Below the pieces are notes generated by a model. It was not told where the DNA came from. It worked only from the letters and a program-made list of their open reading frames with translations, and ran no database searches. From a virus: DNA of 60,877 nucleotides. Position numbers and translations under genes: made by a program. Shown piece by piece: positions 1 to 60,877 of this stretch. The DNA is taken from IMG/VR virus record IMGVR_UViG_3300035698_015781, positions 1-60,877 of that record, one strand, 5' to 3'. The stretch's first letter is position 1. Each line of letters begins with the position of its first letter.

Positions 1-90
1 AATCCCTTCAGCATACATGATAAAACGATTTTTTGTTCTTGGTTCAAAGTTATAGAACATCAATTCTTCTTGTGAGATTATGTCTGCCAT
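1..90 (-). CDS. Tail tube protein, gp19-like (3' part outside window)
   Basis: Only the first 30 codons are present, starting at an ATG with an AGGAG ribosome site about 8 bases upstream. The visible residues (MADIISQEE, then FEPRTKNRFIMYAEGI) look like the N-terminus of T4 gp19-type tube proteins, which polymerise inside the sheath of contractile tails. The gene follows the tail sheath in the direction of transcription, with a homing endonuclease gene between the two. That neighbourhood supports the call, but the fragment is short. Confidence 0.7.
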   Translation of the reverse strand, partial: MADIISQEELMFYNFEPRTKNRFIMYAEGI

Positions 91-208
91 TATTTTTCTC
101 CTCGTAGTTAAAATTAGACTCTAGAAACATGTATTTCTGTCGTCGTCTAATTATAAATATCATTGATTCCTATTTTTTGTTAAAATAATTATAGATGTTC
201 ACGTAAAA

Positions 209-243
209 AAAATAGCAGATTCTTTTATAGAATCTGCTATTTT
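209..243 (-). terminator. Rho-independent terminator behind the homing endonuclease gene
   Basis: A near-perfect inverted repeat (stem AATAGCAGATTCT, short TTTAT-type loop) is flanked by A and T runs on both sides, so it could stop transcription in either direction. It lies just after the TAG of the homing endonuclease gene and before the tail tube gene. Confidence 0.75.
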
Positions 244-262
244 ATATTTTTTGGGCTTTTAA

Positions 263-2032
263 CTATTGAGAAAAGGTCATCTCGTATTTTAGACTACCAC
301 AATCTCATATTCTATCGAAGCCATTAATCTGCATATTTTCTCATTCTGTTAAGTCTGGGTTGAAATTATCTAATTTTTCTAACAACACACCCTTTCTAAA
401 ATTGAATCTATGGGACCTAATCAAATAATTCTTTCTATTGACATATCAGTAATTCGGTGTTCCTTCTGATACCTTTTTGAAATGTAAAGACTCGTATAAC
501 TTTCCTTGACTCCATCTACGATCTGCATAACTTATTATTTTTTTTGGTTTGTATTTTCCGATAAAATGCTTAAGTAGTTTGCTAGCTCCGCCTACAACAC
601 TTCCTTTGGTGCAGAAACGGATCAATTCATAATTATCTTTTCTCGGTGTGTTTCCTAAAGCTTTTCTTAGTTTACCAAATGTCATTACGGCAACAATTTC
701 GCTGTCATTGACTAATCCTAACTTTACGAAAGCTGATGCATATCCTTGCAAGTGTTCTTTTTCTAAAAACTCCTTAGACTGTTTTGTCGATAATCCTATA
801 ACATTGCAGTTTCTCCCGTACACCCTAGGTTTCTCACTCGTTTTAAATATGTGCATTAATCTATCTTTTACGATATTCCTATTAGCTGCTCACTCATCTT
901 CAAATATATGAATTAATTGTATACCTAATTTCTCACACAGCTCTGTCTTATTCAAATGATATTTTCTATTCTTACCACCTCCTATTTCGGAGTGTCAAAA
1001 ATTACCATCTAATTCTATTGCAATTTTATAGTCAGGTAAATATAGATCCAATTCACAATTTGGTATAATAGATCTAGAATTTCTAGTAATATTAGTTAGA
1101 CCCGATTCGATTAAGAAGTCATATATTTCGTTTTCTACATTACTTATATACTTATTAGTCGGGCTGCATATTGGGCATATAGGTATATGACCATTTGCAA
1201 AATGTGAAACAAAATTATTATTACAGATAGTACATAAAAACTTATATTGTATATTATGTGGAGAATCCTCTTTCTTAGATCCTATATAATTGTCTATAAG
1301 TTTTAATCCTTGATATTCTAATATAGGTATAATTCTATTCAACTTCTCTTTATATTTCAATTCTATTGCTTTATTTGATCCTCAATAGTAATCACCACCA
1401 TATCTTTCATTCATAGTTTTCTTTATCTTTTTTAAAACTTCTTCGTCTGTAAATGGCGACGACGATCCATATTTGTTTATCATTCCTTCGTTGGCAGCCT
1501 TCCGGATCTCTTCTACTTGGAACCCGACACCGCCGTATCTTTCGTTCATAGTTTCTTTAAATTTCGGTCTATTACTGTAATTTTCATCACCGTATTTTTC
1601 TTTTAAATTATCCTTAAACCATTTTGTGCCAAAGTCGAACGGGTTCGGAATACCATATATCTCAGTCATCGTTTCTCTATATTTGTCTCTATTGTTGTAG
1701 TTTTCATTACCGTATCTCTCTTTCTTGGTTTGCTTAGCCTTTACTTTGTATTCGTCGGTTTTAGAATAATGATCAACTCCGTATCGTTCTTTTACTGTTT
1801 TTTTATAAGTTTCTAACATTTTGTTTTTTCATTCATCTGTCTTCGAATATTCTTTTCTACACTCATCGCTACAGAATCTTTTATTACTATTCTTTTTAAT
1901 CTTAAATGGTTCCTTACATATCTCACAATATACTGTTTTTCTGTTATGCTCTACAACATATTTTGCTTTACAGTCTATAGAACAAAACTTCAAATTCTTA
2001 GTTTCTTTCCCACAATTTAAGCACTTTATCAT
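263..2032 (-). CDS. EDxHD (Vsr-like) homing endonuclease between sheath and tube genes
   Basis: This 589-residue frame is open only if UGA is read as Trp. The N-terminus holds cysteine pairs typical of zinc fingers (CLNCGKE, CEICKEPF). A run of KYG/RYG repeats follows at about residues 75-215, of the kind used for DNA binding in phage homing enzymes. The catalytic part at about 325-385 has IAIELDGNFWHSE and LIHIFEDEW, the signature of the EDxHD/Vsr-like PD-(D/E)XK family. The C-terminus ends with DRIWDCGSLKYE, shared with two other genes here (20435-22120 and 33717-35450). UGA stands where those relatives have UGG or UGA Trp (NFWHSE, DEW, NYWYV, RIWDCG). The gene sits between two hairpin terminators, as an insertion beside conserved tail genes would. 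Confidence 0.85.
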
Positions 2033-2116
2033 TGTTTTCTCCCTTACACCAACGTCTGCAATTGACGCCGAATACGTATATTAATACCTATCGGGTTTAA
2101 CAGAATGTGACAAAAA

Positions 2117-2149
2117 AAAACAGTGAACTTCTATAAAGTTCACTGTTTT
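2117..2149 (-). terminator. Rho-independent terminator behind the tail sheath gene
   Basis: A hairpin with stem AAAACAGTGAACTT and its complement around a five-base loop lies about 20 bases beyond the sheath TAA and is followed by T-rich sequence on the transcribed strand. It separates the sheath gene from the inserted endonuclease gene. Confidence 0.75.
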
Positions 2150-2169
2150 ATACTGTTTGTTTCTAACTG

Positions 2170-4449
2170 TTACTGTGCAAAGGTTCCGCCAGTTGGGGTC
2201 ACATTAAAATCAATTATTATTGTTTCGGCGTCTTTTGCTGGTTGTAATCATATTTGTCCAACTAACTCATTTCTATCAATAACTTCTGGTGTATTATTTG
2301 TTTCATCCATTACAACTTGGAATGTATATAGTCCTTGCTTACTTTTTACATCGTTCATGTATGGGTTAACTTTGTTAAGGAATTTCTGTCTTGTTACATC
2401 TGTATTTTTCTCAAATACTAAGTATTGCGAGACAGATGAAACATATTTTTTGAGATTAAGTAGTAAGCGTCTAACAGATATTCTGTCTAGAGCACTTGGT
2501 AATGCTTGTAGAGTCTTTTGTCCTCATACAACCACTTTACCATTTAAAGTTGCTAGTGGGTTTATTCTACCATCGTATAGAGTTTTGATGTTATCGCTAC
2601 TTAGTCTGAATTCTGCTTCAACAACCATTGGTAGTGATGCTCTATTCAAACCTGCTGGTGCATACCATTCATATCCAACTTTATCATTATAAGCAATTGC
2701 TGATGCTATAACTGTTGAAGGTGGTACTCATACATATCGATTAGTATTTTTATCTTTAATTTTGACCCATGGGTGATAAGTTGCCGTATAGTTAGAATTT
2801 ATTGTTTCAACATATGTTATTGCGTTAGCTACGGAGGTTGTCTTTCCTGCTAAATCTGCTACATAGAATGTATCGGACCTGTCTTCTACCATTTGTTCAG
2901 CGTAATTATATACAGATGAATGGTCGTTAATTGTTATACCTGGCATAAATAGTAAGTTTAGGTCTATTTCGTATGGATTAGTTATAGTATCTAAAGCTTT
3001 TTTGTATACTGTTGTTCCGTTTGCTGTTCCACTAGAACAATCAAAACCTTGAGTATTAGTACTAGATAAAAATGTTGTTGCTACATTCAAAGGTTGAATT
3101 GGATCCGCTCCGTCAAAACCGTTTTGGAAAGGCACGATGAATTTGGTATATGTTACTGATGATGATGGGTTGATATGTGCTGACGCAGAGAATATGATAT
3201 TCTCCAACTTGAAGGTGGCGTTGCTGCCGGTTGTTGCAGATTCAGGTAACGGTGCAAGGTATTGTAAAGCATCGTCTTTCGTGTAGTCTAAACCGTAATA
3301 CACTTTAGTATTAGTTTCACTCAGATATAATTGATCTAGTTTTAATGAAGCAGTTGGGCAATTTTCTGTAGCAATTACAGGTTGTTTCAAAGCTGCAAAC
3401 CCGAATGGAATTAAATTAGCTGCGATCGAAGTACCGGCCATCTCAACTCTTACATACTTCGATTTATTAGGATAGTCACCATAATAAATAGTTGTTAGAT
3501 TCGTTGTATCTCATTGACCATATCTATCACCAATTACTCTTAGTAAATAATTAGTAGCGTCGGGGTCTAAAGTAAGGTTTGTAAAGGTTTCATATATGAC
3601 TGGTCGTTTATCGATATCATCATATTCACGAATAGCTACAGAGAATTGACCAAAATCAGAGCCTGCTATAGAACCTGCTTTCTTTACATCGAAAATAGCT
3701 ATCTTTATGTCTTTATTTCCAGATGTGCCGTCACCTAAATTAACAAATTTGAATAAATTTGTATTAATATCACCAACATTCTGAGATATTATATATGGTG
3801 TTTCAGCAGTTTTATAATTATTACCAGTAGCTCATTCGAAATCCATAGTCATCGAAGAAGTAGAAACACTACCAGTACCTGTGGAACTAGAAATAGAATT
3901 ATTGAATACGCTATACACATAGGCTTGACTATCGCCTCTTGGATCTGTTCCAAATAAATTGGTAATATAATTAGGGTCACTTTCATATAAAGAGGCAGTA
4001 TATGTTCAAGTACTACCACTTACTATAGTTAATCTTAAATCTTCAGCGGTCGATGCATTCACGTCTAAACTAATTGTTGTTGAAGTTTGTGTAGGTAATA
4101 GTACAGCATTTACATTTATTGCTGCACTGGATCCTGTTGAGGTTATAGCTAATACCTCATCTGTTGTTTTTGTAAATCCTTCATCTCATAAAACTCTGAC
4201 TATTTCAGCTGATGCTGCATGCTTTAAATAATAGTCAACAGCATATGGTGTAAAGAATTTGTCATAAGTTAGTCCAAATTTGTTCTCGTTGTCTGTTCTA
4301 GAAGTTACAGTAGTCGGTACAAAAGCTGGTCCTTTAAGAAAAGGTCCTACAAATACAGCTCCTATAGCAGATACTCCTGCTTCTAAATAACTCTCATCAT
4401 TTTCTCTGGTGAATACACCAGGACTCGTTAATCTTTCAGTTGCTCCCAC
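2170..4449 (-). CDS. Tail sheath protein, gp18-like
   Basis: With UGA read as Trp this is one 759-residue frame from a GTG start (AGAGGAG ribosome site) to TAA. The start (ERLTSPGVFTRENDESYLEAG) and the C-terminal region (ALQALPSALDRISVRRLLLNLKKY style sequence) fit the phage tail sheath family that contracts during DNA delivery. Under the standard code the gene breaks at many UGA codons, for example RVL-UGA-DEGFTK and YGQ-UGA-DTTN, where Trp fits. The tube gene follows after the homing insertion. The length is slightly above T4 gp18 (659 residues). The insertion-prone central domain could account for this. Confidence 0.88.
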
Positions 4450-4507
4450 ATTTTTTCTCCTCTAAATTGTTATGAAAATTTTCTCTATCATCTTATTAAA
4501 AAAAAAT

Positions 4508-4780
4508 TTACTTTTCTTCAATTTCCCATGTGTCTAAATTAATTTTGACGGTTCCATACTTTTCTTTAATCTTATCTAATATTTCTTTTTGTTTAAGTAC
4601 TAAATCGTTATACCCTTTAATCAGTATATTTTTATCACTTTCGATCACTTTAGTTTTAATTTCTAATTTACCCAGCTCACTAAATATTTGCTGGTAATTT
4701 GCGTTCAGGGCTTGTAAAATTGAAATCTCTTCCGGTGTCAATTTCTTCTTCTCTGGTGTCTTCTCTTCTTTCTTGATCAT
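4508..4780 (-). CDS. Small coiled-coil protein before the tail sheath gene
   Basis: This 90-residue lysine and glutamate-rich protein starts at an ATG after an AAGGA ribosome site and ends in TAA. It is almost wholly predicted helix, then ends with EKYGTVKINLDTWEIE, a pattern I recognise from small phage proteins of unknown role encoded near head genes. Its first third overlaps the end of the next upstream gene in another frame. The function is unknown. Confidence 0.6.
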   Translation of the reverse strand: MIKKEEKTPEKKKLTPEEISILQALNANYQQIFSELGKLEIKTKVIESDKNILIKGYNDLVLKQKEILDKIKEKYGTVKINLDTWEIEEK

Positions 4781-5030
4781 TATTACCTTCCTTATTTATT
4801 AATTTGTTCGAATCTTGAATTGTTTTTTCTAAACCTCGCAAAATCTCTTTTACTTTTTCTATTCTTTCTACTTCTATACTGTCTAAATTTTCATAGGTTT
4901 GTAAATTTATATCTGCTACTATTTTACCTATACCTTTTCCCAAAACAGCTATGATATTTAGATTTTTAGTTAGTTCATCTAAATCATCATCAAACTTTCT
5001 TTCTATTATCAACTTTTTGAATTTTATCAA
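4680..5030 (-). CDS. Hypothetical protein with a TTG start
   Basis: The frame of 116 residues starts at TTG behind a GGAG site and begins MIKFKKLIIERKFDDDLDEL. It has no Trp. Its last 30-odd residues (rich in R, E and D) come from the 101-base overlap with the following gene, so the true end may differ if an old stop was lost. The N-terminal two thirds look like an ordinary helical protein. I do not recognise it. Confidence 0.45.
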   Translation of the reverse strand: MIKFKKLIIERKFDDDLDELTKNLNIIAVLGKGIGKIVADINLQTYENLDSIEVERIEKVKEILRGLEKTIQDSNKLINKEGNNDQERREDTREEEIDTGRDFNFTSPERKLPANI

Positions 5031-5182
5031 TAAAGTTCTCCACTGGATTTTTTAACATGATAGTTATGTACACTTTTTGCTATCAGCTCTTTAGTCTTGT
5101 CGGTGTGTCTAAGTCGACCTAACTCTCAACCAATATGTTTACTTAAAAACTCGTCTACATCTTCCTTTAGTAATCTTATCAT
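5024..5182 (-). CDS. Hypothetical 52-residue protein
   Basis: A short frame from ATG (MIRLLKEDVDEFLSKHIGWE) ends in a tandem UGA-UAA. It contains one internal UGA read as Trp, so it is invisible under the standard code. The Shine-Dalgarno-like AAGGAG is further upstream than usual (about 16 bases). It overlaps the start of the next gene by a few bases, which suggests coupled translation. The function is unknown. Confidence 0.4.
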
Positions 5183-5226
5183 ACTATTGTGGTTTTGACT
5201 CCTTATCACTATACGTTTTATAAAAA

Positions 5227-5325
5227 TGGCAGCCCTGTCCCGAGTCGAACGGGAATAGTGGCGGTTTGGAATCGCCATATACGGCTTTGAAGGCCGTCAC
5301 CTTCTCCAAAAGGTTACGCAGAGCT
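5227..5325 (-). tRNA. tRNA with anticodon UCA, probable tRNA-Trp reading UGA, with a long variable arm
   Basis: The minus strand folds into a 99-base cloverleaf with CCA encoded. The acceptor is AGCTCTG paired with CAGGGCT (one G-T pair), the T-arm is TCCCG-TTCGACT-CGGGA, and the anticodon stem ACGGC/GCCGT closes the loop CTTCAAA. The anticodon is therefore UCA (plus-strand 5288-5290), which pairs with UGA. A1-U72, G2-C71 and G73, with C35 and A36, are the bases bacterial TrpRS reads. Two features are odd: about 26 bases sit between anticodon stem and T-stem, including a TGGCG/CGCCA hairpin as in class II tRNAs, and four bases instead of two join acceptor and D-stem. It is not a standard tRNA-Sec (7 base-pair acceptor, A1-U72). 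It best explains UGA decoding here, but charging is an inference. Confidence 0.8.
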
Positions 5326-5371
5326 ACATATACACTTATACTAAATATTTCTTCATATATCAATATTATAT

Positions 5372-5635
5372 CTATAATGACATTTCTAAATCATTAATAA
5401 TTTTTCACATAGCTGCTATGTGATATTCTCAGTCGCCGTCAGCTACAACTTGATCTATCTCATCTTTGAAAAGTCGTAATGTAATTATCGGGTTGTCAGT
5501 TCTCGGAATATCCATAACTCTCGGTGCTAATATTTCGAATTCACCATTGAATACTTCTATTGACCCGAAATGTCTGACTATCAAAGCCATCACAAATTGT
5601 TTTAGTAAACCTATTTCTATACTCATTGTTTTCAT
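5372..5635 (-). CDS. Hypothetical 87-residue protein next to the tRNA
   Basis: The frame starts at ATG behind AGAGGAG and runs through two UGA codons (GDWEY and AMWKI) to TAG. The N-terminal half is hydrophobic and likely structured (IGLLKQFVMALIVRHFG). It belongs to the connector and tail-completion block by position. I do not recognise it. Confidence 0.5.
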
Positions 5636-5688
5636 GTAAACTCCTCTTATATATACATATTTAAAAAAAGTCCAAATGTCATTTTTTT

Positions 5689-6438
5689 TTAGGTAATTTT
5701 AAAACTGACCTTAACTGGTCCTACGGTAAATTCTTTCGTATTTGATAACCTTTTTAAATAACTATCTGGTAATATATACCCTTTAACACTTAAATTAAAT
5801 TCAGTTTTTACTGTCCTTTGCGTAGTCGATGACATTTCTGTATTGTCATCAAAATCGTTTACTTGAGATACAAATCTAAAATAGTCATTACCTCAATAAG
5901 AACCACCATGATAAGTAAATAGTTCGATTAATTTATTCATTTGCTCAAGAAAATCTGTTCACATAATTACTGCATACTCAACAGTTACATAATCCGGTAT
6001 TACAACTTGTTTTAATTCTCTCACCTTCTTATCATTATGTAACAAATTGAAATGAGAATAATTATTTTCAGAAGTATATCGCTTCTCGAATGTTCTAAAT
6101 ATTTGAGGGTTCTGTGCGTCTATTTTAGTTGTTGGAATATCGTCATTTCTGGATAACCCAGTTCTCTTTATCATTATAATAGGACATTGTATAACACCTC
6201 TATCGTTTCTGATACCTTCGTCATATTGTACACTTTTTCATCTTTCTGGCGTACCGTACATAACTGGAACATTTACAACTTCTGATTTATAGTCGACTCT
6301 AGGTACAATAACATTTTTAATATAATGTAATATCATTTCATCTATATTATATATGCCAATCTTTACATCTTTTCAACTTGAATCTTGAGATGTTTTTATT
6401 TGATCTACTCTTTTAATTACTACTTTATTTGCTGCCAT
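5689..6438 (-). CDS. Tail terminator / sheath-stabilising protein, gp15-like
   Basis: This 249-residue frame needs several UGA codons read as Trp (including SSWKD, PERWKS, VIMWTD and SYWGND). The layout resembles T4 gp15: a short N-terminus, then VNVPVMYGTPERW (gp15 has IRVPITYASKEHF), a central VEYAVIMWTDFLEQMNKLIE segment (gp15 has a matching stretch before its ILPYF motif), and a closing beta strand ending in GYILPD. gp15 caps the tail and joins it to the neck. The gene begins two bases after the preceding stop, so translation is probably coupled. The match is by pattern only. Confidence 0.5.
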
Positions 6439-6440
6439 AT

Positions 6441-7082
6441 CTAGTATTTTTTAACTTTAACTCCAGAGTCTGATAGCTCTTGTTCTTTTTTTAATATAAA
6501 TTGTTCATACACACCGAAGTTTATACCTTCCATAACTTCTCCTAGCGAGCATTTTAATACCCCAACCTTCGAGAGTTCTACTATACCACCCCCATATCTT
6601 TTCAAAGCTGTGAATTTATCTAGCGGTAAGTTTAGATCAAGTTTATCAAATTCAGCTACACCTTCGTTATATTTTCCGGCCGCTATGACGTCGATAGCTT
6701 CACCGAACCCGTTCTCTCTTATATACTCTATCATCTTTGTATACTGTGTTGGCGTACCATCCTTATTATATATCCGGTTGAACCTATATGATTTAGTGCT
6801 GAAGTCTTCTATTGTCATCTTTTTACCTGAGTATGCTTTATCGAATACTTTGTCTGCTTTCTTTATTAATTCCTCAGTGTAATCGTTCAAAGCCGACTCT
6901 ACATCCTCGTTCTTGAATCCTACCAAATATAACTTAGGGTGTATTCGTACCGGCTTGTATTTTAATAGACATTTCGTTATTCTGTTTTTAGTTGTATTGG
7001 ATGGCTTCAGATTGAGTTTATCGATAATGTATTGTTGGGCGTCTTTAGGATCCATTCCTGTCATACCTGGTAAATCTTTCAT
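6441..7082 (-). CDS. Hypothetical protein of the neck and tail-completion block
   Basis: A 213-residue protein without Trp or UGA, starting MKDLPGMTGMDPKDAQQYI and ending VKVKKY before TAA. It is mixed helix and strand and has no motif I can name. It lies between the gp14-like and gp15-like genes, so a virion assembly role is likely from position only. Confidence 0.6.
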   Translation of the reverse strand: MKDLPGMTGMDPKDAQQYIIDKLNLKPSNTTKNRITKCLLKYKPVRIHPKLYLVGFKNEDVESALNDYTEELIKKADKVFDKAYSGKKMTIEDFSTKSYRFNRIYNKDGTPTQYTKMIEYIRENGFGEAIDVIAAGKYNEGVAEFDKLDLNLPLDKFTALKRYGGGIVELSKVGVLKCSLGEVMEGINFGVYEQFILKKEQELSDSGVKVKKY

Positions 7083-7162
7083 CTAGGTCTCCTTTACTTA
7101 TTTATCACTATACATATTTCACATAAATTGTAAACAGTTATTTCTCTGATTTTTTCATTTCA

Positions 7163-7660
7163 TTATAATTTAAATGCACTATCTTCTGTAGCAGCTATTG
7201 CTCTCTTTATTTCTTTTAATCTGGTTACTGAGTCTCTTACAATAACAGCATCACAAATAATACTTCAGTTATGTTGCGGGTCTTGTTGCCCACCGATAAT
7301 TTGATCTTCCATAGCTGACGTTAATTCGTAGTAGTTACTATTTCATTCTATAATATCACCAACTTCTGGATATACACCAGCAACTTTTAATGTGTTCCTA
7401 TGAAATCTTATTTGTAGTGTTTGAGAATAATCAGGACCGAAATCATCAGTTTCGTATTCAGGATCTATATGATCTATTAAGGCGGCTACTCTAACGCCCG
7501 GAAAATATACTTTTTCTAATCCTTCGCCATATATATTTATATCAGTATCTAATAGATTTATTTTAAATATAGCTATTCTAGTATCTACTATTTTGATAAC
7601 TAATTCTTTATTGATAGCGTGAAATAGACCTAGATCTCTATCTCTTTTAAATAAAGGCAT
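7163..7660 (-). CDS. Neck / head-closure protein, gp14-like
   Basis: The 165-residue frame includes UGA as Trp at IIEWNSNYYELT and HNWSII. The order of features (NKELVIKIVDTRIAIFKI, NIYGEGLEKVYFPGVRV, GDIIEWNSNYYEL, then ICDAVIVRDS) is that of a conserved connector protein in large myoviruses, which sits between portal and tail. The ATG overlaps the end of the upstream gene in ATAGATG, so the two are probably translated together. The family assignment is from memory of the pattern. Confidence 0.5.
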
Positions 7661-7909
7661 CTATTTATCGGCTCCTATATCCCTCAAAGCTTTACTCCCT
7701 AATTTACAGTACCGTATGGCTTTATCGAGAAAGTCTTCAATGTACTTGAAATGTCGGTCGGTTGATGTGCTTCTTAATTTCTTATCTATTATTAGTTTAC
7801 GAATCTCATCTCTGTCCTTATCTAGGGCCTCTAACTTAACTAACAGAGGTTCCATAAAATTGGGACCTCTATATTCCAATAATAAGTCTTTAAATTTTAT
7901 TTTATCCAT
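7661..7909 (-). CDS. Small helical protein with an acidic N-terminal tag-like segment
   Basis: An 82-residue protein begins MDKIKFKDLLLEYRGPN, close to the FMDLITE-type openings of 52036-52458 and 56293-56556, and continues as charged helices. The ribosome site is GGAG. The LLLEY segment fits the (L/I)xE style of T4 prohead protease sites, but no cleavage is shown. Confidence 0.55.
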   Translation of the reverse strand: MDKIKFKDLLLEYRGPNFMEPLLVKLEALDKDRDEIRKLIIDKKLRSTSTDRHFKYIEDFLDKAIRYCKLGSKALRDIGADK

Positions 7910-7927
7910 GCGTTGATTCTAAGGCTC

Positions 7928-8098
7928 CTATATATATTCGTCGAATAACTTTACTATTTCTATACAAATCTCACCCCGGGCATCCAGGCTTAAATTTTTG
8001 AATTCGTTCACATTTTGTAGAGCCTTATATATAGAGTCGGTAAAGTGTTGAGTAGGTCCAATTTCTTCAATTATTTTTATCAGATTAATTTCTTTCAT
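7928..8098 (-). CDS. Hypothetical 56-residue protein
   Basis: A short frame, MKEINLIKIIEEIGPTQHF, ends in TAG and supplies the ribosome site of the next gene. Its opening is an amphipathic helix with an IIEE stretch like the tagged head proteins of this window. No UGA occurs in it, and I cannot name a function. Confidence 0.45.
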   Translation of the reverse strand: MKEINLIKIIEEIGPTQHFTDSIYKALQNVNEFKNLSLDARGEICIEIVKLFDEYI

Positions 8099-8103
8099 GA
8101 TAT

Positions 8104-8793
8104 TTATTTACTCCTCGGTTTAACTGTTATTTTCTTTATAGATTTTAAACCTGATTTATTTCAAATACATCCACTTCTAACATCTCAATCATGTCGCCAT
8201 TCCCCTAAGATACCGTGGGGGTACAGTAACTCGACCCCAGACCATTTTTTTGCTACTTCTGATCATTTTATTCGATTAACAACATCGTCGCCTAAGTGTG
8301 ATTCTTTAACACCATATTCTTTTTCGAATTCTCGTATTTTTTTAAGATCGTCTAGAATTAATACAGAATCTGTAATTTCTATTTTAAATATTTTATTCTC
8401 TTCTCAATTTGGCATCTCTTCTCTTACTCATTTTATCCATTCTTTACCAATACCATATCATAAACCACGAGGTTTATTACTTTTCGAAATCTGTTCTTTA
8501 TTAAAGAATTCTATCTTTGTTTCTTTAGTATTTACTATTCTATCTGTATCTTTAATTTTCTGATAGATATTATCAGGGACTTTTTCTGTTAACAAGTCCA
8601 TAAATTTTATTGATTCTTTTTTTACTTTATCTGGTAAATCTTTTTCTGGTGTTTTAGCAAGATCTTCCAGATCCTCTATACTCATATCCTTTGCTAATTT
8701 CTTTACAGTATCTGAAGCTTTCTTTAACTTACCTTTTTTATAAGCAAGGGCCATTCCCATTAATCGCTTCTGGGACTTCGATTTAGCTGGCAT
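8104..8793 (-). CDS. DUF3008-like N-terminus fused to an unknown domain
   Basis: This 229-residue frame has at least six UGA codons read as Trp (for example RGLWYG, IKWVRE, PNWEE, HDWDVR). It opens with MPAKSKSQKRLMGMALAYKK, the typical start of the small phage DUF3008 family. It then contains IKFMDLLTEKVPDN, a tag-like segment placed internally here, and an unrecognised C-terminal domain ending SLKKI-type basic sequence. Under the standard code it would stop at residue 111. It lies among tagged small genes of the head region. Confidence 0.65.
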
Positions 8794-8803
8794 CTATTTC
8801 TCC

Positions 8804-9094
8804 TTATTGAACATCAACATCTATAGTTACAGTGAATCATTTAGGTTTTATTTTTGTAATGGATTCTTTATCTGTAAATATTTCGTCTAATTTATATTTA
8901 AAAGTTATCGACCCTTCGGCAGAATTGACTCACGGATCTTTAACATTTGATAATTTAAATTGGGGGTACTGTGTATTACCCATTAATGTATCATAAATTA
9001 TATCAACAACGCCAGATTTTTCTGAATTAGCCTCATATTTTCTTTCTTTCAATATTTCTTCTTTGATTACTTTTATTAGTTCTGATTTTTTCAC
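8804..9094 (-). CDS. Tagged small protein (KKSEL family), GTG start
   Basis: The 96-residue frame starts at GTG behind AGGAG and opens VKKSELIKVIKEEILKERK. The rest (SGVVDIIYDTLMGNTQYP, ITFKYKLDEIF, WFTVTIDVDVQ) is beta-rich and unrelated to other family members. UGA is read as Trp in PWVNS and KWFTV. It is one of two adjacent tagged genes beside the neck block. Confidence 0.6.
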
Positions 9095-9097
9095 TAT

Positions 9098-9496
9098 TTA
9101 TCTCCTATACAATCATCCACCATGTAGGTCTACGTTTCTATATGTTTCTGGTTTAAATACAGAAGCTCTGGGTCCCTTGGCTGGTGCTGATCAAGTCGCC
9201 GCTTTATACACTAGTCCTGTTTCTCTCTCAATAAAGCAATAAGCCGATGTAGCTTTCTTCGGGTCGTCAGCATGAACTACAACTACTTTATCATATTTCT
9301 TACCTGGTTTCAATACAGCTAATTGATCATAGTATCCATCACTATATATTCTCGGGTATTGTTCTTTGTATTGTTTAATAAATTGTTCATTGGCAAATTC
9401 GATGAATCTATCAGCTGCTTGCTGGTATCCTTCTATCTCTTCGTTCAAGCTTATTATTTCTTCTTTTATTAATTTTCTTAGTTCTGATTTTTTCAC
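9098..9496 (-). CDS. Tagged small protein (KKSEL family) ending in a DLHGGW motif
   Basis: The opening MKKSELRKLIKEEIISLNEE is followed by a helical part, a beta-rich core (DKVVVVHADDPKKATSAYCF) and a tail ending YRNVDLHGGW before a few residues and TAA. That C-terminal motif recurs in phage proteins I have seen, but its role is unknown. Two UGA codons (TWSAP and GGW) lie in the last third, so the standard code would remove the conserved end. It is 132 residues long. Confidence 0.65.
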
Positions 9497-9508
9497 TAAG
9501 TTTCTCCT

Positions 9509-10678
9509 CTATCCTATATAAAATTTCAGTGGTACTCTAGCTAGTGTTTCATTTATACGATTTGCTTCGTCTGCTCGGCGTTCCATCATACTGTGTTTAC
9601 TTGTTTTTTCTAGACTTTCCCTCAGTTGGTCTATCAATTCACCTTTTTCAGCCGAGGCCTCTGATCTTAATGTGTCTCCGTCTAGAACTGTATCATCCCC
9701 AGGTATTGGAATTCTATCGTATTTTCCTCTTATGTTTCCTAAGGTTTCTTTAACTAACGCGAATCCATAGGAAATAATTCATCTTTTACCTACTGAGTTT
9801 ATTTTACTATATTCCATCATATCATAAGAAGCATTCGATAAGTCGGATATTGAACCTGTTCCATAATTATCTCATGAATCTTGTAATGGATCTTGTGTTT
9901 CGTCTGCAATTGTATATTCGAATCATAGTGTATAATCGTAATCTGGTTTTGGGAATAATCTTATTTTATTTACTGGCATTATTTGAAAACCATAATTAGA
10001 CTTCCTAACAGAATCATTTAATTCTATAGCTTGTATTCTAAGTAGATCACCAAACATAGGTAGCATAGTAAAAGGCATAGCGATACCCATATCACCCCAA
10101 CCAAACTCATCCATTAATCCTTGAACTCCAGCACTATTACCGGCGAATGGATCAAAATATTTATTTACTGCTGGTGGTCCGTAATGATAAACTCTTCTAA
10201 GTTCTAATCTTTTTCCAGACTCGCTAACATCGCCTCAAAGAGCCTGAATATCATATAATTGTTTATCTGCTACAATATCTATAGAACCTGTATGCATATT
10301 TATAGCTCCACCACTACCGGCCTCTAATCCATAGGTCTTTGCTATTCTAACTACTTGTGATAAATTAGATGCGATATTATGATGAGTAAAATTTGAACTT
10401 GTCGGTGCACCCTGTATACTTAATAGGTTATCTATAATATTAAATTCGTTAACTTGTCTACTATACTCTGTTATGCTACCCTCATAAGCATTATATATAC
10501 CATTAGAGTCCATTTCTACATTTACTATTGGATAGCCTAATTTTCTAGTTGCGAAAGTTGCGAAACTTTGAGCATCAGAACAAAAGGTTGCATCAGTATC
10601 AAAAAATCCAAAAGATGTAGAACCACTAACAGTTCCTGGAGTACCATCTCAAAAAGTTATATTGTCAAAGCTTTCCAT
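9509..10678 (-). CDS. Neck protein, gp13-like
   Basis: With UGA as Trp this is a 389-residue frame (UGA at TFWDG, ALWGD, TLWFEY, DSWDN and RWIIS). Near the start, FATRKLGYPIVNVEMDSNGIYNA fits the opening of myovirus neck proteins of the gp13 type, where a similar LG-P-V-N-V-E stretch precedes a helical pair. The middle holds LRIQAIELNDSVRKSNYGF, which reads as a conserved structural motif. The neck ring joins the filled head to the tail. It is followed at once by the tagged genes and precedes the gp14- and gp15-like genes, so the whole block is connector-related. Confidence 0.5.
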
Positions 10679-10680
10679 AG

Positions 10681-10923
10681 CTACATCTCCAAAGTATCAA
10701 ATTCCGCTGCTGTTATTATATCCATGAATTTTGTACCTAATTTATCGCCTATTCCAAATTCTGGATCCTCTCTCATCTCTCTAAATACAAGCAAAATATT
10801 ATTAATATCTGGAGATTCTTTGAATCCAACAGCATGGAAAACTTCTTTACTTTCGTTGCGAAATACCAAAAAATATTCTGGTTTAAAATTTTCAGCATCG
10901 ATTATATCTTTAAATAAAATCAT
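10681..10923 (-). CDS. Hypothetical 80-residue protein upstream of the neck gene
   Basis: The frame MILFKDIIDAENFKPEYFLVF ends in TAG three bases before the gp13-like ATG, so the pair is likely co-translated. It has no Trp. The FKDIIDAENF start resembles the acidic tag-like openings of other small genes here. No function can be assigned. Confidence 0.5.
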   Translation of the reverse strand: MILFKDIIDAENFKPEYFLVFRNESKEVFHAVGFKESPDINNILLVFREMREDPEFGIGDKLGTKFMDIITAAEFDTLEM

Positions 10924-10933
10924 TTTTACCCTA

Positions 10934-11506
10934 CTATTCTCTAGTTTCTATTGGTTGTACTATTATTTCTTTTTCTTCTGGTGGTCTAATCAACCCACTA
11001 AGGTCTATTTTCACAGGAATGGGTAAACTTTGAGAATTATATTGCGTTTTAAGTTGAGTTATTATCTGGGTTAAAGTTAATTTTGGTATTTTATCTATAC
11101 GTAAATCTGTAAACTTATCTTTAATTTGTTTGAATAACTCTAAAACTGCTTCTTTTAAATTATCTTTTGTTATTTCGAAATGATAAATATTATTTCTTTC
11201 GTCTATTGTTTTTATCGCATTTGCTATTATGTCGTCTACTCTAACTCTGACCTTTTGTATATTGTTTGGTTTCCACTCTTTATATTTATCTTTGGATCAA
11301 AACGTCAGTATTATTTTTCCGTCTACTCTTGCGACTATTATGTGGCCTACATTAGATGGTAAACTCATCTTCCATTCGCCAAGATTGTCTAGTTTGAAAC
11401 CCATTTTCTTAATGACTTTCAATTCTTCACTCTTTCAAATAGATTTGGCTTTTTTTTCGACTAATAGTTGTTGCTCTTCTAATAATTTATTGGTATTACT
11501 AAACAT
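10934..11506 (-). CDS. Hypothetical virion-block protein, first gene after a terminator
   Basis: A 190-residue frame with UGA Trp at SIWKS and TFWSK as well as UGG Trp. It starts at ATG behind GAGAGG. The N-terminal 40 residues are helical (TNKLLEEQQLLVEKKAKSIW). A compact beta part (GEWKMSLPSNVGHIIVARV) and a proline-rich end (LSGLIRPPEEKEIIVQP) follow. It is the most upstream gene of the neck block, about 70 bases downstream of the terminator at 11576-11623, so a late promoter probably lies between them. Mixed UGG/UGA usage marks it as a late-type gene. Confidence 0.6.
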
Positions 11507-11575
11507 TGTTTAAACCTCTCAAAAATAATATATCCTCATATATAAATATCGCAAATAATTATTTTTAGCCAAAAA

Positions 11576-11623
11576 AAATACCTTTTAGTAAGACCAATAA
11601 TGGTTTATTACTAAAAGGTATTT
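11576..11623 (-). terminator. Terminator closing the small early-gene block
   Basis: A 16-base stem AAATACCTTTTAGTAA pairs with its exact complement, and the inner loop contains a second small stem (ACCAAT/TGGT). T-rich sequence follows on the transcribed strand. It separates the UGG-using block above 11650 from the recoded neck block below. Confidence 0.8.
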
Positions 11624-11649
11624 AAAACAAATACTCTATTTAATTGATT

Positions 11650-11958
11650 CTAGGACAAAGCACCACTTCTATGTGCACGACATAGTTTTTCACAATTGGT
11701 GTATAATTCCTCTATTTCGTTTTCTAATTCGTTTATTTTTGAGTGATATGATTTTGCAATATCCCAACATTCTTTACAGTAAACAGTTCTATAATCACCA
11801 GTATTATTGTCTTCATATTCAACACAATTATCACATAATTCTTTCTTACAATATTCACACACTGCAACTCCGCATTGTAATGTTCTATTTAGTTTTTTTC
11901 CACAGTCATCACAATAATGTTCATTTACTGTTTTCTCTATTGTCTTTTCTTTTATCAT
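11650..11958 (-). CDS. Small zinc-binding protein with four Cys pairs
   Basis: The 102-residue protein has CDDCGKK, CEYCKKELCDNC and CKECWD, spaced as paired zinc knuckles, followed by a C-terminal helix (YHSKINELENEIEELYTNCEKL). Its single Trp is UGG and it ends in TAG. It is probably a regulatory or adaptor protein. Zinc-ribbon proteins of this size are common among phage early genes. It is the last gene before the block terminator. Confidence 0.65.
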   Translation of the reverse strand: MIKEKTIEKTVNEHYCDDCGKKLNRTLQCGVAVCEYCKKELCDNCVEYEDNNTGDYRTVYCKECWDIAKSYHSKINELENEIEELYTNCEKLCRAHRSGALS

Positions 11959-11990
11959 ATTCTTTTACCCTCCAATATTGATTTATTGAA

Positions 11991-12191
11991 CTATTTTTCT
12001 TCCTCTTTGGTGCCAAATCCTTTAATTTCACATAGAACCGTTTCTAATTCTCTAATCTTTCCATCTGTTCCTTTACCTATCCACCCTATTGCTTCTTTAA
12101 ACATATTTTTTGATGCTTCGTCGTCAAGTATAATCTCCATAAATCTGCCTTTTTGTGTTGGTATTACTTTTACTTTCATCTTTAACTCCAT
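11991..12191 (-). CDS. Hypothetical 66-residue protein
   Basis: MELKMKVKVIPTQKGRFMEI and a helix containing KNMFKEAIGWIGKG make a small alpha/beta protein ending in TAA. The one Trp is UGG. It fits the run of small genes in this block. The function is unknown. Confidence 0.5.
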   Translation of the reverse strand: MELKMKVKVIPTQKGRFMEIILDDEASKNMFKEAIGWIGKGTDGKIRELETVLCEIKGFGTKEEEK

Positions 12192-12281
12192 ATCTTGTTC
12201 AATAATTTTTCATGTATTCTACTTGTAAATCAATTCATAGGATTTGTTTTACGTTCTTCAGCTACAGCACAACAATCATAT

Positions 12282-12383
12282 TCACCCTCTCAATAAACAT
12301 TTAGCTATCGTCGAATGTAAGAAATAAGGCATGTAGAGATCAGCTAAGTACAAGGTTGTCATAAAACAATACAAATAAAACAT
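12282..12383 (-). CDS. Possible hydrophobic micropeptide
   Basis: An AAGGAG site lies directly before an ATG that opens a 33-residue hydrophobic frame (MFYLYCFMTTLYLADLYMPY) ending at UGA. Reading that UGA as Trp would add eleven residues up to TAA. The strong ribosome site argues for translation, but nothing else does. The rest of 12192-12280 holds no convincing gene: a frame reading TNPMN and IHEKLL there lacks a start codon. Confidence 0.3.
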   Translation of the reverse strand: MFYLYCFMTTLYLADLYMPYFLHSTIAKCLLRG

Positions 12384-12385
12384 AT

Positions 12386-12685
12386 TTACTCCTTATTTAT
12401 TTTTTGTTTCTTCTCTTTATTTAATTTTGCTACGAAATAATAGTTGGTCGGTATATCTATTACGAAAAGTAATTCATTTTGTTTAGAATATAGATGATAA
12501 ACGTTACCAATTTTTTCAAATTTATCACAATAATATTCATCTTTTAACCAACCGTTACCAACTTCAACAAGATATTTTGCATTTTTATCTCCTTTTGGTT
12601 GAATATCGAAATAACTAAAACAACCAAGTTGTAATAAGAATACAAATATAAGTATCAATGTTACAATAATTCTTAGTGATTTCAT
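12386..12685 (-). CDS. Small lipoprotein
   Basis: The 99-residue protein has a signal peptide (MKSLRIIVTLILIFVFLLQLGC) whose LQLGC ending is a lipobox, so Cys would be lipidated and the protein anchored in a membrane facing the periplasm or the outside. The rest is a small beta-rich domain with UGG Trp. Phage lipoproteins made early often block superinfection, as T5 Llp does, but that is an inference here. The neighbour at 12699-13022 is also a lipoprotein. Confidence 0.65.
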   Translation of the reverse strand: MKSLRIIVTLILIFVFLLQLGCFSYFDIQPKGDKNAKYLVEVGNGWLKDEYYCDKFEKIGNVYHLYSKQNELLFVIDIPTNYYFVAKLNKEKKQKINKE

Positions 12686-12698
12686 ACTACCCCCTTAC

Positions 12699-13022
12699 TT
12701 ATTTTACACCCGGAATTATATTCCCGTCTTGAGTTTTAGGACCTATAGGCTCATATAGATGCCAACCTATCAAAATTACAGGTATGACTAAGAATTCTAT
12801 AGTTAATGCAGACCGGATTATATTCCCTACACTAACTTTATATTCGACGTTAGGGTTCTTATCACTCGGATTAAATAATCCATAAGGTTTGAAGGTAGCT
12901 GTAATGGGGCTACCATCTTTATCCTCAATAGTGATAACTTTACATTTAGCGCAACCAACAGTTGTGACTACTAGCGTTGTGAACAATACTAAAACCAGTA
13001 CTAATTTGATACATTTTTTCAT
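12699..13022 (-). CDS. Lipoprotein with a C-terminal membrane segment
   Basis: Residues 1-24 form a lipoprotein signal (MKKCIKLVLVLVLFTTLVVTTVGC). A short domain follows, then a second hydrophobic stretch (IEFLVIPVILIGWHLYEP). The Trp is UGG and the stop is TAA. The 107-residue size and its place beside another lipoprotein suggest cell-envelope modification of the infected host. It has no recognised family. Confidence 0.6.
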   Translation of the reverse strand: MKKCIKLVLVLVLFTTLVVTTVGCAKCKVITIEDKDGSPITATFKPYGLFNPSDKNPNVEYKVSVGNIIRSALTIEFLVIPVILIGWHLYEPIGPKTQDGNIIPGVK

Positions 13023-13037
13023 TTTTGTTTCTCTTTT

Positions 13038-13316
13038 TTATTTATCTTCATTTCCTTTATTTCATAATGATGTACGGAGTGTAATGATTTTTCGAGCCGG
13101 GTATTTTTTCCCATCCTTCCAAGAAAGATTAAAATCTGGATCTCTGATAATATCTGGTCGGTCAGTATTTGCTACGAATTTCATACCACGAGCACAAATA
13201 GCTATAAAACCAGTAGGTTCACCGTCTGTAGAACTTCTCTGATAACATGATCCAGTTGTCTTCACTAATTGTAAAGCTAATACTTTAGCATCTTCGAATT
13301 CTCTTTGAATGTTCAT
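13038..13316 (-). CDS. Small hypothetical protein with a UGA near its end
   Basis: MNIQREFEDAKVLALQLVKT opens a protein that reaches UGA at 13062-13064 after 84 residues. Eight more codons lead to TAA at 13038. Its one internal Trp (LSWKDG) is UGG. In this block UGA probably acts as the stop, so the real product may be 84 residues. One of the four conserved promoters lies just upstream. A cysteine pair and GFIAICARGMKFV suggest a compact fold. The role is unknown. Confidence 0.55.
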
Positions 13317-13338
13317 TTGCTCCTCCTTTATTGATTAG

Positions 13339-13367
13339 AATATAAACGGACCCCAGAAAAAGTAAAC
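13339..13367 (-). promoter_or_regulatory. Sigma70-type promoter, copy 1 of 4
   Basis: On the minus strand GTTTAC (13362-13367) lies 17 bases before TATATT (13339-13344). The surrounding sequence (AAAATTTTCTAAAATAAT upstream) is shared with the other three copies. It drives the gene ending at 13316. GTTTAC is also the -35 box of T4 early promoters. Confidence 0.65.
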
Positions 13368-13390
13368 GATTATTTTAGAAAATTTTCGTT

Positions 13391-14380
13391 TTATCTCATG
13401 ATAATTAGTCTTTTCATCTTACTGGATACACCTTTATTGATCTTATAAAAGTAGACACCGGAATCGTAATCAGAAGTATCTAAATTAATACAATTACCAG
13501 TAGTATTAATGGTCTCAATCAGCTGACCTTTACCGTTGTATATACCAACAACGATAGTACTTCTATTATAATTACTGAACATTATATTTGTATAATCATT
13601 TGCTGGATTAGGAAAACTAAGCATGATCTGTTCAATTTTAGTCTCGTTCTCGGTACCAACAAATATGACATAACTATCTGCTGTAATATTTACATTATTG
13701 TGATATCCGGTATAAAGATCACCATAAGAATTAGAATTTTCTATGGTAAATAAAACTAAATTAGCACTTATCTCACCACAGTTGGAATATATGTCATTTC
13801 CATAATTATCTGCTAAATTTGAGTATACACTATTGTTATCAGACAAAACAAAGTCTCTATTACAATTATGATTCTCGTATATTCCACCACCAGCTAAAGC
13901 ACTATTATATCTAATAATACTATTAGATACTTCTACTTCGCTACCATAACTATATATACCTCCGCCGAAATATTGGGCTTCATTGTTTTGAATCATTAAA
14001 TTATCTAGAAATACTGTACGATGATTTATTTTAATACCACCACCTAAATCAGAATTACCATTTTCTAATGTGAATCCTGTTATAGATACAAAATTGGATA
14101 AATAATCATCAGAACAACAGATATATATACAACTATACTGATAATTACCATTAATGGATGTAAGATTTGGTCCACTCTGTGAATAAATTTCTATCTCAAT
14201 TGTAGGAATATTGATGGGTTCGTATGTTCCAGGATAGACACAAATTTGATCGCCGTTATTCGATACATTGATTGCATCTTGAATTTGGTAATATGGATAA
14301 CCTAAACCAACATTTCTTACTACCGCGGATAGACTGAATGCAATTAAAACTAAAATTGCAATTGTTAATAATTTTTTCAT
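13391..14380 (-). CDS. Secreted right-handed beta-helix protein with T9SS-type C-terminal sorting domain
   Basis: The 329-residue protein has a signal peptide (MKKLLTIAILVLIAFSLSA), then YYQIQDAINVSNNGDQICVYPGTY, the classic opening of beta-helix repeat proteins. Repeats with GGGI motifs (SDLGGGIKI, YFGGGIYSYG, LAGGGIYEN) follow. The last 80 residues (SFPNPANDYTNIMFS, GQLIETI, DSGVYFYKI, ending KMKRLIIMR) match the type A sorting domain of type IX secretion cargo. That pathway is known from Bacteroidota and relatives, so the phage may use the host machine to export or surface-anchor the protein. It contains no Trp. It may be a captured host gene. Confidence 0.8.
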   Translation of the reverse strand: MKKLLTIAILVLIAFSLSAVVRNVGLGYPYYQIQDAINVSNNGDQICVYPGTYEPINIPTIEIEIYSQSGPNLTSINGNYQYSCIYICCSDDYLSNFVSITGFTLENGNSDLGGGIKINHRTVFLDNLMIQNNEAQYFGGGIYSYGSEVEVSNSIIRYNSALAGGGIYENHNCNRDFVLSDNNSVYSNLADNYGNDIYSNCGEISANLVLFTIENSNSYGDLYTGYHNNVNITADSYVIFVGTENETKIEQIMLSFPNPANDYTNIMFSNYNRSTIVVGIYNGKGQLIETINTTGNCINLDTSDYDSGVYFYKINKGVSSKMKRLIIMR

Positions 14381-14381
14381 T

Positions 14382-14609
14382 TTACTTCTCCCTTTTATTT
14401 TCTCCTGTTTTTTCTAGTATCTCCTGTACTTCTTCTGCTATATCTATGTCAACTTGTGTGGGTGTGTCACCATGGGCTTTTTTGATTTCTGGCATTTTGC
14501 TTAATACTTTAAGAAAATTTATTTGCATCCCAGTTAAATTTTCAAGATTGGTCATGCGCTTAAACAGATCCGGGTCTTTCCTATCTCTTGTTTTTATTTT
14601 GTGAGACAT
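14382..14609 (-). CDS. Hypothetical 75-residue protein
   Basis: A charged helical protein, MSHKIKTRDRKDPDLFKRM to EKTGENKREK, ends two bases before the beta-helix gene starts, so the two are probably one operon. It has no Trp. No domain is recognised. Confidence 0.5.
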   Translation of the reverse strand: MSHKIKTRDRKDPDLFKRMTNLENLTGMQINFLKVLSKMPEIKKAHGDTPTQVDIDIAEEVQEILEKTGENKREK

Positions 14610-14630
14610 TTTTCTCCTTTTGTTTTTTAC

Positions 14631-14918
14631 CTATAAGTTCAGTAATTTCTTAGCTGCTCTACTTTGTCCACTAAATTGCGACCATATTCGTTTCCTCATA
14701 CCTTTATCTACTAGACGACTCGCAGATTTAATAGCTACACGGAGTGCTTCTTTTTGACCGATCACTTTTACATCTTTGTCATGGACACTTTGTGTTACAG
14801 CACCGATTAGTTCTCCATCGCCTATACTAACTGTTACAATAGTTTTCCTAATTTTTTGACCACTAACTACTGATGGTTCTAGCCAACTTTTAAAATTAAT
14901 CTTTGTTTCTTGTAACAT
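14631..14918 (-). CDS. Hypothetical 95-residue protein
   Basis: The sequence MLQETKINFKSWLEPSVVSG is followed by a beta part (IVTVSIGDGELIGAVTQSV) and a basic C-terminal helix (SASRLVDKGMRKRIWSQFSG). Trp codons are UGG and the stop is TAG. A basic C-terminus could touch nucleic acid, but this is a guess. Confidence 0.5.
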   Translation of the reverse strand: MLQETKINFKSWLEPSVVSGQKIRKTIVTVSIGDGELIGAVTQSVHDKDVKVIGQKEALRVAIKSASRLVDKGMRKRIWSQFSGQSRAAKKLLNL

Positions 14919-14935
14919 AATACTCTCCTTTTTAT

Positions 14936-15292
14936 TTACTTTATCAGTTCTACTATTTCCAAAAAATAATTATAAACTTCTTGGAGGCCAGCACTATGAC
15001 CATACATCCATGCTATCTTAAAACAAGCTTCTGCTTTTAGATTATCTTCGACACGGAATTCTTTAAATATATCCTCTTTGAATTCTTCTCCTAATTCACG
15101 GATAGCCTTATCGTATTCACTTCTTCTATTTTTACGGAGGCTCATACCATCAACTTTAAATTCTTTGCGTTTAAGTTTTAGTTGTGTCTCTGTTCCAACT
15201 TCTTCTTTCATCTTTTCTTCTATGAACTTGCTAACAAAATCATATGGTAGAAGTTTTACATTTGTTTCCGAGTAATACTTAAAATCTTTCAT
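14936..15292 (-). CDS. Hypothetical helical protein driven by promoter copy 2
   Basis: This 118-residue protein has LPYDFVSKFIEEKMKEEVGT and a C-terminal segment (ACFKIAWMYGHSAGLQEVYNYF) of a kind seen in other phage proteins of unknown role. Its one Trp is UGG. It starts at ATG right after one of the four repeated promoters, so it is the first gene of a short transcript with the two genes below it. Confidence 0.6.
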   Translation of the reverse strand: MKDFKYYSETNVKLLPYDFVSKFIEEKMKEEVGTETQLKLKRKEFKVDGMSLRKNRRSEYDKAIRELGEEFKEDIFKEFRVEDNLKAEACFKIAWMYGHSAGLQEVYNYFLEIVELIK

Positions 15293-15316
15293 TTTATCTC
15301 TCCTTTATTTAATTAG

Positions 15317-15345
15317 ACTATAACTATATTTTAAAATAAGTAAAC
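15317..15345 (-). promoter_or_regulatory. Sigma70-type promoter, copy 2 of 4
   Basis: GTTTAC (15340-15345), a 17-base spacer and TATAGT (15317-15322) on the minus strand. The flanking sequence is nearly identical to copy 3. It overlaps the end of the upstream gene and faces the gene starting at 15292. Confidence 0.65.
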
Positions 15346-15347
15346 AA

Positions 15348-15593
15348 TTATTTTAAAAAATTTTCTTTTTTATTTTCATTATTCTTATTTGCTAATTGAA
15401 AGAATTTATTTAGAAATATTGGAAACTCAGCTGCACTACATCGATAATGATTTAGTAATTCTAGAAATTCTTCTGGTTCTAATTTACTGTCATTTGCATC
15501 CATCAATACTTCCATTATTGCTTCTTCTCGTTCTTTGTCAGTAAGAGTGTCATCAATAAAAATCAATCTACCACCTATGTTAACTTCTCTCAT
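15348..15593 (-). CDS. Hypothetical 81-residue protein
   Basis: MREVNIGGRLIFIDDTLTDK opens a helical, acidic protein whose TAA lies within the AT-rich upstream arm of promoter copy 2. It has no Trp. The arrangement shows how tightly this block is packed. Function unknown. Confidence 0.5.
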   Translation of the reverse strand: MREVNIGGRLIFIDDTLTDKEREEAIMEVLMDANDSKLEPEEFLELLNHYRCSAAEFPIFLNKFFQLANKNNENKKENFLK

Positions 15594-15609
15594 AAATATT
15601 CCTTATTTT

Positions 15610-15816
15610 CTATTCTACGATTAATATTCTAAAACCATTAATATTGTCATCAAATGATATTTCTGGTTTTACAACTAATTTTTTCGGGCGGAATTCCTTA
15701 CAATACAGGCAGCCTGTGTTGGAAGTTTCTGGAGACAGAGATCTATTACACCATCTATATGTCTCGGCACCATCACGATGTACACAATTAGAACAATACA
15801 AATCTTCCATTATCAT
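15610..15816 (-). CDS. Small Cys-rich protein, probable zinc binder
   Basis: In 68 residues there are CSNC near the start, WCNRS and CLYC, spaced like a small zinc-binding fold of the kind found in anti-host or regulatory phage proteins. Trp is UGG and the stop is TAG. The start region ATGATAATG overlaps the end of the upstream basic gene. Confidence 0.55.
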   Translation of the reverse strand: MIMEDLYCSNCVHRDGAETYRWCNRSLSPETSNTGCLYCKEFRPKKLVVKPEISFDDNINGFRILIVE

Positions 15817-15971
15817 CTATTCTTTTTTCTAGAGGATCTAGCAACTTTATTTCTCTTATTTCGTTTGATTCTTTCATTTTTGATAAATTTTGATCTTCTA
15901 TATCTAGTACTTCCTTCGCCCCAATTTACAAATGAGAATCTCGGTAAAACAATTTGTGGACTATAATTTAT
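15810..15971 (-). CDS. Basic 53-residue protein without an ATG, GTG or TTG start
   Basis: A frame beginning at ATA (or the ATC before it) directly after an AGGAG site reads NYSPQIVLPRFSFVNWG and then a stretch very rich in Lys and Arg (SKFIKNERIKRNKRNKVARS). No standard start codon lies in frame, so initiation at AUA or AUC is proposed. It ends in tandem UGA-UAA overlapping the next start. The strong basic tail suggests nucleic acid or ribosome binding. Confidence 0.4.
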
Positions 15972-15985
15972 GATTTACTCCTATT

Positions 15986-16210
15986 TTATTTTTTGTTGTC
16001 CCTCTCTGTTACTACTTCAATATATTCGTCAAGTAATTTTTGACTATATTCATGAATCGCTCCTACTGTAATATATTCTGTTTCATTATCTTTAAATTTA
16101 AATGTTGCATCAACAGTAACCAAAACACCCTTTTTGAATTTTTTATGAAATTTCGGTGGATTATGTTCATCTCTTACTTTAATTGTATATTTTACTTTAA
16201 CTTCTTTCAT
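15986..16210 (-). CDS. Hypothetical 74-residue beta-rich protein
   Basis: MKEVKVKYTIKVRDEHNPPK continues as alternating strands (VLVTVDATFKFKDNETEYITV) and a short helix. It overlaps the upstream gene by 14 bases, so translation is coupled. It lacks Trp. Unknown role. Confidence 0.5.
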   Translation of the reverse strand: MKEVKVKYTIKVRDEHNPPKFHKKFKKGVLVTVDATFKFKDNETEYITVGAIHEYSQKLLDEYIEVVTERDNKK

Positions 16211-16391
16211 TTTTATCCTCTAATTGTTTTTTATTTATAGTTCTATTAGAAGTAGAATCATCACCAATAAACTTTACTTTCCAATATTGAGTAAAATAAT
16301 AATCGTGTATTTTTTCAATCAATTCCGCTTCACCTTCAGGCTTATTCATAGATATTGGATCCGTATAAATTGTGATTATCTTATTTTCCAT
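16197..16391 (-). CDS. Hypothetical 64-residue protein
   Basis: MENKIITIYTDPISMNKPEG, then a helix and strand with UGG Trp in TQYWKVKFIG. It overlaps both neighbours by 14-16 bases, typical of a coupled small-gene run. No family is recognised. Confidence 0.5.
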   Translation of the reverse strand: MENKIITIYTDPISMNKPEGEAELIEKIHDYYFTQYWKVKFIGDDSTSNRTINKKQLEDKNERS

Positions 16392-16588
16392 TTAATGTTA
16401 CCACAATATTCATATTCGTTACCTTCAACCCAAATCATATATTTGTTACATCTTCCTTTTTGAGAATTATATTCACTACAATGATTACATTGCTTTTCGT
16501 TATGGTTTTTTTGTCTAACTAAATTAACAGCATTTTTGAGTTTCTTATCAAAATCTTTACTTTGAGCTAACTTCTTTCCAAAAAACAT
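16376..16588 (-). CDS. Small zinc-finger-like protein
   Basis: The 70-residue protein has CNHCSEYNSQKGRC and a later Cys (YEYCGN), giving four cysteines for one metal site. Trp codons are UGG. It probably binds metal and serves a regulatory role. That is an inference from spacing only. Confidence 0.5.
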   Translation of the reverse strand: MFFGKKLAQSKDFDKKLKNAVNLVRQKNHNEKQCNHCSEYNSQKGRCNKYMIWVEGNEYEYCGNIKWKIR

Positions 16589-16626
16589 TTTTTCTCCTTT
16601 TTATTATTAACTATGTAATTGTATCT

Positions 16627-17118
16627 TTACTGATTTAAGATAGAGTCTATAATATTTTGTAAACTTTCGCTAATATCATCCTTTTTGGAATCTAGTGGTA
16701 TATTTATTTTATCTAAAAGATTACAAAATCCCTTCTTAACTTCTTCTGGCGATTCAACAACATAGTTCCACAATTGAACTATTTGATATTTTAATAGTTC
16801 TTCCTCAGTATCAAATAAAAGAGCCAGGCCTTTTTCATAAATACTACCCAGTTTGATAAATTTTAGATCCAATGTTTCGATCAGATGGGATTCAAAATAA
16901 AACATACATCCTTTTGTATCTCTAATTCCAAAAGTACCTGCATATTCATGGAATCTTATTATTCCTTTGAAATCCAAGACTCCCTTGGTATCCTCGTCTT
17001 CATAGAACCAACCTGTCGTATGGATAATATCACCCTCATATAACTCAGTATTGTTGGAATCATTTCTGTATATAGGGTCTTTCGTATGTAAAAATACATT
17101 GTTTGGTTTATTATTCAT
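16627..17118 (-). CDS. YopX-like protein
   Basis: The 163-residue protein contains NNTELYEGDIIHTTGWF followed by a beta-rich region (GIIRFHEYAGTFGIRDTKG), the layout of YopX-family proteins, which are common in phages and have no agreed function. A C-terminal helical segment with IPLDSKKDD follows. All Trp codons are UGG and the stop is TAA, in line with the rest of this block. Confidence 0.5.
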   Translation of the reverse strand: MNNKPNNVFLHTKDPIYRNDSNNTELYEGDIIHTTGWFYEDEDTKGVLDFKGIIRFHEYAGTFGIRDTKGCMFYFESHLIETLDLKFIKLGSIYEKGLALLFDTEEELLKYQIVQLWNYVVESPEEVKKGFCNLLDKINIPLDSKKDDISESLQNIIDSILNQ

Positions 17119-17137
17119 TATCTCATCTCCTAAATGT

Positions 17138-17332
17138 TTATTCTTTGTTTAATATTTCATTAAATATATCTAAAGCTTCTTCTAAATAAAGTCCTTCGTA
17201 TCTGATTTTAGGTGAACGTGCTCGATAAATATGTTCATAAAGCAACCAACCATCTTCATCGTCATGAACTAACCAAATATTACCAGAACTTAATCGAACA
17301 TTATTATTTTGCATGAACTTTTGAATTTTCAT
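17138..17332 (-). CDS. Hypothetical 64-residue protein behind promoter copy 3
   Basis: MKIQKFMQNNNVRLSSGNIW continues with VHDDEDGWLLYEHIYRA and a closing helix (LYLEEALDIFNEIL). Both Trp codons are UGG. It is the first gene after a repeated promoter. The fold looks like a small sheet plus helix. Function unknown. Confidence 0.5.
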   Translation of the reverse strand: MKIQKFMQNNNVRLSSGNIWLVHDDEDGWLLYEHIYRARSPKIRYEGLYLEEALDIFNEILNKE

Positions 17333-17356
17333 TTTATTTCTCCTTTATCTAATTAG

Positions 17357-17385
17357 ATTATAACCATATTTTAAAATAAGTAAAC
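17357..17385 (-). promoter_or_regulatory. Sigma70-type promoter, copy 3 of 4 (best match)
   Basis: GTTTAC (17380-17385), a 17-base spacer and a perfect TATAAT (17357-17362) on the minus strand, ahead of the gene starting at 17332. It is the clearest of the four copies. Confidence 0.75.
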
Positions 17386-17387
17386 AA

Positions 17388-17765
17388 TTATTTTAAAAAT
17401 TTTCTTTTTCATTGGATCTTCTTTCTTATTTTCAATAATTTAACAATTTGACAGGCATAGTAATTTGTATTCCAACTGTAATAACTACTAGATGTATCTA
17501 ATTTAATTAAATAGGTTCCAACATAATCTCTTTCATCATCATCGACTATAATTGTTAAACAATAACCCTTTTTACCGTAATGTCTACTATTTACATATCT
17601 GTTTCCAGCTGATTTATATTCAACAACATTAGTCTTTTCATCAAAGTTACAATCTATATTGAGATCCTGTAACATTTTGTGTATGGATTTAACCGACGGC
17701 ATTCTTATTTTATCCGAGAAACTAGCAGAAGCTTTCAATTTTAATTTTTCTAAAGTTTTATTCAT
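17388..17765 (-). CDS. Hypothetical protein with a UGA eight codons before its TAA
   Basis: The frame MNKTLEKLKLKASASFSDKI runs 118 residues to UGA (17409-17411) and seven sense codons further to TAA. Its internal Trp (YYSWNT) is UGG. The region GYCLTIIVDDDERDYVGTYL with KHYG-like loops suggests a small enzyme-like fold, but I recognise no family. If UGA is a stop here, the extra tail (WKRKFLK) is not made. The end falls in the promoter upstream arm. Confidence 0.5.
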
Positions 17766-18192
17766 TGTCTTCTCCTTTTACACCATTAGATAAAGTTAAA
17801 TCTGTTTTGACCCCAAAGTCTATACCGACTATTTTTTTTGGATATATAGTATCTATATTGATGAATCCAAAGACCCTATACATTATTTCATGAAATAATG
17901 GAGATAAATATATATCAGTTATTACTTCCTCACCTATATAATTTGGCTTGATAGAATTTAAGAAATATTTACATTGTTCTTTTATTGATTCTATATTTTT
18001 ATATTCTTTAATCATGTCTAATTTCACTCTAGAATCATACATTGGTAATGTACTAAAGCCACATTTCAGAAAGACTTCGAGGGTGTCATCCGGATAAATA
18101 TATATAGATATCTGTGGTATATCGAATACCTTGTCTAGAGTTCCGACATCAAAAATAGCTGGTATCAGTAATTTTCTTTTCGTTTTGGTCAT
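17758..18192 (-). CDS. Hypothetical 144-residue protein
   Basis: A mixed alpha/beta protein, MTKTKRKLLIPAIFDVGTLD to VKGEDNE, without Trp. It overlaps the next gene by eight bases, and its own ATG overlaps the UGA of the upstream gene as ATGA. That overlap is the usual sign of a real stop codon coupled to a restart. Confidence 0.55.
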   Translation of the reverse strand: MTKTKRKLLIPAIFDVGTLDKVFDIPQISIYIYPDDTLEVFLKCGFSTLPMYDSRVKLDMIKEYKNIESIKEQCKYFLNSIKPNYIGEEVITDIYLSPLFHEIMYRVFGFINIDTIYPKKIVGIDFGVKTDLTLSNGVKGEDNE

Positions 18193-18413
18193 TGTCTTCT
18201 CCCTTTATTAGTTGAATCATAACACTTCCCAATAAATAGTTTTGATATAGGACAAATTGTTGAGATTGTTTGTCCTTCTTCTCTGCATTCAATTGAATCA
18301 TCATCTGACAATTCAAAATCAACCTGGGCCACTCTTGATTTTTCACCACAATCATCAATCCATAAATCTTTACCGCCGGCGAGTGCATTCTTAACATCTT
18401 GTAAATTTTTCAT
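18189..18413 (-). CDS. Hypothetical protein ending in an ATGA overlap
   Basis: MKNLQDVKNALAGGKDLWID leads to a Cys-containing middle and stops at UGA, which overlaps the next ATG. The internal Trp is UGG. Reading the UGA as Trp would add 18 residues (to TAG at 18135-18137) that overlap the next gene in another frame and look like noise. I take UGA as the stop here. It is the first gene behind promoter copy 4. Confidence 0.55.
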   Translation of the reverse strand: MKNLQDVKNALAGGKDLWIDDCGEKSRVAQVDFELSDDDSIECREEGQTISTICPISKLFIGKCYDSTNKGRRQ

Positions 18414-18436
18414 AACGTCCTCCTTTATCTAATTAA

Positions 18437-18465
18437 ACGATAACACTTTTTCAAATAAAGTAAAC
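18437..18465 (-). promoter_or_regulatory. Sigma70-type promoter, copy 4 of 4
   Basis: GTTTAC (18460-18465), 17 bases and TATCGT (18437-18442) on the minus strand, before the gene starting at 18413. It marks the upstream edge of the small-gene block. Confidence 0.6.
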
Positions 18466-18489
18466 AATTATTTTAGAAAATTTTCTTTT

Positions 18490-20448
18490 CTATTTTGCCA
18501 TAGTAGTTAAAACCTCATACTTGAATTGATTATTCTTATCAAAATGAGAGGTGGATATCTTTATTCTATAATTGATATTAAAATTCGATTTTTCCGCAAG
18601 GTCTGATGGCATATTTATTAATTTATTCTCATATGTCGATAACTCTCTAATAAATGTATCATTTCAATCTTCTATAGATTTATATTCGATATTATTACTA
18701 TAAATTTCTTTATCGAAATATGGTATGCTCGTAAAAGTTAAATCACATTCTTTACTCTCTCCATAATCTTCTAATTTACAATTATATAATTTAATCGTAT
18801 TTTTATTAATTCCTAATTTAATAAATTCTTTCTTTAACTTACATAATTCATTATAAGTTTCTATATTAGGTTCAACACCAATATAAATTCCTTTAGGATA
18901 TAAAGATTTAAAAGCTAACAATCTTCCACCAAAGCCGGCACAAGGATCTATAGTTGTAGGGTCTTTTTTATTTTTTAATACAAAATTATATATCGCGGCT
19001 GCTAATGCGGGTTTAAAAAAAGATATTGTTGTTCTTCTGGCAGATAATCCCATTACTAATTGGTGCCAACTAAAGTCGAATACTTCATCAGAATTATTTA
19101 TACCAATTCTATACTCTATAACTTTTCTCATTATACTATCATTTTTTCAAACTTCAACCGGTGATATATTTTTTTTATAACTGGATTTCCAATAAGATTT
19201 AAAATTTGATTTAAGATAATTTATACCCACTAATGAGCAACTACCATTAAACATAGTATTATTTATTCGTATATTAGATAGATCATAATTTTGTATTTTA
19301 TTAACTATATCTTTAAACTCTTCTTTCTGCGGATATTCAGGAAATTCTGGTTGAAATGTTCTAATAAATTTTAATAATAGGTTTACATATTTTCTTAGTT
19401 TATCTTTCCCTTTACTATCAATATACTTTTTAAAATATTCTTTATTAATTATTCTCTGTCTGTATTCTATACTGTAATCTGGTATATACGAATTATCCAT
19501 TAATGTGTTGATATTTAGATCGTCGGGTATTTCGGAAGTATGTATTCTTATTAATTCATAATTACTTTTCTTGACTATTTCGGTCTTCTGTTTATCATTC
19601 ACCAAACTACTGATTTGTGATACCGTTAGATCTTCTATTCTACTTGGGTGTCAGAAGTCTCCATCAACCTCTATTAATTTATTGTCTAGTTCCATATCAA
19701 ATTCTTTACCATCAAGTATGAATTTATGCTCCGCACTTAATGCCTCTGCAACAGCTTTCTCTATGGCTGAGGTTTTACCATTATATTTCTTTCTGAAATC
19801 ACGATCAACGAACTCAGTCCAATACCCATATTTATCTATCTTTGTTTCAGCTATCAGTTCACTGTTGTTGTAATTTGCGTCACCATATTTTTCAAGCTTT
19901 GTTTGTCTAGATTTATCATGAATAGATGATAGCTCTAAAGGATGTTTCACACCATAGCGGGCCAAATTAGTCTCTTTTATTTTATCGATGTTATTATAAT
20001 TCGGGTCGCCATATCGGTCTATCTTAGTTTGCTTCATCTGATCCATATTGTTATAATTTGGATCACCGTACTTATCAGCCTTTGCTCTTTTTATTTTGTC
20101 TTTAGTGATTTTCAGAAGATAAACATTCTCTACACCATACTTCTCCATGATGGCTTCCTTAGTATTTTCTTTTATTTTCAGCTTAGTTGCCTCAGTGTGT
20201 TTTTTCCTTGGTGCATGATTTCTAGTGTAGTCCGAGAACCAATCGCCTAGTTTGAATGGTTTAAATGATAATTTAGTCCCACAACCACACTTACAAGTCG
20301 GCCACACGCCGTCGTAATATGTTTTCAGGATGTATTGTTCTGTAGTTAGCCCGTGTTCTCTTAATATATGGTTCTTCTTGATTTTGTAAGTTTTGAACTC
20401 AGTATTACACACTCTACAGGTTCTACTTTCTTTCTTAGATATCCTCAT
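18490..20448 (-). CDS. Homing endonuclease-like protein fused to a DNA methyltransferase domain
   Basis: One 652-residue frame with UGA read as Trp (including DFWHPS, VEVWKND and EDWND). Residues 1-75 carry CRVCN and CKCGCG zinc-like motifs. About 110-210 are KYG-DPNYNN repeats. About 225-270 hold KEFDMELDNKLIEVDGDFWHP, like the EDxHD nuclease core. The C-terminal half has FKPALAAAIYNFV, DPCAGFGGRLLAF (SAM-binding), YIGVEPNIETYNEL and TFTSIPYFDKE (in the place of the usual SPPY catalytic motif). Joining cutting and methylating domains in one phage gene is unusual. The N-terminal nuclease looks shorter than in its relatives and may be inactive. It starts 14 bases before the upstream endonuclease gene ends. 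Confidence 0.7.
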
Positions 20449-22120
20449 TTCTCCCTCTTTCTACTATATATTCATACTTTAGACTTCCACAGTCCCATAT
20501 TCTATCATAGCCGGCCTCTAACATTATTTCTATTTCAGTCTTGTCGTCGCTATAGTTTGGTAAGTGTTTTAAAGCCGACTTTCTGAAATTGTAACGGTGT
20601 ATTCTTTCAATATGATCTCTTACATACCAGTAGTTAGGCGACCCATTCGACGTCTTGTAGAACCCGAGACCATCATATAGCCCGCCTTGGCTCCAACGTC
20701 TATCTGCGTATCCTATTATTTTTATTGGTTTATAATTCTCTACGAAATAGTTAAATAATATCTTTGCGTTGATAGTCATATTCTCTGTTGATGCAAACCG
20801 GACAAGCTCATAATGACCAGCACTATCTTTAATAACTGATCTCAACTTATTCAACACCATAACTGATACTAACTTATTATTATGCATCAGACCAATTTTT
20901 ATCTTACCCTTAGCGCTACCTCTGATGTGATACCTATTCGAGAACCCCTCCTCATCTTTCTTACTAATTATGTTGATAGTGTAGTCGTCGTAGATTTTTT
21001 CTCTGTCCGGAACCAATATTCGCTTTAATAGTGCCTTCACTAGGTCGCTCTTGTCTCTCCATTCATCATCAAATATATGGATTAATCGTATACCCATTTT
21101 ATCGCATTTTTCCGTCTTGTTCCAATGGTAGTCCTTCGTCTTATGGCCGAAGAATTCTGAATGCCAGAGCAATCCATTATACTCTATTGCCAATTTCTTG
21201 GACGGGACGTATATATCCAGTTCTTTACCATTAAGTAGTCTCCTATTATTCTGTTCTAGCCCGATATTGAGTATATCTCTAATATAACTGGATATCTCCT
21301 CTTCTGCTTTGCTAGAATACTTATGTACCATATTTTTGTTGATCTCTATGGCATGCGCCGATCTTTTTCTGCTGGCTCGGTCCGACACAGTCCTGCCATA
21401 CTTTTTGCGATATTCTGGCATAGTCATACCGTGCGTTTTGATATGAGTATTAGATATCTTCATAAATAATTTACCGCATACTCCACATTTTATTCGATTA
21501 TCTGGGTCCGCTAGTACACCCGCCCTATCCTTCTCTGTCTTTTGATTTTCGTAGTAAGATTCCAGCAATCTTGTCTTCTCGTTGGTCGGTATATCATATT
21601 GTTCTGTAAGTTCAAATATAGTCATGTTATGTTTTTTGGACAGATGAACGGTTATACACCCAGACACATTATTGACATCTGTAGTAGTTCAGCCGCATAT
21701 CGGGCACTTAAATCGTTCTCTAGTATCTTCCACGGCATCTATGGTCTTAAATAAGTTGTTACCGAGTTCTAAACCATGCTTTCCTCTACAATGTCTTGTT
21801 AACGCGCCAGAAGTGTTCAGACAGTCCGTACTAGTCCAACCGCAAAGTCTACACTCAACTCGCCTTGTGTTATCGTTCTGTTTCTTAGCGAACGTTTTTC
21901 CGACTAGGTCCAAACTTCTGCATCTTCTAGAACAAAATATATTACCGATCCTCTTGACTGGACTACCACAGGTTTTGCATTTATTTTCGTAATCCTCTAA
22001 ATATTGCTCATAGTCTTCCGTTATACCATGTGTCATAAAGTGTCTTGTGTAAGATCCGTTTATATTGCTTGACGAACCTAATATCTTCCCACAAATTTTA
22101 CATCTTTTATAAGTTTTCAT
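20435..22120 (-). CDS. EDxHD (Vsr-like) homing endonuclease behind the capsid gene
   Basis: This 561-residue frame has one UGA, at CPICG-UGA-TTTDV. An internal repeat of the same protein reads CRLCGWTSTD with UGG, so UGA equals Trp here by direct self-comparison. The N-terminus is a series of such C-x-x-C ... H zinc-finger repeats (about residues 1-230). The nuclease core is at about 310-385, with KELDIYVPSKKLAIEYNGLLWHSE and RLIHIFDDEWRDK. The C-terminus has GYADRRWSQGGLY, NYWYVRD and DRIWDCGSLKYE. It lies directly downstream of the major capsid gene and its terminator. Homing genes are often found beside such conserved targets. Confidence 0.85.
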
Positions 22121-22236
22121 CTTTTTATCTCCTCGTGTAGGTATACGTATGCATTAAATCACGAAAACACAAAAAAAGTTGAGTTACCTTAATATTTTTA
22201 TCGTTAGTTACAAGAAAGGTTGAAGGGTGCACCAAA

Positions 22237-22272
22237 AAACAAGCTAGTTAAGAAAACTTAACTAGCTTGTTT
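22237..22272 (-). terminator. Terminator behind the major capsid gene
   Basis: A 16-base perfect stem (AAACAAGCTAGTTAAG and complement) with an AAAA loop lies about 30 bases after the capsid TAA. T-rich sequence follows on the transcribed strand. Confidence 0.8.
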
Positions 22273-22299
22273 ATATATGTTTATACTAAGTTGTTATGT

Positions 22300-23889
22300 T
22301 TATACTAGTTGAAGTGAATCGAATATAATCTTACCATAGAACTCTTTACGAACCATTTTCTTGGCGTAACGGGTCATTATTCCCTTACGTGGTTGCAACG
22401 TGTCAGGATCATAAATCAACGGTGTCATTATCAATGGAATATATGGTGCGAATACAGCTCCGGTTTCTAAGAATGTTCCGCCTCTGAATCCCATAACAGC
22501 TACATTCTCTGTTATATATGGGTTTTTATAAACGTTTATTCTACCATAAATTTTACCAGTTTTCTCAACACCCATAGCAAATTGCATTTTATTACCGTCA
22601 GTGTCAGCATTAAAGCTAGGCATACTTTCGATAATTGTTGCAACTGTAGGTGATACTACGATGAAGTTTGCTCCACCTCTCATAGTTTTTTGATGGATGA
22701 TGTTACTTACTTTCTGTACTTTGATTCCTAAAGTTTGGAACCATTTTGACTTATCTTGGATATAGAATGATGTGTTTCTTATGAATCCCAATGTTGAGTT
22801 TTCATATTCGTATCCAGGACGAGCTGACCAGTACTCTGTAGTATCTGCACTGACTCTTAACATATCAAGCAATTCTAGGTCAATCTCCATTGAGATATAT
22901 TCACTAAGCATAGATGTTAATTCGGCTTCTGCGTCAACTGCGTGATAGTTATTAAGGTCTTGTGCAATCTCATGTGTCCATTTAGCTTTAAGCTTTTTAG
23001 TTTTGGCAACTATTGGCTTAGAGTTAAATTTCAAATCAATTTCAGGAATATTAAACTGATTATATCCTGTTCCTTCTGTTGTTCCTCTATACTCAAAGTC
23101 ACCTCTTGAAGTTGCTGTAGGTTGCAATGTATAGAAAGTTGTTTTATCACTAGCGGTCATAGCTGGGAAACTACCAGAAACAATAAAGTTAATTGCTGTT
23201 TCTGCAGCATTCATTGTAGTATATTGTGGGTAGTATGTTCCTACATCACTACCAGAAATGTAGAACGAACGAATTGCTAGAGTATCTATTGCAGCATCCA
23301 TACTAGATGTATTCATCGTAAGTTTTACGTATCCTGTTCCTAATGAAGATGATAGATTTGAGTCGTAGTTAATTTCTGCTAAAGTAGCGGCTGCAAAAGT
23401 AATAGATGCAGAGGCTACTGATTTAGATATGATATTTGTTGCATAATTTCATCTACCAGCACCATATAGACCATCAGATGGTGATCCAGCACCAGTAAGT
23501 GTACCGTATACACTGCCGTTAGCAGCGAAAGGTAATTTAGTATTACCAAATTGGAAATCTACGTAAAATACGAGTCCAGATGGTAAAGATAAAGGTTGAA
23601 CAGAAACAAAGTTTTTAGCTGCGATCTCACCAAATACTTTACGTACTAATGGTAGAGCTACGCCAGATCATTCTTCTGAACCAGCTGTAGTACTTGTTTG
23701 TGTTGCTTCCTTGATAAGTTGTTTTGCCTGAGTATCAAGCAAAATAGCCATATTGGCCTTTTCTGTTCCTTCAATTCCTTCAAGTAGACTAGTTCTGTCC
23801 CAACGTTTGATAAGTCTTTTTGCTTTTCTCATCATACTTGGTTGTGATTGCTCACCAACTAATCTTCGAATACTTGCTAAATTGTTCAT
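22300..23889 (-). CDS. Major capsid protein, gp23-like
   Basis: A 529-residue frame (T4 gp23 has 521) after reading two UGA codons as Trp. VRKVFGEIAAKNFVSVQPL followed by SLPSGLVFYVDF corresponds to the gp23 region with VQP and PTGLVF. The C-terminal QPRKGIMTRYAKKMVRKEFY matches the conserved end of the family. The N-terminal 60-odd residues (RRLVGEQSQPSMMRKAKRL) are helical, like the gp23 delta domain removed by the prohead protease. It follows the scaffold gene directly and is followed by a strong terminator, as expected for a highly expressed gene. Confidence 0.9.
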
Positions 23890-23911
23890 TATTTATTCTC
23901 CTGTGTTATAA

Positions 23912-25021
23912 TTAATCGTCTAAGAAAGTCCCGTCTTTAGCACCAGATAGGCGTCCTCATTTCTTGAAGATACCACTATCTTGTTCTACAATAGGTTTAA
24001 CTGGTGGTCTAGTTGTGCCTATCACTCTGGATGATCCACCTTCTGTTATTCTTCTTGTTTTACTTTTGTTTACGCCTTCTTTTACTGCTTTAAAAATTTT
24101 GACGGAATCTTTGATTGTTTGAGCTCTGTCAAAAGCTTCTATGATTTTTAGTTTTTCTTTTTTAGAAAAATTGTTCAATGCAAAAGTTTTTGATATTAAT
24201 TTTAGTTTTTTATTAACTAATACATATTCATCCACTTTTTCTTTTAGGACTGTTATTCCGGTTTTTAATTTAGTGTTCTCTGCTAGAGCGATATTTAGTC
24301 TTTTTTTTATGCTTCCTTCGTCTCTTCGGGTTGTCTTACGAGTTCTTCCGTTCATCTGTGGTATCTTACGGCTCTCTTCAACGCTTTCTTCGTCGTCTTC
24401 GACATCGAATCCTAGTTCCTCGTCTTCTTCACCTTCTTCTGTTTGGATCTCTTTAACTAGAGCTTCTAAATTAATTTCTTCTCCGTCCTCATCTTCAATT
24501 TCAATATTCAACTCTTCGTCTTCGTCTTCTTCTATTTGAGCAGATTCGTCGACTTCATCTTCAGTACCTAATTCTTCGTCTTCATCTTCGATATTCAACT
24601 CTTCTTCTTCAGCATCTATTTCCGGTTCTATTACCGGCTCAACGATCGTGTCGTCTGCTGCTATAGATTCGTCGCCTAAAATAGCAGCTAGGTCTAATTC
24701 AATATCACCCTCTATGCTATCTACATCAATCTCTGTCTCAGGGTTAATTATTTCTTCAGTATCATCAATAGTTTCTTCAGTACCTAATTCTTCTTCTGGT
24801 TCTTCATCGTTAAGAATATTATCAAATTCTTCATCTTCGGGGTCGTCAGTAGAGTTTTCGATCTCATTTCGTATCTTTCTAGATACAAACCTCTTGACTT
24901 TAGGTTCTAATTCTTCCATTATACCTTCTTTAGCAGTAACTAAAGCGAGATTATAGATAGTTTCTGCTGATTGCAAAGCGTCTTCATATAAAATTTCAGA
25001 CTCTGTTTTTTTGGTTTTCAT
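23912..25021 (-). CDS. Prohead scaffolding (core) protein, gp22-like
   Basis: The 369-residue frame is helical at both ends and has a very acidic middle (about residues 50-220, with runs such as EDEDEELGTEDEVDE). The C-terminal third is a long coiled-coil part (LKTGITVLKEKVDEYVLVNKKL). UGA appears once near the end (KKWGRLSG). Placement directly before the major capsid gene, acidity and helices match the T4 core protein gp22, around which the head assembles and which the protease later removes. Confidence 0.8.
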
Positions 25022-25193
25022 TCTTTTCTCCTGTTTTCGTATTGTATCGAAAAATTTAAGACTATTGTAATCTTAACTAAATGGTTATTTTTACACTACA
25101 TTATACGTAGTACATTCTACTCTATATATATCGTTAGATTGAATAATTTAACAAAATTTTTATTTTATTTTTAAAATAATTATTACTACATTT

Positions 25194-25433
25194 TTAGAAT
25201 ATTCTCTTGTTTTGTGCTAATTCCTCTTTTTTTCTATCAAATTCTTGTCTTCTTTTACCTCTATTTCTAGCTTCTCTTCTTAATGTTGACGGTTTTACAT
25301 AAAATTTATGTTTCTGTACTTCTACGTATAAATTTGCTTCTTTTAGTTTGTTTTTCAGTTTTCTTAAAGCACCATCAATATTATTATTTTTAACAATTAC
25401 TGAATAACCTTTTTCTACTAATCTCTCTCTCAT
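25194..25433 (-). CDS. rpsU: Ribosomal protein bS21 homologue
   Basis: The 79-residue protein has the bS21 layout: YSVIVKNNNIDGALRKLKNK, then a segment ending in KFYVKPSTLRREARNRGKRR and a basic helix. Bacterial bS21 is 60-70 residues and sits on the small subunit next to the anti-Shine-Dalgarno end of 16S rRNA. Phage-encoded bS21 is known from several large phages. All core residues (strand, ALR helix, YxKPS motif) are visible. It sits alone between the scaffold gene and tagged head genes. It could swap into host ribosomes and favour phage messages, most of which here carry strong AGGAG sites. Confidence 0.8.
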   Translation of the reverse strand: MRERLVEKGYSVIVKNNNIDGALRKLKNKLKEANLYVEVQKHKFYVKPSTLRREARNRGKRRQEFDRKKEELAQNKRIF

Positions 25434-25451
25434 AATTCCACCTAGAGGTAT

Positions 25452-25721
25452 TTATTTTCCTTTATCCACAATATCTAAAACCTTTCTAGCTCATTTTCTA
25501 TCGTCTTCTTTCATCTCTTCAGATAATTCTTCGTATGGTGTAATAAATAAAGCTTTTCATCTATCAGCTCTTCCTTTATCAATAGTTTCACTATCTAAAA
25601 TGTCCTTAGCTCAATATATTCATTGTTCGTGTTCAAGAGCTGCTAATTTTTCTAATTGCTCATTATTATCTGTTTGTGTATCTTCTTCTTTTAAAAAACC
25701 CGTTAATTTTATTCTTTTCAT
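25452..25721 (-). CDS. RyR-domain-like small protein
   Basis: The 89-residue frame needs four UGA codons (EQWIYWAK has two). ALEHEQWIYWAKDI and, later, RWKAFITPYEELSEEMKEDDRKWARKVLDIV match the RyR-type motif (EH-x-x-W then a Y-x-E-L-x-E-x-x-K-x-x-DR stretch). These tryptophans are conserved in the family, which supports the recoding. The first 12 residues (MKRIKLTGFLKEED) are tag-like. A small phage protein of this type has no known function. Bacterial RyR domains occur with ion channel and nucleotide-signal proteins. Confidence 0.6.
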
Positions 25722-25728
25722 AAATTAT

Positions 25729-26031
25729 TTATCCCTTTAATGTATTGATTATAACCACATTTTTATTATTATCCAAAAAATGTTTAGCACTTTCAAAATC
25801 TTCCTTAGGTCCCAATTCTTTAAAATGATAATATTTTCTAATCAAATTTCCTTTTATGATTGATGCATTAATTAAAGCTTTAAATGAATAATTAATATCC
25901 GTTACTCCTCAAGGATGTTTATGATTTAGAACAGCTTGATAATAACTAGCACCATCTATCAATTCAGTATTTATGTTTTTTTCTGTTAGGAGTTCTTCTT
26001 TAATTAAATTTATTAGTTCTGATTTTTTCAT
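25729..26031 (-). CDS. Tagged small protein (KKSEL family)
   Basis: A 100-residue frame opens MKKSELINLIKEELLTEKN, then a globular part (DGASYYQAVLNHKHPWGVTD) with UGA as Trp and a KEDFESAKHFLDNNKN segment. It ends in TAA. Its body is unrelated to the other tagged genes. Confidence 0.6.
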
Positions 26032-26045
26032 CTATTTTATTCCTT

Positions 26046-26504
26046 TTATCTCAAAGACTTTCCAACACCAAGCCCTTTACCTTTAAGCATAATATTGGTT
26101 ATATAGATCATCAATTGATCAGTTGTTCTCTGTTTATTGATATTGTTTGTCACCTTTTTGAGATACTCATCAGATACACTTTTTTCCGCCAGTCCTGTAG
26201 TGATGAAGTTGACAAGTTTTTCTCTATCGCTCGCTATCTTCCACATTTCTTGAATGTTATCAACAAAGAATTTAGCAGCGGTATTCTCGTATTGTGAAAG
26301 ATCTTTAGTATCTCTGTATTGTTGTTTTGCAATATCCCTTTTTCTATCTTCGTCTATTTCTGTAGCACTATCACACAAATCCTCGTTCCCGCATTTAGGA
26401 CATACATCACCATCTACCCATTCCATACAGTAGTCGCAGAATTTTCTATCTTCTACTTTTTGAATCTCTTCTCTGATTATTTGTCTTAGCTCTGATTTCT
26501 TCAT
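26046..26504 (-). CDS. Tagged small protein (KKSEL family) with a zinc ribbon
   Basis: I start at the ATG of MKKSELRQIIREEIQKVEDR. An upstream ATG in frame lies inside the preceding gene and would add 12 unrelated residues. After the tag comes FCDYCMEWVDGDVCPKCGNE, a four-cysteine zinc ribbon, then helices with a KFFVDNIQEMWKIAS stretch. It has 152 residues, and every Trp is UGG. The ATG follows the upstream TAA by one base, so the genes are coupled. Confidence 0.65.
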   Translation of the reverse strand: MKKSELRQIIREEIQKVEDRKFCDYCMEWVDGDVCPKCGNEDLCDSATEIDEDRKRDIAKQQYRDTKDLSQYENTAAKFFVDNIQEMWKIASDREKLVNFITTGLAEKSVSDEYLKKVTNNINKQRTTDQLMIYITNIMLKGKGLGVGKSLR

Positions 26505-26505
26505 C

Positions 26506-26664
26506 TTATCGTTGTCCGTTGGTTCGTCTTCCGCGGCCATTACCTGAACCTAATCCCCTATTTGTTCTAACAGGAGGTGAAATCTTTTTAGTTGTACAAG
26601 GGCCCAATCCTCGACCTGTTTTTAGACCTTGTCTATTTGGTCCTGTTCCATCTCTACTTGGCAT
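26506..26664 (-). CDS. Small Gly-rich protein, DUF5320-like
   Basis: The 52-residue sequence MPSRDGTGPNRQGLKTGRGL with G, R, P and N dominating matches the small DUF5320-type proteins (M-P-x-x-D-G-T-G-P), found in bacteria, archaea and phages. It ends RRTNGQR before TAA. Function unknown, perhaps a virion or nucleic acid partner. Confidence 0.6.
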   Translation of the reverse strand: MPSRDGTGPNRQGLKTGRGLGPCTTKKISPPVRTNRGLGSGNGRGRRTNGQR

Positions 26665-26679
26665 TTTTATTTCTCCTAT

Positions 26680-27108
26680 TTACTTTTTTAGTAATTGTTG
26701 AATTTTATTTGCAGATCTATATGAAATACTTAATCTAACAGCTAGATCATCTGTGGGCATTTTTATCAATTTTTCTATATCATTTTCTATATTTCTCTCT
26801 TCTTCTTCGGTTAACACACCGTCGTCTAAAACTTTTTTAATAAAAGTCTTCATCCAAACATCATATCCACCACCATCCTCTCGTTCCACTGCTATATCTT
26901 TAGAACGATCGATAGGATGATAATGTCCTTTACCTAGGTCCGGTACACTTCTTCTGTCTGTCTTTATTTTGTCTCAGGATACAACAGTTCCGACTCTACC
27001 AGTATCGACACCCATTGTATGCTCCACTTTGTTACCTATATTGAACTTCCGTTCGGTTAGTTTTTGTATTCTTCCTTTAATCACGTCTCTCAGCTTAATA
27101 TTTTCCAT
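26680..27108 (-). CDS. Hypothetical 142-residue protein
   Basis: The frame starts MENIKLRDVIKGRIQKLTER, an opening like the RKLLNEF tags, and contains GNKVEHTMGVDTGRVGTVVSW (UGA Trp), a probable SH3-like barrel. A helical C-terminus follows (GVLTEEEERNIENDIEKLI). It ends in TAA. I recognise no named family. Confidence 0.55.
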
Positions 27109-27124
27109 TTCTTATTTCCTCTAG

Positions 27125-27397
27125 TTACTTTTGAACGCTTTTCAATAGTTTCTCTGCATCACTTTTTGCTTTACTTTCGTTAATGTAGAATCCATAAACT
27201 TCACTGGCTCTCAGTCCATCTTTTACCTGAAGGACGAAAGATCATATTGTATTCTTACCGAGTATATCGCCTATCTCTGAATCTTTATTAGGCTTGGTTA
27301 CTACTCAAAACACTTCCGGGAAGCCTTCAAATTTCGCTGTTTCTCTTAAAAGGCGTATTTCTTCTCTGACTAATTTTTTTAGTTCTGACTTTTTCAT
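27125..27397 (-). CDS. Tagged small protein (KKSEL family)
   Basis: MKKSELKKLVREEIRLLRET precedes a compact domain with EVFWVVTKPN and NTIWSFVLQVKDG, where UGA is Trp. The domain is 90 residues with the tag, strand-rich and unrelated to other members. Under the standard code it would break into pieces shorter than 50 residues. Confidence 0.6.
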
Positions 27398-27408
27398 CTC
27401 TTATTCTC

Positions 27409-27606
27409 CTAAATTTTTAAATGTCTTACTACATCTGATAACTGAGTTCATTTACCAATTTTGTTCTGTCTGATCCACATTCAAATTAATTTGACTTTAT
27501 CATCAAATGTATTTTCTTGATCAATTCTTTCGAGATCTACAGGTCAAATTCTACCTTCTTTCTGAATTTCTTCTTTGATAATTTTTACTAACTCTGATTT
27601 TTTCAT
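27409..27606 (-). CDS. Tagged small protein (KKSEL family), short
   Basis: 65 residues: MKKSELVKIIKEEIQKEG then RIWPVDL, KLIWMWIRQ and GKWTQLSDVV, giving several UGA Trp codons close together. It ends in TAG. The shortness suggests that the tag is attached to a very small functional part. Confidence 0.55.
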
Positions 27607-27617
27607 CGTACCTTACT

Positions 27618-27962
27618 TTATTCTTCTTCCATTTTCTTCAATTTTGTGTAATACTTATTGTCTTCAGTTAAATGATCTAAAGCAATTCTTTTAGCAATTT
27701 CATCATTATCCGTATGTTCGTGTTCGACCTTGATACCCATCTCTAACTCTTCTTTATTTATTTTACCCTTTTTACCAGATCTTATCATTTCGTTAAATAA
27801 ACCATGATATAGGAAAGAAGATAATATTTCATATATCTCATTTTCCAATTCATCTGCATCCATTTTTAATCATTCTGCAAATTTATGTATATCAGAATCC
27901 AAAGGATTCTTTTTTAGTGTAAAAAACTTAATAATAGTTTTTTGTAATTCTGGTTTATCCAT
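27618..27962 (-). CDS. DUF5661-like protein
   Basis: The 114-residue frame opens MDKPELQKTIIKFFTLKKNP and passes UGA (FAEWLKM). Its C-terminal part (EHTDNDEIAKRIALDHLTED followed by YYTKL) matches the small DUF5661 family found in phages. The role is unknown. A helical N-terminus precedes the conserved segment. Confidence 0.6.
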
Positions 27963-27973
27963 AAATTATTTCC

Positions 27974-29164
27974 TTATACTGGTTCTAAAAAGCCATCATC
28001 AGTTAGTGGTCTTCACATAGTATGAAAATCCATTGCTCCATCTGTATCTCCAGTAGTAACAACATATTTGAGATATGTATCACCAGAAGAACCGGCATTA
28101 CACACAGTAGCTTTTTTCTTTGGGTCTGCACCTTTATCAACACTGGCAGACGTTGCATTAAAGAATGTAATTTTCTTGTTTGGATCCTCTGTCTTCATAA
28201 TAATACTACCCACAGTAGCTGTTCCTAAATCGGTACCTGTAGCAAGAGTCATATCACTTGTACCACCAGAACTTGATAATTGTAAATAAACATCAGTATT
28301 AGCCCCTACCAATTGAGTAGTTACATGACCAAATATTTCTTGAACTTCAACAGCTCCTGTAATTTTGAATAATTCATAAGCACCACTACCATCTTGTGTT
28401 ATTTTTTTATATTTAGTTTCTGGATACGTGAATCCACTTCAGACATTTAAATTATCAACATCTCTCCATTTACCATCACCTGTTCCAGTAGAACAATCTA
28501 CTATTATCCAATGTACAGAACCCGTGTCAATATAGTATCCTGAGGTTTGATGTCCAACAGAAGTGCAATCACTTAGTATTCCTGTATCCGAACTACTTAT
28601 ATAATATCCACAAGTAGTCGTATCTCCTACTGTACCACAACCATACAGCCCAGTCTGTGCACCTAATATATTAAACCCATGAGAACCAGCAGCAGGAAAT
28701 CCACCTAAACAATTATTTAATATAGTACCAGTTCCAGTAATTTGATAACAATCTGCACCATCAACTGTTTTGACATTATCAAGTTTACATTCATCTCCAC
28801 TAATAAGTACTCCGACTTCTGCGGAGTCAGGAGTTATTTTCAAATCTCCTACAATTTTACATCCATTACCAGAAAGGGTTAAGGCTGTTCCGGAAGCGGG
28901 ATCAAGTAATGTTCCTCGCTCACATCACATTTCCAGATAATCTACAGAACCCGCACTACCTAAATCGAGTCCAGTTTCTGTATAAGTTTCCGCCATTATA
29001 TTCACAGCATCACCATTAGACATGGAACTAATTGCTTTACCTATAGTTTTAAATGGAGTTGTTGGCATTTTACCAGAATTTGAATCACTACCGTTTAATT
29101 TACTTACATATCAAATGGTACCACCATATTTTGGTATACGTTTTGTATGATCTATATATGTCAT
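27974..29164 (-). CDS. Fibre or spike-like beta-helix protein
   Basis: In 396 residues, IWYVSKLNGSDSNSGKMPTT with PFKTIGKAISSMSNGDAV is the typical opening of DUF1565-like beta-helix proteins. A series of rungs with GTILNNC, GILSDCTSVG and the like follows. UGA codes Trp at TIWYVS, EMWCER and NVWSGF. The C-terminal 150 residues form another beta domain. It sits beside a second fibre-like gene, so both may be tail or head decoration. Phage beta-helices often bind or cut surface sugars, but no catalytic residue is visible. Confidence 0.6.
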
Positions 29165-29176
29165 AATATATCTTCC

Positions 29177-30079
29177 TTATCTAATGTACCAAGCCTCTGT
29201 ACCATTTGATTTAAGTGTTGCCGCATCACCATCACCAGTTAAACTAGCTGATGCAGAATTATTAATTAATTGACTACTAGAGGCTATGATTGTTATTGGA
29301 TTAACTGAAGCACTAAACGCTACATCACCAATATTAGAAGTTCAACCGTTTGGAACTAAACTAGCATCAAATAATTGAATTGAACAACTTGTTGGATCGG
29401 TGTCTACATCTACATAATAATCTATTGGCCGTAATTCATAAGACTCTGACACTTCGGTCGTTGGATATGAAACACTATGTTTATGCTCAAATGATTGAGT
29501 TGTTATTCTTGCTATTTCTGAACCTGATGCTATTAAAGACGTTTTATCATAATCCGCTAGACCTATTCCTGAGGTTCCACTTCCTCTGAATGATCAAACT
29601 GGATTTGTTGACGATGCAGGATATTTTCAATCTATATAAAATTTATTACCTGTGACTCCGCCGAAATAGTCTTCTGTAGATGTTGCCATTATATTACCAT
29701 TTATAACATAAACGACTTCACTACTCCCATTTTCATACCATCCAGAGCCACTCTTTCCCATGTTGATACTTAAAGATGTTGCACTCCCAAAAGGATCTCC
29801 AAGAGTAATACTGCCACTTTGTATACTAACACTTCCAGTAAATTGATGTGTATCTGTTCCATCGTCACCGAAAATAGTTGAACCACTACTATATAATATA
29901 GAAGATGATGCTATCGTTAGTTCTTCTATTGTCATATTATTTATACCAATAATATTTTTACTAGCATCTAATACTAATGCAGCTGACGAAGAAGCTACAC
30001 CTGGTGTTACATATTGGCTAGCTACTTTGTATACCGCGTCATCAATTCATGAACCGCTGTGAGAACTCGAATATGACAT
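29177..30079 (-). CDS. Fibre-like structural protein
   Basis: The 300-residue frame begins MSYSSSHSGSWIDDAVYKVA and is rich in Ser, Thr, Gly and Asn. IMATSTEDYFGGV and ASASLTGDGDAATLKSNGT resemble repeat segments in phage fibres. UGA Trp occurs in HSGSWID, IDWKYP, VWSFRG and GWTSN. It ends EAWYIR before TAA. Its style resembles the giant fibre at 57108-60877. The exact virion position is unknown. Confidence 0.55.
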
Positions 30080-30149
30080 TTATTTTCTCCCTAGTTTTCA
30101 ATTATTAATAGTTGATTTTTCCGGTGGATCTCAACTAAATAATTTCTAT

Positions 30150-30272
30150 TTATTTAAATTTAATCTTTTTTACATTAAACCCGTTCTTTTCTAGAATTGA
30201 CTTAATTACCTTCTTATCTTTAGAATCGTTTTTAATGCTTTCTTTTCTTATCTTTTTTTGCATGACTAACAT
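30150..30272 (-). CDS. Small basic protein
   Basis: MLVMQKKIRKESIKNDSKDK to VKKIKFK is a 40-residue Lys-rich frame with an AAGGA site at 7 bases. It is shorter than most genes here, and the support is the ribosome site plus position. Unknown role. Confidence 0.4.
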   Translation of the reverse strand: MLVMQKKIRKESIKNDSKDKKVIKSILEKNGFNVKKIKFK

Positions 30273-30275
30273 TTG

Positions 30276-30416
30276 TTATCCTTTAACTTCAAAATCTTTA
30301 CCGTCTACCGTTTCAAAGGTCTGATCTACTTTAACTATAAATTTTTGATAGGCCGCTGGCGCAAGGTCCCTAATAACTTTTATTAATTTATTTATTGCTA
30401 GTCCTAATCCTAACAT
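30276..30416 (-). CDS. Hypothetical 46-residue protein
   Basis: MLGLGLAINKLIKVIRDLAP with a compact sheet-like tail (KFIVKVDQTFETVDGKDFEV) ends in TAA four bases before the following start. Size and shape are plausible for a real small gene. No family is recognised. Confidence 0.4.
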   Translation of the reverse strand: MLGLGLAINKLIKVIRDLAPAAYQKFIVKVDQTFETVDGKDFEVKG

Positions 30417-30428
30417 ATTATTCTCCTG

Positions 30429-30773
30429 TTATCTGTAGCAAACTACCACACCACTAGCCACACCAACACCCGAAATTTTAGTACCGTATATAGGTGTTCC
30501 TGCATCTAATGTTATACCAACAGCGTTAGATGCACTATAACTACCTTGGATTGTTAGGCCGCTCAATACTGCTTGATTTAATACATATACGGCATAGAAG
30601 TCATCGATACTACTAGATTGTCCTGCTGCTAGAAAGTATGGAGTTGATCCATATCCCATAGACTTATTAATTGCTGCTTGTGGTGAAAGTGTTTCGGATC
30701 CAGAGTAAGGTAGACCTGGATCTGCGTCTAGACTACTTGTTCCTGTAAAAACATTTACTCATCCAAATGTCAT
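30429..30773 (-). CDS. Hypothetical small structural protein
   Basis: The 114-residue frame, MTFGWVNVFTGTSSLDADPG to GVVVCYR, is Gly and Ser-rich with beta character (VLNQAVLSGLTIQGSYSASN). UGA is Trp at FGWVNV. It lies between fibre-like genes and tagged head genes, so a virion surface role is plausible but unproven. Confidence 0.5.
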
Positions 30774-30823
30774 TTATTTTCTCCTAATTATTCTCCTCTT
30801 CTGTTTCGATTTGATCTAAAAAC

Positions 30824-31081
30824 TTATATTACCATTAATTTTTTAATTGTGTTGTATTCGGGTAAAGTTTTTAATTTTTTGTAGTCATTTCAACTTAAAT
30901 TTAGATATATCATATGTGTTTCGCCTGTTGTTTCACGTTTTGAAGATATATTTAGTTTATGTAATATATCTTCAACTTTTTTAGAGTTATTATAATCAAA
31001 CGGGCCTATTTCAGACTTCCAACCTTCATTTAATTTTTGTATTTCTTCTTGAATCATTTTTCTTAATTCTGATTTCTTCAC
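30824..31081 (-). CDS. Tagged small protein (KKSEL family), GTG start
   Basis: The GTG-initiated frame opens with VKKSELRKMIQEEIQKLNEG and then GWKSEIGPFDYNNSKKVEDI. UGA Trp in LSWNDY marks the late type. It has 85 residues and ends in TAA. The body holds a small alpha-beta unit (YLNLSW and KKLKTLPEY). Confidence 0.6.
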
Positions 31082-31094
31082 TTTTTATCTCCTA

Positions 31095-31460
31095 CTAGAA
31101 TAAAACTTCTGGTTTTTCTACTGATTGAAATTCAAAAGTTTCATCACTATTCAATAATTCTATTTGTTGTATAGCACTAATTACTTCTGATTCATTAAAC
31201 TCTTCGTCAAATTCTAAAACTAATATATCTTCATCATCTATCATTTGATTCTTTATTCCTGTTACAAAGTCACCGACATATTCTCTAATAATATTTAATA
31301 TTTCATCAACTGGTTGATCGATTTCAGTTATATTATCCACATATAACGTTTTCATATCGCTGCCGATCGTAAATTGAAAGGTGTCAGTAGTTATAATTTT
31401 AGTATTTTTTATAGCCTCGATATCTTGTTCTAACATTTTATTCAATTTTTCTAATTTCAT
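31095..31460 (-). CDS. Hypothetical acidic protein
   Basis: 121 residues without Trp, MKLEKLNKMLEQDIEAIKNT to SVEKPEVLF, with an ordered alternation of strands and helices ending in DEEFNESEVISAIQQ. It lies between a tagged gene and the WSPxGEAR gene. Function unknown. Confidence 0.5.
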   Translation of the reverse strand: MKLEKLNKMLEQDIEAIKNTKIITTDTFQFTIGSDMKTLYVDNITEIDQPVDEILNIIREYVGDFVTGIKNQMIDDEDILVLEFDEEFNESEVISAIQQIELLNSDETFEFQSVEKPEVLF

Positions 31461-31461
31461 A

Positions 31462-31986
31462 CTAATGTTCCTTATTTAAGTCTATGAACCCAGCATTATC
31501 AACCATAAAAGTCCCATCTTTTGTTTTTATAACATCTCCAACACACATACTAGTATGTGATATTCCTTTATTGCGTAAAGATTCCCTAGCTTCTCCTTCA
31601 GGAGATCAATTATCGCCTTGCATATCCATAAATATTTTATTTAGATTATATTCTGGCATTGTACCAACTAAAGTATGGGTTTCTTTCATATTATTTGGGT
31701 CTGGTAAAGTTCCGTTTCTTAAATTAAAGTTATATCCCATTACCAAATCTCTAAAATTATCTTTATTAGTATATCAAATTTCTGTATTTCCAGTAGGAAA
31801 TGGCCAATAATTTTCTACTAGTTTAATTTTATTCGACGTATATATTAGCGATCCAAACACTTCATTAGATTCAAATAATACTTCTTCACCTTCAACATTC
31901 ACTATCTTAACTTTTGCATATGTATCGTCTTTTCTCATAACTTCTATTTCTGAACCTAATTTAAAATCTGATAATTTTCTTAACAT
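31462..31986 (-). CDS. Conserved phage protein with NWSP-GEAR motif
   Basis: In 174 residues, MQGDNWSPEGEARESL and GISHTSMCVGDVIKTKDG are close to a motif I know from many phage proteins (MQGxNWSPxGEAR ... HTSMSVGD). The Trp in NWSP is encoded by UGA, which supports recoding at a conserved site. The N-terminal half is an SH3-like domain (GSEIEVMRKDDTYAKVKIVN). The biological role of the motif is not known to me. Confidence 0.65.
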
Positions 31987-31995
31987 TAATATCTC

Positions 31996-32340
31996 CTAGA
32001 ACGTGGATAGAAATACACTATATAGATCACTAAAATCGTTTAAGTTCTCTCAGGCATCGTCGAAATCATCAACATTGTTTGTGGTATTTAACTCTTTTAT
32101 ACAATTTCCGTATTCTATCGCGGCGTCTTTTCCTAATTTTTGATTTATCTTTTTAGTATAATTATTTAATTTTTCTATTAATTCTTTCTTAAAACTAGTA
32201 AAATCTTCATCTGAATATTCGCCTTCGAATATTTCAGACCATCTAGATCAAACATCTTTTATGTCTACGGTAACTATTCAGTATCGCTCCGTTAAAATTC
32301 CTTTTTTAAATTCATTCAATAATTTTCTAAACTCTTCCAT
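31996..32340 (-). CDS. Tagged small protein (RKLLNEFK family)
   Basis: The 114-residue frame begins MEEFRKLLNEFKKGILTERY, the second tag type, and has UGA Trp codons at RYWIVT, DVWSRW and AWENL. Its body is a helical, acidic domain. The tag is followed by the TERY sequence, so an (L/I)xE site lies within the first 20 residues, as in the other tag family. Confidence 0.6.
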
Positions 32341-32591
32341 TATTCTAAATCCTTCATCATCAAATATCTTATTTGATTCCTAATGTATTTTCTAACTTTT
32401 GCTGAAGGTGGATCGTCAACTCTTCACAGCGGCATTCCACAATCCGGACAAATGACAGAGGTGCATGATATATTATTTCTGTGTGCTTGTTCATACCCAC
32501 AATTGTGACATATACACTTCTTCGGGTCTTCTATTTGTTCTTCTGGTGCTGATTCTTTTATAGTATCTAGTATCTTTATTTTTCTACTCAT
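32340..32591 (-). CDS. Small zinc-ribbon protein
   Basis: The 83-residue frame has CICHNCGYEQ and CPDCGMPLWR (UGA Trp), a four-cysteine ribbon, followed by a basic C-terminal helix. Its ATG overlaps the UGA of the response regulator gene as ATGA. Stand-alone zinc ribbons of this size often bind nucleic acid. Confidence 0.55.
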
Positions 32592-32977
32592 TGTTTTCCC
32601 TTACTAAACGACTTTTTTATCTTATCTTTCAATTCTCTAAAATTTGCTGGTTTTAAGATCAAAGAATCTGGATCATCATATATTATTTTAGAAACAAACT
32701 CAAGCGATGGACACCCCGTAATATATATTATATTTGCATTACTTTTTTGTTTAATTATCTGTGCTGTCTCATAGCCATTCATCTTATTGTTCAATATTAC
32801 GTCCATTAATATTAGATCTGGGTTATTTTCTTCAGCTAAAGCTATCGCTTCTTCTCCATTTTTAGCGGTGTGTACATTAGTAAATCCTAAATGTTCTAAC
32901 ATCAATTTCAAATTTGATGAAATTGTATCTTGGTCATCAACAACTAATGCAGATCTATGATTTCTTTTTAGTCTCAC
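32576..32977 (-). CDS. Stand-alone response-regulator receiver domain (CheY-like)
   Basis: The GTG-initiated frame reads ALVVDDQDTISSNLKLMLEH, then LILMDVIL, IIYITGCP and SLILKPANF. These are the paired acidic residues, phosphorylated Asp, Thr and Lys of a receiver domain, all present in about 125 residues. There is no output domain, so it would act by protein contact. It reaches UGA at 32588 within an ATGA overlap. Reading on adds four residues to TAA. A phage receiver could intercept host phosphorelay signals. The partner is unknown. It stands between virion genes, which is unusual. Confidence 0.75.
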
Positions 32978-32978
32978 C

Positions 32979-33689
32979 TTACTTTATTAATACTCCTTTA
33001 AATCTGAGCCCACTTAGCTCACCGTTTAATTTGTCTAAAGTTTTACTTGTGTTCAATATAATTATAGATATCATAATTTGATATGATAATAAAATAACGA
33101 TATTTCTAGATAGATTACTCGTATACAGATCGGATTCACAAATTTCCTCGATACGCTCTGTGATTAGTGTGTATTCTTGATCACATCATTTATTAAATTT
33201 TGGGATCACAAGATTCAATAAATTCTTGTCTTCATCGGAATACATACTATCGTTAAAGTGTTTCTCCAAACTATCTATTATTTCGTATAATATACAAATA
33301 TGCTTATTCTTAAATTCTACGATATTATTGATATTTTTAGTATTTTCGTGTAACATTACCAGTTTCTTTCTGAACGAGTCTATATGAACGTTCAATATCT
33401 CTCTGAATAATAACTCTCTACCTTTATCTTCTAGAGTAAATGAATTGTTGAGGTATCTGTTTCAATACATGAACTGAGTAAATATAGGATGATCTTTGAT
33501 ATTTTTTTTACGCTTTCTCTTTAACAGAAGATATGAAATTCAAATCAATCCAATTATACAAATTATAAATATAATATATAATCCTGAAGTTGCAACAATA
33601 CTAATTTTTTCTGCATTTGCTATTAATGCAATAATAATGCTACCCACAACAGCTATCAGTGTAGCTATCAAACTTTTGTTTTTATTCAT
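32979..33689 (-). CDS. Membrane protein with two N-terminal transmembrane segments
   Basis: The 236-residue frame starts NKSLIATLIAVVGSIIIALI, a first membrane segment, followed by GLYIIFIICIIGLIWISYLL, a second with UGA Trp, then a basic RKRKKN loop. The rest is a helical soluble part (for example NIVEFKNKHICILYEIID). The ribosome site for the next gene lies inside its end. It could be a membrane anchor of unknown role. No lysis motif is visible. Confidence 0.6.
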
Positions 33690-33716
33690 AGATTTTTTTA
33701 TCCTTTCTATATTATT

Positions 33717-35450
33717 TTATAACACGTATTTTAAATTACCACAGTCTCAGACTCTGTCATATCCATTCATCTGCATGTTTTGTCATTCAGTCAAGTTAGG
33801 ATCGAAAGTATTCAATTTACCTTTCAATTTATGTTTTTGAAATTTAATTCTTGATCCGATGAAATTATACCCGTCCGTATACCAGTAACTCGGTGGTGTC
33901 TTTATTACATCAATACCAGTTGCATGATAGTAGTTGTTTGTATTACTGAATCTACGATCTAAAAATGTTACGATGTTACCTGGGTAGATCGACTTGAAAT
34001 GACTTAATAGTTTACTGAGCCCACCAACTACAGTAGTATATAGTTCGGTCGAATACCTATACATCTCTCACTCGGTTGTTCCACCCCCGAATCGATCTTC
34101 TCCAAACGTCATAAGGCTGACCAGTTTGTCATTAGTAAATAACCCTAATCTGACTTTACTATTTATATATCCCGATATATGTGTTCTATCCATGAATTCT
34201 CTAGCTGTATTCGAGTTTACCTCTTTCACGGTGGTATTCCTAGCATATATTCTGGTCTGTATTAGATTGAGCTTACTCGTCAGTATAGACTTGACTATGT
34301 TCCTATTGTAGATTCACTCTGTATCTCATATGTGTATCAATTTAATGCCATTCTCTTCACATATATTGGTCTTATTGATATGATAATTTCTATCTTTTCC
34401 GTTCGACTCAGAGTGTCAATATATACCATCGTATTCTACAGCTAAATTATAGCTAGGTATGTATATATCCAGTTCTAGTCCACTTAGCACTGATCGGTCC
34501 TGGTGAATTATAGTGGTACCACTTGGCAATATAGACTTGATGAACCCGAATAGTTCAACCTCGCCAATTGACGATGAATAGTCTATGGGATAACACTTCA
34601 AACATCTAGGTATTAGTCCGTCTTCTAATGTTGCTTTAAATATGTTACCACATTCTAGACATTCAAATCTATATAATTTACGGTCACCATGTTTGTCTCT
34701 GGTACCGGTATACTCGTCTAGATTAAAAAGTGGTTTAACTCTACCCTTGAGCCTGTCTGAATTGAACAATGTTTCGTAGAATTTTTTGAGTCTAGTAATT
34801 CTAGTTTTAATCTTACAGTCGTTACTCTGGAACACATACTTTGTACCGTATTTTTCTAAGACCGTTTTTTGCCTTTTATTATTTACTATTTTATCTGTTT
34901 GAGCACATTTTTGTGAACAATATTTTACTCTGGAATTTGGTGATTCTTTAAATATATTTCCACAATTTAAACATATTCTATCAACCTTTGAGTGATTTCT
35001 AGTATATTCATAATGACAATCTAAAGAACAATATTTTGAAAATCCTCGTTTTAACCCGTAAAATTTACTATCCTTTCCGCAGTTTAAACAATTTTTATTT
35101 TTATCGTCTATATATTTTAGGTAATAGTCTTTAATTGTTATTTTATGGCCTTGTTTAATGTGATGAGATAAACTTTTATATGATTTTCCACAAATTAAAC
35201 ATTTTTCTCTCTTTGTACGTTTTTTATATTTTCTATGATTACTTATGCATTTGTTCGAACAATATTTTCCATATCCATTTAAACCATTAAAAGCGGTATC
35301 GCCTCCACAATTTAAACATTTTCCTTCAGTATCTCTTTTTAAATATTTATCATAGTAGTCTTTAGTTTTTAACTTATGAATTCTTAGAATATGATTAGAT
35401 AAACCTTTTAGAGATTCGAAATTTCTATTACAAACTTTACAAATTATCAT
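33717..35450 (-). CDS. EDxHD (Vsr-like) homing endonuclease behind the protease gene
   Basis: The 577-residue frame opens with zinc-finger repeats (CKVCNRNFESLKGLSNHI, CLNCG, CLICGKSYKSLSHH and more, to about residue 190). A spacer with an EKYGTKYVF motif follows. The nuclease core at about 335-400 has LELDIYIPSYNLAVEYDGIY-W-HSE and LIHIWDTEW, both Trp by UGA. The C-terminus has TFLDRRFSNT, SYWYTDG, DPNLTEWQNMQMNGYDRVWD and LKYVL. Compared with the relative at 263-2032, the same Trp positions are UGA or UGG in each. It starts nine bases after the protease stop, so the gene was inserted with little disturbance. Confidence 0.85.
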
Positions 35451-35458
35451 TTATACCT

Positions 35459-36064
35459 CTACTTTAATTCTGATAGAACTTCAATTATTAGTTTATTTAG
35501 TCTTGAATTTAATATTGATGAATTATTTCGTACTGCGCCTTCATTCACTACGTTCATTCAGGCCCCAGGTGTACTAGGAGTTGAAACAAAATCTCAACAT
35601 ATTATTTCGTAGTCGTCTTGCACTTCGTCTATACCGTTGACTTCATTAACTGATCCTAATCCTCTACTCGAAATCCCAACTCTGATACCAGACTCTAGCA
35701 GTCTCCTTAGAATTTCCCCAGATGGGGTCGGTAATATTTCTATAGTTCCAATAAGATTATTACCTTGTCATTCTATTGCCAATATATTATGTGATACATT
35801 CTTCAAATTCACGATAGAATCAGACGGGTGGTCTAGTTCGCCTGTTGCTCTATGCTCATTGATATAGTTTTCGTTATATATTAGTGCCTCTCGTTCCAAG
35901 ATGTGCTTCGAGTATGTTCTGTTATTCTGGTTTAAGACACCGGCTTTTTGCAGAATACCTTTAACTATCAAACGACCATTATTCGTCTTTATAGACTCTC
36001 TAACTAGTTGTGGTGTTATTTGAAATGGTATAACATCCTGTAGTAATTGTCTATTTCCTAACAT
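35459..36064 (-). CDS. Prohead maturation protease, gp21-like (S80 type)
   Basis: The 201-residue frame includes TGELDHPSDS (catalytic His region) and VGISSRGLGSV (Ser region), the paired motifs of T4 gp21 and related prohead proteases. UGA is read as Trp at AIEWQGN, ICWDFV and GAWMNV. The N-terminus has LVKGILQKAGVLNQNNRTYS, also typical. gp21 cuts scaffold, capsid and internal proteins at (L/I)-x-E sites inside the head, which makes the tagged genes around it possible substrates. Confidence 0.85.
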
Positions 36065-36074
36065 TATCTATCTC

Positions 36075-36374
36075 CTATCGTATTCCGGCAGACTCCGATA
36101 TTTCGTCTATGATTTCATCTAATTCTTCTTTTTTCGCCATTAAGTCGTTCAACAAGTGGGCTATAGTGTCGCCGTCTATACTATACGAACCACGTTTTTT
36201 ATTTTTAATTTCGAATGAGATTCTTTCCACTTCATCTAGTCAGTCCACTAGACTTACGAGATCTTCTTCGTCTCACCCGAAGTTTTGTTCGTCCATACCG
36301 AACCCATATTCTTCAGATTCACTGAGGTTTCTTACAGTTTCTCGTATTAATTTTACTAATTCTGATTTTTTCAT
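36075..36374 (-). CDS. Tagged small protein (KKSEL family) before the protease gene
   Basis: MKKSELVKLIRETVRNLSES is followed by an acidic helical body (DEQNFGWDEEDLVSLVDWLD, UGA Trp). It has 99 residues and ends in TAG. It precedes the protease gene by ten bases, so both are in one transcript and likely co-regulated. Confidence 0.65.
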
Positions 36375-36435
36375 TTTTTCTTCTCCCTATTTTCTCGCTC
36401 TAGCTATCCCTATATATGTCTTTCTTGGTTCTTAA

Positions 36436-36454
36436 TATTAATTCTCCCAATATT
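36436..36454. repeat. 19-base direct repeat, copy A (leader relic)
   Basis: TATTAATTCTCCCAATATT (plus strand) is identical to 36826-36844, where it forms the ribosome site of a tagged gene. Here no start codon follows on the minus strand, only a short frame IKN-type relic, so 36375-36457 holds a leftover leader rather than a gene. Confidence 0.6.
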
Positions 36455-36457
36455 AAT

Positions 36458-36825
36458 CTATTGTCACATTCTCATAATATGCTCGTAGATATCATTAAAT
36501 TCACTATCTGATAAAGCATTTACTATTTCATCGTAAGCTTTTTTATAATCATTACCAAATATTTTGAGTATTTCGTCGGATTGATCATATCTTGTTGCTT
36601 CGTTTAAACTACATTCATCTTTTGCCTTTCAATTTTTATCTATATAATTCCAGAAATCTTTCTCTGCTTTACCTTGTAATTCGCTAGGTGAGTGGATACT
36701 ATATTTTTCTAGTGTTTTTTAAAAAATTCTTTATAGTCACTACTTTTATTTGTTTTGGATTCTATCTCTAGTTTTAATTTTCGAATTTCTTCTTTGATTA
36801 TTTTTCTCAATTCCGACCTTTTCAT
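36458..36825 (-). pseudogene. Tagged gene split by a one-base loss in an A run
   Basis: The first frame, MKRSELRKIIKEEIRKLKLE, stops after 38 residues at TAG. A second frame one base back continues KTLEKYSIHSPSELQGKAEK with UGA Trp residues to TAG at 36458. The change lies at TTTTTTAAAAAAC (36714-36726). One more A would restore a full 122-residue protein. This is either an assembly error, a broken gene or a programmed -1 shift. The second frame keeps good coding character, so damage would be recent. Confidence 0.6.
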
Positions 36826-36844
36826 TATTAATTCTCCCAATATT
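36826..36844. repeat. 19-base direct repeat, copy B (ribosome site)
   Basis: Identical to 36436-36454. On the minus strand it supplies GGGAG just before the ATG of the split tagged gene. The pair brackets that gene and suggests duplication of a leader-plus-gene cassette. Confidence 0.6.
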
Positions 36845-36849
36845 TTTCG

Positions 36850-37080
36850 TTAGTCTCATCCCTTATAATTTATGTTCAAGTGATTAAGTATTTTATCAAG
36901 TATTCCATTTAATTGTGTATTCATTTCCACAATTGTTGAGTCCCCGGTGAATTGTTCACCCTTTATAGTCTCACTAAAACCTATTATACTATCACTTAAG
37001 CTGTAAAAGGCTTTCCGCAAATCTATTTCTTCTTTCAATATTTCTTCTCTAATTAATTTTTTTAATTCTGATTTCTTCAT
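36850..37080 (-). CDS. Tagged small protein (KKSEL family), in frame with the gene upstream
   Basis: MKKSELKKLIREEILKEEID opens a 76-residue frame that ends GWD before TAA with one UGA Trp. An AGGAG site lies nine bases before its ATG, so independent translation is likely. Yet the upstream tagged gene reads through its UGA straight into this frame, so a fused 230-residue product is also possible. Confidence 0.6.
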
Positions 37081-37122
37081 CCTATTTACTCCTTCTGATT
37101 GTTTACGTCTGTGTTTATCATG

Positions 37123-37542
37123 TCATACATCTTTATATTTTCTAATTTCTATATCTTTCATAATGATTCTACGTCCATAATCTAACATCCGTCTCAACGC
37201 AGCATTTACCCTATTGGCTTTCCATCTATGAGTTTTTTCTAGATATTGCTGTAGTTCTTCTAGTTGTTCAATAGTCACAACTTTATCGTAGATCATAGCG
37301 TCGACAGCCACATCCAATATTTCGCCGTTATAGTTCTTGAATATTTTTTCCAGGATCGTAGCATATTTGTCGTCTAGTTCTGCCTTTTTATCTCTAGAAT
37401 TGTCGACAGCTTTCTTATAGTCTGTTTGAAAAGTTTTAAAATCTTCTATTAGCTTTTCTACATTAATTCTAGACTTTACTTTCTTTTCTGTAATTTTTTG
37501 AAACTCTTCTCTGATTAACTTTTTTAGTTCTGACTTTTTCAT
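37123..37542 (-). CDS. Tagged small protein (KKSEL family) with UGA at its end
   Basis: MKKSELKKLIREEFQKITEK starts a 139-residue frame with a helical body (RINVEKLIEDFKTFQTDYKK, then RWKANRVNAALRRMLDYG). It reaches UGA after KYKDV. If UGA is Trp, 14 more codons join it to the next tagged gene in frame. I list it ending at UGA because the downstream gene has its own ribosome site. Both readings are open. Confidence 0.55.
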   Translation of the reverse strand: MKKSELKKLIREEFQKITEKKVKSRINVEKLIEDFKTFQTDYKKAVDNSRDKKAELDDKYATILEKIFKNYNGEILDVAVDAMIYDKVVTIEQLEELQQYLEKTHRWKANRVNAALRRMLDYGRRIIMKDIEIRKYKDV

Positions 37543-37544
37543 TA

Positions 37545-37829
37545 CTACTCTTCTTGACCAAGTTCTGAAGTTAATTTTGTTAAAAATGGTTCAAAATTAT
37601 GACTACCGTATTCATCTTTGAGAACTTTTGCTACAGCTAAAGCGAAGTCTTCATATGACATACTATCATCTATTTTAATAATACTATTATCAATTTCTAT
37701 TGCTAATTTATCAGACTGGTTTGACTCTCTTATCTGTTTGTTAAATATAGATTTTTTTAACTGTTCTTTAATCATATCCCTAAGATCGGATCTTTTAATT
37801 TTATTATCGATTATCTTTTTATCTGACAT
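37545..37829 (-). CDS. Variant tagged protein (KRSDLRDMIKEQL)
   Basis: A 94-residue frame with a looser tag preceded by MSDKKIIDNK. The body has KLAIEIDNSIIKIDDSMSYE and a helix DFALAVAKVLKDEYG. It ends in TAG and has no Trp. The tag lies 11 residues in, so the N-terminal part may be trimmed differently. Confidence 0.55.
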   Translation of the reverse strand: MSDKKIIDNKIKRSDLRDMIKEQLKKSIFNKQIRESNQSDKLAIEIDNSIIKIDDSMSYEDFALAVAKVLKDEYGSHNFEPFLTKLTSELGQEE

Positions 37830-37839
37830 TAAATTTCTC

Positions 37840-38043
37840 CTAAAATACCATGTCTACGTAGTATTTAACATTCTTATCGGATCATTTTTTGAGATCGGCG
37901 CTTAGCTTTCATCTCTCTTGGTCATTCAATTCTGGAAATATGTCATCTTTGATGTATTTTATTATTTTATTGAAGTATTCTTTTTCTCTATTACGACTAT
38001 CCAGCTCTTCTTTGATTAATTTTCTTAATTCTGATTTTTTCAT
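37840..38043 (-). CDS. Tagged small protein (KKSEL family), 67 residues
   Basis: MKKSELRKLIKEELDSRNRE continues with EYFNKIIKYIKDDIFPELND and UGA Trp codons at ERWKLS and KKWSDK. It ends in TAG. It is nearly all helix and one of the smallest tagged proteins. Confidence 0.55.
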
Positions 38044-38045
38044 AA

Positions 38046-38315
38046 TTATTTCCTATATTTCTCATCAGGTATTTCATCACCTTTAAATAGTTTAGCTTTG
38101 TCTTTTATTTTTACTAATTTATTTACAATCTTCTTTAAATCTTCTGGTTTAAAGTCATTATCATTCATCAATCAGTTAGCCATAGCATTCATCATATTGT
38201 TAACATCAAATACTTCACTATCTATAACCTTTCTAGGAAGTCTAAGAAAATCTTTCTTCTCTTTTAATAACTTTATTTCTTCTTTTATTATCTTTCTTAA
38301 TTTTGATTTTTTCAT
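38046..38315 (-). CDS. Tagged small protein (KKSKL variant)
   Basis: MKKSKLRKIIKEEIKLLKEK precedes an 89-residue helical protein with DVNNMMNAMANWLMNDN (UGA Trp) and DLKKIVNKLVKIKDKA. It ends in TAA. The Glu in the usual SEL position is Lys here, so the tag tolerates change at that site. Confidence 0.55.
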
Positions 38316-38318
38316 GTT

Positions 38319-39434
38319 TTATTCCTTATTTGATTTAATATACTTCGACGAAATATATTGATGTCTACCACTATTAAATAATATATTATAAGAATCTTGA
38401 TCTTTTCAGTAATATCCGTGTGAGGCCTTCGTATTTGGATTAATTTTACATTTAATGTCGCGCCCACCAGTATTTATTATAATTTCATCCCCGGGTTGGT
38501 ATTCAGTTTCATTTAATTTTTTGATGTAGTTTTCTACTATATTAAGAATTTTCTTTCTATAGATTCTTTTATTACTAGATTCATATACATAAGGATATTC
38601 TTTTAATGTCATAGAATCTAATCAACTAGCACCTTCTTTAAAACCTATAAGAGATTGTGCATATCTCAGGTCAGCTTCATTATCAAAATACATTGTTGGT
38701 CCTTTTTCGTTTCATTTGATATTTTTATCCTCGAGACCAGAAATTACACCTTTGTGGTCTTCATCAGAAAATTTTGAAGTATCTAGTTCGAATCCTTCAT
38801 CAACTTTGTCTTTAGGTAATTTTTTAGCTTCCTCTTTTTCTGGATCCTCAATAGTGTTTTTAACGTCTTTGTGTATTCCCTCATCATCATCTAGTTTGTT
38901 ATACTTAACTTTTTTTATTTCTTCTTCACCAGTTAAAGTATTACCAGAAGTCTTTTTAGCATCTTTGTATGTTCCTTTTTTGTTATCCATTTGATTGTAT
39001 TTGGTGTTTTTTATTTCTTTTTCGCCAGCTACGTTGCCGCCTGTTTCATTTAATATCGTTTCTCTGATTATTTCTCTTAACTCTGATATTTTTATCTTCG
39101 ACTCTTGAACAGCTACTCTACTCTCTAATTTTTTAGGTGTTTTTTTAAGTTTAGAATTCTTAGTAATAGCACCAGGTAGTTTTCCTGTTGTTAAATCAAT
39201 ACTATGGTGTAAATCAGGATTTTTCTTAGTGTATACAGGTTTATCTTGATCATCAACGTCACCTGTTATTAAATCGTCAAAGTATCTCATAAATGCTACT
39301 ATTTCAGCTGGATCTTTATAATAGCTCAAATCATAAATAGATTCTATCTTAAATTTCTTTAAAGCTTTATTTAAAAGATCTTTGTATTTTTTAACTTCTT
39401 CACTTATAATATTTTTAAATGTTGATTGTTTCAT
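38319..39434 (-). CDS. Larger tagged protein with two tag-like segments
   Basis: I start at MKQSTFKNIISEEVKKYKDL, which has AGGAG nine bases upstream. An in-frame ATG 12 codons earlier lies in the previous gene. At about residue 115 a second segment, IKISELREIIRETILNETGG, repeats the tag inside the protein. The 371-residue chain contains two direct repeats (AGEKEIKNTKYNQMDNKKGT and TGEEEIKKVKYNKLDDDEGI), then a C-terminal domain with UGA Trp (IKWNEKG, ASWLDS, YYWKDQ). Two tags in one chain would fit two joined internal proteins. No function is known. Confidence 0.6.
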
Positions 39435-39435
39435 C

Positions 39436-39843
39436 TTATTTTTTCTCCTGTTGTTTACTAGACGGGGCATTTTCTTTGATAACTTTTCTTATCTCTGATT
39501 CTATTACTTCGTCTATCCTTTTTCTGAGTTGAACTTCTTCGTTTATACAATCAATGTTTTTTATTTCCTCGGCGATTAACTTATCTAACATATCAATCGT
39601 TATTTTCTTAGATTCCTTTAGTCTCTTATTAATCGCAACCGAAACTTCCTCAGGTATCTTCGTTATTATTTTGCCTAAATGACTTCCTAGCTCTACCTCT
39701 CGGCCGGTCTCACCATCATACATATTTACACCAACAGGACTATTTGGGTTTGGTGACATACTATATACAGAACTCCCAATAACAACAGTGTATCTATCTA
39801 ATGTTTTACCACCGTTATCATAAACAATTATTTTTTTCATCAT
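39436..39843 (-). CDS. Conserved phage protein with DNGGKTLDRY motif
   Basis: 135 residues: IIVYDNGGKTLDRYTVVIGS and SMSPNPNSPVGVNMYDGETG match a small conserved protein I have seen in many phages. The C-terminal half has MLDKLIAEEIKNI and RIDEVIESEIRKVIKE, two tag-like helices at the wrong end. It has no Trp and ends in TAA. Function unknown. Confidence 0.6.
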   Translation of the reverse strand: MMKKIIVYDNGGKTLDRYTVVIGSSVYSMSPNPNSPVGVNMYDGETGREVELGSHLGKIITKIPEEVSVAINKRLKESKKITIDMLDKLIAEEIKNIDCINEEVQLRKRIDEVIESEIRKVIKENAPSSKQQEKK

Positions 39844-39857
39844 TATTTCTCCAGTTA

Positions 39858-40897
39858 TTATATTTCAACTTTACCTAATTCATTATATAAAGCATTTAGA
39901 TCCCCGATAGCATCTCCTCTTTCACCATTCTTTAAGAAATCTTGGATGATACTTTTAAAGGTTATCTTTAGTTTTTTATTGAGTGATTTAGTTAATTCTC
40001 TGACTCTTGTCTTCGCATCATTAAATTCAGACTCTGAGGACTGTTCATCTAGTTTATCTTCTTCATATAACATATCATCTATATTTTGATCTTGAATATT
40101 TATTCCGGCTCGTCTAAATAACTCTAACATCTCTTTAGCATCTTTTATATTATCGAAGTAGTAACTGTTAGGCTCTGTATAATCATACTCAATACTTTTT
40201 ATACCTTGTAATAGATTCTTAGCTTCTTCAGTATCTTTCCTCTTAACATCAATATAAAAGTCTGTTTCTTCATTTAATTTGGAATTTTCTTCAACAACCT
40301 TTTCTAATTCTGTATTATTTATTCCAATAATAATTGAATCAAACTGTACATTTACATGTTTACTATTAGGGAAAATTCTTTCAATTTCACCAACTTCACC
40401 GTCTAATGACTCTAAAGTTTCCCTTCATGAGAATTGCTCTTTACTATAGCCTGAGTGGGCTGGAACACTTTTAGAATGTTTTTCTAGTACGTCTTTTTTT
40501 AACTTAACTTTATCACCCTTTTTAAAGGTAGCGTCTCCCTCGGTTAATTTAGCTTTCTTAGACTCAAATAAATGATGAACTATGAAATAAACACCGTATT
40601 TATCTTTTAGAGCTAATTTCATAGCTCTACTTTCTGCTTCTTCGTAAGTTAGAAGACTATCTACAATATCTCAGTATCCACTGTCTAAGTAATTACTATA
40701 GGTCTGTTTTCCGATAATAAATGTACCTTCTAATTCTGTCGGATCTTCTGTATCAGGATCTTCTTCTGCAAAATATAAAACTTTATCTTGATTCTTTTTA
40801 TTTCTTCAGAAATCGTCTAAACGATTTTCATTTAATTTAGCTTTCTTTTGCTCTTGTATGACTTCTCTAATTAAATTTCTTAGTTCTGATTTTTCAT
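39858..40897 (-). CDS. Tagged protein whose tag is out of frame by one base
   Basis: At 40895-40897 ATG AAA AAT CAG AAC TAA shows the usual ATG plus A-run, but with five As after ATG instead of six. The frame shifted by one reads KSELRNLIREVIQEQKKAKL and stays open to TAA at 39858 with UGA Trp (DFWRNK, GYWDIV, FSWRET). Intact, it would be about 346 residues. As it stands, the first in-frame ATG is at 40622 (254 residues). The cause is either a base error or a phase switch in the A tract. A C-terminal helical domain has ETDFYIDVKRKDTEEAKNLL. Confidence 0.6.
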
Positions 40898-40911
40898 TTT
40901 ATTTCTCCGTA

Positions 40912-41124
40912 TTATTTGCCATCAAGTATTGTTATAATTTCTATCTCATCTACTAAATTATTATCAATATTTAATCGTAATATTTGCTCTAATTCTTCTC
41001 TAGTCTCATCACCAAATAATTTAATATGTTCGTGAGCACCTAATATATCCAATAGATCGCTATCACCGAGCCTTTCGAAATCTATATTTTGTTCACCTTC
41101 AGTTACGTATTTTTTTTCATTCAT
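40912..41124 (-). CDS. Small acidic protein
   Basis: 70 residues, MNEKKYVTEGEQNIDFERLG to IITILDGK, acidic and helical, ending in TAA. The VTEGEQ piece resembles the tail of a cleaved tag. It has no Trp and lies among tagged genes. Confidence 0.5.
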   Translation of the reverse strand: MNEKKYVTEGEQNIDFERLGDSDLLDILGAHEHIKLFGDETREELEQILRLNIDNNLVDEIEIITILDGK

Positions 41125-41153
41125 TTAGTTTTATCATAATATACCTTCTTATA

Positions 41154-41480
41154 TTAGTTAGCTCAGACTGCTCTTTTCTTAAATAATTCATAGAACACTA
41201 ATGCTATCTCACTTCTTATTATATTTCTAATCTTCTTATAATCTGAAGAATCTAATGATTCATTCATTGTTTTAGGTGGTGTAAAATGCCATAAATTTTT
41301 ATATACTAATTGATTATTTTTAGCATGTTCCATACCCATCTTCTTAAGTAATTTATTTAATCTTTTATTAGGTTTACCATTCGAAAACGCATAAGGTGTC
41401 ATGTAAGCTTCGCCGGCTCCAGTTGTAGTATCTTCGTTAAGTGTGTTTTTTATTATTTCATTAATAGTTTGGATCTTCAT
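41154..41480 (-). CDS. Hypothetical protein with a looser tag
   Basis: MKIQTINEIIKNTLNEDTTT begins a 108-residue protein with GKPNKRLNKLLKKMGMEHAK, WHFTPPKTMNESLDSSDYKK and a closing helix. Only one UGA occurs, three codons from the end (VWAN). The opening helix with NEIIKNTLNED is similar in style to the tags. Function unknown. Confidence 0.5.
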
Positions 41481-41490
41481 ATGTTACTTC

Positions 41491-41805
41491 CTACTCGTCC
41501 GGTTGCTCTTGTCTTCGTAGATCTTGATGGAATGAATCCTTTTCTTCGTCGTCTGGATCGATATCCCTATCTCTCCTTACGTATAATAATCTTTCGACTT
41601 TATCGAAACCACGTACTACATCCCTGAATAAGTCTAGGTCAAACTCGTTGCCTTTTTCTACAGCAACTTTTATCGTTCGCAGGGCATCGACCGCAGAAAA
41701 GAATCTCTGTATCCCTTCTCTATCAGTTAATCAATAGTGACGATCCCCTTCATTAAGTATCTTGATTTCCTCTTTAATAACTTTTCTTAATTCTGACTTT
41801 TTCAT
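41491..41805 (-). CDS. Tagged small protein (KKSEL family)
   Basis: MKKSELRKVIKEEIKILNEG then DRHYWLTDREGIQRFFSAVD (UGA Trp), with an Arg-rich end (RLLYVRRDRDIDPDDEEKD). 104 residues, TAG stop. The body looks like a small helical bundle. Confidence 0.6.
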
Positions 41806-41810
41806 CCTAT

Positions 41811-42263
41811 TTACTCCTCTTCATCTTCTTCGTCATCACCTCAAGATTGATTAGGATCATTTTTTGGCCCGTCGAAGAAATCATGATTTTTTCAATCAAA
41901 ACTCTTTGTTGTTACTAAGGCTGGAAATAATACTTTACCTCCATTTTTTGGTTTAATTTCATCAAAGGCTATCTTAATACCCGTATCTCTTAGGTCTCAG
42001 CCGTCCTCTTTAGAATAGCCGTTCATCTCGGCCAGAAGCTCATAATAATCTTTACCATCAAATACACCATATCCTTCGTATTTAAGCTCGTGCCAGCTGT
42101 TTCCTTTATTGTCATACATATATACATGAAAGGGTCTTCAACTAGGAATAGGTTCTTCAGTATCTTGTGTCAATCAGCCGAATTGACCTTCAGTTAGCAA
42201 TGACGACTCATTTATTCTCGTCTTTGTAAAATCATTCCATTCATTTAATCTTATTTTATCCAT
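41811..42263 (-). CDS. Conserved phage protein with FDGKDYYELLAEMNG motif
   Basis: The 150-residue frame has many Trp codons, mostly UGA (EGQFGW, PSWRP, NSWHEL, DGWDL, SFDWKN, QSWGD). KYEGYGVFDGKDYYELLAEM followed by DLRDTGIKIAFDEIKP matches a small conserved phage protein of unknown role. The N-terminus MDKIRLNEWNDFTKTRINES contains a tag-like helix. It ends in an acidic tail (DDEEDEEE). Confidence 0.6.
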
Positions 42264-42276
42264 TTTTATACTCCAT

Positions 42277-43170
42277 TTATTCTGTTATTTCTTCACGAGT
42301 ATCTTTTTTAAGTTTTCTAACTTCTTCAATTATCTCGTATATTTTCATAATTTGTATAATTTTGTGATATTTATTTCAATTATTATTTAATAATTTAATA
42401 GATCTTTTCGATATCTCATCGAGTTTTATTCTTAGAACTTTATCGTCTACTTGAATATTATTTAAACTTGTTTGCAGTTTTGGTACTTCTTCTTCTAGGT
42501 AGTTTTCTAAAATAGAATTATCAGATAAACTATTCATATAGATTTTTAATAATTGTTTCTGTTTGTTCGTTATATTTTCGTATTTCTTATTGAATTTTTT
42601 AATTATATTTTGAAGTGTTAATAACTTTACAGTTCTATCTTGCCCACAGAATGTGGATAATATATTCGAGCTATCGATAGGTACATTCTGTTGTTGGCTC
42701 GGCGTAGTTATCGTTTCTATGATGGTGAATCTACTATTCACAATATCAGTCGGGCTGAATATTCCGTCTATGTTTAATTCTGATTCAAACAACTTGTAGA
42801 TAGATGCCAATATTTTGTAATTTACTGCTTTTGATGTAAATAGTCCTTTAACATCAAAATTTTCTTTTATCTCTTTTACTAAGTTATATTTACTTCTTAT
42901 TAGACTCTTTTCGTCTAAATTTTTCCTAGCTTTTAGAGTCTCTTCTATAACTGCGTTGGCTCTGTCCTTATCTAGACTTCTGGTCTTCAGTAGTATATTA
43001 TACAGTGATAGTTCTTCGTTTAAAGGTTTGTCTTTTCCGAAGTATTTCTTGAGTAATTTTATTGCGTGTGACTCGAATTTATTATTTAGTAAATCTGTGG
43101 TTAATTGTTTCACTAGAACCTCGTATAGGAATCCAGTGTTACGTGTTTTATGGTGTCTTAATTGCTTCAT
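42277..43170 (-). CDS. Conserved head-region protein next to the portal
   Basis: The 297-residue frame (UGA Trp at NNNWNKYHK) begins MKQLRHHKTRNTGFLYEVLV, which fits the conserved RHHKTRNTG start of a phage protein encoded beside portals. A helical body and a C-terminal KYHKIIQIMKIYEIIEEVRK follow. Under the standard code the last 33 residues would be lost. Its exact role in head assembly is not known to me. Confidence 0.6.
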
Positions 43171-43204
43171 AGTTATTCCTCCAACTATTATTCATCTTTG
43201 TGAC

Positions 43205-43225
43205 AGGCTAAATTATAATTAGCCT
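43205..43225. terminator. Small hairpin between two head genes
   Basis: AGGCTAA and TTAGCCT form a 7 base-pair stem around a short AT loop. A T run follows only on the plus strand, so termination on the minus strand is uncertain. It may be a processing or pausing site. Confidence 0.3.
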
Positions 43226-43250
43226 ATTTTCTAATAGTTCACTTATCCAA

Positions 43251-43577
43251 CTAGAAATGCATTAAACCAGAATCAGATAGTTTAGTTGTATAGTAATTCT
43301 CCAGTTCTTCTATTTTTTTCAATAATTCACTTAATATTGTTGGATCTAGCTCAGGTATATTTTTCGTTGATTCTTTAAGGTTATTGAAGATGGACCGAAT
43401 GTACCCGCCTAAACTCTCGTCTATTTTATTCTTTTCTTCAGTTCCTTCGGAGTCTTGGTCTTCCTTAGTTAGTCTCATAGCAGTGGTTAACCCAAGAGGC
43501 GGAGTTTCAACTATCCCTCCTATACCTAACTTGAACTCGTTAAGTAATTTTCTCATGTCTGTGTTTTTATTTTTCAT
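43251..43577 (-). CDS. Tagged small protein (RKLLNEFK family) before the head gene
   Basis: MKNKNTDMRKLLNEFKLGIG carries the second tag after seven extra residues. A 108-residue helical body follows (EESLGG-type, SIFNNLKESTKNIPELDPTI). It has no Trp and ends in TAG. It sits between portal and the RHHKTRNTG gene. Confidence 0.6.
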   Translation of the reverse strand: MKNKNTDMRKLLNEFKLGIGGIVETPPLGLTTAMRLTKEDQDSEGTEEKNKIDESLGGYIRSIFNNLKESTKNIPELDPTILSELLKKIEELENYYTTKLSDSGLMHF

Positions 43578-43671
43578 TATTTGTTCTCCCGGGAATATAG
43601 ATATTCCTCTATATATAAATATGTTAGCCGATAATTTTAATTATGAAAAAAATGATAATTTTTGATTATTT

Positions 43672-46600
43672 TTACCCTTTTATCGTCTTTTTTCTCTTCT
43701 CCATTCTCTGTTTTAACAATCATCCATCCAGTTTCGTAATATCTTCGGTAGAAAGTGGATTACTACCTTTATATCTATGTTTCTTATGACCTTTAGTAAC
43801 GGCTAGTATTTTCTTAAGGCCTTTTAATCCTAGTGGGTCTTCTTCGTCTGTTTCTTTAGATTTTTCGCTCTTCTTACGTTTTTTTGGTTTATCAGGCAGT
43901 AGATTCGTTCGCTCAATACCCTCGCCAGCAACACCTGCTTCAGCACTAGGTGTAGTAGCGCCAGGAAGAGCTCCTGCTTCTCCTGCTGTAGTTTCTTGTG
44001 GTTGCGGGCCACTTTCACCTTGTTGATCACCACCTCCAGTATCGGCTGTTTGTGAACTTTCACCCTCTTCACCCATCTCTTCTTCTGCTGCCTCTTCGGC
44101 TTCAGGTTCTTCTGGTTTGTATTCGGTGTCTATACCGCCGAGTTTATCCCACTTAGTACCGAACGGATCCTCTCCTTCCTCTAATATCTTGGCCAATCTA
44201 TGTTCGAATAACGCATCTTTTAATAGATTTTCACGTTGTTCGTCCGCTTCTTTTTTAGTTAATTTGAATAGTTCGATGTATATTCAATCGGCCGCTAATA
44301 GATTTATATCTCTAATATTAGCAGCTAATGCGGTTTTAGCATCCCATAAAGCTATTTTTTCTTCTTCATACACAACCGAAGGACTTGTTAGTTCTAGTTT
44401 AAAATCTAGTAAATCTTCATTTTCATATCCTTGAGCGTATAGATGAACTATAGCAATCTTATATAGTTCAGATGTTAGAATTCTCTGTATTCTTTCAACA
44501 GTACGAGCAAATCTTAAATCCTCTGAGTTGTGAACAACAACGCCGGCGTCTGTTAAAAAATTATGATAGTCTTTGATAGTTATGTCGCAAGTGTCGGCTT
44601 TGTAGTCTAAACGATCTACTGACACCACTCTAATAATATGAGTGTTTTCGATATTGTTCTTTTCTACTAGACTACTAACTGTTTTGGAAATGTGTCCGAG
44701 ACTGTCGCCTGGTTCCAGACTACTAGCCTCTACTCATCTATCGTCTCTAAGCATGAATCTGTGATCTGGTGTGCAGTCTATTATTTCACTGTTATCCAGT
44801 GTAACTCTCACTATGTCGGCATCCATTCTAGTAAACCCAGCCCATTCTATTTTTCCAGGTACTACCGATCCGTTTGCTTCGTTAATAGAGTAAACATAGT
44901 TCTGTATACTATTTTTGTGGTCTTGGATGAGTTCATCAACTGTTTTGGTTTTACCACTTAATAATGGAATTTTGGTTTCTGGAACAACACAAGCGAGAGT
45001 CGCTCGCGCCCCGAGACCTTCTTCGTAACCTAAGAATGCTTTTGGGATCCTTAGCGATGCTAACATTTTGTTCTTTAAATATTCTATGTCCTCTATCGCA
45101 TCATAATTTAAAGCTGGGGCGATATCTATATCGGTTCCAGAATCACTACCTCTGACAGGAATGAAGAAGTCCTCTAAAACGTTCATGAGGTTGAACTTAA
45201 GGTTATAATCTCCTGTATTCGCATCTATAAATGGTATTTTCTTTGTCGATTGTATAATACCATTTATAAAATTATCAACCTCATCCGGTGGTATATTTCC
45301 CACATCTATCTTGAATATTCTTCTTTCTGGTGCTCTCATGATCCTATGGATCAGCATAGCGTCTTCCATTAGGTGTAGTTTCTTTCAAACTTTTCTAGCA
45401 CCTTCTATTGCACTTCTACCATATGGTAAGAAGTTTGAGTCTGATAATAATCTAAAATGAGCTATTTGAAAATTCTCTGCTGGTTCTCTAACTTGCTCCC
45501 CGATGATGAATTTTAATTCATATGGGTCGTCAGGGTTGTCACCTTCTAGTCGTTTAATATCATATACCGATATTGGTATTACGTTGGTTACTCCATATTC
45601 TTCATGTATGTCGAGGTATAAAAAAAAATCCCCGTACTTACACAGGTTCCTAGTTCATGATGGTAAAGTAAATTCTATATTCAAGATATCATAAAATAGA
45701 TTCTCTAATATTTCTTTAATATCTTGATTTTCGGAACTGATTCTCAACACATCGCCGAATTCATCTTTTGTCGTACAATTATGAGTGTATAGTTTACCAT
45801 TATCGATTGTTTCTATTGCATAGATATGGTTATCACCAACATTAACTAGATCGTAAGCGTCCTCTATTCCTACTTTAGTTATTGAAATTATCTTATGATT
45901 ATTGAAACCTGTAAATATATCATAAGATGTATATTTTCGATCCTCTCCGCTATATTTTTTTGTTGTAAAAATTTTTAAATTGGACTCATTAGATAGATCT
46001 TTAGTTTTAGTTAATTCTCCATTATTGCCAACCCATATATGGTCTGCTGTTGATTTTATTCTAGTACCATTGTCTAATCCAATTTTATACATTTGTTTCT
46101 TGCCATTATATGCAACTTTTTGACATACAACAGGAGAAAAATCTTTATTATCTTTATCTAGTCCGTATACCCAGAAATCTGTATAATTACCTTCATACAA
46201 TTCTCTAATTGTTCTTTTGGTACCGTCTAGTAGTGGTATAACTGTTTGCCCGGATAGGCATTCCTCTGAATATAAATCTAGGCCCGAGCTGATTATACTG
46301 TCTCTATCCATCGAGTTGTGGACAAAACAAACTTCTGTTGAGAAATTGTGATATTTCTCAACTGTCATATCGTATACATCTAATACTTTATGAGGTGTTA
46401 TTGATACTATCTTGCACATATCATATTGTTTTGACGTCACAAGATCATCAGGTCTTAATTCATCAACCCTTTTATATTTACCATTTTCCATTAAAAATGG
46501 GTGATTTGCAGTAGCGATTAATTCGTACTTGTTTTCGAATTTTATTTTATATGTCGCCTCTGTTTTTGTTTTTCTAACAGAATGTGCAACGCCTAGTTTA

Positions 46601-46962
46601 ATAGAATTATCGCTGAGATCATACGAAAATACATGAAATTTATTTTCTTTATCGGGGTATAATTTTGCTAATTTCTTTAACGTTTTTGTAGCTCCATTAG
46701 ATAACGGTATTTTTGTTTCACCTGCCATACATTCGTAATCCCTAAATAATTCAATTCTAGTATCACTATATGAATATTGATTTATTTGACCTAAATTAAT
46801 AGTGTCTCTTTTTCTGAGTCTATTAAATCTATCTACCTGGTGTGCTAGTTGTACTGTATCTGTGTCTAGAATTTTTAATTGTTTTTTTCCAACATGGCGG
46901 ACTATTACTTCGCCTGAAAATAATCTTTTTAACCTTTTAAAAAACTTACTCGTTTGAGCCAT
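43672..46962 (-). CDS. Portal protein, gp20-like, with three mini-inteins
   Basis: One 1096-residue frame with UGA as Trp. The host parts read LGQINQYSYSDTRIELFRDY E ... SMDRDSIISSGLDLYSEE ... TTKDEFGDVLRISSE ... NLFYDILNIEFTLPSWTRNL ... KYGDFFLYLDI ... SLRIPKAFLGYEEGLGARAT ... EDLRFARTVERIQRI, the order of gp20-type portals. Splicing out the three inteins leaves 641 residues. The C-terminal tail (about the last 160) is acidic and Gly/Gln-rich, then basic (KPKKRKKSEKSKETD). The portal is the DNA entrance of the head and starts its assembly. It lies just downstream of the terminase gene, as expected. Confidence 0.9.
44527..44991 (-). mobile_element. Portal intein 3 (mini-intein)
   Basis: Residues 658-812 (155 aa) start with Cys (CVVPETKIPLLSGKTKTVDE), contain block B DCTPDHRFML and block F-like KADTCDITIKDYHNFLTDAG and end VVVHN before Ser of the host part (SEDLRFA). 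Splicing would join GARATLA to SEDLRFARTV, the conserved portal sequence. There is no LAGLIDADG or HNH insert. UGA serves as Trp within it (RDDRWVEA). Confidence 0.85.
45778..46260 (-). mobile_element. Portal intein 2 (mini-intein)
   Basis: Residues 235-395 (161 aa) start CLSGQTVIPLLDGTKRTIRE, include STADHIWVGNN and VNVGDNHIYAIE and end KLYTHN before Cys (CTTKDEFG). It joins DLYSEE to CTTKDEFGDV, again restoring portal sequence. It also lacks an endonuclease domain. Confidence 0.85.
46315..46731 (-). mobile_element. Portal intein 1 (mini-intein)
   Basis: Residues 78-216 (139 aa) start CMAGETKIPLSNGATKTLKK, include TANHPFLMENG (block B) and DVYDMTVEKYHNFSTE and end CFVHN before Ser. It joins ELFRDYE to SMDRDS. 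The shared TKIPL-start and YHNF core show that introns 1 and 3 are related inteins; all three use Cys first and Asn last. Confidence 0.85.
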
Positions 46963-46972
46963 TATTTACCCC

Positions 46973-48562
46973 TTAGCCTAATCATTCTCTCAAATTGACT
47001 TCTTGATCTCTTATTACTGTTATATACGGATCTTCTATAGAACTTCTATTGTATATACCCGCATTAGTGGATGTTTTTATATTACCTAATATAGCTTTAG
47101 TTAAACTAACACCTTCTATTTTTAATTTTAGCGATATTTCTCTAACTCATAAACCTATTGCTAATGATATTACTAAATCATCGTTATAACCACTCTCTGC
47201 TTCTTGTTTACCAGTTTTAGACCATATAAAGGTATCTAACTCTGCTAGGGTTCTAGCAGATTGTATTATTATTTCTTCCTGGTTTATTAACTTTTTCATA
47301 TTTTCTATTATTACTGTTCTTGTTTTCGAAGAAGTAGTTCAACCAGGAACAGGTTCGTATTTATTATCTAACTCTCTTTTCATCAATTGTGCTAGATTCA
47401 ATGATAGAGTTAATTCGCCTTTGATCGAATAATATAGATTCCTATATTTCTTAGCTCTCAGATGATCTAAAACTGCTCATCCTTGAGATGCGTTCTCAAC
47501 TACTAATAATGCATCATTATATTCTGATGCAATACCATATAAAATGTTTGCGAAATAAGTAGTTTCGACTTTGCCTTTAAACTCACCTACTTGTTTTAAA
47601 TTTATAGAGTCGAGTATGTGAAACGCACTATAATCAGAACCATCCCCTCTTGCGACATCGGCGGCTACAACATATGTTCTATCATTTTTGGGCAATTCTC
47701 ATAACCATAATTGATCACCATATCTTTTTTCTATTGGATCTTTCTGATATTTTTCTTTATAACCCTCGATAGTTATATAATCGATTACACTTCTACCAGA
47801 AGATAAAAATGATGTATCGTTCTCTTGAGCGGCATCGTCTTTACCTAATTCAATATCCTCATGATCTCGTCAAGCTTGATCTCTATCTGGGTGTACGTAT
47901 CAAGGTAATCTTATAAAATTAAAACCATTTATACCTTGTTCAGCATTATTTCATATTTCGTAAAATTTATTACTTTTTCCATTAGGAGTAGAAATAAATA
48001 TACCTTGTCCACCGGTTGCTAGAGTTTTTGTAGAAGCTTTTCAAATTTCGTCCATAATACTATTTGGAATAAATGCCATTTCATCTATAACTAAGAGACT
48101 TAACGCGTCGGCGCGTCCAGCATCTTTTGTAGCAGCAATAGCTTCAATTTGAGAATTATTTACAAATACCATTTTTTGTTTCTGTGATTTTTCTTTCAAT
48201 TTTGTCTGTAATCATGACGGCAGATAGTCATACATATATACTACCTTTTCAACAAGCTTTTTAGCTATTCTTTCTTTTGTTGCAATAACTAATACTCGCT
48301 TATCAGCATGAAATAACATCAACCATAATGCATAGGCGGCGACTAAAGTCGACAGACCCAACTGTCTACCTTTCAATATAATGGTTCTATCTGGTTGACG
48401 TATACTATTTAATGTTTTCTCTTGAAAATCGTATAGATCGAATAACAAGCGACCTCTTATAGCGTGTTGAACAAAACAATAATTTTTTATAAAATGAATT
48501 GGATCTCGAATGCATCTACTATACTGTTTTGCTATTATTGCCTTATAATTTATCTCTTCCAT
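46973..48562 (-). CDS. Terminase large subunit, gp17-like
   Basis: A 529-residue frame with many UGA Trp codons. TIILKGRQLGLSTLVAAYAL holds the Walker A motif (GRQLGLST, residues 65-72), LSLLVIDEMAFI the Walker B, and VVAADVARGDGSDYSAF with YNDDLVISLAIG the RNase H-like nuclease motifs. This is the motor that packages DNA through the portal. UGA matches a conserved Trp in RLPWYVHPDRD. The small subunit is not in the window. The next gene downstream is the portal. Confidence 0.92.
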
Positions 48563-48573
48563 GTTTGTTCCTA

Positions 48574-48939
48574 CTAATGTGAGATGTTATACACTACCCA
48601 GGATGATCCTAACATGAAACCAAAGCCGTATATAAATCATAACTCCTTCTTTTCTCAAAAACTAGGTTTATTTAATTTTGCTTGTTCTCTGTATAAATCA
48701 GCCCGCATGGAGTCTATCTTTGATTTTTCTTTTATTTGAAAAATCAAATTATTTTGACTTTCGATTATCAGTTTCTGTACTCCTATCTGTTTAGTTTTTA
48801 AACTATCAGATCTCTCTAAGCTTTTTACTCTATTGAAAACCTGTATCACTTCTTCTTTATTTACTCATAAAGAGTCTGCTGGATCGGCAAGAATACTAAT
48901 AGTAAATATACATAATAGAATAATTGATATAGTTTTCAC
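48574..48939 (-). CDS. Signal-peptide protein with coiled coil and C-terminal membrane segment
   Basis: A GTG-started 121-residue frame begins with a signal-like segment (KTISIILLCIFTISILADPA), followed by a coiled coil (RVKSLERSDSLKTKQIGVQK). A C-terminal hydrophobic stretch (WFIYGFGFMLGSSWVVY) with UGA Trp codons completes it. Together with its neighbour it could be a spanin-like pair, but the order of domains is not classic. Lysis is a guess. Confidence 0.5.
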
Positions 48940-49253
48940 TATTTAACTCCTGCTGATTTTTTCAGATAGGCCCAGGCCTCTTCGGCAGTGACTATTTTAT
49001 TTTCAACATTCTTCTGTAGTTCTTCTTCTATAGCATTATTTTCTTCAACTAATTCAGCTATTGTTTTTTCTGTTTCTTTTATATCTGCGTTTACTTTATC
49101 TTTGGCCTTGTCTAGTTTCTTTATCTTTCTCTTATTCTCTTTTATTTTCTGTTTTTTATGTGTTGCAGGCAAGATAATCGCATATGCAATATATAAAATT
49201 ATAGTAATTACGATCAATAAAATTCATCATAATTTTTTAAAAAAAGATTTCAT
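48939..49253 (-). CDS. Membrane-anchored coiled-coil protein (i-spanin-like)
   Basis: The 104-residue frame opens KSFFKKLWWILLIVITIILY (two UGA Trp), a single membrane segment, then a long coiled coil (KKLDKAKDKVNADIKETEKT ... ENNAIEEEL). It overlaps the next gene by one base at TAGTG. An N-terminal anchor plus periplasmic coiled coil is the layout of inner spanins (Rz type). The gene is beside a signal-peptide gene and not far from a holin-like gene. Confidence 0.45.
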
Positions 49254-49264
49254 TATAACTCCTC

Positions 49265-49639
49265 TTAATAATCAAATTCTTCTAATGATTCTTCCATTGC
49301 ATTAACAACTTGTTTCATTTCTGTTCCATTTCTATCTTGATTATCCATTGCCATTTCAGCTACTTCACGAGTAGAATACTCTGTACCTAAATACATTTCA
49401 ATTATAGCTTCTACTATATTCTTATCATAATTAGATAAATCTGATTCTCATTCCTTCATTTTAGCCATATGTTCGTTTTCTGAATATTTATCTTGGTTCT
49501 TCATAAATTCTCCAGATTTTGCTTTTATTTTACTCAATAATTGACTGGTCTGTGTACCATAATTATCCATAAAATCATCATAACTTCCTTCATTTAAACT
49601 ACATTTAAACTCATTTAATAGTTTTCTTAAATTTTCCAT
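49265..49639 (-). CDS. Tagged small protein (RKLLNEFK family)
   Basis: MENLRKLLNEFKCSLNEGSY leads to a helical body (MDNYGTQTSQLLSKIKAKSG, later EMAMDNQDRNGTEMKQVV). UGA Trp at KEWESD. 124 residues, TAA stop. The LNEG after the tag is a plausible cut site by analogy with T4 (L/I)-x-E. Confidence 0.6.
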
Positions 49640-49714
49640 TATTTACTTCTCCTATTTTAAAGCTTTCATACTATTCATTTATTTACTTCCTACATTAGAA
49701 TCGATTACTAGTTT

Positions 49715-50449
49715 CTACTGATTCTCTAGCTTTACCTTCTCTATAGATCGCAGAGATCTACTCGATGAATCCTCCGTTCTCTTGTTTTGAATTTTTAGAG
49801 TCCCTCTAATTAGACTACCAAACTCTAACAACATTTTACCGGTTTGCTCATCTACCATGAAACATCTGATCCCATCATCCAAATATATCTTACCTTTTTT
49901 GCCATTTCTTATACTCTGCTTATGTTCTTCAGACAATTTTTTACCTAGTCCGGCTTTACTGAGATTAAGCTTATGTTCTTCGGATAATTTTTTACCTAAT
50001 TTAGCCTTTCTCATCTTTAGCTTTGTCTCTTCAGAGTGCTTCCTACCATAGAACTGGTTCTTTTTACCTAATTTACATTCAGACATCTTTCGTATAGTTT
50101 CTTCGTTGTGTCTTTTACCATAGAACGGATGATTCTTCCCAGACATCACCCTCGACATCAGCTGTTTACTCTCCGTTGAATGTATATAACCACAAGACCC
50201 ACCCATTTGCTTATTATAGGTATTCAAACTTTTACAAAATTCCTCGGTTACTAATTCCGCTTCTTTGTCTGAAGCCTCTCTACGAGTAGAATAGTCAAAT
50301 AATATAATCTTTTCGATGGATTGTTTTAGATAAATACTGGATCCCATGTATCCATCATTTAGGTTGTTTGTACTATGTATCCCTCGGTAAACTTTACCAT
50401 CTATCAGATTTTCTATATTATAAACAATATTGTGTCCTTTTTCTCTCAT
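49715..50449 (-). CDS. GIY-YIG homing endonuclease, shortened
   Basis: The 244-residue protein opens with NLIDGKVYRGIHSTNNLNDG and GYMGSS, the GIY-YIG core as in the relative at 50857-51567. About ten residues that lie before ILFDY in the relative (KEYGRKNFKR) are missing here, so the nuclease may be inactive. The middle has four NUMOD3-type repeats (GKRHNEETIRKMSE, GRKHSEETKLKMRK, GKKLSEEHK). It has no Trp. Confidence 0.7.
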   Translation of the reverse strand: MREKGHNIVYNIENLIDGKVYRGIHSTNNLNDGYMGSSIYLKQSIEKIILFDYSTRREASDKEAELVTEEFCKSLNTYNKQMGGSCGYIHSTESKQLMSRVMSGKNHPFYGKRHNEETIRKMSECKLGKKNQFYGRKHSEETKLKMRKAKLGKKLSEEHKLNLSKAGLGKKLSEEHKQSIRNGKKGKIYLDDGIRCFMVDEQTGKMLLEFGSLIRGTLKIQNKRTEDSSSRSLRSIEKVKLENQ

Positions 50450-50452
50450 AAA

Positions 50453-50854
50453 TTACTCTTTCATTTTGTTCATATATTTTGAAAGTACGTTCGAGCTACT
50501 ATACACACCAAAACATCATTGGGTCATATTCGATCATTCGGCAAATACGACAGATCCGGTAAATAAAAAGATAGTAGTAGTTATTAGTATCATTAACAAA
50601 CCACCTAATTTTCTACTCTTCCAATTGCTGTTTTTTTCTACGGTGGCTTTAGATACGGCGTTCGATATTAAATAAATACCGAATACCCATTTGGCGAAAC
50701 TGAATCATTCGGCAAAGGTGACTGCTACTAACGGTGAAACGAATAATACAATACTAAATACAAATAGTATTATTGCTATCCACATTTTCCTGCTCCGAAA
50801 ATTAAAATTATATTCACCCGGAGTAGGTAGAATTTTTTTAATTATTTCTTCCAT
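50453..50854 (-). CDS. Multi-pass membrane protein, holin-like
   Basis: The 133-residue frame has a short soluble start (MEEIIKKILPTPGEYNFN) then a membrane segment, followed by two repeats of FAEW-xxxx-W-FG-Y-xxSN-xxSK (FAEWFSFAKWVFGIYLISNA and FAEWSNMTQWCFGVYSSSNV) separated by another membrane segment. UGA encodes many of the Trp residues. Small multi-pass proteins with AEW..FGVY motifs appear as phage holins. It lies among the lysis-type genes. Confirmation would need expression data. Confidence 0.5.
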
Positions 50855-50856
50855 AA

Positions 50857-51567
50857 TTAATCTCCCATTCTTTTATATACACCATAAAATCATTTTCCTG
50901 ATTCTATAGATTTTTCTGCAATTTCAATTTTTACCATTTTATTTATTTTTCCATTATTAATTCATCTTATATTATTATTCTTATAATACCTTTTGCGAGA
51001 TTTGCTTCTTTTTAATTTGGTTTCTTCTGAAATAATCCTACCATACATAGGATTATTTTTACCGCTACAGAATTCTTTGTTATTTTTATAAAAAAGTATT
51101 TTAGCTTTACTTATTTTTAATTTAGTTTCTTTAGAATGGTGTTGCCCATATCTTGGACTATTTTTACCTCTCTTGCCATACATAGGATTATTTTTACCTG
51201 CCCATATTCCTGGATGTTCTCTATGATATTTTTTATTACTTTCTCTAATTTTTATTTTAGCTTCCTCTGAACATTTAAACGTGTATTCGTTATCACCACC
51301 AGGCTTAAGATTATAAGTCTCCTTAGATTTACAAAATTCTTCAGTAACTAATTCTCTTTCTTTATCGCTGGCCTGTTTTCTTGTTGGATAATCAAATAAA
51401 ATAGTTCTCTTAAAATTTTTTCTTCCATATTCCTTAACTGCTTTACATAGTATTGAATTGCTACCCAAATACTTATCTTCTAAATTATTAGTACTATGTA
51501 TTCCTCGATAAATTTTTCCATTTATAAGATTTTCTGTATTATAAACTATATTGTACTTTTTATTCAT
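50857..51567 (-). CDS. GIY-YIG homing endonuclease
   Basis: A 236-residue frame with UGA Trp at NIRWINNGK and GKWFYG. NLINGKIYRGIHSTNNLEDK and KYLGSN, then ILFDYPTRKQ form the GIY-YIG domain. NUMOD3 repeats (YGKRGKNSPRYGQHHSKETK, YGRIISEETKLKRSKS) follow, then the RWINNGK end typical of such enzymes. It is inserted between a copy of the holin-like leader and the holin-like gene. Confidence 0.75.
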
Positions 51568-51578
51568 AAATTTATTCC

Positions 51579-51635
51579 TTATTTGAACGTATACTCGCCC
51601 GGTACTGGCAAAATTTTTTTAATTACTTCTTCCAT
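51579..51635 (-). pseudogene. 18-codon relic of the holin-like gene start
   Basis: MEEVIKKILPVPGEYTFK stops at TAA. It closely resembles the first 18 residues of the holin-like gene (MEEIIKKILPTPGEYNFN) and has its own AGGAG site. The GIY-YIG gene lies directly downstream. This is probably a leftover from insertion or recombination that duplicated the gene start. Confidence 0.65.
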
Positions 51636-51668
51636 AACTTTTTACTCCTCTGTATATTTTTAAATTTT

Positions 51669-52001
51669 TTACGACATTCATAGCCCACAGGATTTGGATG
51701 GATCTATACTTTCGGCTGATGTAATATTACCATTTTCTATTATAGCTTTACCAAATTCTTCAAAATCGGCATTAAAAAATACTAAATATTTATTTGGTGC
51801 AAGTTCTATAACCCCGTCTAATTCACCGGTTTTATCGAAATAAAAACCGGCTTCCTTTTCTATATAATCCTTATTATTTAACAGAATATCAAATATAGCA
51901 TCATATACGTCCTTTCCGTCTATTTTATCATCCCATGCAAGAAATTTTTCTTCTTTTAAACCTACTTTGAACTCATTTAATAATTTTCTTAAATTCTCCA
52001 T
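51669..52001 (-). CDS. Tagged small protein (RKLLNEFK family)
   Basis: MENLRKLLNEFKVGLKEEKF leads to a beta-rich body (GVIELAPNKYLVFFNADFEE). One UGA Trp lies three codons from TAA. 110 residues. The identical first 12 residues to the gene at 49265 and quite different bodies show the tag is a reused piece. Confidence 0.6.
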
Positions 52002-52035
52002 TTTTTTTCTCCTATGTGTATTTTTAAATTCTTTG

Positions 52036-52458
52036 CTAATTTTTCCATACGTTTCTTCCCCTTTCCATTCTTTTACTTATAAATTTATATTGTGGATTAT
52101 TTTTTTGTGCAATTTTCATCATCTCTTCCATCCACGGTAATATTGCATAATAACTTTCACCGATATAAAAAATACTAGTTTTCTCTCATCTCTGTATTGC
52201 TAATACTTTTTGTGGAATTTTTTCAAAAGACCAATCTCTAATAGGTGGTGGAATTAAACCTTTATCGCTCAAATAATAAAATAATTCAGTATGTGTCTGA
52301 TAACCCGCTTCTTCTACAAATAGATTACCTTTTTTGTTTATTATTCCACGGATATCTTCACCCATTCTTTTAATAGACGGTGGATCTTTATAAATATTAA
52401 CACCTTCACATTTTCCGATATACTCTTCTGTAATCAAGTCCATGAATTTTATATGCAT
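52036..52458 (-). CDS. Hypothetical protein with FMDLITEEY opening
   Basis: The 140-residue frame begins MHIKFMDLITEEYIGKCEGV, the third style of acidic N-terminal segment, and has UGA Trp at AIQRWEKT. A body with SIKRMGEDIRGIINKKGN and a C-terminal helix (PWMEEMMKIAQKNNP) follows. TAG stop. No family is recognised. Confidence 0.5.
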
Positions 52459-52468
52459 TTCCGGTTTC

Positions 52469-53227
52469 CTATTCTAAACTTCTTAATTTATCATATGCTT
52501 CTTTTTTTAAATCAAATAATTTTTCTATATATCCAGTTCTTCTAAGTACTTTGAATGCTAAATTCTCAACACTAAATTCACCACCTTTAGATAACCCAGA
52601 TTGTCTCATTCTTTTTAATTTTTCTTTTATTTTATCAGTAGCTATCATTGTTTTCTCATATTCTTTATCTTTCATTAATTCTTCTAAATAACTTAGTGTT
52701 CCGATATATGATTCTGCTTTAGATTTAATATCATCTTTATCTATTTTAATCTCACGTACAGGTGGAATAGAGATCCACTTATCTCTAGCCAATGAATATA
52801 ATCCTGACGCAACGTGAGGATTGCCAACATCTTCGACATATATTTCTACAGGTAAATCTTTAATTTCGATATCATGTTGATCATTTCATCTACCTCTTTT
52901 AGCATCAAACATCTTCTGAACTAATCCTTCGTCCTCACTCACAGTTTTAAAAGGAATCCTAATATGCATATCAATATCTGAATATTCTGATCAATTATAA
53001 TTAGCCCCACTACCAGTTAATACAATGTCTTTTATTTTTGGTGGGCTCTCTAATTCTAAAGCGTCTAAAAAATCCTTAGCTATTAATATTAATCTCTTTC
53101 TAACTTCTGGTTTTATTTTATCATCATCTCATATACCAGGGTATAAGGTATCTTGTATTTCAAAAGACTTCAGTACTTTATCATCTATATCGGATACTTC
53201 GTTAATTATTATTTTCAGGGTCTTCAT
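52469..53227 (-). CDS. Nucleotidyltransferase-fold protein
   Basis: The 252-residue frame reads DIVLTGSGANYNWSEYSDID, a GS...DxD motif of the Pol-beta-like nucleotidyltransferase fold, with UGA as Trp in YNWSEY. The N-terminus has DTLYPGIWDDDKIKPEVRKR and the C-terminal half is helical (KIKEKLKRMRQSG). The substrate is unknown. The upstream in-frame ATG at about 53281 lies in the IscB end, so I use the ATG at 53227. It has no good ribosome site, perhaps because of the insertion. Confidence 0.7.
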
Positions 53228-53252
53228 AAAATTTTTATGTTGTGGAAAATAT

Positions 53253-53268
53253 AACTCTTTAGAGTTGT
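53253..53268. repeat. 16-base palindromic repeat, right copy (end of IscB element)
   Basis: AACTCTTTAGAGTTGT here and at 54784-54799 are identical and each can fold into a hairpin. This copy overlaps the IscB stop codon. The pair brackets the IscB and omega-RNA unit. Confidence 0.65.
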
Positions 53269-54512
53269 ATAGGAACAACATTTCCTCCTATTGTTATTTT
53301 TTCTATTAATGTTGTAGTTCTTGCTGCTATTCGTTTACAGTTCTTTTTTATACTAACTGATCCAGATTTGTTATCTGTGAGTTTGTTTCAATGTATATCT
53401 ACAAGAATAGCACCTCCAGTAGACATTTTTCCCTTAACAAATCCAACTCCTCTTGCTGTCTTAATTAAATCAAATTTTCTTATTCCAAACAGTTTGTCCG
53501 TCGGTATAGTTTTTTCACTCCTTCTACCCATAGTTTGTCTATAATCTCCATTACAAACGTGTCGTTTATAGTAAATAGTATTGTCAGAATCAACTACTTC
53601 GCCTTCTTCACAACAGATAGCTATTGCATCATTAGCATGAGTCTTAGGTAGCTTCAATATTTGCTCCCTCTTAAATTTTGTTTCATAACCATAAGTTTCT
53701 TCAAAGTCACCAAAAAGTTTTCTAAGTTGAGAACTGATAATGTTAATATGTGTAGCGTGCTGAGTTGTGGATCTTTTACCTTTGATTTCAAATTCGCCCG
53801 CGTGTAGTTTTTCATGACATAATTTACACAGAGTAATTAAGTTAGATGGAGTATGTGTTCCACCTTTGTTCTGGAAGATTATGTGATGGACATGTAATTT
53901 AGTGTTTTTAGCTTTGCAGTGTTGACATTTATATCCGTCTCTATCCAATATATAGGCCTTTGTGTTGTAAAATCCTTTTTTATTGCCTTCTTGATAATCT
54001 TTACCTCTTACTTCTGGATTAATCATCTTATGGATGTCAAATTTAGCTGTTTCGACATGTCATTCCGATACTGGTAAAATTGATTTGATAAAGTTTTTCT
54101 CTCTTAAGTGTGAATCAATCTTAGATTTAATGCTTGGAGCTATTCTACCTTCTCTTTTTGAAGCTGCTCTGTTATTTCAACGAGGTTCCCGATAGCGTAA
54201 TTTTCTGCTTCTCCTATTGCGTCTATATCCTCTTCTCTGAGTCATTTTTCTTTTTACGTCGTTTCTGACATGAATTTCACTTTGGTAAATTACTTTACCA
54301 TTACTAATAGCAGCGCAACCTATTTCTTTTGATCCAGGGTCCATTCCTGCTATAACTTCTTGGACATTTTCTTCACAATCTCACAGCAACTTAATTGTGA
54401 AAGGTGTTCTTTTGATGACTTTAGCCTTTCCATCTCTTAATAGATGTTTAGCTTTGGCTGGTTTACACGGCATCAGTGAATTACCATTTTTATTTATTAC
54501 GTATACATACAT
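53259..54512 (-). CDS. iscB: IscB RNA-guided nuclease
   Basis: A 417-residue frame from ATG (GGAGG upstream) to TAA with four UGA Trp codons. It has the whole IscB layout: PLMP-type start (SLMPCKPAKAKHLLRDGKAK, about residues 12-32), RuvC I with D58 (IAGMDPGSKEIG), the Arg-rich bridge (RRGYRRNRRSRKLRYREPR, about 93-111), RuvC II with E154 (WHVETAKFD), HNH (LHVHHIIFQ ... SNLITLCKLCHEKLH, about 206-237), RuvC III (PKTHANDAIAIC, H292 and D295) and a C-terminal target-binding part (FGIRKFDLIKTARGVGFVKG). All catalytic residues are visible. IscB is the ancestor-like relative of Cas9, usually mobile. A phage copy that itself uses UGA as Trp is notable. Confidence 0.9.
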
Positions 54513-54735
54513 GGCATTATGCCTCCCTGTATACTAGAATAGTGCGTATCTATAGCATTGGAGTTACTACAGAATTCGTCCTCCCCTCGATCGGTTAAAT
54601 AAGCTTCGGAATGTGGTTGACTGTTCCTTAACACTAAGAACTGTTTACAGTGCCACGAGAGTTGCATGGGATTGGGGCGGCGTCCTATGGTCTCTACATC
54701 AAACTTAACGTTTACTAACATTTCTTATCTCCTGT
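54513..54735 (-). ncRNA. Omega RNA (HEARO) upstream of IscB
   Basis: The roughly 210 bases just 5' of iscB are GC-richer than the surroundings and have the pieces of a folded RNA: GCGCC-rich stems (GACGCCGCCCC, CTGTAAACAG, GATCGAGGGGAGGACG) ending directly at the IscB start (GGCATAATGCC hairpin-like). IscB omega RNAs lie at this position with a 5' guide. A 75-residue frame across the region has no protein character. The 5' border and the guide cannot be set from sequence alone. Confidence 0.75.
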
Positions 54736-54753
54736 TAATGATCTGGTAAACAT

Positions 54754-54783
54754 GTATCTTTAATTTTGATGAATTAAAGATAC
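54754..54783. repeat. Perfect 12 base-pair hairpin before the omega RNA
   Basis: GTATCTTTAATT, six-base loop, AATTAAAGATAC. It lies between the upstream gene and the omega RNA and touches the left palindromic repeat. It could end upstream transcription or be part of the element end. No T run follows on the minus strand. Confidence 0.5.
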
Positions 54784-54799
54784 AACTCTTTAGAGTTGT
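54784..54799. repeat. 16-base palindromic repeat, left copy (end of IscB element)
   Basis: Identical to 53253-53268. It follows the stop codon of the upstream gene by a few bases, so the element of about 1.55 kb starts here. Hairpins at both ends recall IS200/IS605-type elements, the relatives of IscB. Confidence 0.6.
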
Positions 54800-54805
54800 G
54801 TTTGT

Positions 54806-55429
54806 TTACTTTCAGACTTTTCATTCTGTATTTCCTTTTTGAAGCTTGTTTATATACTCTCTTATTCCTATTATTTTTTTATTTAATTCTGCTATTATAT
54901 TTTTTGTTTCTTCTTTATCTACCTTTCAAGTATCTATAACCCCTTCCGAGTTTTGTACTAAATTTAAATCATCACCAACGGAATCAGCTAACTCTAAGTA
55001 CATTGATAATTCACCTTTTAAAAGAGCTATTGTTTCTTTTATGTTTTTTACTTTAGCTATTTTTAGATAATTATCTTTTACTCTAAGTTTATGATCTTCA
55101 GCTATGAAACAGTCAAAACATTTTTTGTTTATCCACCAAGAACTAACGTCTAACTGGTGCTTCATCTGCTTTTCGCAAATTGGGCAGAATCTAGGTAACT
55201 TAACATCCTTCAGTTCATCTTCTAACATTATAGAAGTTTTAGTTCTTACGATTCCATCCTTTATTAAATATTCAGTGCCTAAGTCTGTCCAAGTCTCTCC
55301 ATCCTTTTTGTTTTTGATCTCAGAATCCTTATCTTTCTGATCACCGAGATTATAACTTTTACTACCTTTACTTTTATCTAATTTATCTATTAAATCATCA
55401 ACAGATCTTGGTATCCATCCTTTCATCAA
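54806..55429 (-). CDS. Conserved phage protein with a CPxC zinc motif
   Basis: The 207-residue frame has RFCPICEKQMKHQLDVSSWW and KKCFDCFIAEDHKLRVKDNY, a zinc-binding pair typical of a conserved phage protein. UGA Trp occurs at IDTWKVD and the C-terminus (TEWKVWK). The N-terminus, MMKGWIPRSVDDLIDKLDKS, is a further marker. Its stop lies just before the IscB element. Role unknown, perhaps assembly or DNA-related. Confidence 0.65.
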
Positions 55430-55434
55430 TCCTC

Positions 55435-55953
55435 CTAGAAGTAATGAACTAAAACTCGTTCCAAGTTCAGTAAATCTTCTATTTTTATCGTGTGACCATC
55501 AACATCTATAGTGTTCCTTACTTTATCATAATTATTTAGTTCGAAGACATCATGTATAGATGTAGTTTGTGTATTCTTAATAATATCTACACCAGATGAT
55601 ATCTTACCAATAGCATTCTTATCTAATACTATTTCTGGAACATTTTTATACGATACTGTACCATTTTCTGTATCAACCTTATAATCATCTATAAATGTCT
55701 TTAGTTTTATTTTCTTCATTTTTTCTAATACAATTTTTCCTAAGTCGGAGTTGTCATTAATTTCATAATTTTTTGACTCATCTTTGACTTTATTTTTCAT
55801 ATTGTGGATTCATGCGACTGATAGATCCTTGGACTTGTTAATTTCTTCTACTACCGGCTTCACACAAACATCTCTATGCTTATTTGGTTGTCTATTAGTC
55901 TTGCTTTGTTCTCTCTTAACCATAGATTTAAATAAATTACTATAAATTGACAT
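55435..55953 (-). CDS. Hypothetical 172-residue protein
   Basis: The frame begins MSIYSNLFKSMVKREQSKTN and passes one UGA (VAWIHN) before the helical body (IVLEKMKKIKLKTFIDDYKV) and a beta segment with HTIKIEDLLNLERV. It ends in TAG. It starts after the HNH gene and precedes the zinc protein. Not recognised. Confidence 0.55.
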
Positions 55954-55962
55954 CCTGTCTCC

Positions 55963-56292
55963 TTACCATTCAACTTTCCTAGAATCTGGGAAATTTTGTT
56001 TTCCATATTTTTCATGAAATTTTCTATGACATTTTCAACAATACGTTATTGAATTTTCAACTTTTAATCTTAACTGCGGAAATCTTGTATACCCTTTGAC
56101 ATGATGAACTTGAAATCTTACTTTAAATCTTCCACATTTTTGACATCTATAACCATCTCTTGCTAATGCTTTCTTTCGTCAAACATCATAAGCTGGAGAC
56201 TTTCTAACACTATGTTTCCACTTCTTTCTAAGACAACTTTGCTTTATTTTTTTGACAACACTAAAGTCTATAAGACTCTTACTTTTATTCAT
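55963..56292 (-). CDS. HNH endonuclease
   Basis: 109 residues: AYDVWRKKALARDGYRCQKC, then RFQVHHVKGYTRFPQLRLKV, and ITYCWKCHRKFHEKYGKQNF. The zinc-supported HNH motif (CxxC ... HH ... CxxCH) is complete, and both Trp at the motif borders are UGA. It resembles free-standing phage HNH nucleases that spread as homing genes or help packaging. Confidence 0.8.
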
Positions 56293-56556
56293 CTATTTAA
56301 AATATGTTTCTATTCTTTTAATTTTCTTGTATCTACCAGGTAATCGCTTATTGTTAATTATCTTACACTCAGACACATAAAAAAAGCCACCTTGTTTATC
56401 TATTATTTCGGACGTTGTTTCGTCTATTATTTTTTCATAAAAATCAGCAAATTCATCCTCACCAGGTCAAGTCTTATGATGAATCATTCCGCTTTCCGTC
56501 ATTATTTTTCTCTCAGCCGATGTTCATTCTGTAATTAGATCTGTCAGTTTTATCAT
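56293..56556 (-). CDS. Hypothetical protein with LTDLITEW opening
   Basis: 87 residues: MIKLTDLITEWTSAERKIMT and a body with HHKTWPGEDEFADFYEKIID and GGFFYVSECKIINNKRLPGR. UGA Trp at TEW and KTW. The opening matches the FMDLITE-type segments. It ends at TAG just before the HNH gene. Confidence 0.5.
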
Positions 56557-56617
56557 AATTTAACTCAACTCCTCATTTATAAATATTAGAAATCTTAGGA
56601 TTTTGTTAAACAATTTT

Positions 56618-57103
56618 TTATCCTTCTTCTGATGTTCATGTTATCTCCAAATGATTAGGATCAGAATGAGTAGCAATATCATAACCATAAAAACTATCGA
56701 AGTTGGCTACTGACGATATTGCAAAATCAATTGTTTCGGCAGTATCATTTTGTACATTTCAATCTACATATGTATCACCTACTTCTTTAACTGTTATAGT
56801 TATCTTACCGGCAGGTTCTCCTGTATTTTCTAAAACAAAATTCGCACTTTTTCTAATTACTTCTTTTGCGTAGCGTCCGTTTGACCCACCAAATTCTAAT
56901 CTTACGACTGCATTAGTATTAATAGCAGGATTACCAACAGGGTCTGTTTTTGCCAGTGTAATACTGGTAGTATCTAAACTGAAGTCGTCTGGTAGAATCA
57001 CTGTTTGCCCTATATCATTTGCTAATTCTGCAGCAAGTTTTATGTCAGTAGTATAAACACCACTCTGAACAATTTGGCCTAATATTATCATATTCTTAGC
57101 CAT
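56618..57103 (-). CDS. Small virion-type protein after the fibre gene
   Basis: 161 residues, MAKNMIILGQIVQSGVYTTD to TWTSEEG, beta-rich with ILPDDFSLDTTSITLAKTDP, VRLEFGGSNGRY and KITITVKEVGDTYVDW (UGA Trp). It is the first gene after the giant fibre and so could be a fibre partner. No family is recognised. Confidence 0.55.
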
Positions 57104-57107
57104 CTAA

Positions 57108-60100
57108 CTATCAATCCTCTTCTAATCTATTTATTCTATTTTTTAGATCACTGATTTCTACTTGTTGTTCTTTAATGGCATTTACTAATAGTGGAATAAT
57201 TTTATGATATTCTAATGCAAGATATCCTGATTTTCTTTCTACTACTGCTTCAGGGAGTACTTTTTGTACATCTTGTGCAATTAAACCAACATCGTGGGTA
57301 TTATGTAGTCTTTTATTATCTGAATAATCTCAATCAAATTCATATCCTGTTAATTCATTAACTTTACATGTAGACTCAGATATCGGAATTAAATTATCTT
57401 TTAATCTTCTATCCGAAGTATGATTAGCCGTAACATCACCCTCAGCGTAAATATTACCTACAGCATAAACATCACCGCTTGCTGAAAAATCACTTGCTGA
57501 AATCATTCCACTAGCATATATAGAAATATCATTTATAGTATCAGTAACATTCAAATAACCGCCGCCGCCGTAAACAAATCCTGGTCCCGCGAGGTGTTGC
57601 ATAGTTATACTTGTGGCGGCAAATCCTATTTTTTTTTCTTCTGAATCATAAGATCCAGTAATTTGCATTACGAACTGTGCTGGATTGCCGGCTCCTACAG
57701 TTGAAACAATGTTAAAAGACTCTGAAACCCTTGAAATTCAATAGCCACATCACGATGAATCCGTATTTGAATAAGGAAAACCAATTGCTTCTACATTATC
57801 AGTAAAACTATATGATCCTGTTAATAATAATACACCGTTTTCAATTTTAATGGCGGGAGCGGATTCAATTGGTCCAGGATAATTAAGAATATTGGACGCA
57901 TCAACACCAATTTTTATATTTGGATTAGATTCACCAGCTTTATAAAATCTCAAGTCAGCAGTCTCACTAGATACAATTATTCTTTGATAACTTGTTAAAC
58001 CAAAGGCACCAGAACCACTTTTTATTTCTATTTTAGGAGTACTTGTATCTAATAATATACTTTTATCGCCAGTAGATTGAATATTGGTAGAATTAATCGT
58101 TCAACCACCAATATTACCGATTGTGGCATTAATCGAACCGCTGAACCAAGCATCTGATGCAGACACAACACCATTCTCTAATAAGAAATTAGAACTAGAA
58201 ATGATTATATCACTTCCATCTCACTTTAAATACTTAGTAGCATCTCCAATATTGAGTTGATATTCAGAAATACCATCATAGCCCATAAAAATACCAGCTT
58301 TGGTTGTATCATAAGAAGATTTATCATTGAAATACATTATCTTCTTATCGGCATTTAAAACGATATCAGAACCAGAACTAAGAGATACATCACTAATGGT
58401 TCATCCACCAATATTACCAGCTTCTGAGGTAACTGTACCACTAAACCATGCGTTCGATGCTGATATATTACCATCTTCTAATAAGAAATTAGAACTAGAA
58501 ATATATACATCATCCCCTGAAGCTGTAAAATTTTCAACATTTATATTAACATTCGATCCACTAATACTCATCTGACCAGTATCATACCAATAATTTCCAT
58601 CATTAATAAATATACCATCATTTGAACCACTACTACCACTTCCGATTACCATATCACCGACATGAATTTTACCAGTAAACGAACCAGTATCAGCAGTTAT
58701 AGCTCCTTCTAAAAATACATTTTCTGCTCATAGACCAAATCCTGGCGAACTACTTCCGTATACTTTATCAGATGATAATCCTGATAAATTACCTAAGCGT
58801 AATTTATGACCTATATCTTCTCAACCACTACCAGTTCTCTCTCATACGTCCATATATGGGGTACCAGTATCAGAAGGATCTGCATTAAATTTAATATAAC
58901 CACTGCCGCTTGCTGCGAGTGAAACAAAAACTTGTCCTCTTTTTAAAGTATCAGCTACACCATAATCTATACTAGTATCTGTAAATAATCAACTGTATAA
59001 ATCATCGTAGGTTGGTGGATTACTTACACCTCTTTCTACATAAAATTTATTACTTGCTGTATCAATATTTTCAATTTCTAATATCTCTACTAAATACTCA
59101 CCATCTGAGTATGCTTTAGTAGTTAGAAACTCGCCTATTACAAAACCATCTACACTATTGACACTCATTGTTGTATCTGTATGAACAATATCAGAAGTTA
59201 AAATAGTTGTATTAGAAATGATAACTTGACTTCCAATTGCATTAATAGTATCTCTTACCATTCCAACAGAAGATAGAATACCTCTTATAGTTACATCATT
59301 GAATTCTGCGGCTCCTGATGAACTAATAATTCAACCTGTTGGTTCTTCTTCGTTTATACTAGCATAGTCCGTAGTTTTTATAGTTCCACTACTATTTATT
59401 ACAATATTTGAAGATGTTAATTGAGTAGGATTTATACTTCAACCGCCAATATTACCAGTATCAGCATGAATACTACCACTTAATCATGCATTTGAAGCTG
59501 AAACATTACCAGTATGATCTACTAAAAAATTACTACTACTTAAAGCATAAGCTTGAGAACTATCACCTATTTCGAACCCTGTTGTTGAGAGACTATTCGA
59601 TGTTATTGTTCAACCACCTATTATGCCTCCAGTCGAAGCATTAATATAACTCGCGTAAAGTGAACCTGATATTAATGCTGAACTTGCTGTTATTTGTCCA
59701 CTATCCCCACGAAGTATCAAATTATTATTAGAACTCGATATAGCTGTTTCTGTTATTGCAAAACTACCAATTGTTCCTACAGTAGCATGTATCGACCCAG
59801 ATATGATGACATCAGTTCCAATATTCAAGATACTACCGTCATAATCAATACCAGAACTCCCACCAGCTCTAAATTTAGGTGTAGTATCGTCTAGAATGAA
59901 ATAGTTATCTGTATCTATTTTCATACCTTTACTATCTGTGTCAAATAATCCAAATGCTACAGTTCCAGCATTTACTTCACCAGTAAATTTACCTGATTCG
60001 GCCACTATTTGGCCGGTAAAATGGCCAGAAGAAGCAGATATAGATCCACTAATTACAGCATTACTAGCAGTTAGATCACCGGCGTTACTTACAAAGAAAT

Positions 60101-60877
60101 TACTACTACTTATCTCACCATCTGCTGTTAATTTTAAATTATTATTTACTATTTCATTATTTAATATATTTCAATTACCGATGTAACCAGCTGAAGCACT
60201 TATTGTTCCATCAAATCATGCGTTTGAGGCTGAAACATTACCTGATACGTCAACACTAAAATTATCTGTACTTATCTGTATTTTATCATCAATAAATTTT
60301 ATATAACCATCATCATGGGCACCGGCAACAAATTCTCCAGAACCACTTAAATATATTCCATTAAAACTACTAAATGTCTGATTAATAACATCACTACCTA
60401 ATTGAACCCTACCGCCATCATTAGAATCAACAATAATTGTAGAACTAGTTAAATGAAAATTATCACTATTAATCTGTATATCTGATGCAGTAATAATTAA
60501 ATGATCAGATTTTATAAATAAGTTTTCTTTATCTCATACAATATATTCATTAATATCACCAACTCTAAATTGACCAGAGCCTGACATATATATGCCATCG
60601 CCGCCTAATTCAGAAATTGACATAGATGAGTTTGGATCACCCAATGAAATATATTCATCGGTACTATTTATAACAACATTACTACTCGATATTTGATCAC
60701 CATCTATCATCCATCCACCAATAGAACCAACTGTAGCATTAATACCACCTTCTAAATAAGCTGAACCTGATGCATATAATCCATAACCAGCTAAAGCACC
60801 AAAAACGTCTGAAGTAATACCAGATAATTTTCCTAATCTTACTTTTATATAATCTGATTGTGAAACATTTTGTCAAC
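57108..60877 (-). CDS. Giant tail fibre with S74 chaperone end (5' part outside window)
   Basis: At least 1256 residues are in frame through many UGA codons to TAG. The chain repeats a module of the type NIGGW-xI-xxxx-ISSSNFL ... [10 protein letters not shown] (Trp mostly by UGA), typical of long phage fibres. The C-terminus has [16 protein letters not shown] and [20 protein letters not shown] followed by a coiled coil: the S74 intramolecular chaperone, which trimerises the fibre and cuts itself off at the Ser of SDRRLK. It recognises the host cell surface. It ends EEDW before TAG. The start lies to the right of the window. Confidence 0.85.

What the first reader, a model, noticed from the sequence alone, without database searches (positions are those of the whole stretch)
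53253..54799. Phage-borne IscB with omega RNA, itself using UGA as Trp
The IscB has every catalytic residue visible (D58, E154, H292, D295 and the HNH set) and sits directly behind a structured GC-rich RNA. It is inserted between two conserved small phage genes near the tail fibre and terminase region. Its UGA Trp codons (44, 112, 151, 375) show it has been resident long enough to take up the phage code or came from a relative with the same code. It could act as an RNA-guided homing device or against rival phages.
Basis: partly seen in the sequence, partly recalled or inferred. Interest (0 to 1): 0.9.

Follow-up and report, generated by a model that had tools for sequence, protein, structure and literature searches.

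The report
RNA-guided mobile nuclease in recoded phage
A large virus of bacteria that reads the stop codon UGA as tryptophan carries a complete, apparently working RNA-guided DNA-cutting mobile element (IscB with its guide RNA), rewritten in the virus's own genetic code and probably used to copy itself into sister viruses that lack it.

Summary
Window 53259-54512 (minus) encodes a 417-aa IscB: NCBIfam guided_IscB 345 bits against a 175 cut-off, and all catalytic residues are present. Directly upstream lies an omega RNA (54575-54809). Rfam HEARO scores 72.5 bits, below its gathering score of 83, but a covariance model built from 20 relatives without the window scores 142 bits. Alignment with relatives gives the whole element as 53228-54809. 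Both ends keep the paired hairpins, and the 3' flank starts with ATGA, the start codon of the next gene. In 30 of 30 related elements this flank is RTGR, the inferred TAM. The 16-nt guide is AATGAAAAGTCTGAAA.

UGA=Trp is solid: coding density is 0.54 under code 11 and 0.85 under code 4, and UGA falls on conserved Trp columns of TerL and other genes. All four Trp codons of this IscB are UGA; no relative has one. The phage is a T4-like myovirus, probably of Bacteroidota, with seven other homing-type endonuclease genes and its own UCA-anticodon tRNA.

Most likely role: a homing, gene-drive-like element that cuts the unoccupied site. No empty allele or natural target was found and no TnpA is in the window, so spread is inferred. 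It is a new member of a known kind; viral HEARO/IscB was already reported.

The parts
53228..54809 (-). Whole mobile element (5' end at 54809, 3' end at 53228), 1582 bp
   Evidence: 5' border: MAFFT of 28 upstream regions, conservation starts at GTAAAC, same base as HEARO model position 1. 3' border: last base before the conserved RTGR flank, 30/30 elements.
54810..54825 (-). Predicted 16-nt guide AATGAAAAGTCTGAAA (flank that the omega RNA carries at its 5' end; may be longer)
   Evidence: Position directly 5' of the omega RNA, variable between related elements; guide placement follows the established IscB/HEARO design (PMC9755519).
54575..54809 (-). Omega RNA (HEARO)
   Evidence: RF02033 72.5 bits, E 3.2e-14, GA 83; hold-out model R1 142.2 bits; 40 of 50 consensus pairs with changes on both sides across the alignment.
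54782..54799 (-). Left-end inner hairpin ACAACTCTAAAGAGTTGT
   Evidence: same letters in L010.
53259..54512 (-). iscB gene, 417 aa, code 4 (UGA=Trp at 44, 112, 151, 375)
53284..53289 (-). AGGAGG, Shine-Dalgarno-like, inside the 3' end of iscB and just 5' of the right-end stem-loop
   Evidence: GGAG-type motif at this place in 24 of 30 elements.
53237..53281 (-). Right-end stem-loop: outer stem ATGTTGT (53275-53281) / ACAACAT (53237-53243), inner hairpin AACTCTAAAGAGTT (53253-53266)
   Evidence: Outer stem 7 bp; covariation across 29 elements, 0 of 2000 permutations reach it; inner hairpin equals the left-end hairpin.
53224..53227 (-). ATGA: predicted TAM and start codon of the downstream gene
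   Evidence: RTGR at this place in 30/30 related elements: ATGA 24, ATGG 5, GTGA 1.
52469..53227 (-). Downstream phage gene (PHROG 36119), whose start codon abuts the element
54806..55429 (-). Upstream ORF, no relatives; its TAA stop in code 4 lies inside the first bases of the element

Best explanation
An intact IscB-omega RNA mobile element sits in a UGA=Trp T4-like phage. Read-through transcription from the upstream gene gives an RNA whose first part is the flanking 16 or so nt (guide) followed by the omega RNA scaffold. IscB, translated only where UGA is read as Trp, binds it and cuts DNA carrying the guide sequence followed by an RTGR TAM, that is, the same locus without the element (predicted ...AATGAAAAGTCTGAAA|ATGAAG...). 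The occupied locus has GTAA after the guide and is spared. Repair of the cut from an element-bearing copy during replication or co-infection copies the element in, so it behaves as an RNA-guided homing or gene-drive element. Original entry was probably by a transposase acting in trans on the two matching hairpin ends. Shown: protein, RNA, ends, TAM-like flank, recoding. Inferred: transcription, cleavage, repair copying, transposase in trans.
For: NF040563 345 bits and intact catalytic residues; IscB fold and sequence matches. Omega RNA by hold-out model. Exact borders with a variable left flank and an RTGR right flank in 30/30 elements. Left-end sequences never carry G at TAM position 3, so the occupied site lacks the inferred TAM. 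Right-end stem covaries. dN about 0.23 with dS saturated or nearly so against the closest relatives, dN/dS about 0.09 to 0.13 where it can be computed. UGA=Trp by coding density and conserved Trp columns. The nearest IscBs (L100, L101) also sit in a phage contig, two copies at different sites beside a homing endonuclease gene. Seven other homing-type endonuclease genes in the window show that such elements persist in this phage. RNA-guided copying into element-free replicons is shown for the analogous TnpB (PMC11870625).
Against: No element-free allele was found: flank genes and junction patterns gave no homologous site, so homing is untested. No Y1 transposase in the 60.9-kb record, which is itself a fragment. 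TAM is inferred from flanks picked partly by eye, not from an assay. Activity and transcription are not observable here.
Confidence: 0.72

Rival explanations
1. A resident insertion sequence whose IscB only prevents its own loss after excision (transposon retention); the phage is merely a carrier and spread between phages is unimportant.
For: Both transposon-type hairpin ends are intact and match each other, as in L010; near-identical elements at different sites exist (L005 and L102, L012 and L109), so the family does transpose.
Against: No TnpA in the window; composition and Trp codons fully match the phage, which suggests long residence; the closest phage relatives L100 and L101 show no recognisable right-end structure yet keep open IscB genes, which fits homing better than transposition.
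Confidence: 0.2
2. The IscB has been turned to attack competing phages or the host, with a guide against foreign DNA.
For: IscB is programmable and phages do use homing nucleases for marker exclusion (established knowledge).
Against: The guide position holds the local flank with the normal border; the only exact 19-mer match (15 nt of guide plus ATGA) among 2.9 million viral contigs lies in an unrelated coding frame at about the chance level; no defence-system association.
Confidence: 0.05
3. A decaying or inactive copy that merely has an open frame in code 4.
For: Rfam score below gathering; no element-free relative.
Against: Full-length frame, catalytic residues kept, dN about 0.23 at saturated or near-saturated dS; hold-out RNA model 142 bits; paired ends intact.
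Confidence: 0.03

Closest known systems
HEARO / IscB systems (Altae-Tran 2021, from memory; Goltsman 2022, PMC9755519), about 16% of fragments reported viral
   Same: RuvC and HNH nuclease with PLMP and TAM-interacting parts, HEARO RNA directly 5', guide from the left flank, 3' TAM, often without TnpA nearby
   Different: Here every Trp is UGA, so the protein can only be made where UGA is sense; TAM inferred as RTGR; 417 aa
OgeuIscB and OrufIscB (solved structures; OrufIscB TAM NTAAA, relaxed NWRRN, PMC13180657)
   Same: Fold and domains; ATGA fits NWRR
   Different: About 20% identity over the fold; a G at TAM position 3 is inferred here, which separates target from the element's own GTAA end
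IS200/IS605 elements with TnpB, a gene drive in plasmids (PMC11870625)
   Same: Guide records the insertion site; empty copies are cut and replaced by copies with the element
   Different: IscB rather than TnpB, TAM on the right flank, phage rather than plasmid, no transposase in the record
Phage homing endonucleases (HNH, GIY-YIG; several in this window)
   Same: Solitary nuclease gene in a T4-like phage, expected spread by cut and repair
   Different: Target set by an RNA copied from the flank, not by protein-DNA recognition

Membership tests
IscB / HEARO (OMEGA) RNA-guided nuclease | Split RuvC with RRXRR bridge and inserted HNH, catalytic residues kept | tested here: met
   PDB hits
IscB / HEARO (OMEGA) RNA-guided nuclease | HEARO omega RNA directly upstream | tested here: met
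   RF02033 72.5 bits (below GA 83); hold-out model 142.2 bits
IscB / HEARO (OMEGA) RNA-guided nuclease | N-terminal PLMP-type domain | tested here: met
   SLMPCKPAKAKHLLRDGKAKV, with LMP and the following residues conserved in 22 relatives
IscB / HEARO (OMEGA) RNA-guided nuclease | RNA-guided cleavage with 3' TAM | not testable with these tools
   TAM inferred from flanks only
Autonomous IS200/IS605 insertion sequence | Subterminal hairpins at both ends | tested here: met
Autonomous IS200/IS605 insertion sequence | Own Y1 (HUH) transposase TnpA | tested here: not met
   PF01797 absent from the record; element contains only iscB
Homing element | Element-free allele cut at the insertion site and converted | tested here: inconclusive
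   No element-free allele found
CRISPR-Cas (type II) | CRISPR array and adaptation genes | tested here: not met
   No CRISPR RNA family above its gathering score in the window and no repeat array around the element; adaptation genes were not searched for separately
Code-4 (UGA=Trp) phage | UGA at conserved Trp positions, higher coding density with code 4 | tested here: met
   TerL columns 117, 174, 221, 288 and downstream-gene column 97 (80/80) are Trp in relatives (numbering from its ORF start at 53281); density 0.54 against 0.85

The most novel reading that the evidence does not exclude
An RNA-guided homing nuclease under genetic-code control: because all its Trp codons are UGA, IscB is made only after the phage's own UGA-reading tRNA has accumulated, which would confine cutting to the late, many-genome phase of infection when element-bearing repair templates abound. 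In addition, the family's right end may act as a portable ribosome-binding site (GGAGG held next to the target gene's ATG by the covarying stem-loop), making insertion in front of start codons harmless.
Probability: 0.25. Interest if true: 0.7.

Novelty: new member of a known kind. Interest (0 to 1): 0.5.

Why it matters
It joins two fields that have been studied apart: OMEGA nucleases and phage stop-codon recoding. An RNA-guided selfish nuclease that cannot be translated in standard-code cells would be confined to recoded phages, a clean natural case for asking whether IscB works as a phage homing element. The family-wide RTGR flank and the covarying right end give exact, testable predictions of target, TAM and self-avoidance.

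Tried and rejected
Empty site by neighbours: the upstream protein has no relative in viral contigs, and none of the 80 loci with the downstream gene carries the upstream neighbours. Exact search for the predicted empty junction: one 19-mer hit, L146, in an unrelated coding frame and about what chance gives. Wider guide pattern and degenerate gene-start pattern: no hits. Second guide-like site in the window: only chance-level matches with 2-3 mismatches. UGA=Gly rejected: relatives carry Trp, not Gly, at residues 112 and 151 and often at 44; Gly is common only at the weakly aligned residue 375. Host-encoded contamination rejected: the gene lies between phage genes in a record with TerL, portal, capsid and sheath genes. 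Defence role: only generic HNH matches.

Full report
What is there. The window is a 60.9-kb viral record. On the minus strand at 53259-54512 lies a 417-aa frame, open only if UGA is sense, with four UGA and no UGG. It is an IscB: NCBIfam NF040563 345 bits against a cut-off of 175, Pfam RRXRR and HNH, best solved-structure matches all IscB or IsrB by sequence and by fold of a moderate-confidence model (mean pLDDT 67). D58, E154, H209, H210, H233, H292 and D295 are invariant in 22 relatives.

The RNA. Rfam HEARO matches 54575-54809 over the full model at 72.5 bits, E 3e-14, but below the curated 83. Because that is sub-threshold I built a model from 20 relatives without the window; it finds this stretch and nothing else in the window, at 142 bits. 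The consensus structure has 50 pairs, 40 with changes on both sides. Fifteen of 16 records holding viral relatives of the protein also have HEARO hits.

Borders. Aligning upstream regions of 28 elements, conservation begins at GTAAAC, base 54809, and everything to the left is unrelated between elements. At the other end, the right-end structure is followed after a few A/T bases by ATGA (24), ATGG (5) or GTGA (1) in 30 of 30 elements, and in 25 of 30 that ATG or GTG opens a frame of at least 50 codons (anchors were picked by eye, a weakness). In the window this is the ATG of the downstream gene at 53227. So the element is 53228-54809 and the inferred TAM is RTGR, compatible with NWRRN reported for OrufIscB (PMC13180657). 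No left end carries G at the third TAM position, so an occupied site should be spared. From memory, the original HEARO description named ATGA/GTGA as the integration flank; I could not open that paper.

Ends. The left-end hairpin ACAACTCTAAAGAGTTGT recurs at the right end, and L010 has the same pair. The right-end outer stem differs in sequence between elements but pairs: 24 of 29 have at least 5 bp, against 27% when arms are swapped, and 0 of 2000 permutations reach the observed total. A GGAG-type motif precedes the stem in 24 of 30, which suggests, as inference only, a replacement ribosome-binding site for the gene whose start the element abuts.

Guide and target. The 16 nt left of 54809 read AATGAAAAGTCTGAAA. 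The predicted empty site is ...GGAAATACAGAATGAAAAGTCTGAAA|ATGAAGACCCTGAAA.... The flanks form an imperfect 15-nt repeat (ATGAAAAGTCTGAAA / ATGAAGACCCTGAAA, 12/15; chance 0.0035 allowing shifts). This could mean that the gene originally began five codons earlier, or that recombination left a doubled start; I cannot decide. No element-free allele turned up.

The code. Coding density rises from 0.54 (code 11) to 0.85 (code 4). UGA sits on Trp columns of TerL (117, 174, 221, 288) and of the downstream gene (97, 80 of 80). IscB residues 112 and 151 are Trp in nearly all close relatives and 44 in many, always UGG there; no relative has in-frame UGA. GC3 of iscB equals that of the phage (0.227 against 0.235), and dN is about 0.23 at saturated or nearly saturated dS. 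The copy has thus been in a UGA=Trp setting for long. The host is probably Bacteroidota with the standard code (inference): a T9SS sorting-domain protein lies at 13391-14380, and TerL and the downstream gene are closest to Flavobacterium and Maribacter phages among cultured records. A UCA tRNA is encoded at 5228-5326.

Relatives. On a quick tree the nearest sequences are L100 and L101 (98% SH-aLRT), two copies at different places of one contig binned as Deferribacterales that carries phage genes and a homing endonuclease. Near-identical elements at different sites (L005 and L102; L012 and L109) show that the family moves.

Mechanism. The best-supported reading is RNA-guided homing: cut the same locus where it lacks the element, and be copied in by repair, as shown for TnpB on plasmids (PMC11870625). 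Transposon retention is the main rival. Cleavage, transcription and spread are untested. Phage-borne HEARO/IscB is known (PMC9755519, over 16% of fragments likely viral or prophage-derived); what is new is the fully recoded copy in a recoded phage and the explicit self/target prediction.

Noticed in passing
window 5228-5326 minus: A tRNA with UCA anticodon that scores as tRNA-Sec (Rfam RF01852 42.4 bits, E 2e-7, GA 47), with a long variable arm; it also reads as a 7-bp acceptor ending in G73-CCA with A1-U72 and G2-C71 as in tRNA-Trp. Possibly the phage's UGA-to-Trp tRNA on an unusual scaffold.
   Followed up: partly
window 11600-18200: A block of small genes nearly free of UGA (2 UGA : 17 UGG, against 172 : 71 elsewhere, Fisher 2.6e-7), including a T9SS sorting-domain protein; perhaps genes expressed before the code switch.
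   Followed up: partly
window 263-2032, 18490-20448, 20435-22120, 33717-35450, 49715-50449, 50857-51567, 55963-56292: Seven other homing-type endonuclease genes (phrog_3339-like HNH or homing, NUMOD3, GIY-YIG-type, small HNH); one (20435-22120) still has 7 UGG : 1 UGA and high GC3, suggesting recent arrival.
   Followed up: partly
window 52469-53227, 51669-52001, 49265-49639, 56293-56556, 52036-52458: Several small proteins start with similar ~10-residue leaders ending in E (MKTLKIIINE, MENLRKLLNE, MIKLTDLITE, MHIKFMDLITE), like T4 capsid-targeting sequences cut by the prohead protease (protease gene at 35459-36064).
   Followed up: no
L143: Fragment of a close relative (TerL 77-81% identical) that also has TGA at TerL Trp positions; its TerL match is in two pieces 1.2 kb apart, perhaps an intron or insertion.
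   Followed up: no
L100 / L101 (contig DHGE01000126.1): Two related IscB genes near the two ends of a 69-kb contig binned as Deferribacterales that carries phage genes; the right-end stem-loop is not recognisable in either.
   Followed up: partly
L010: A TnpB-like gene lies just upstream of an IscB element with the same end hairpins as the window's element.
   Followed up: no
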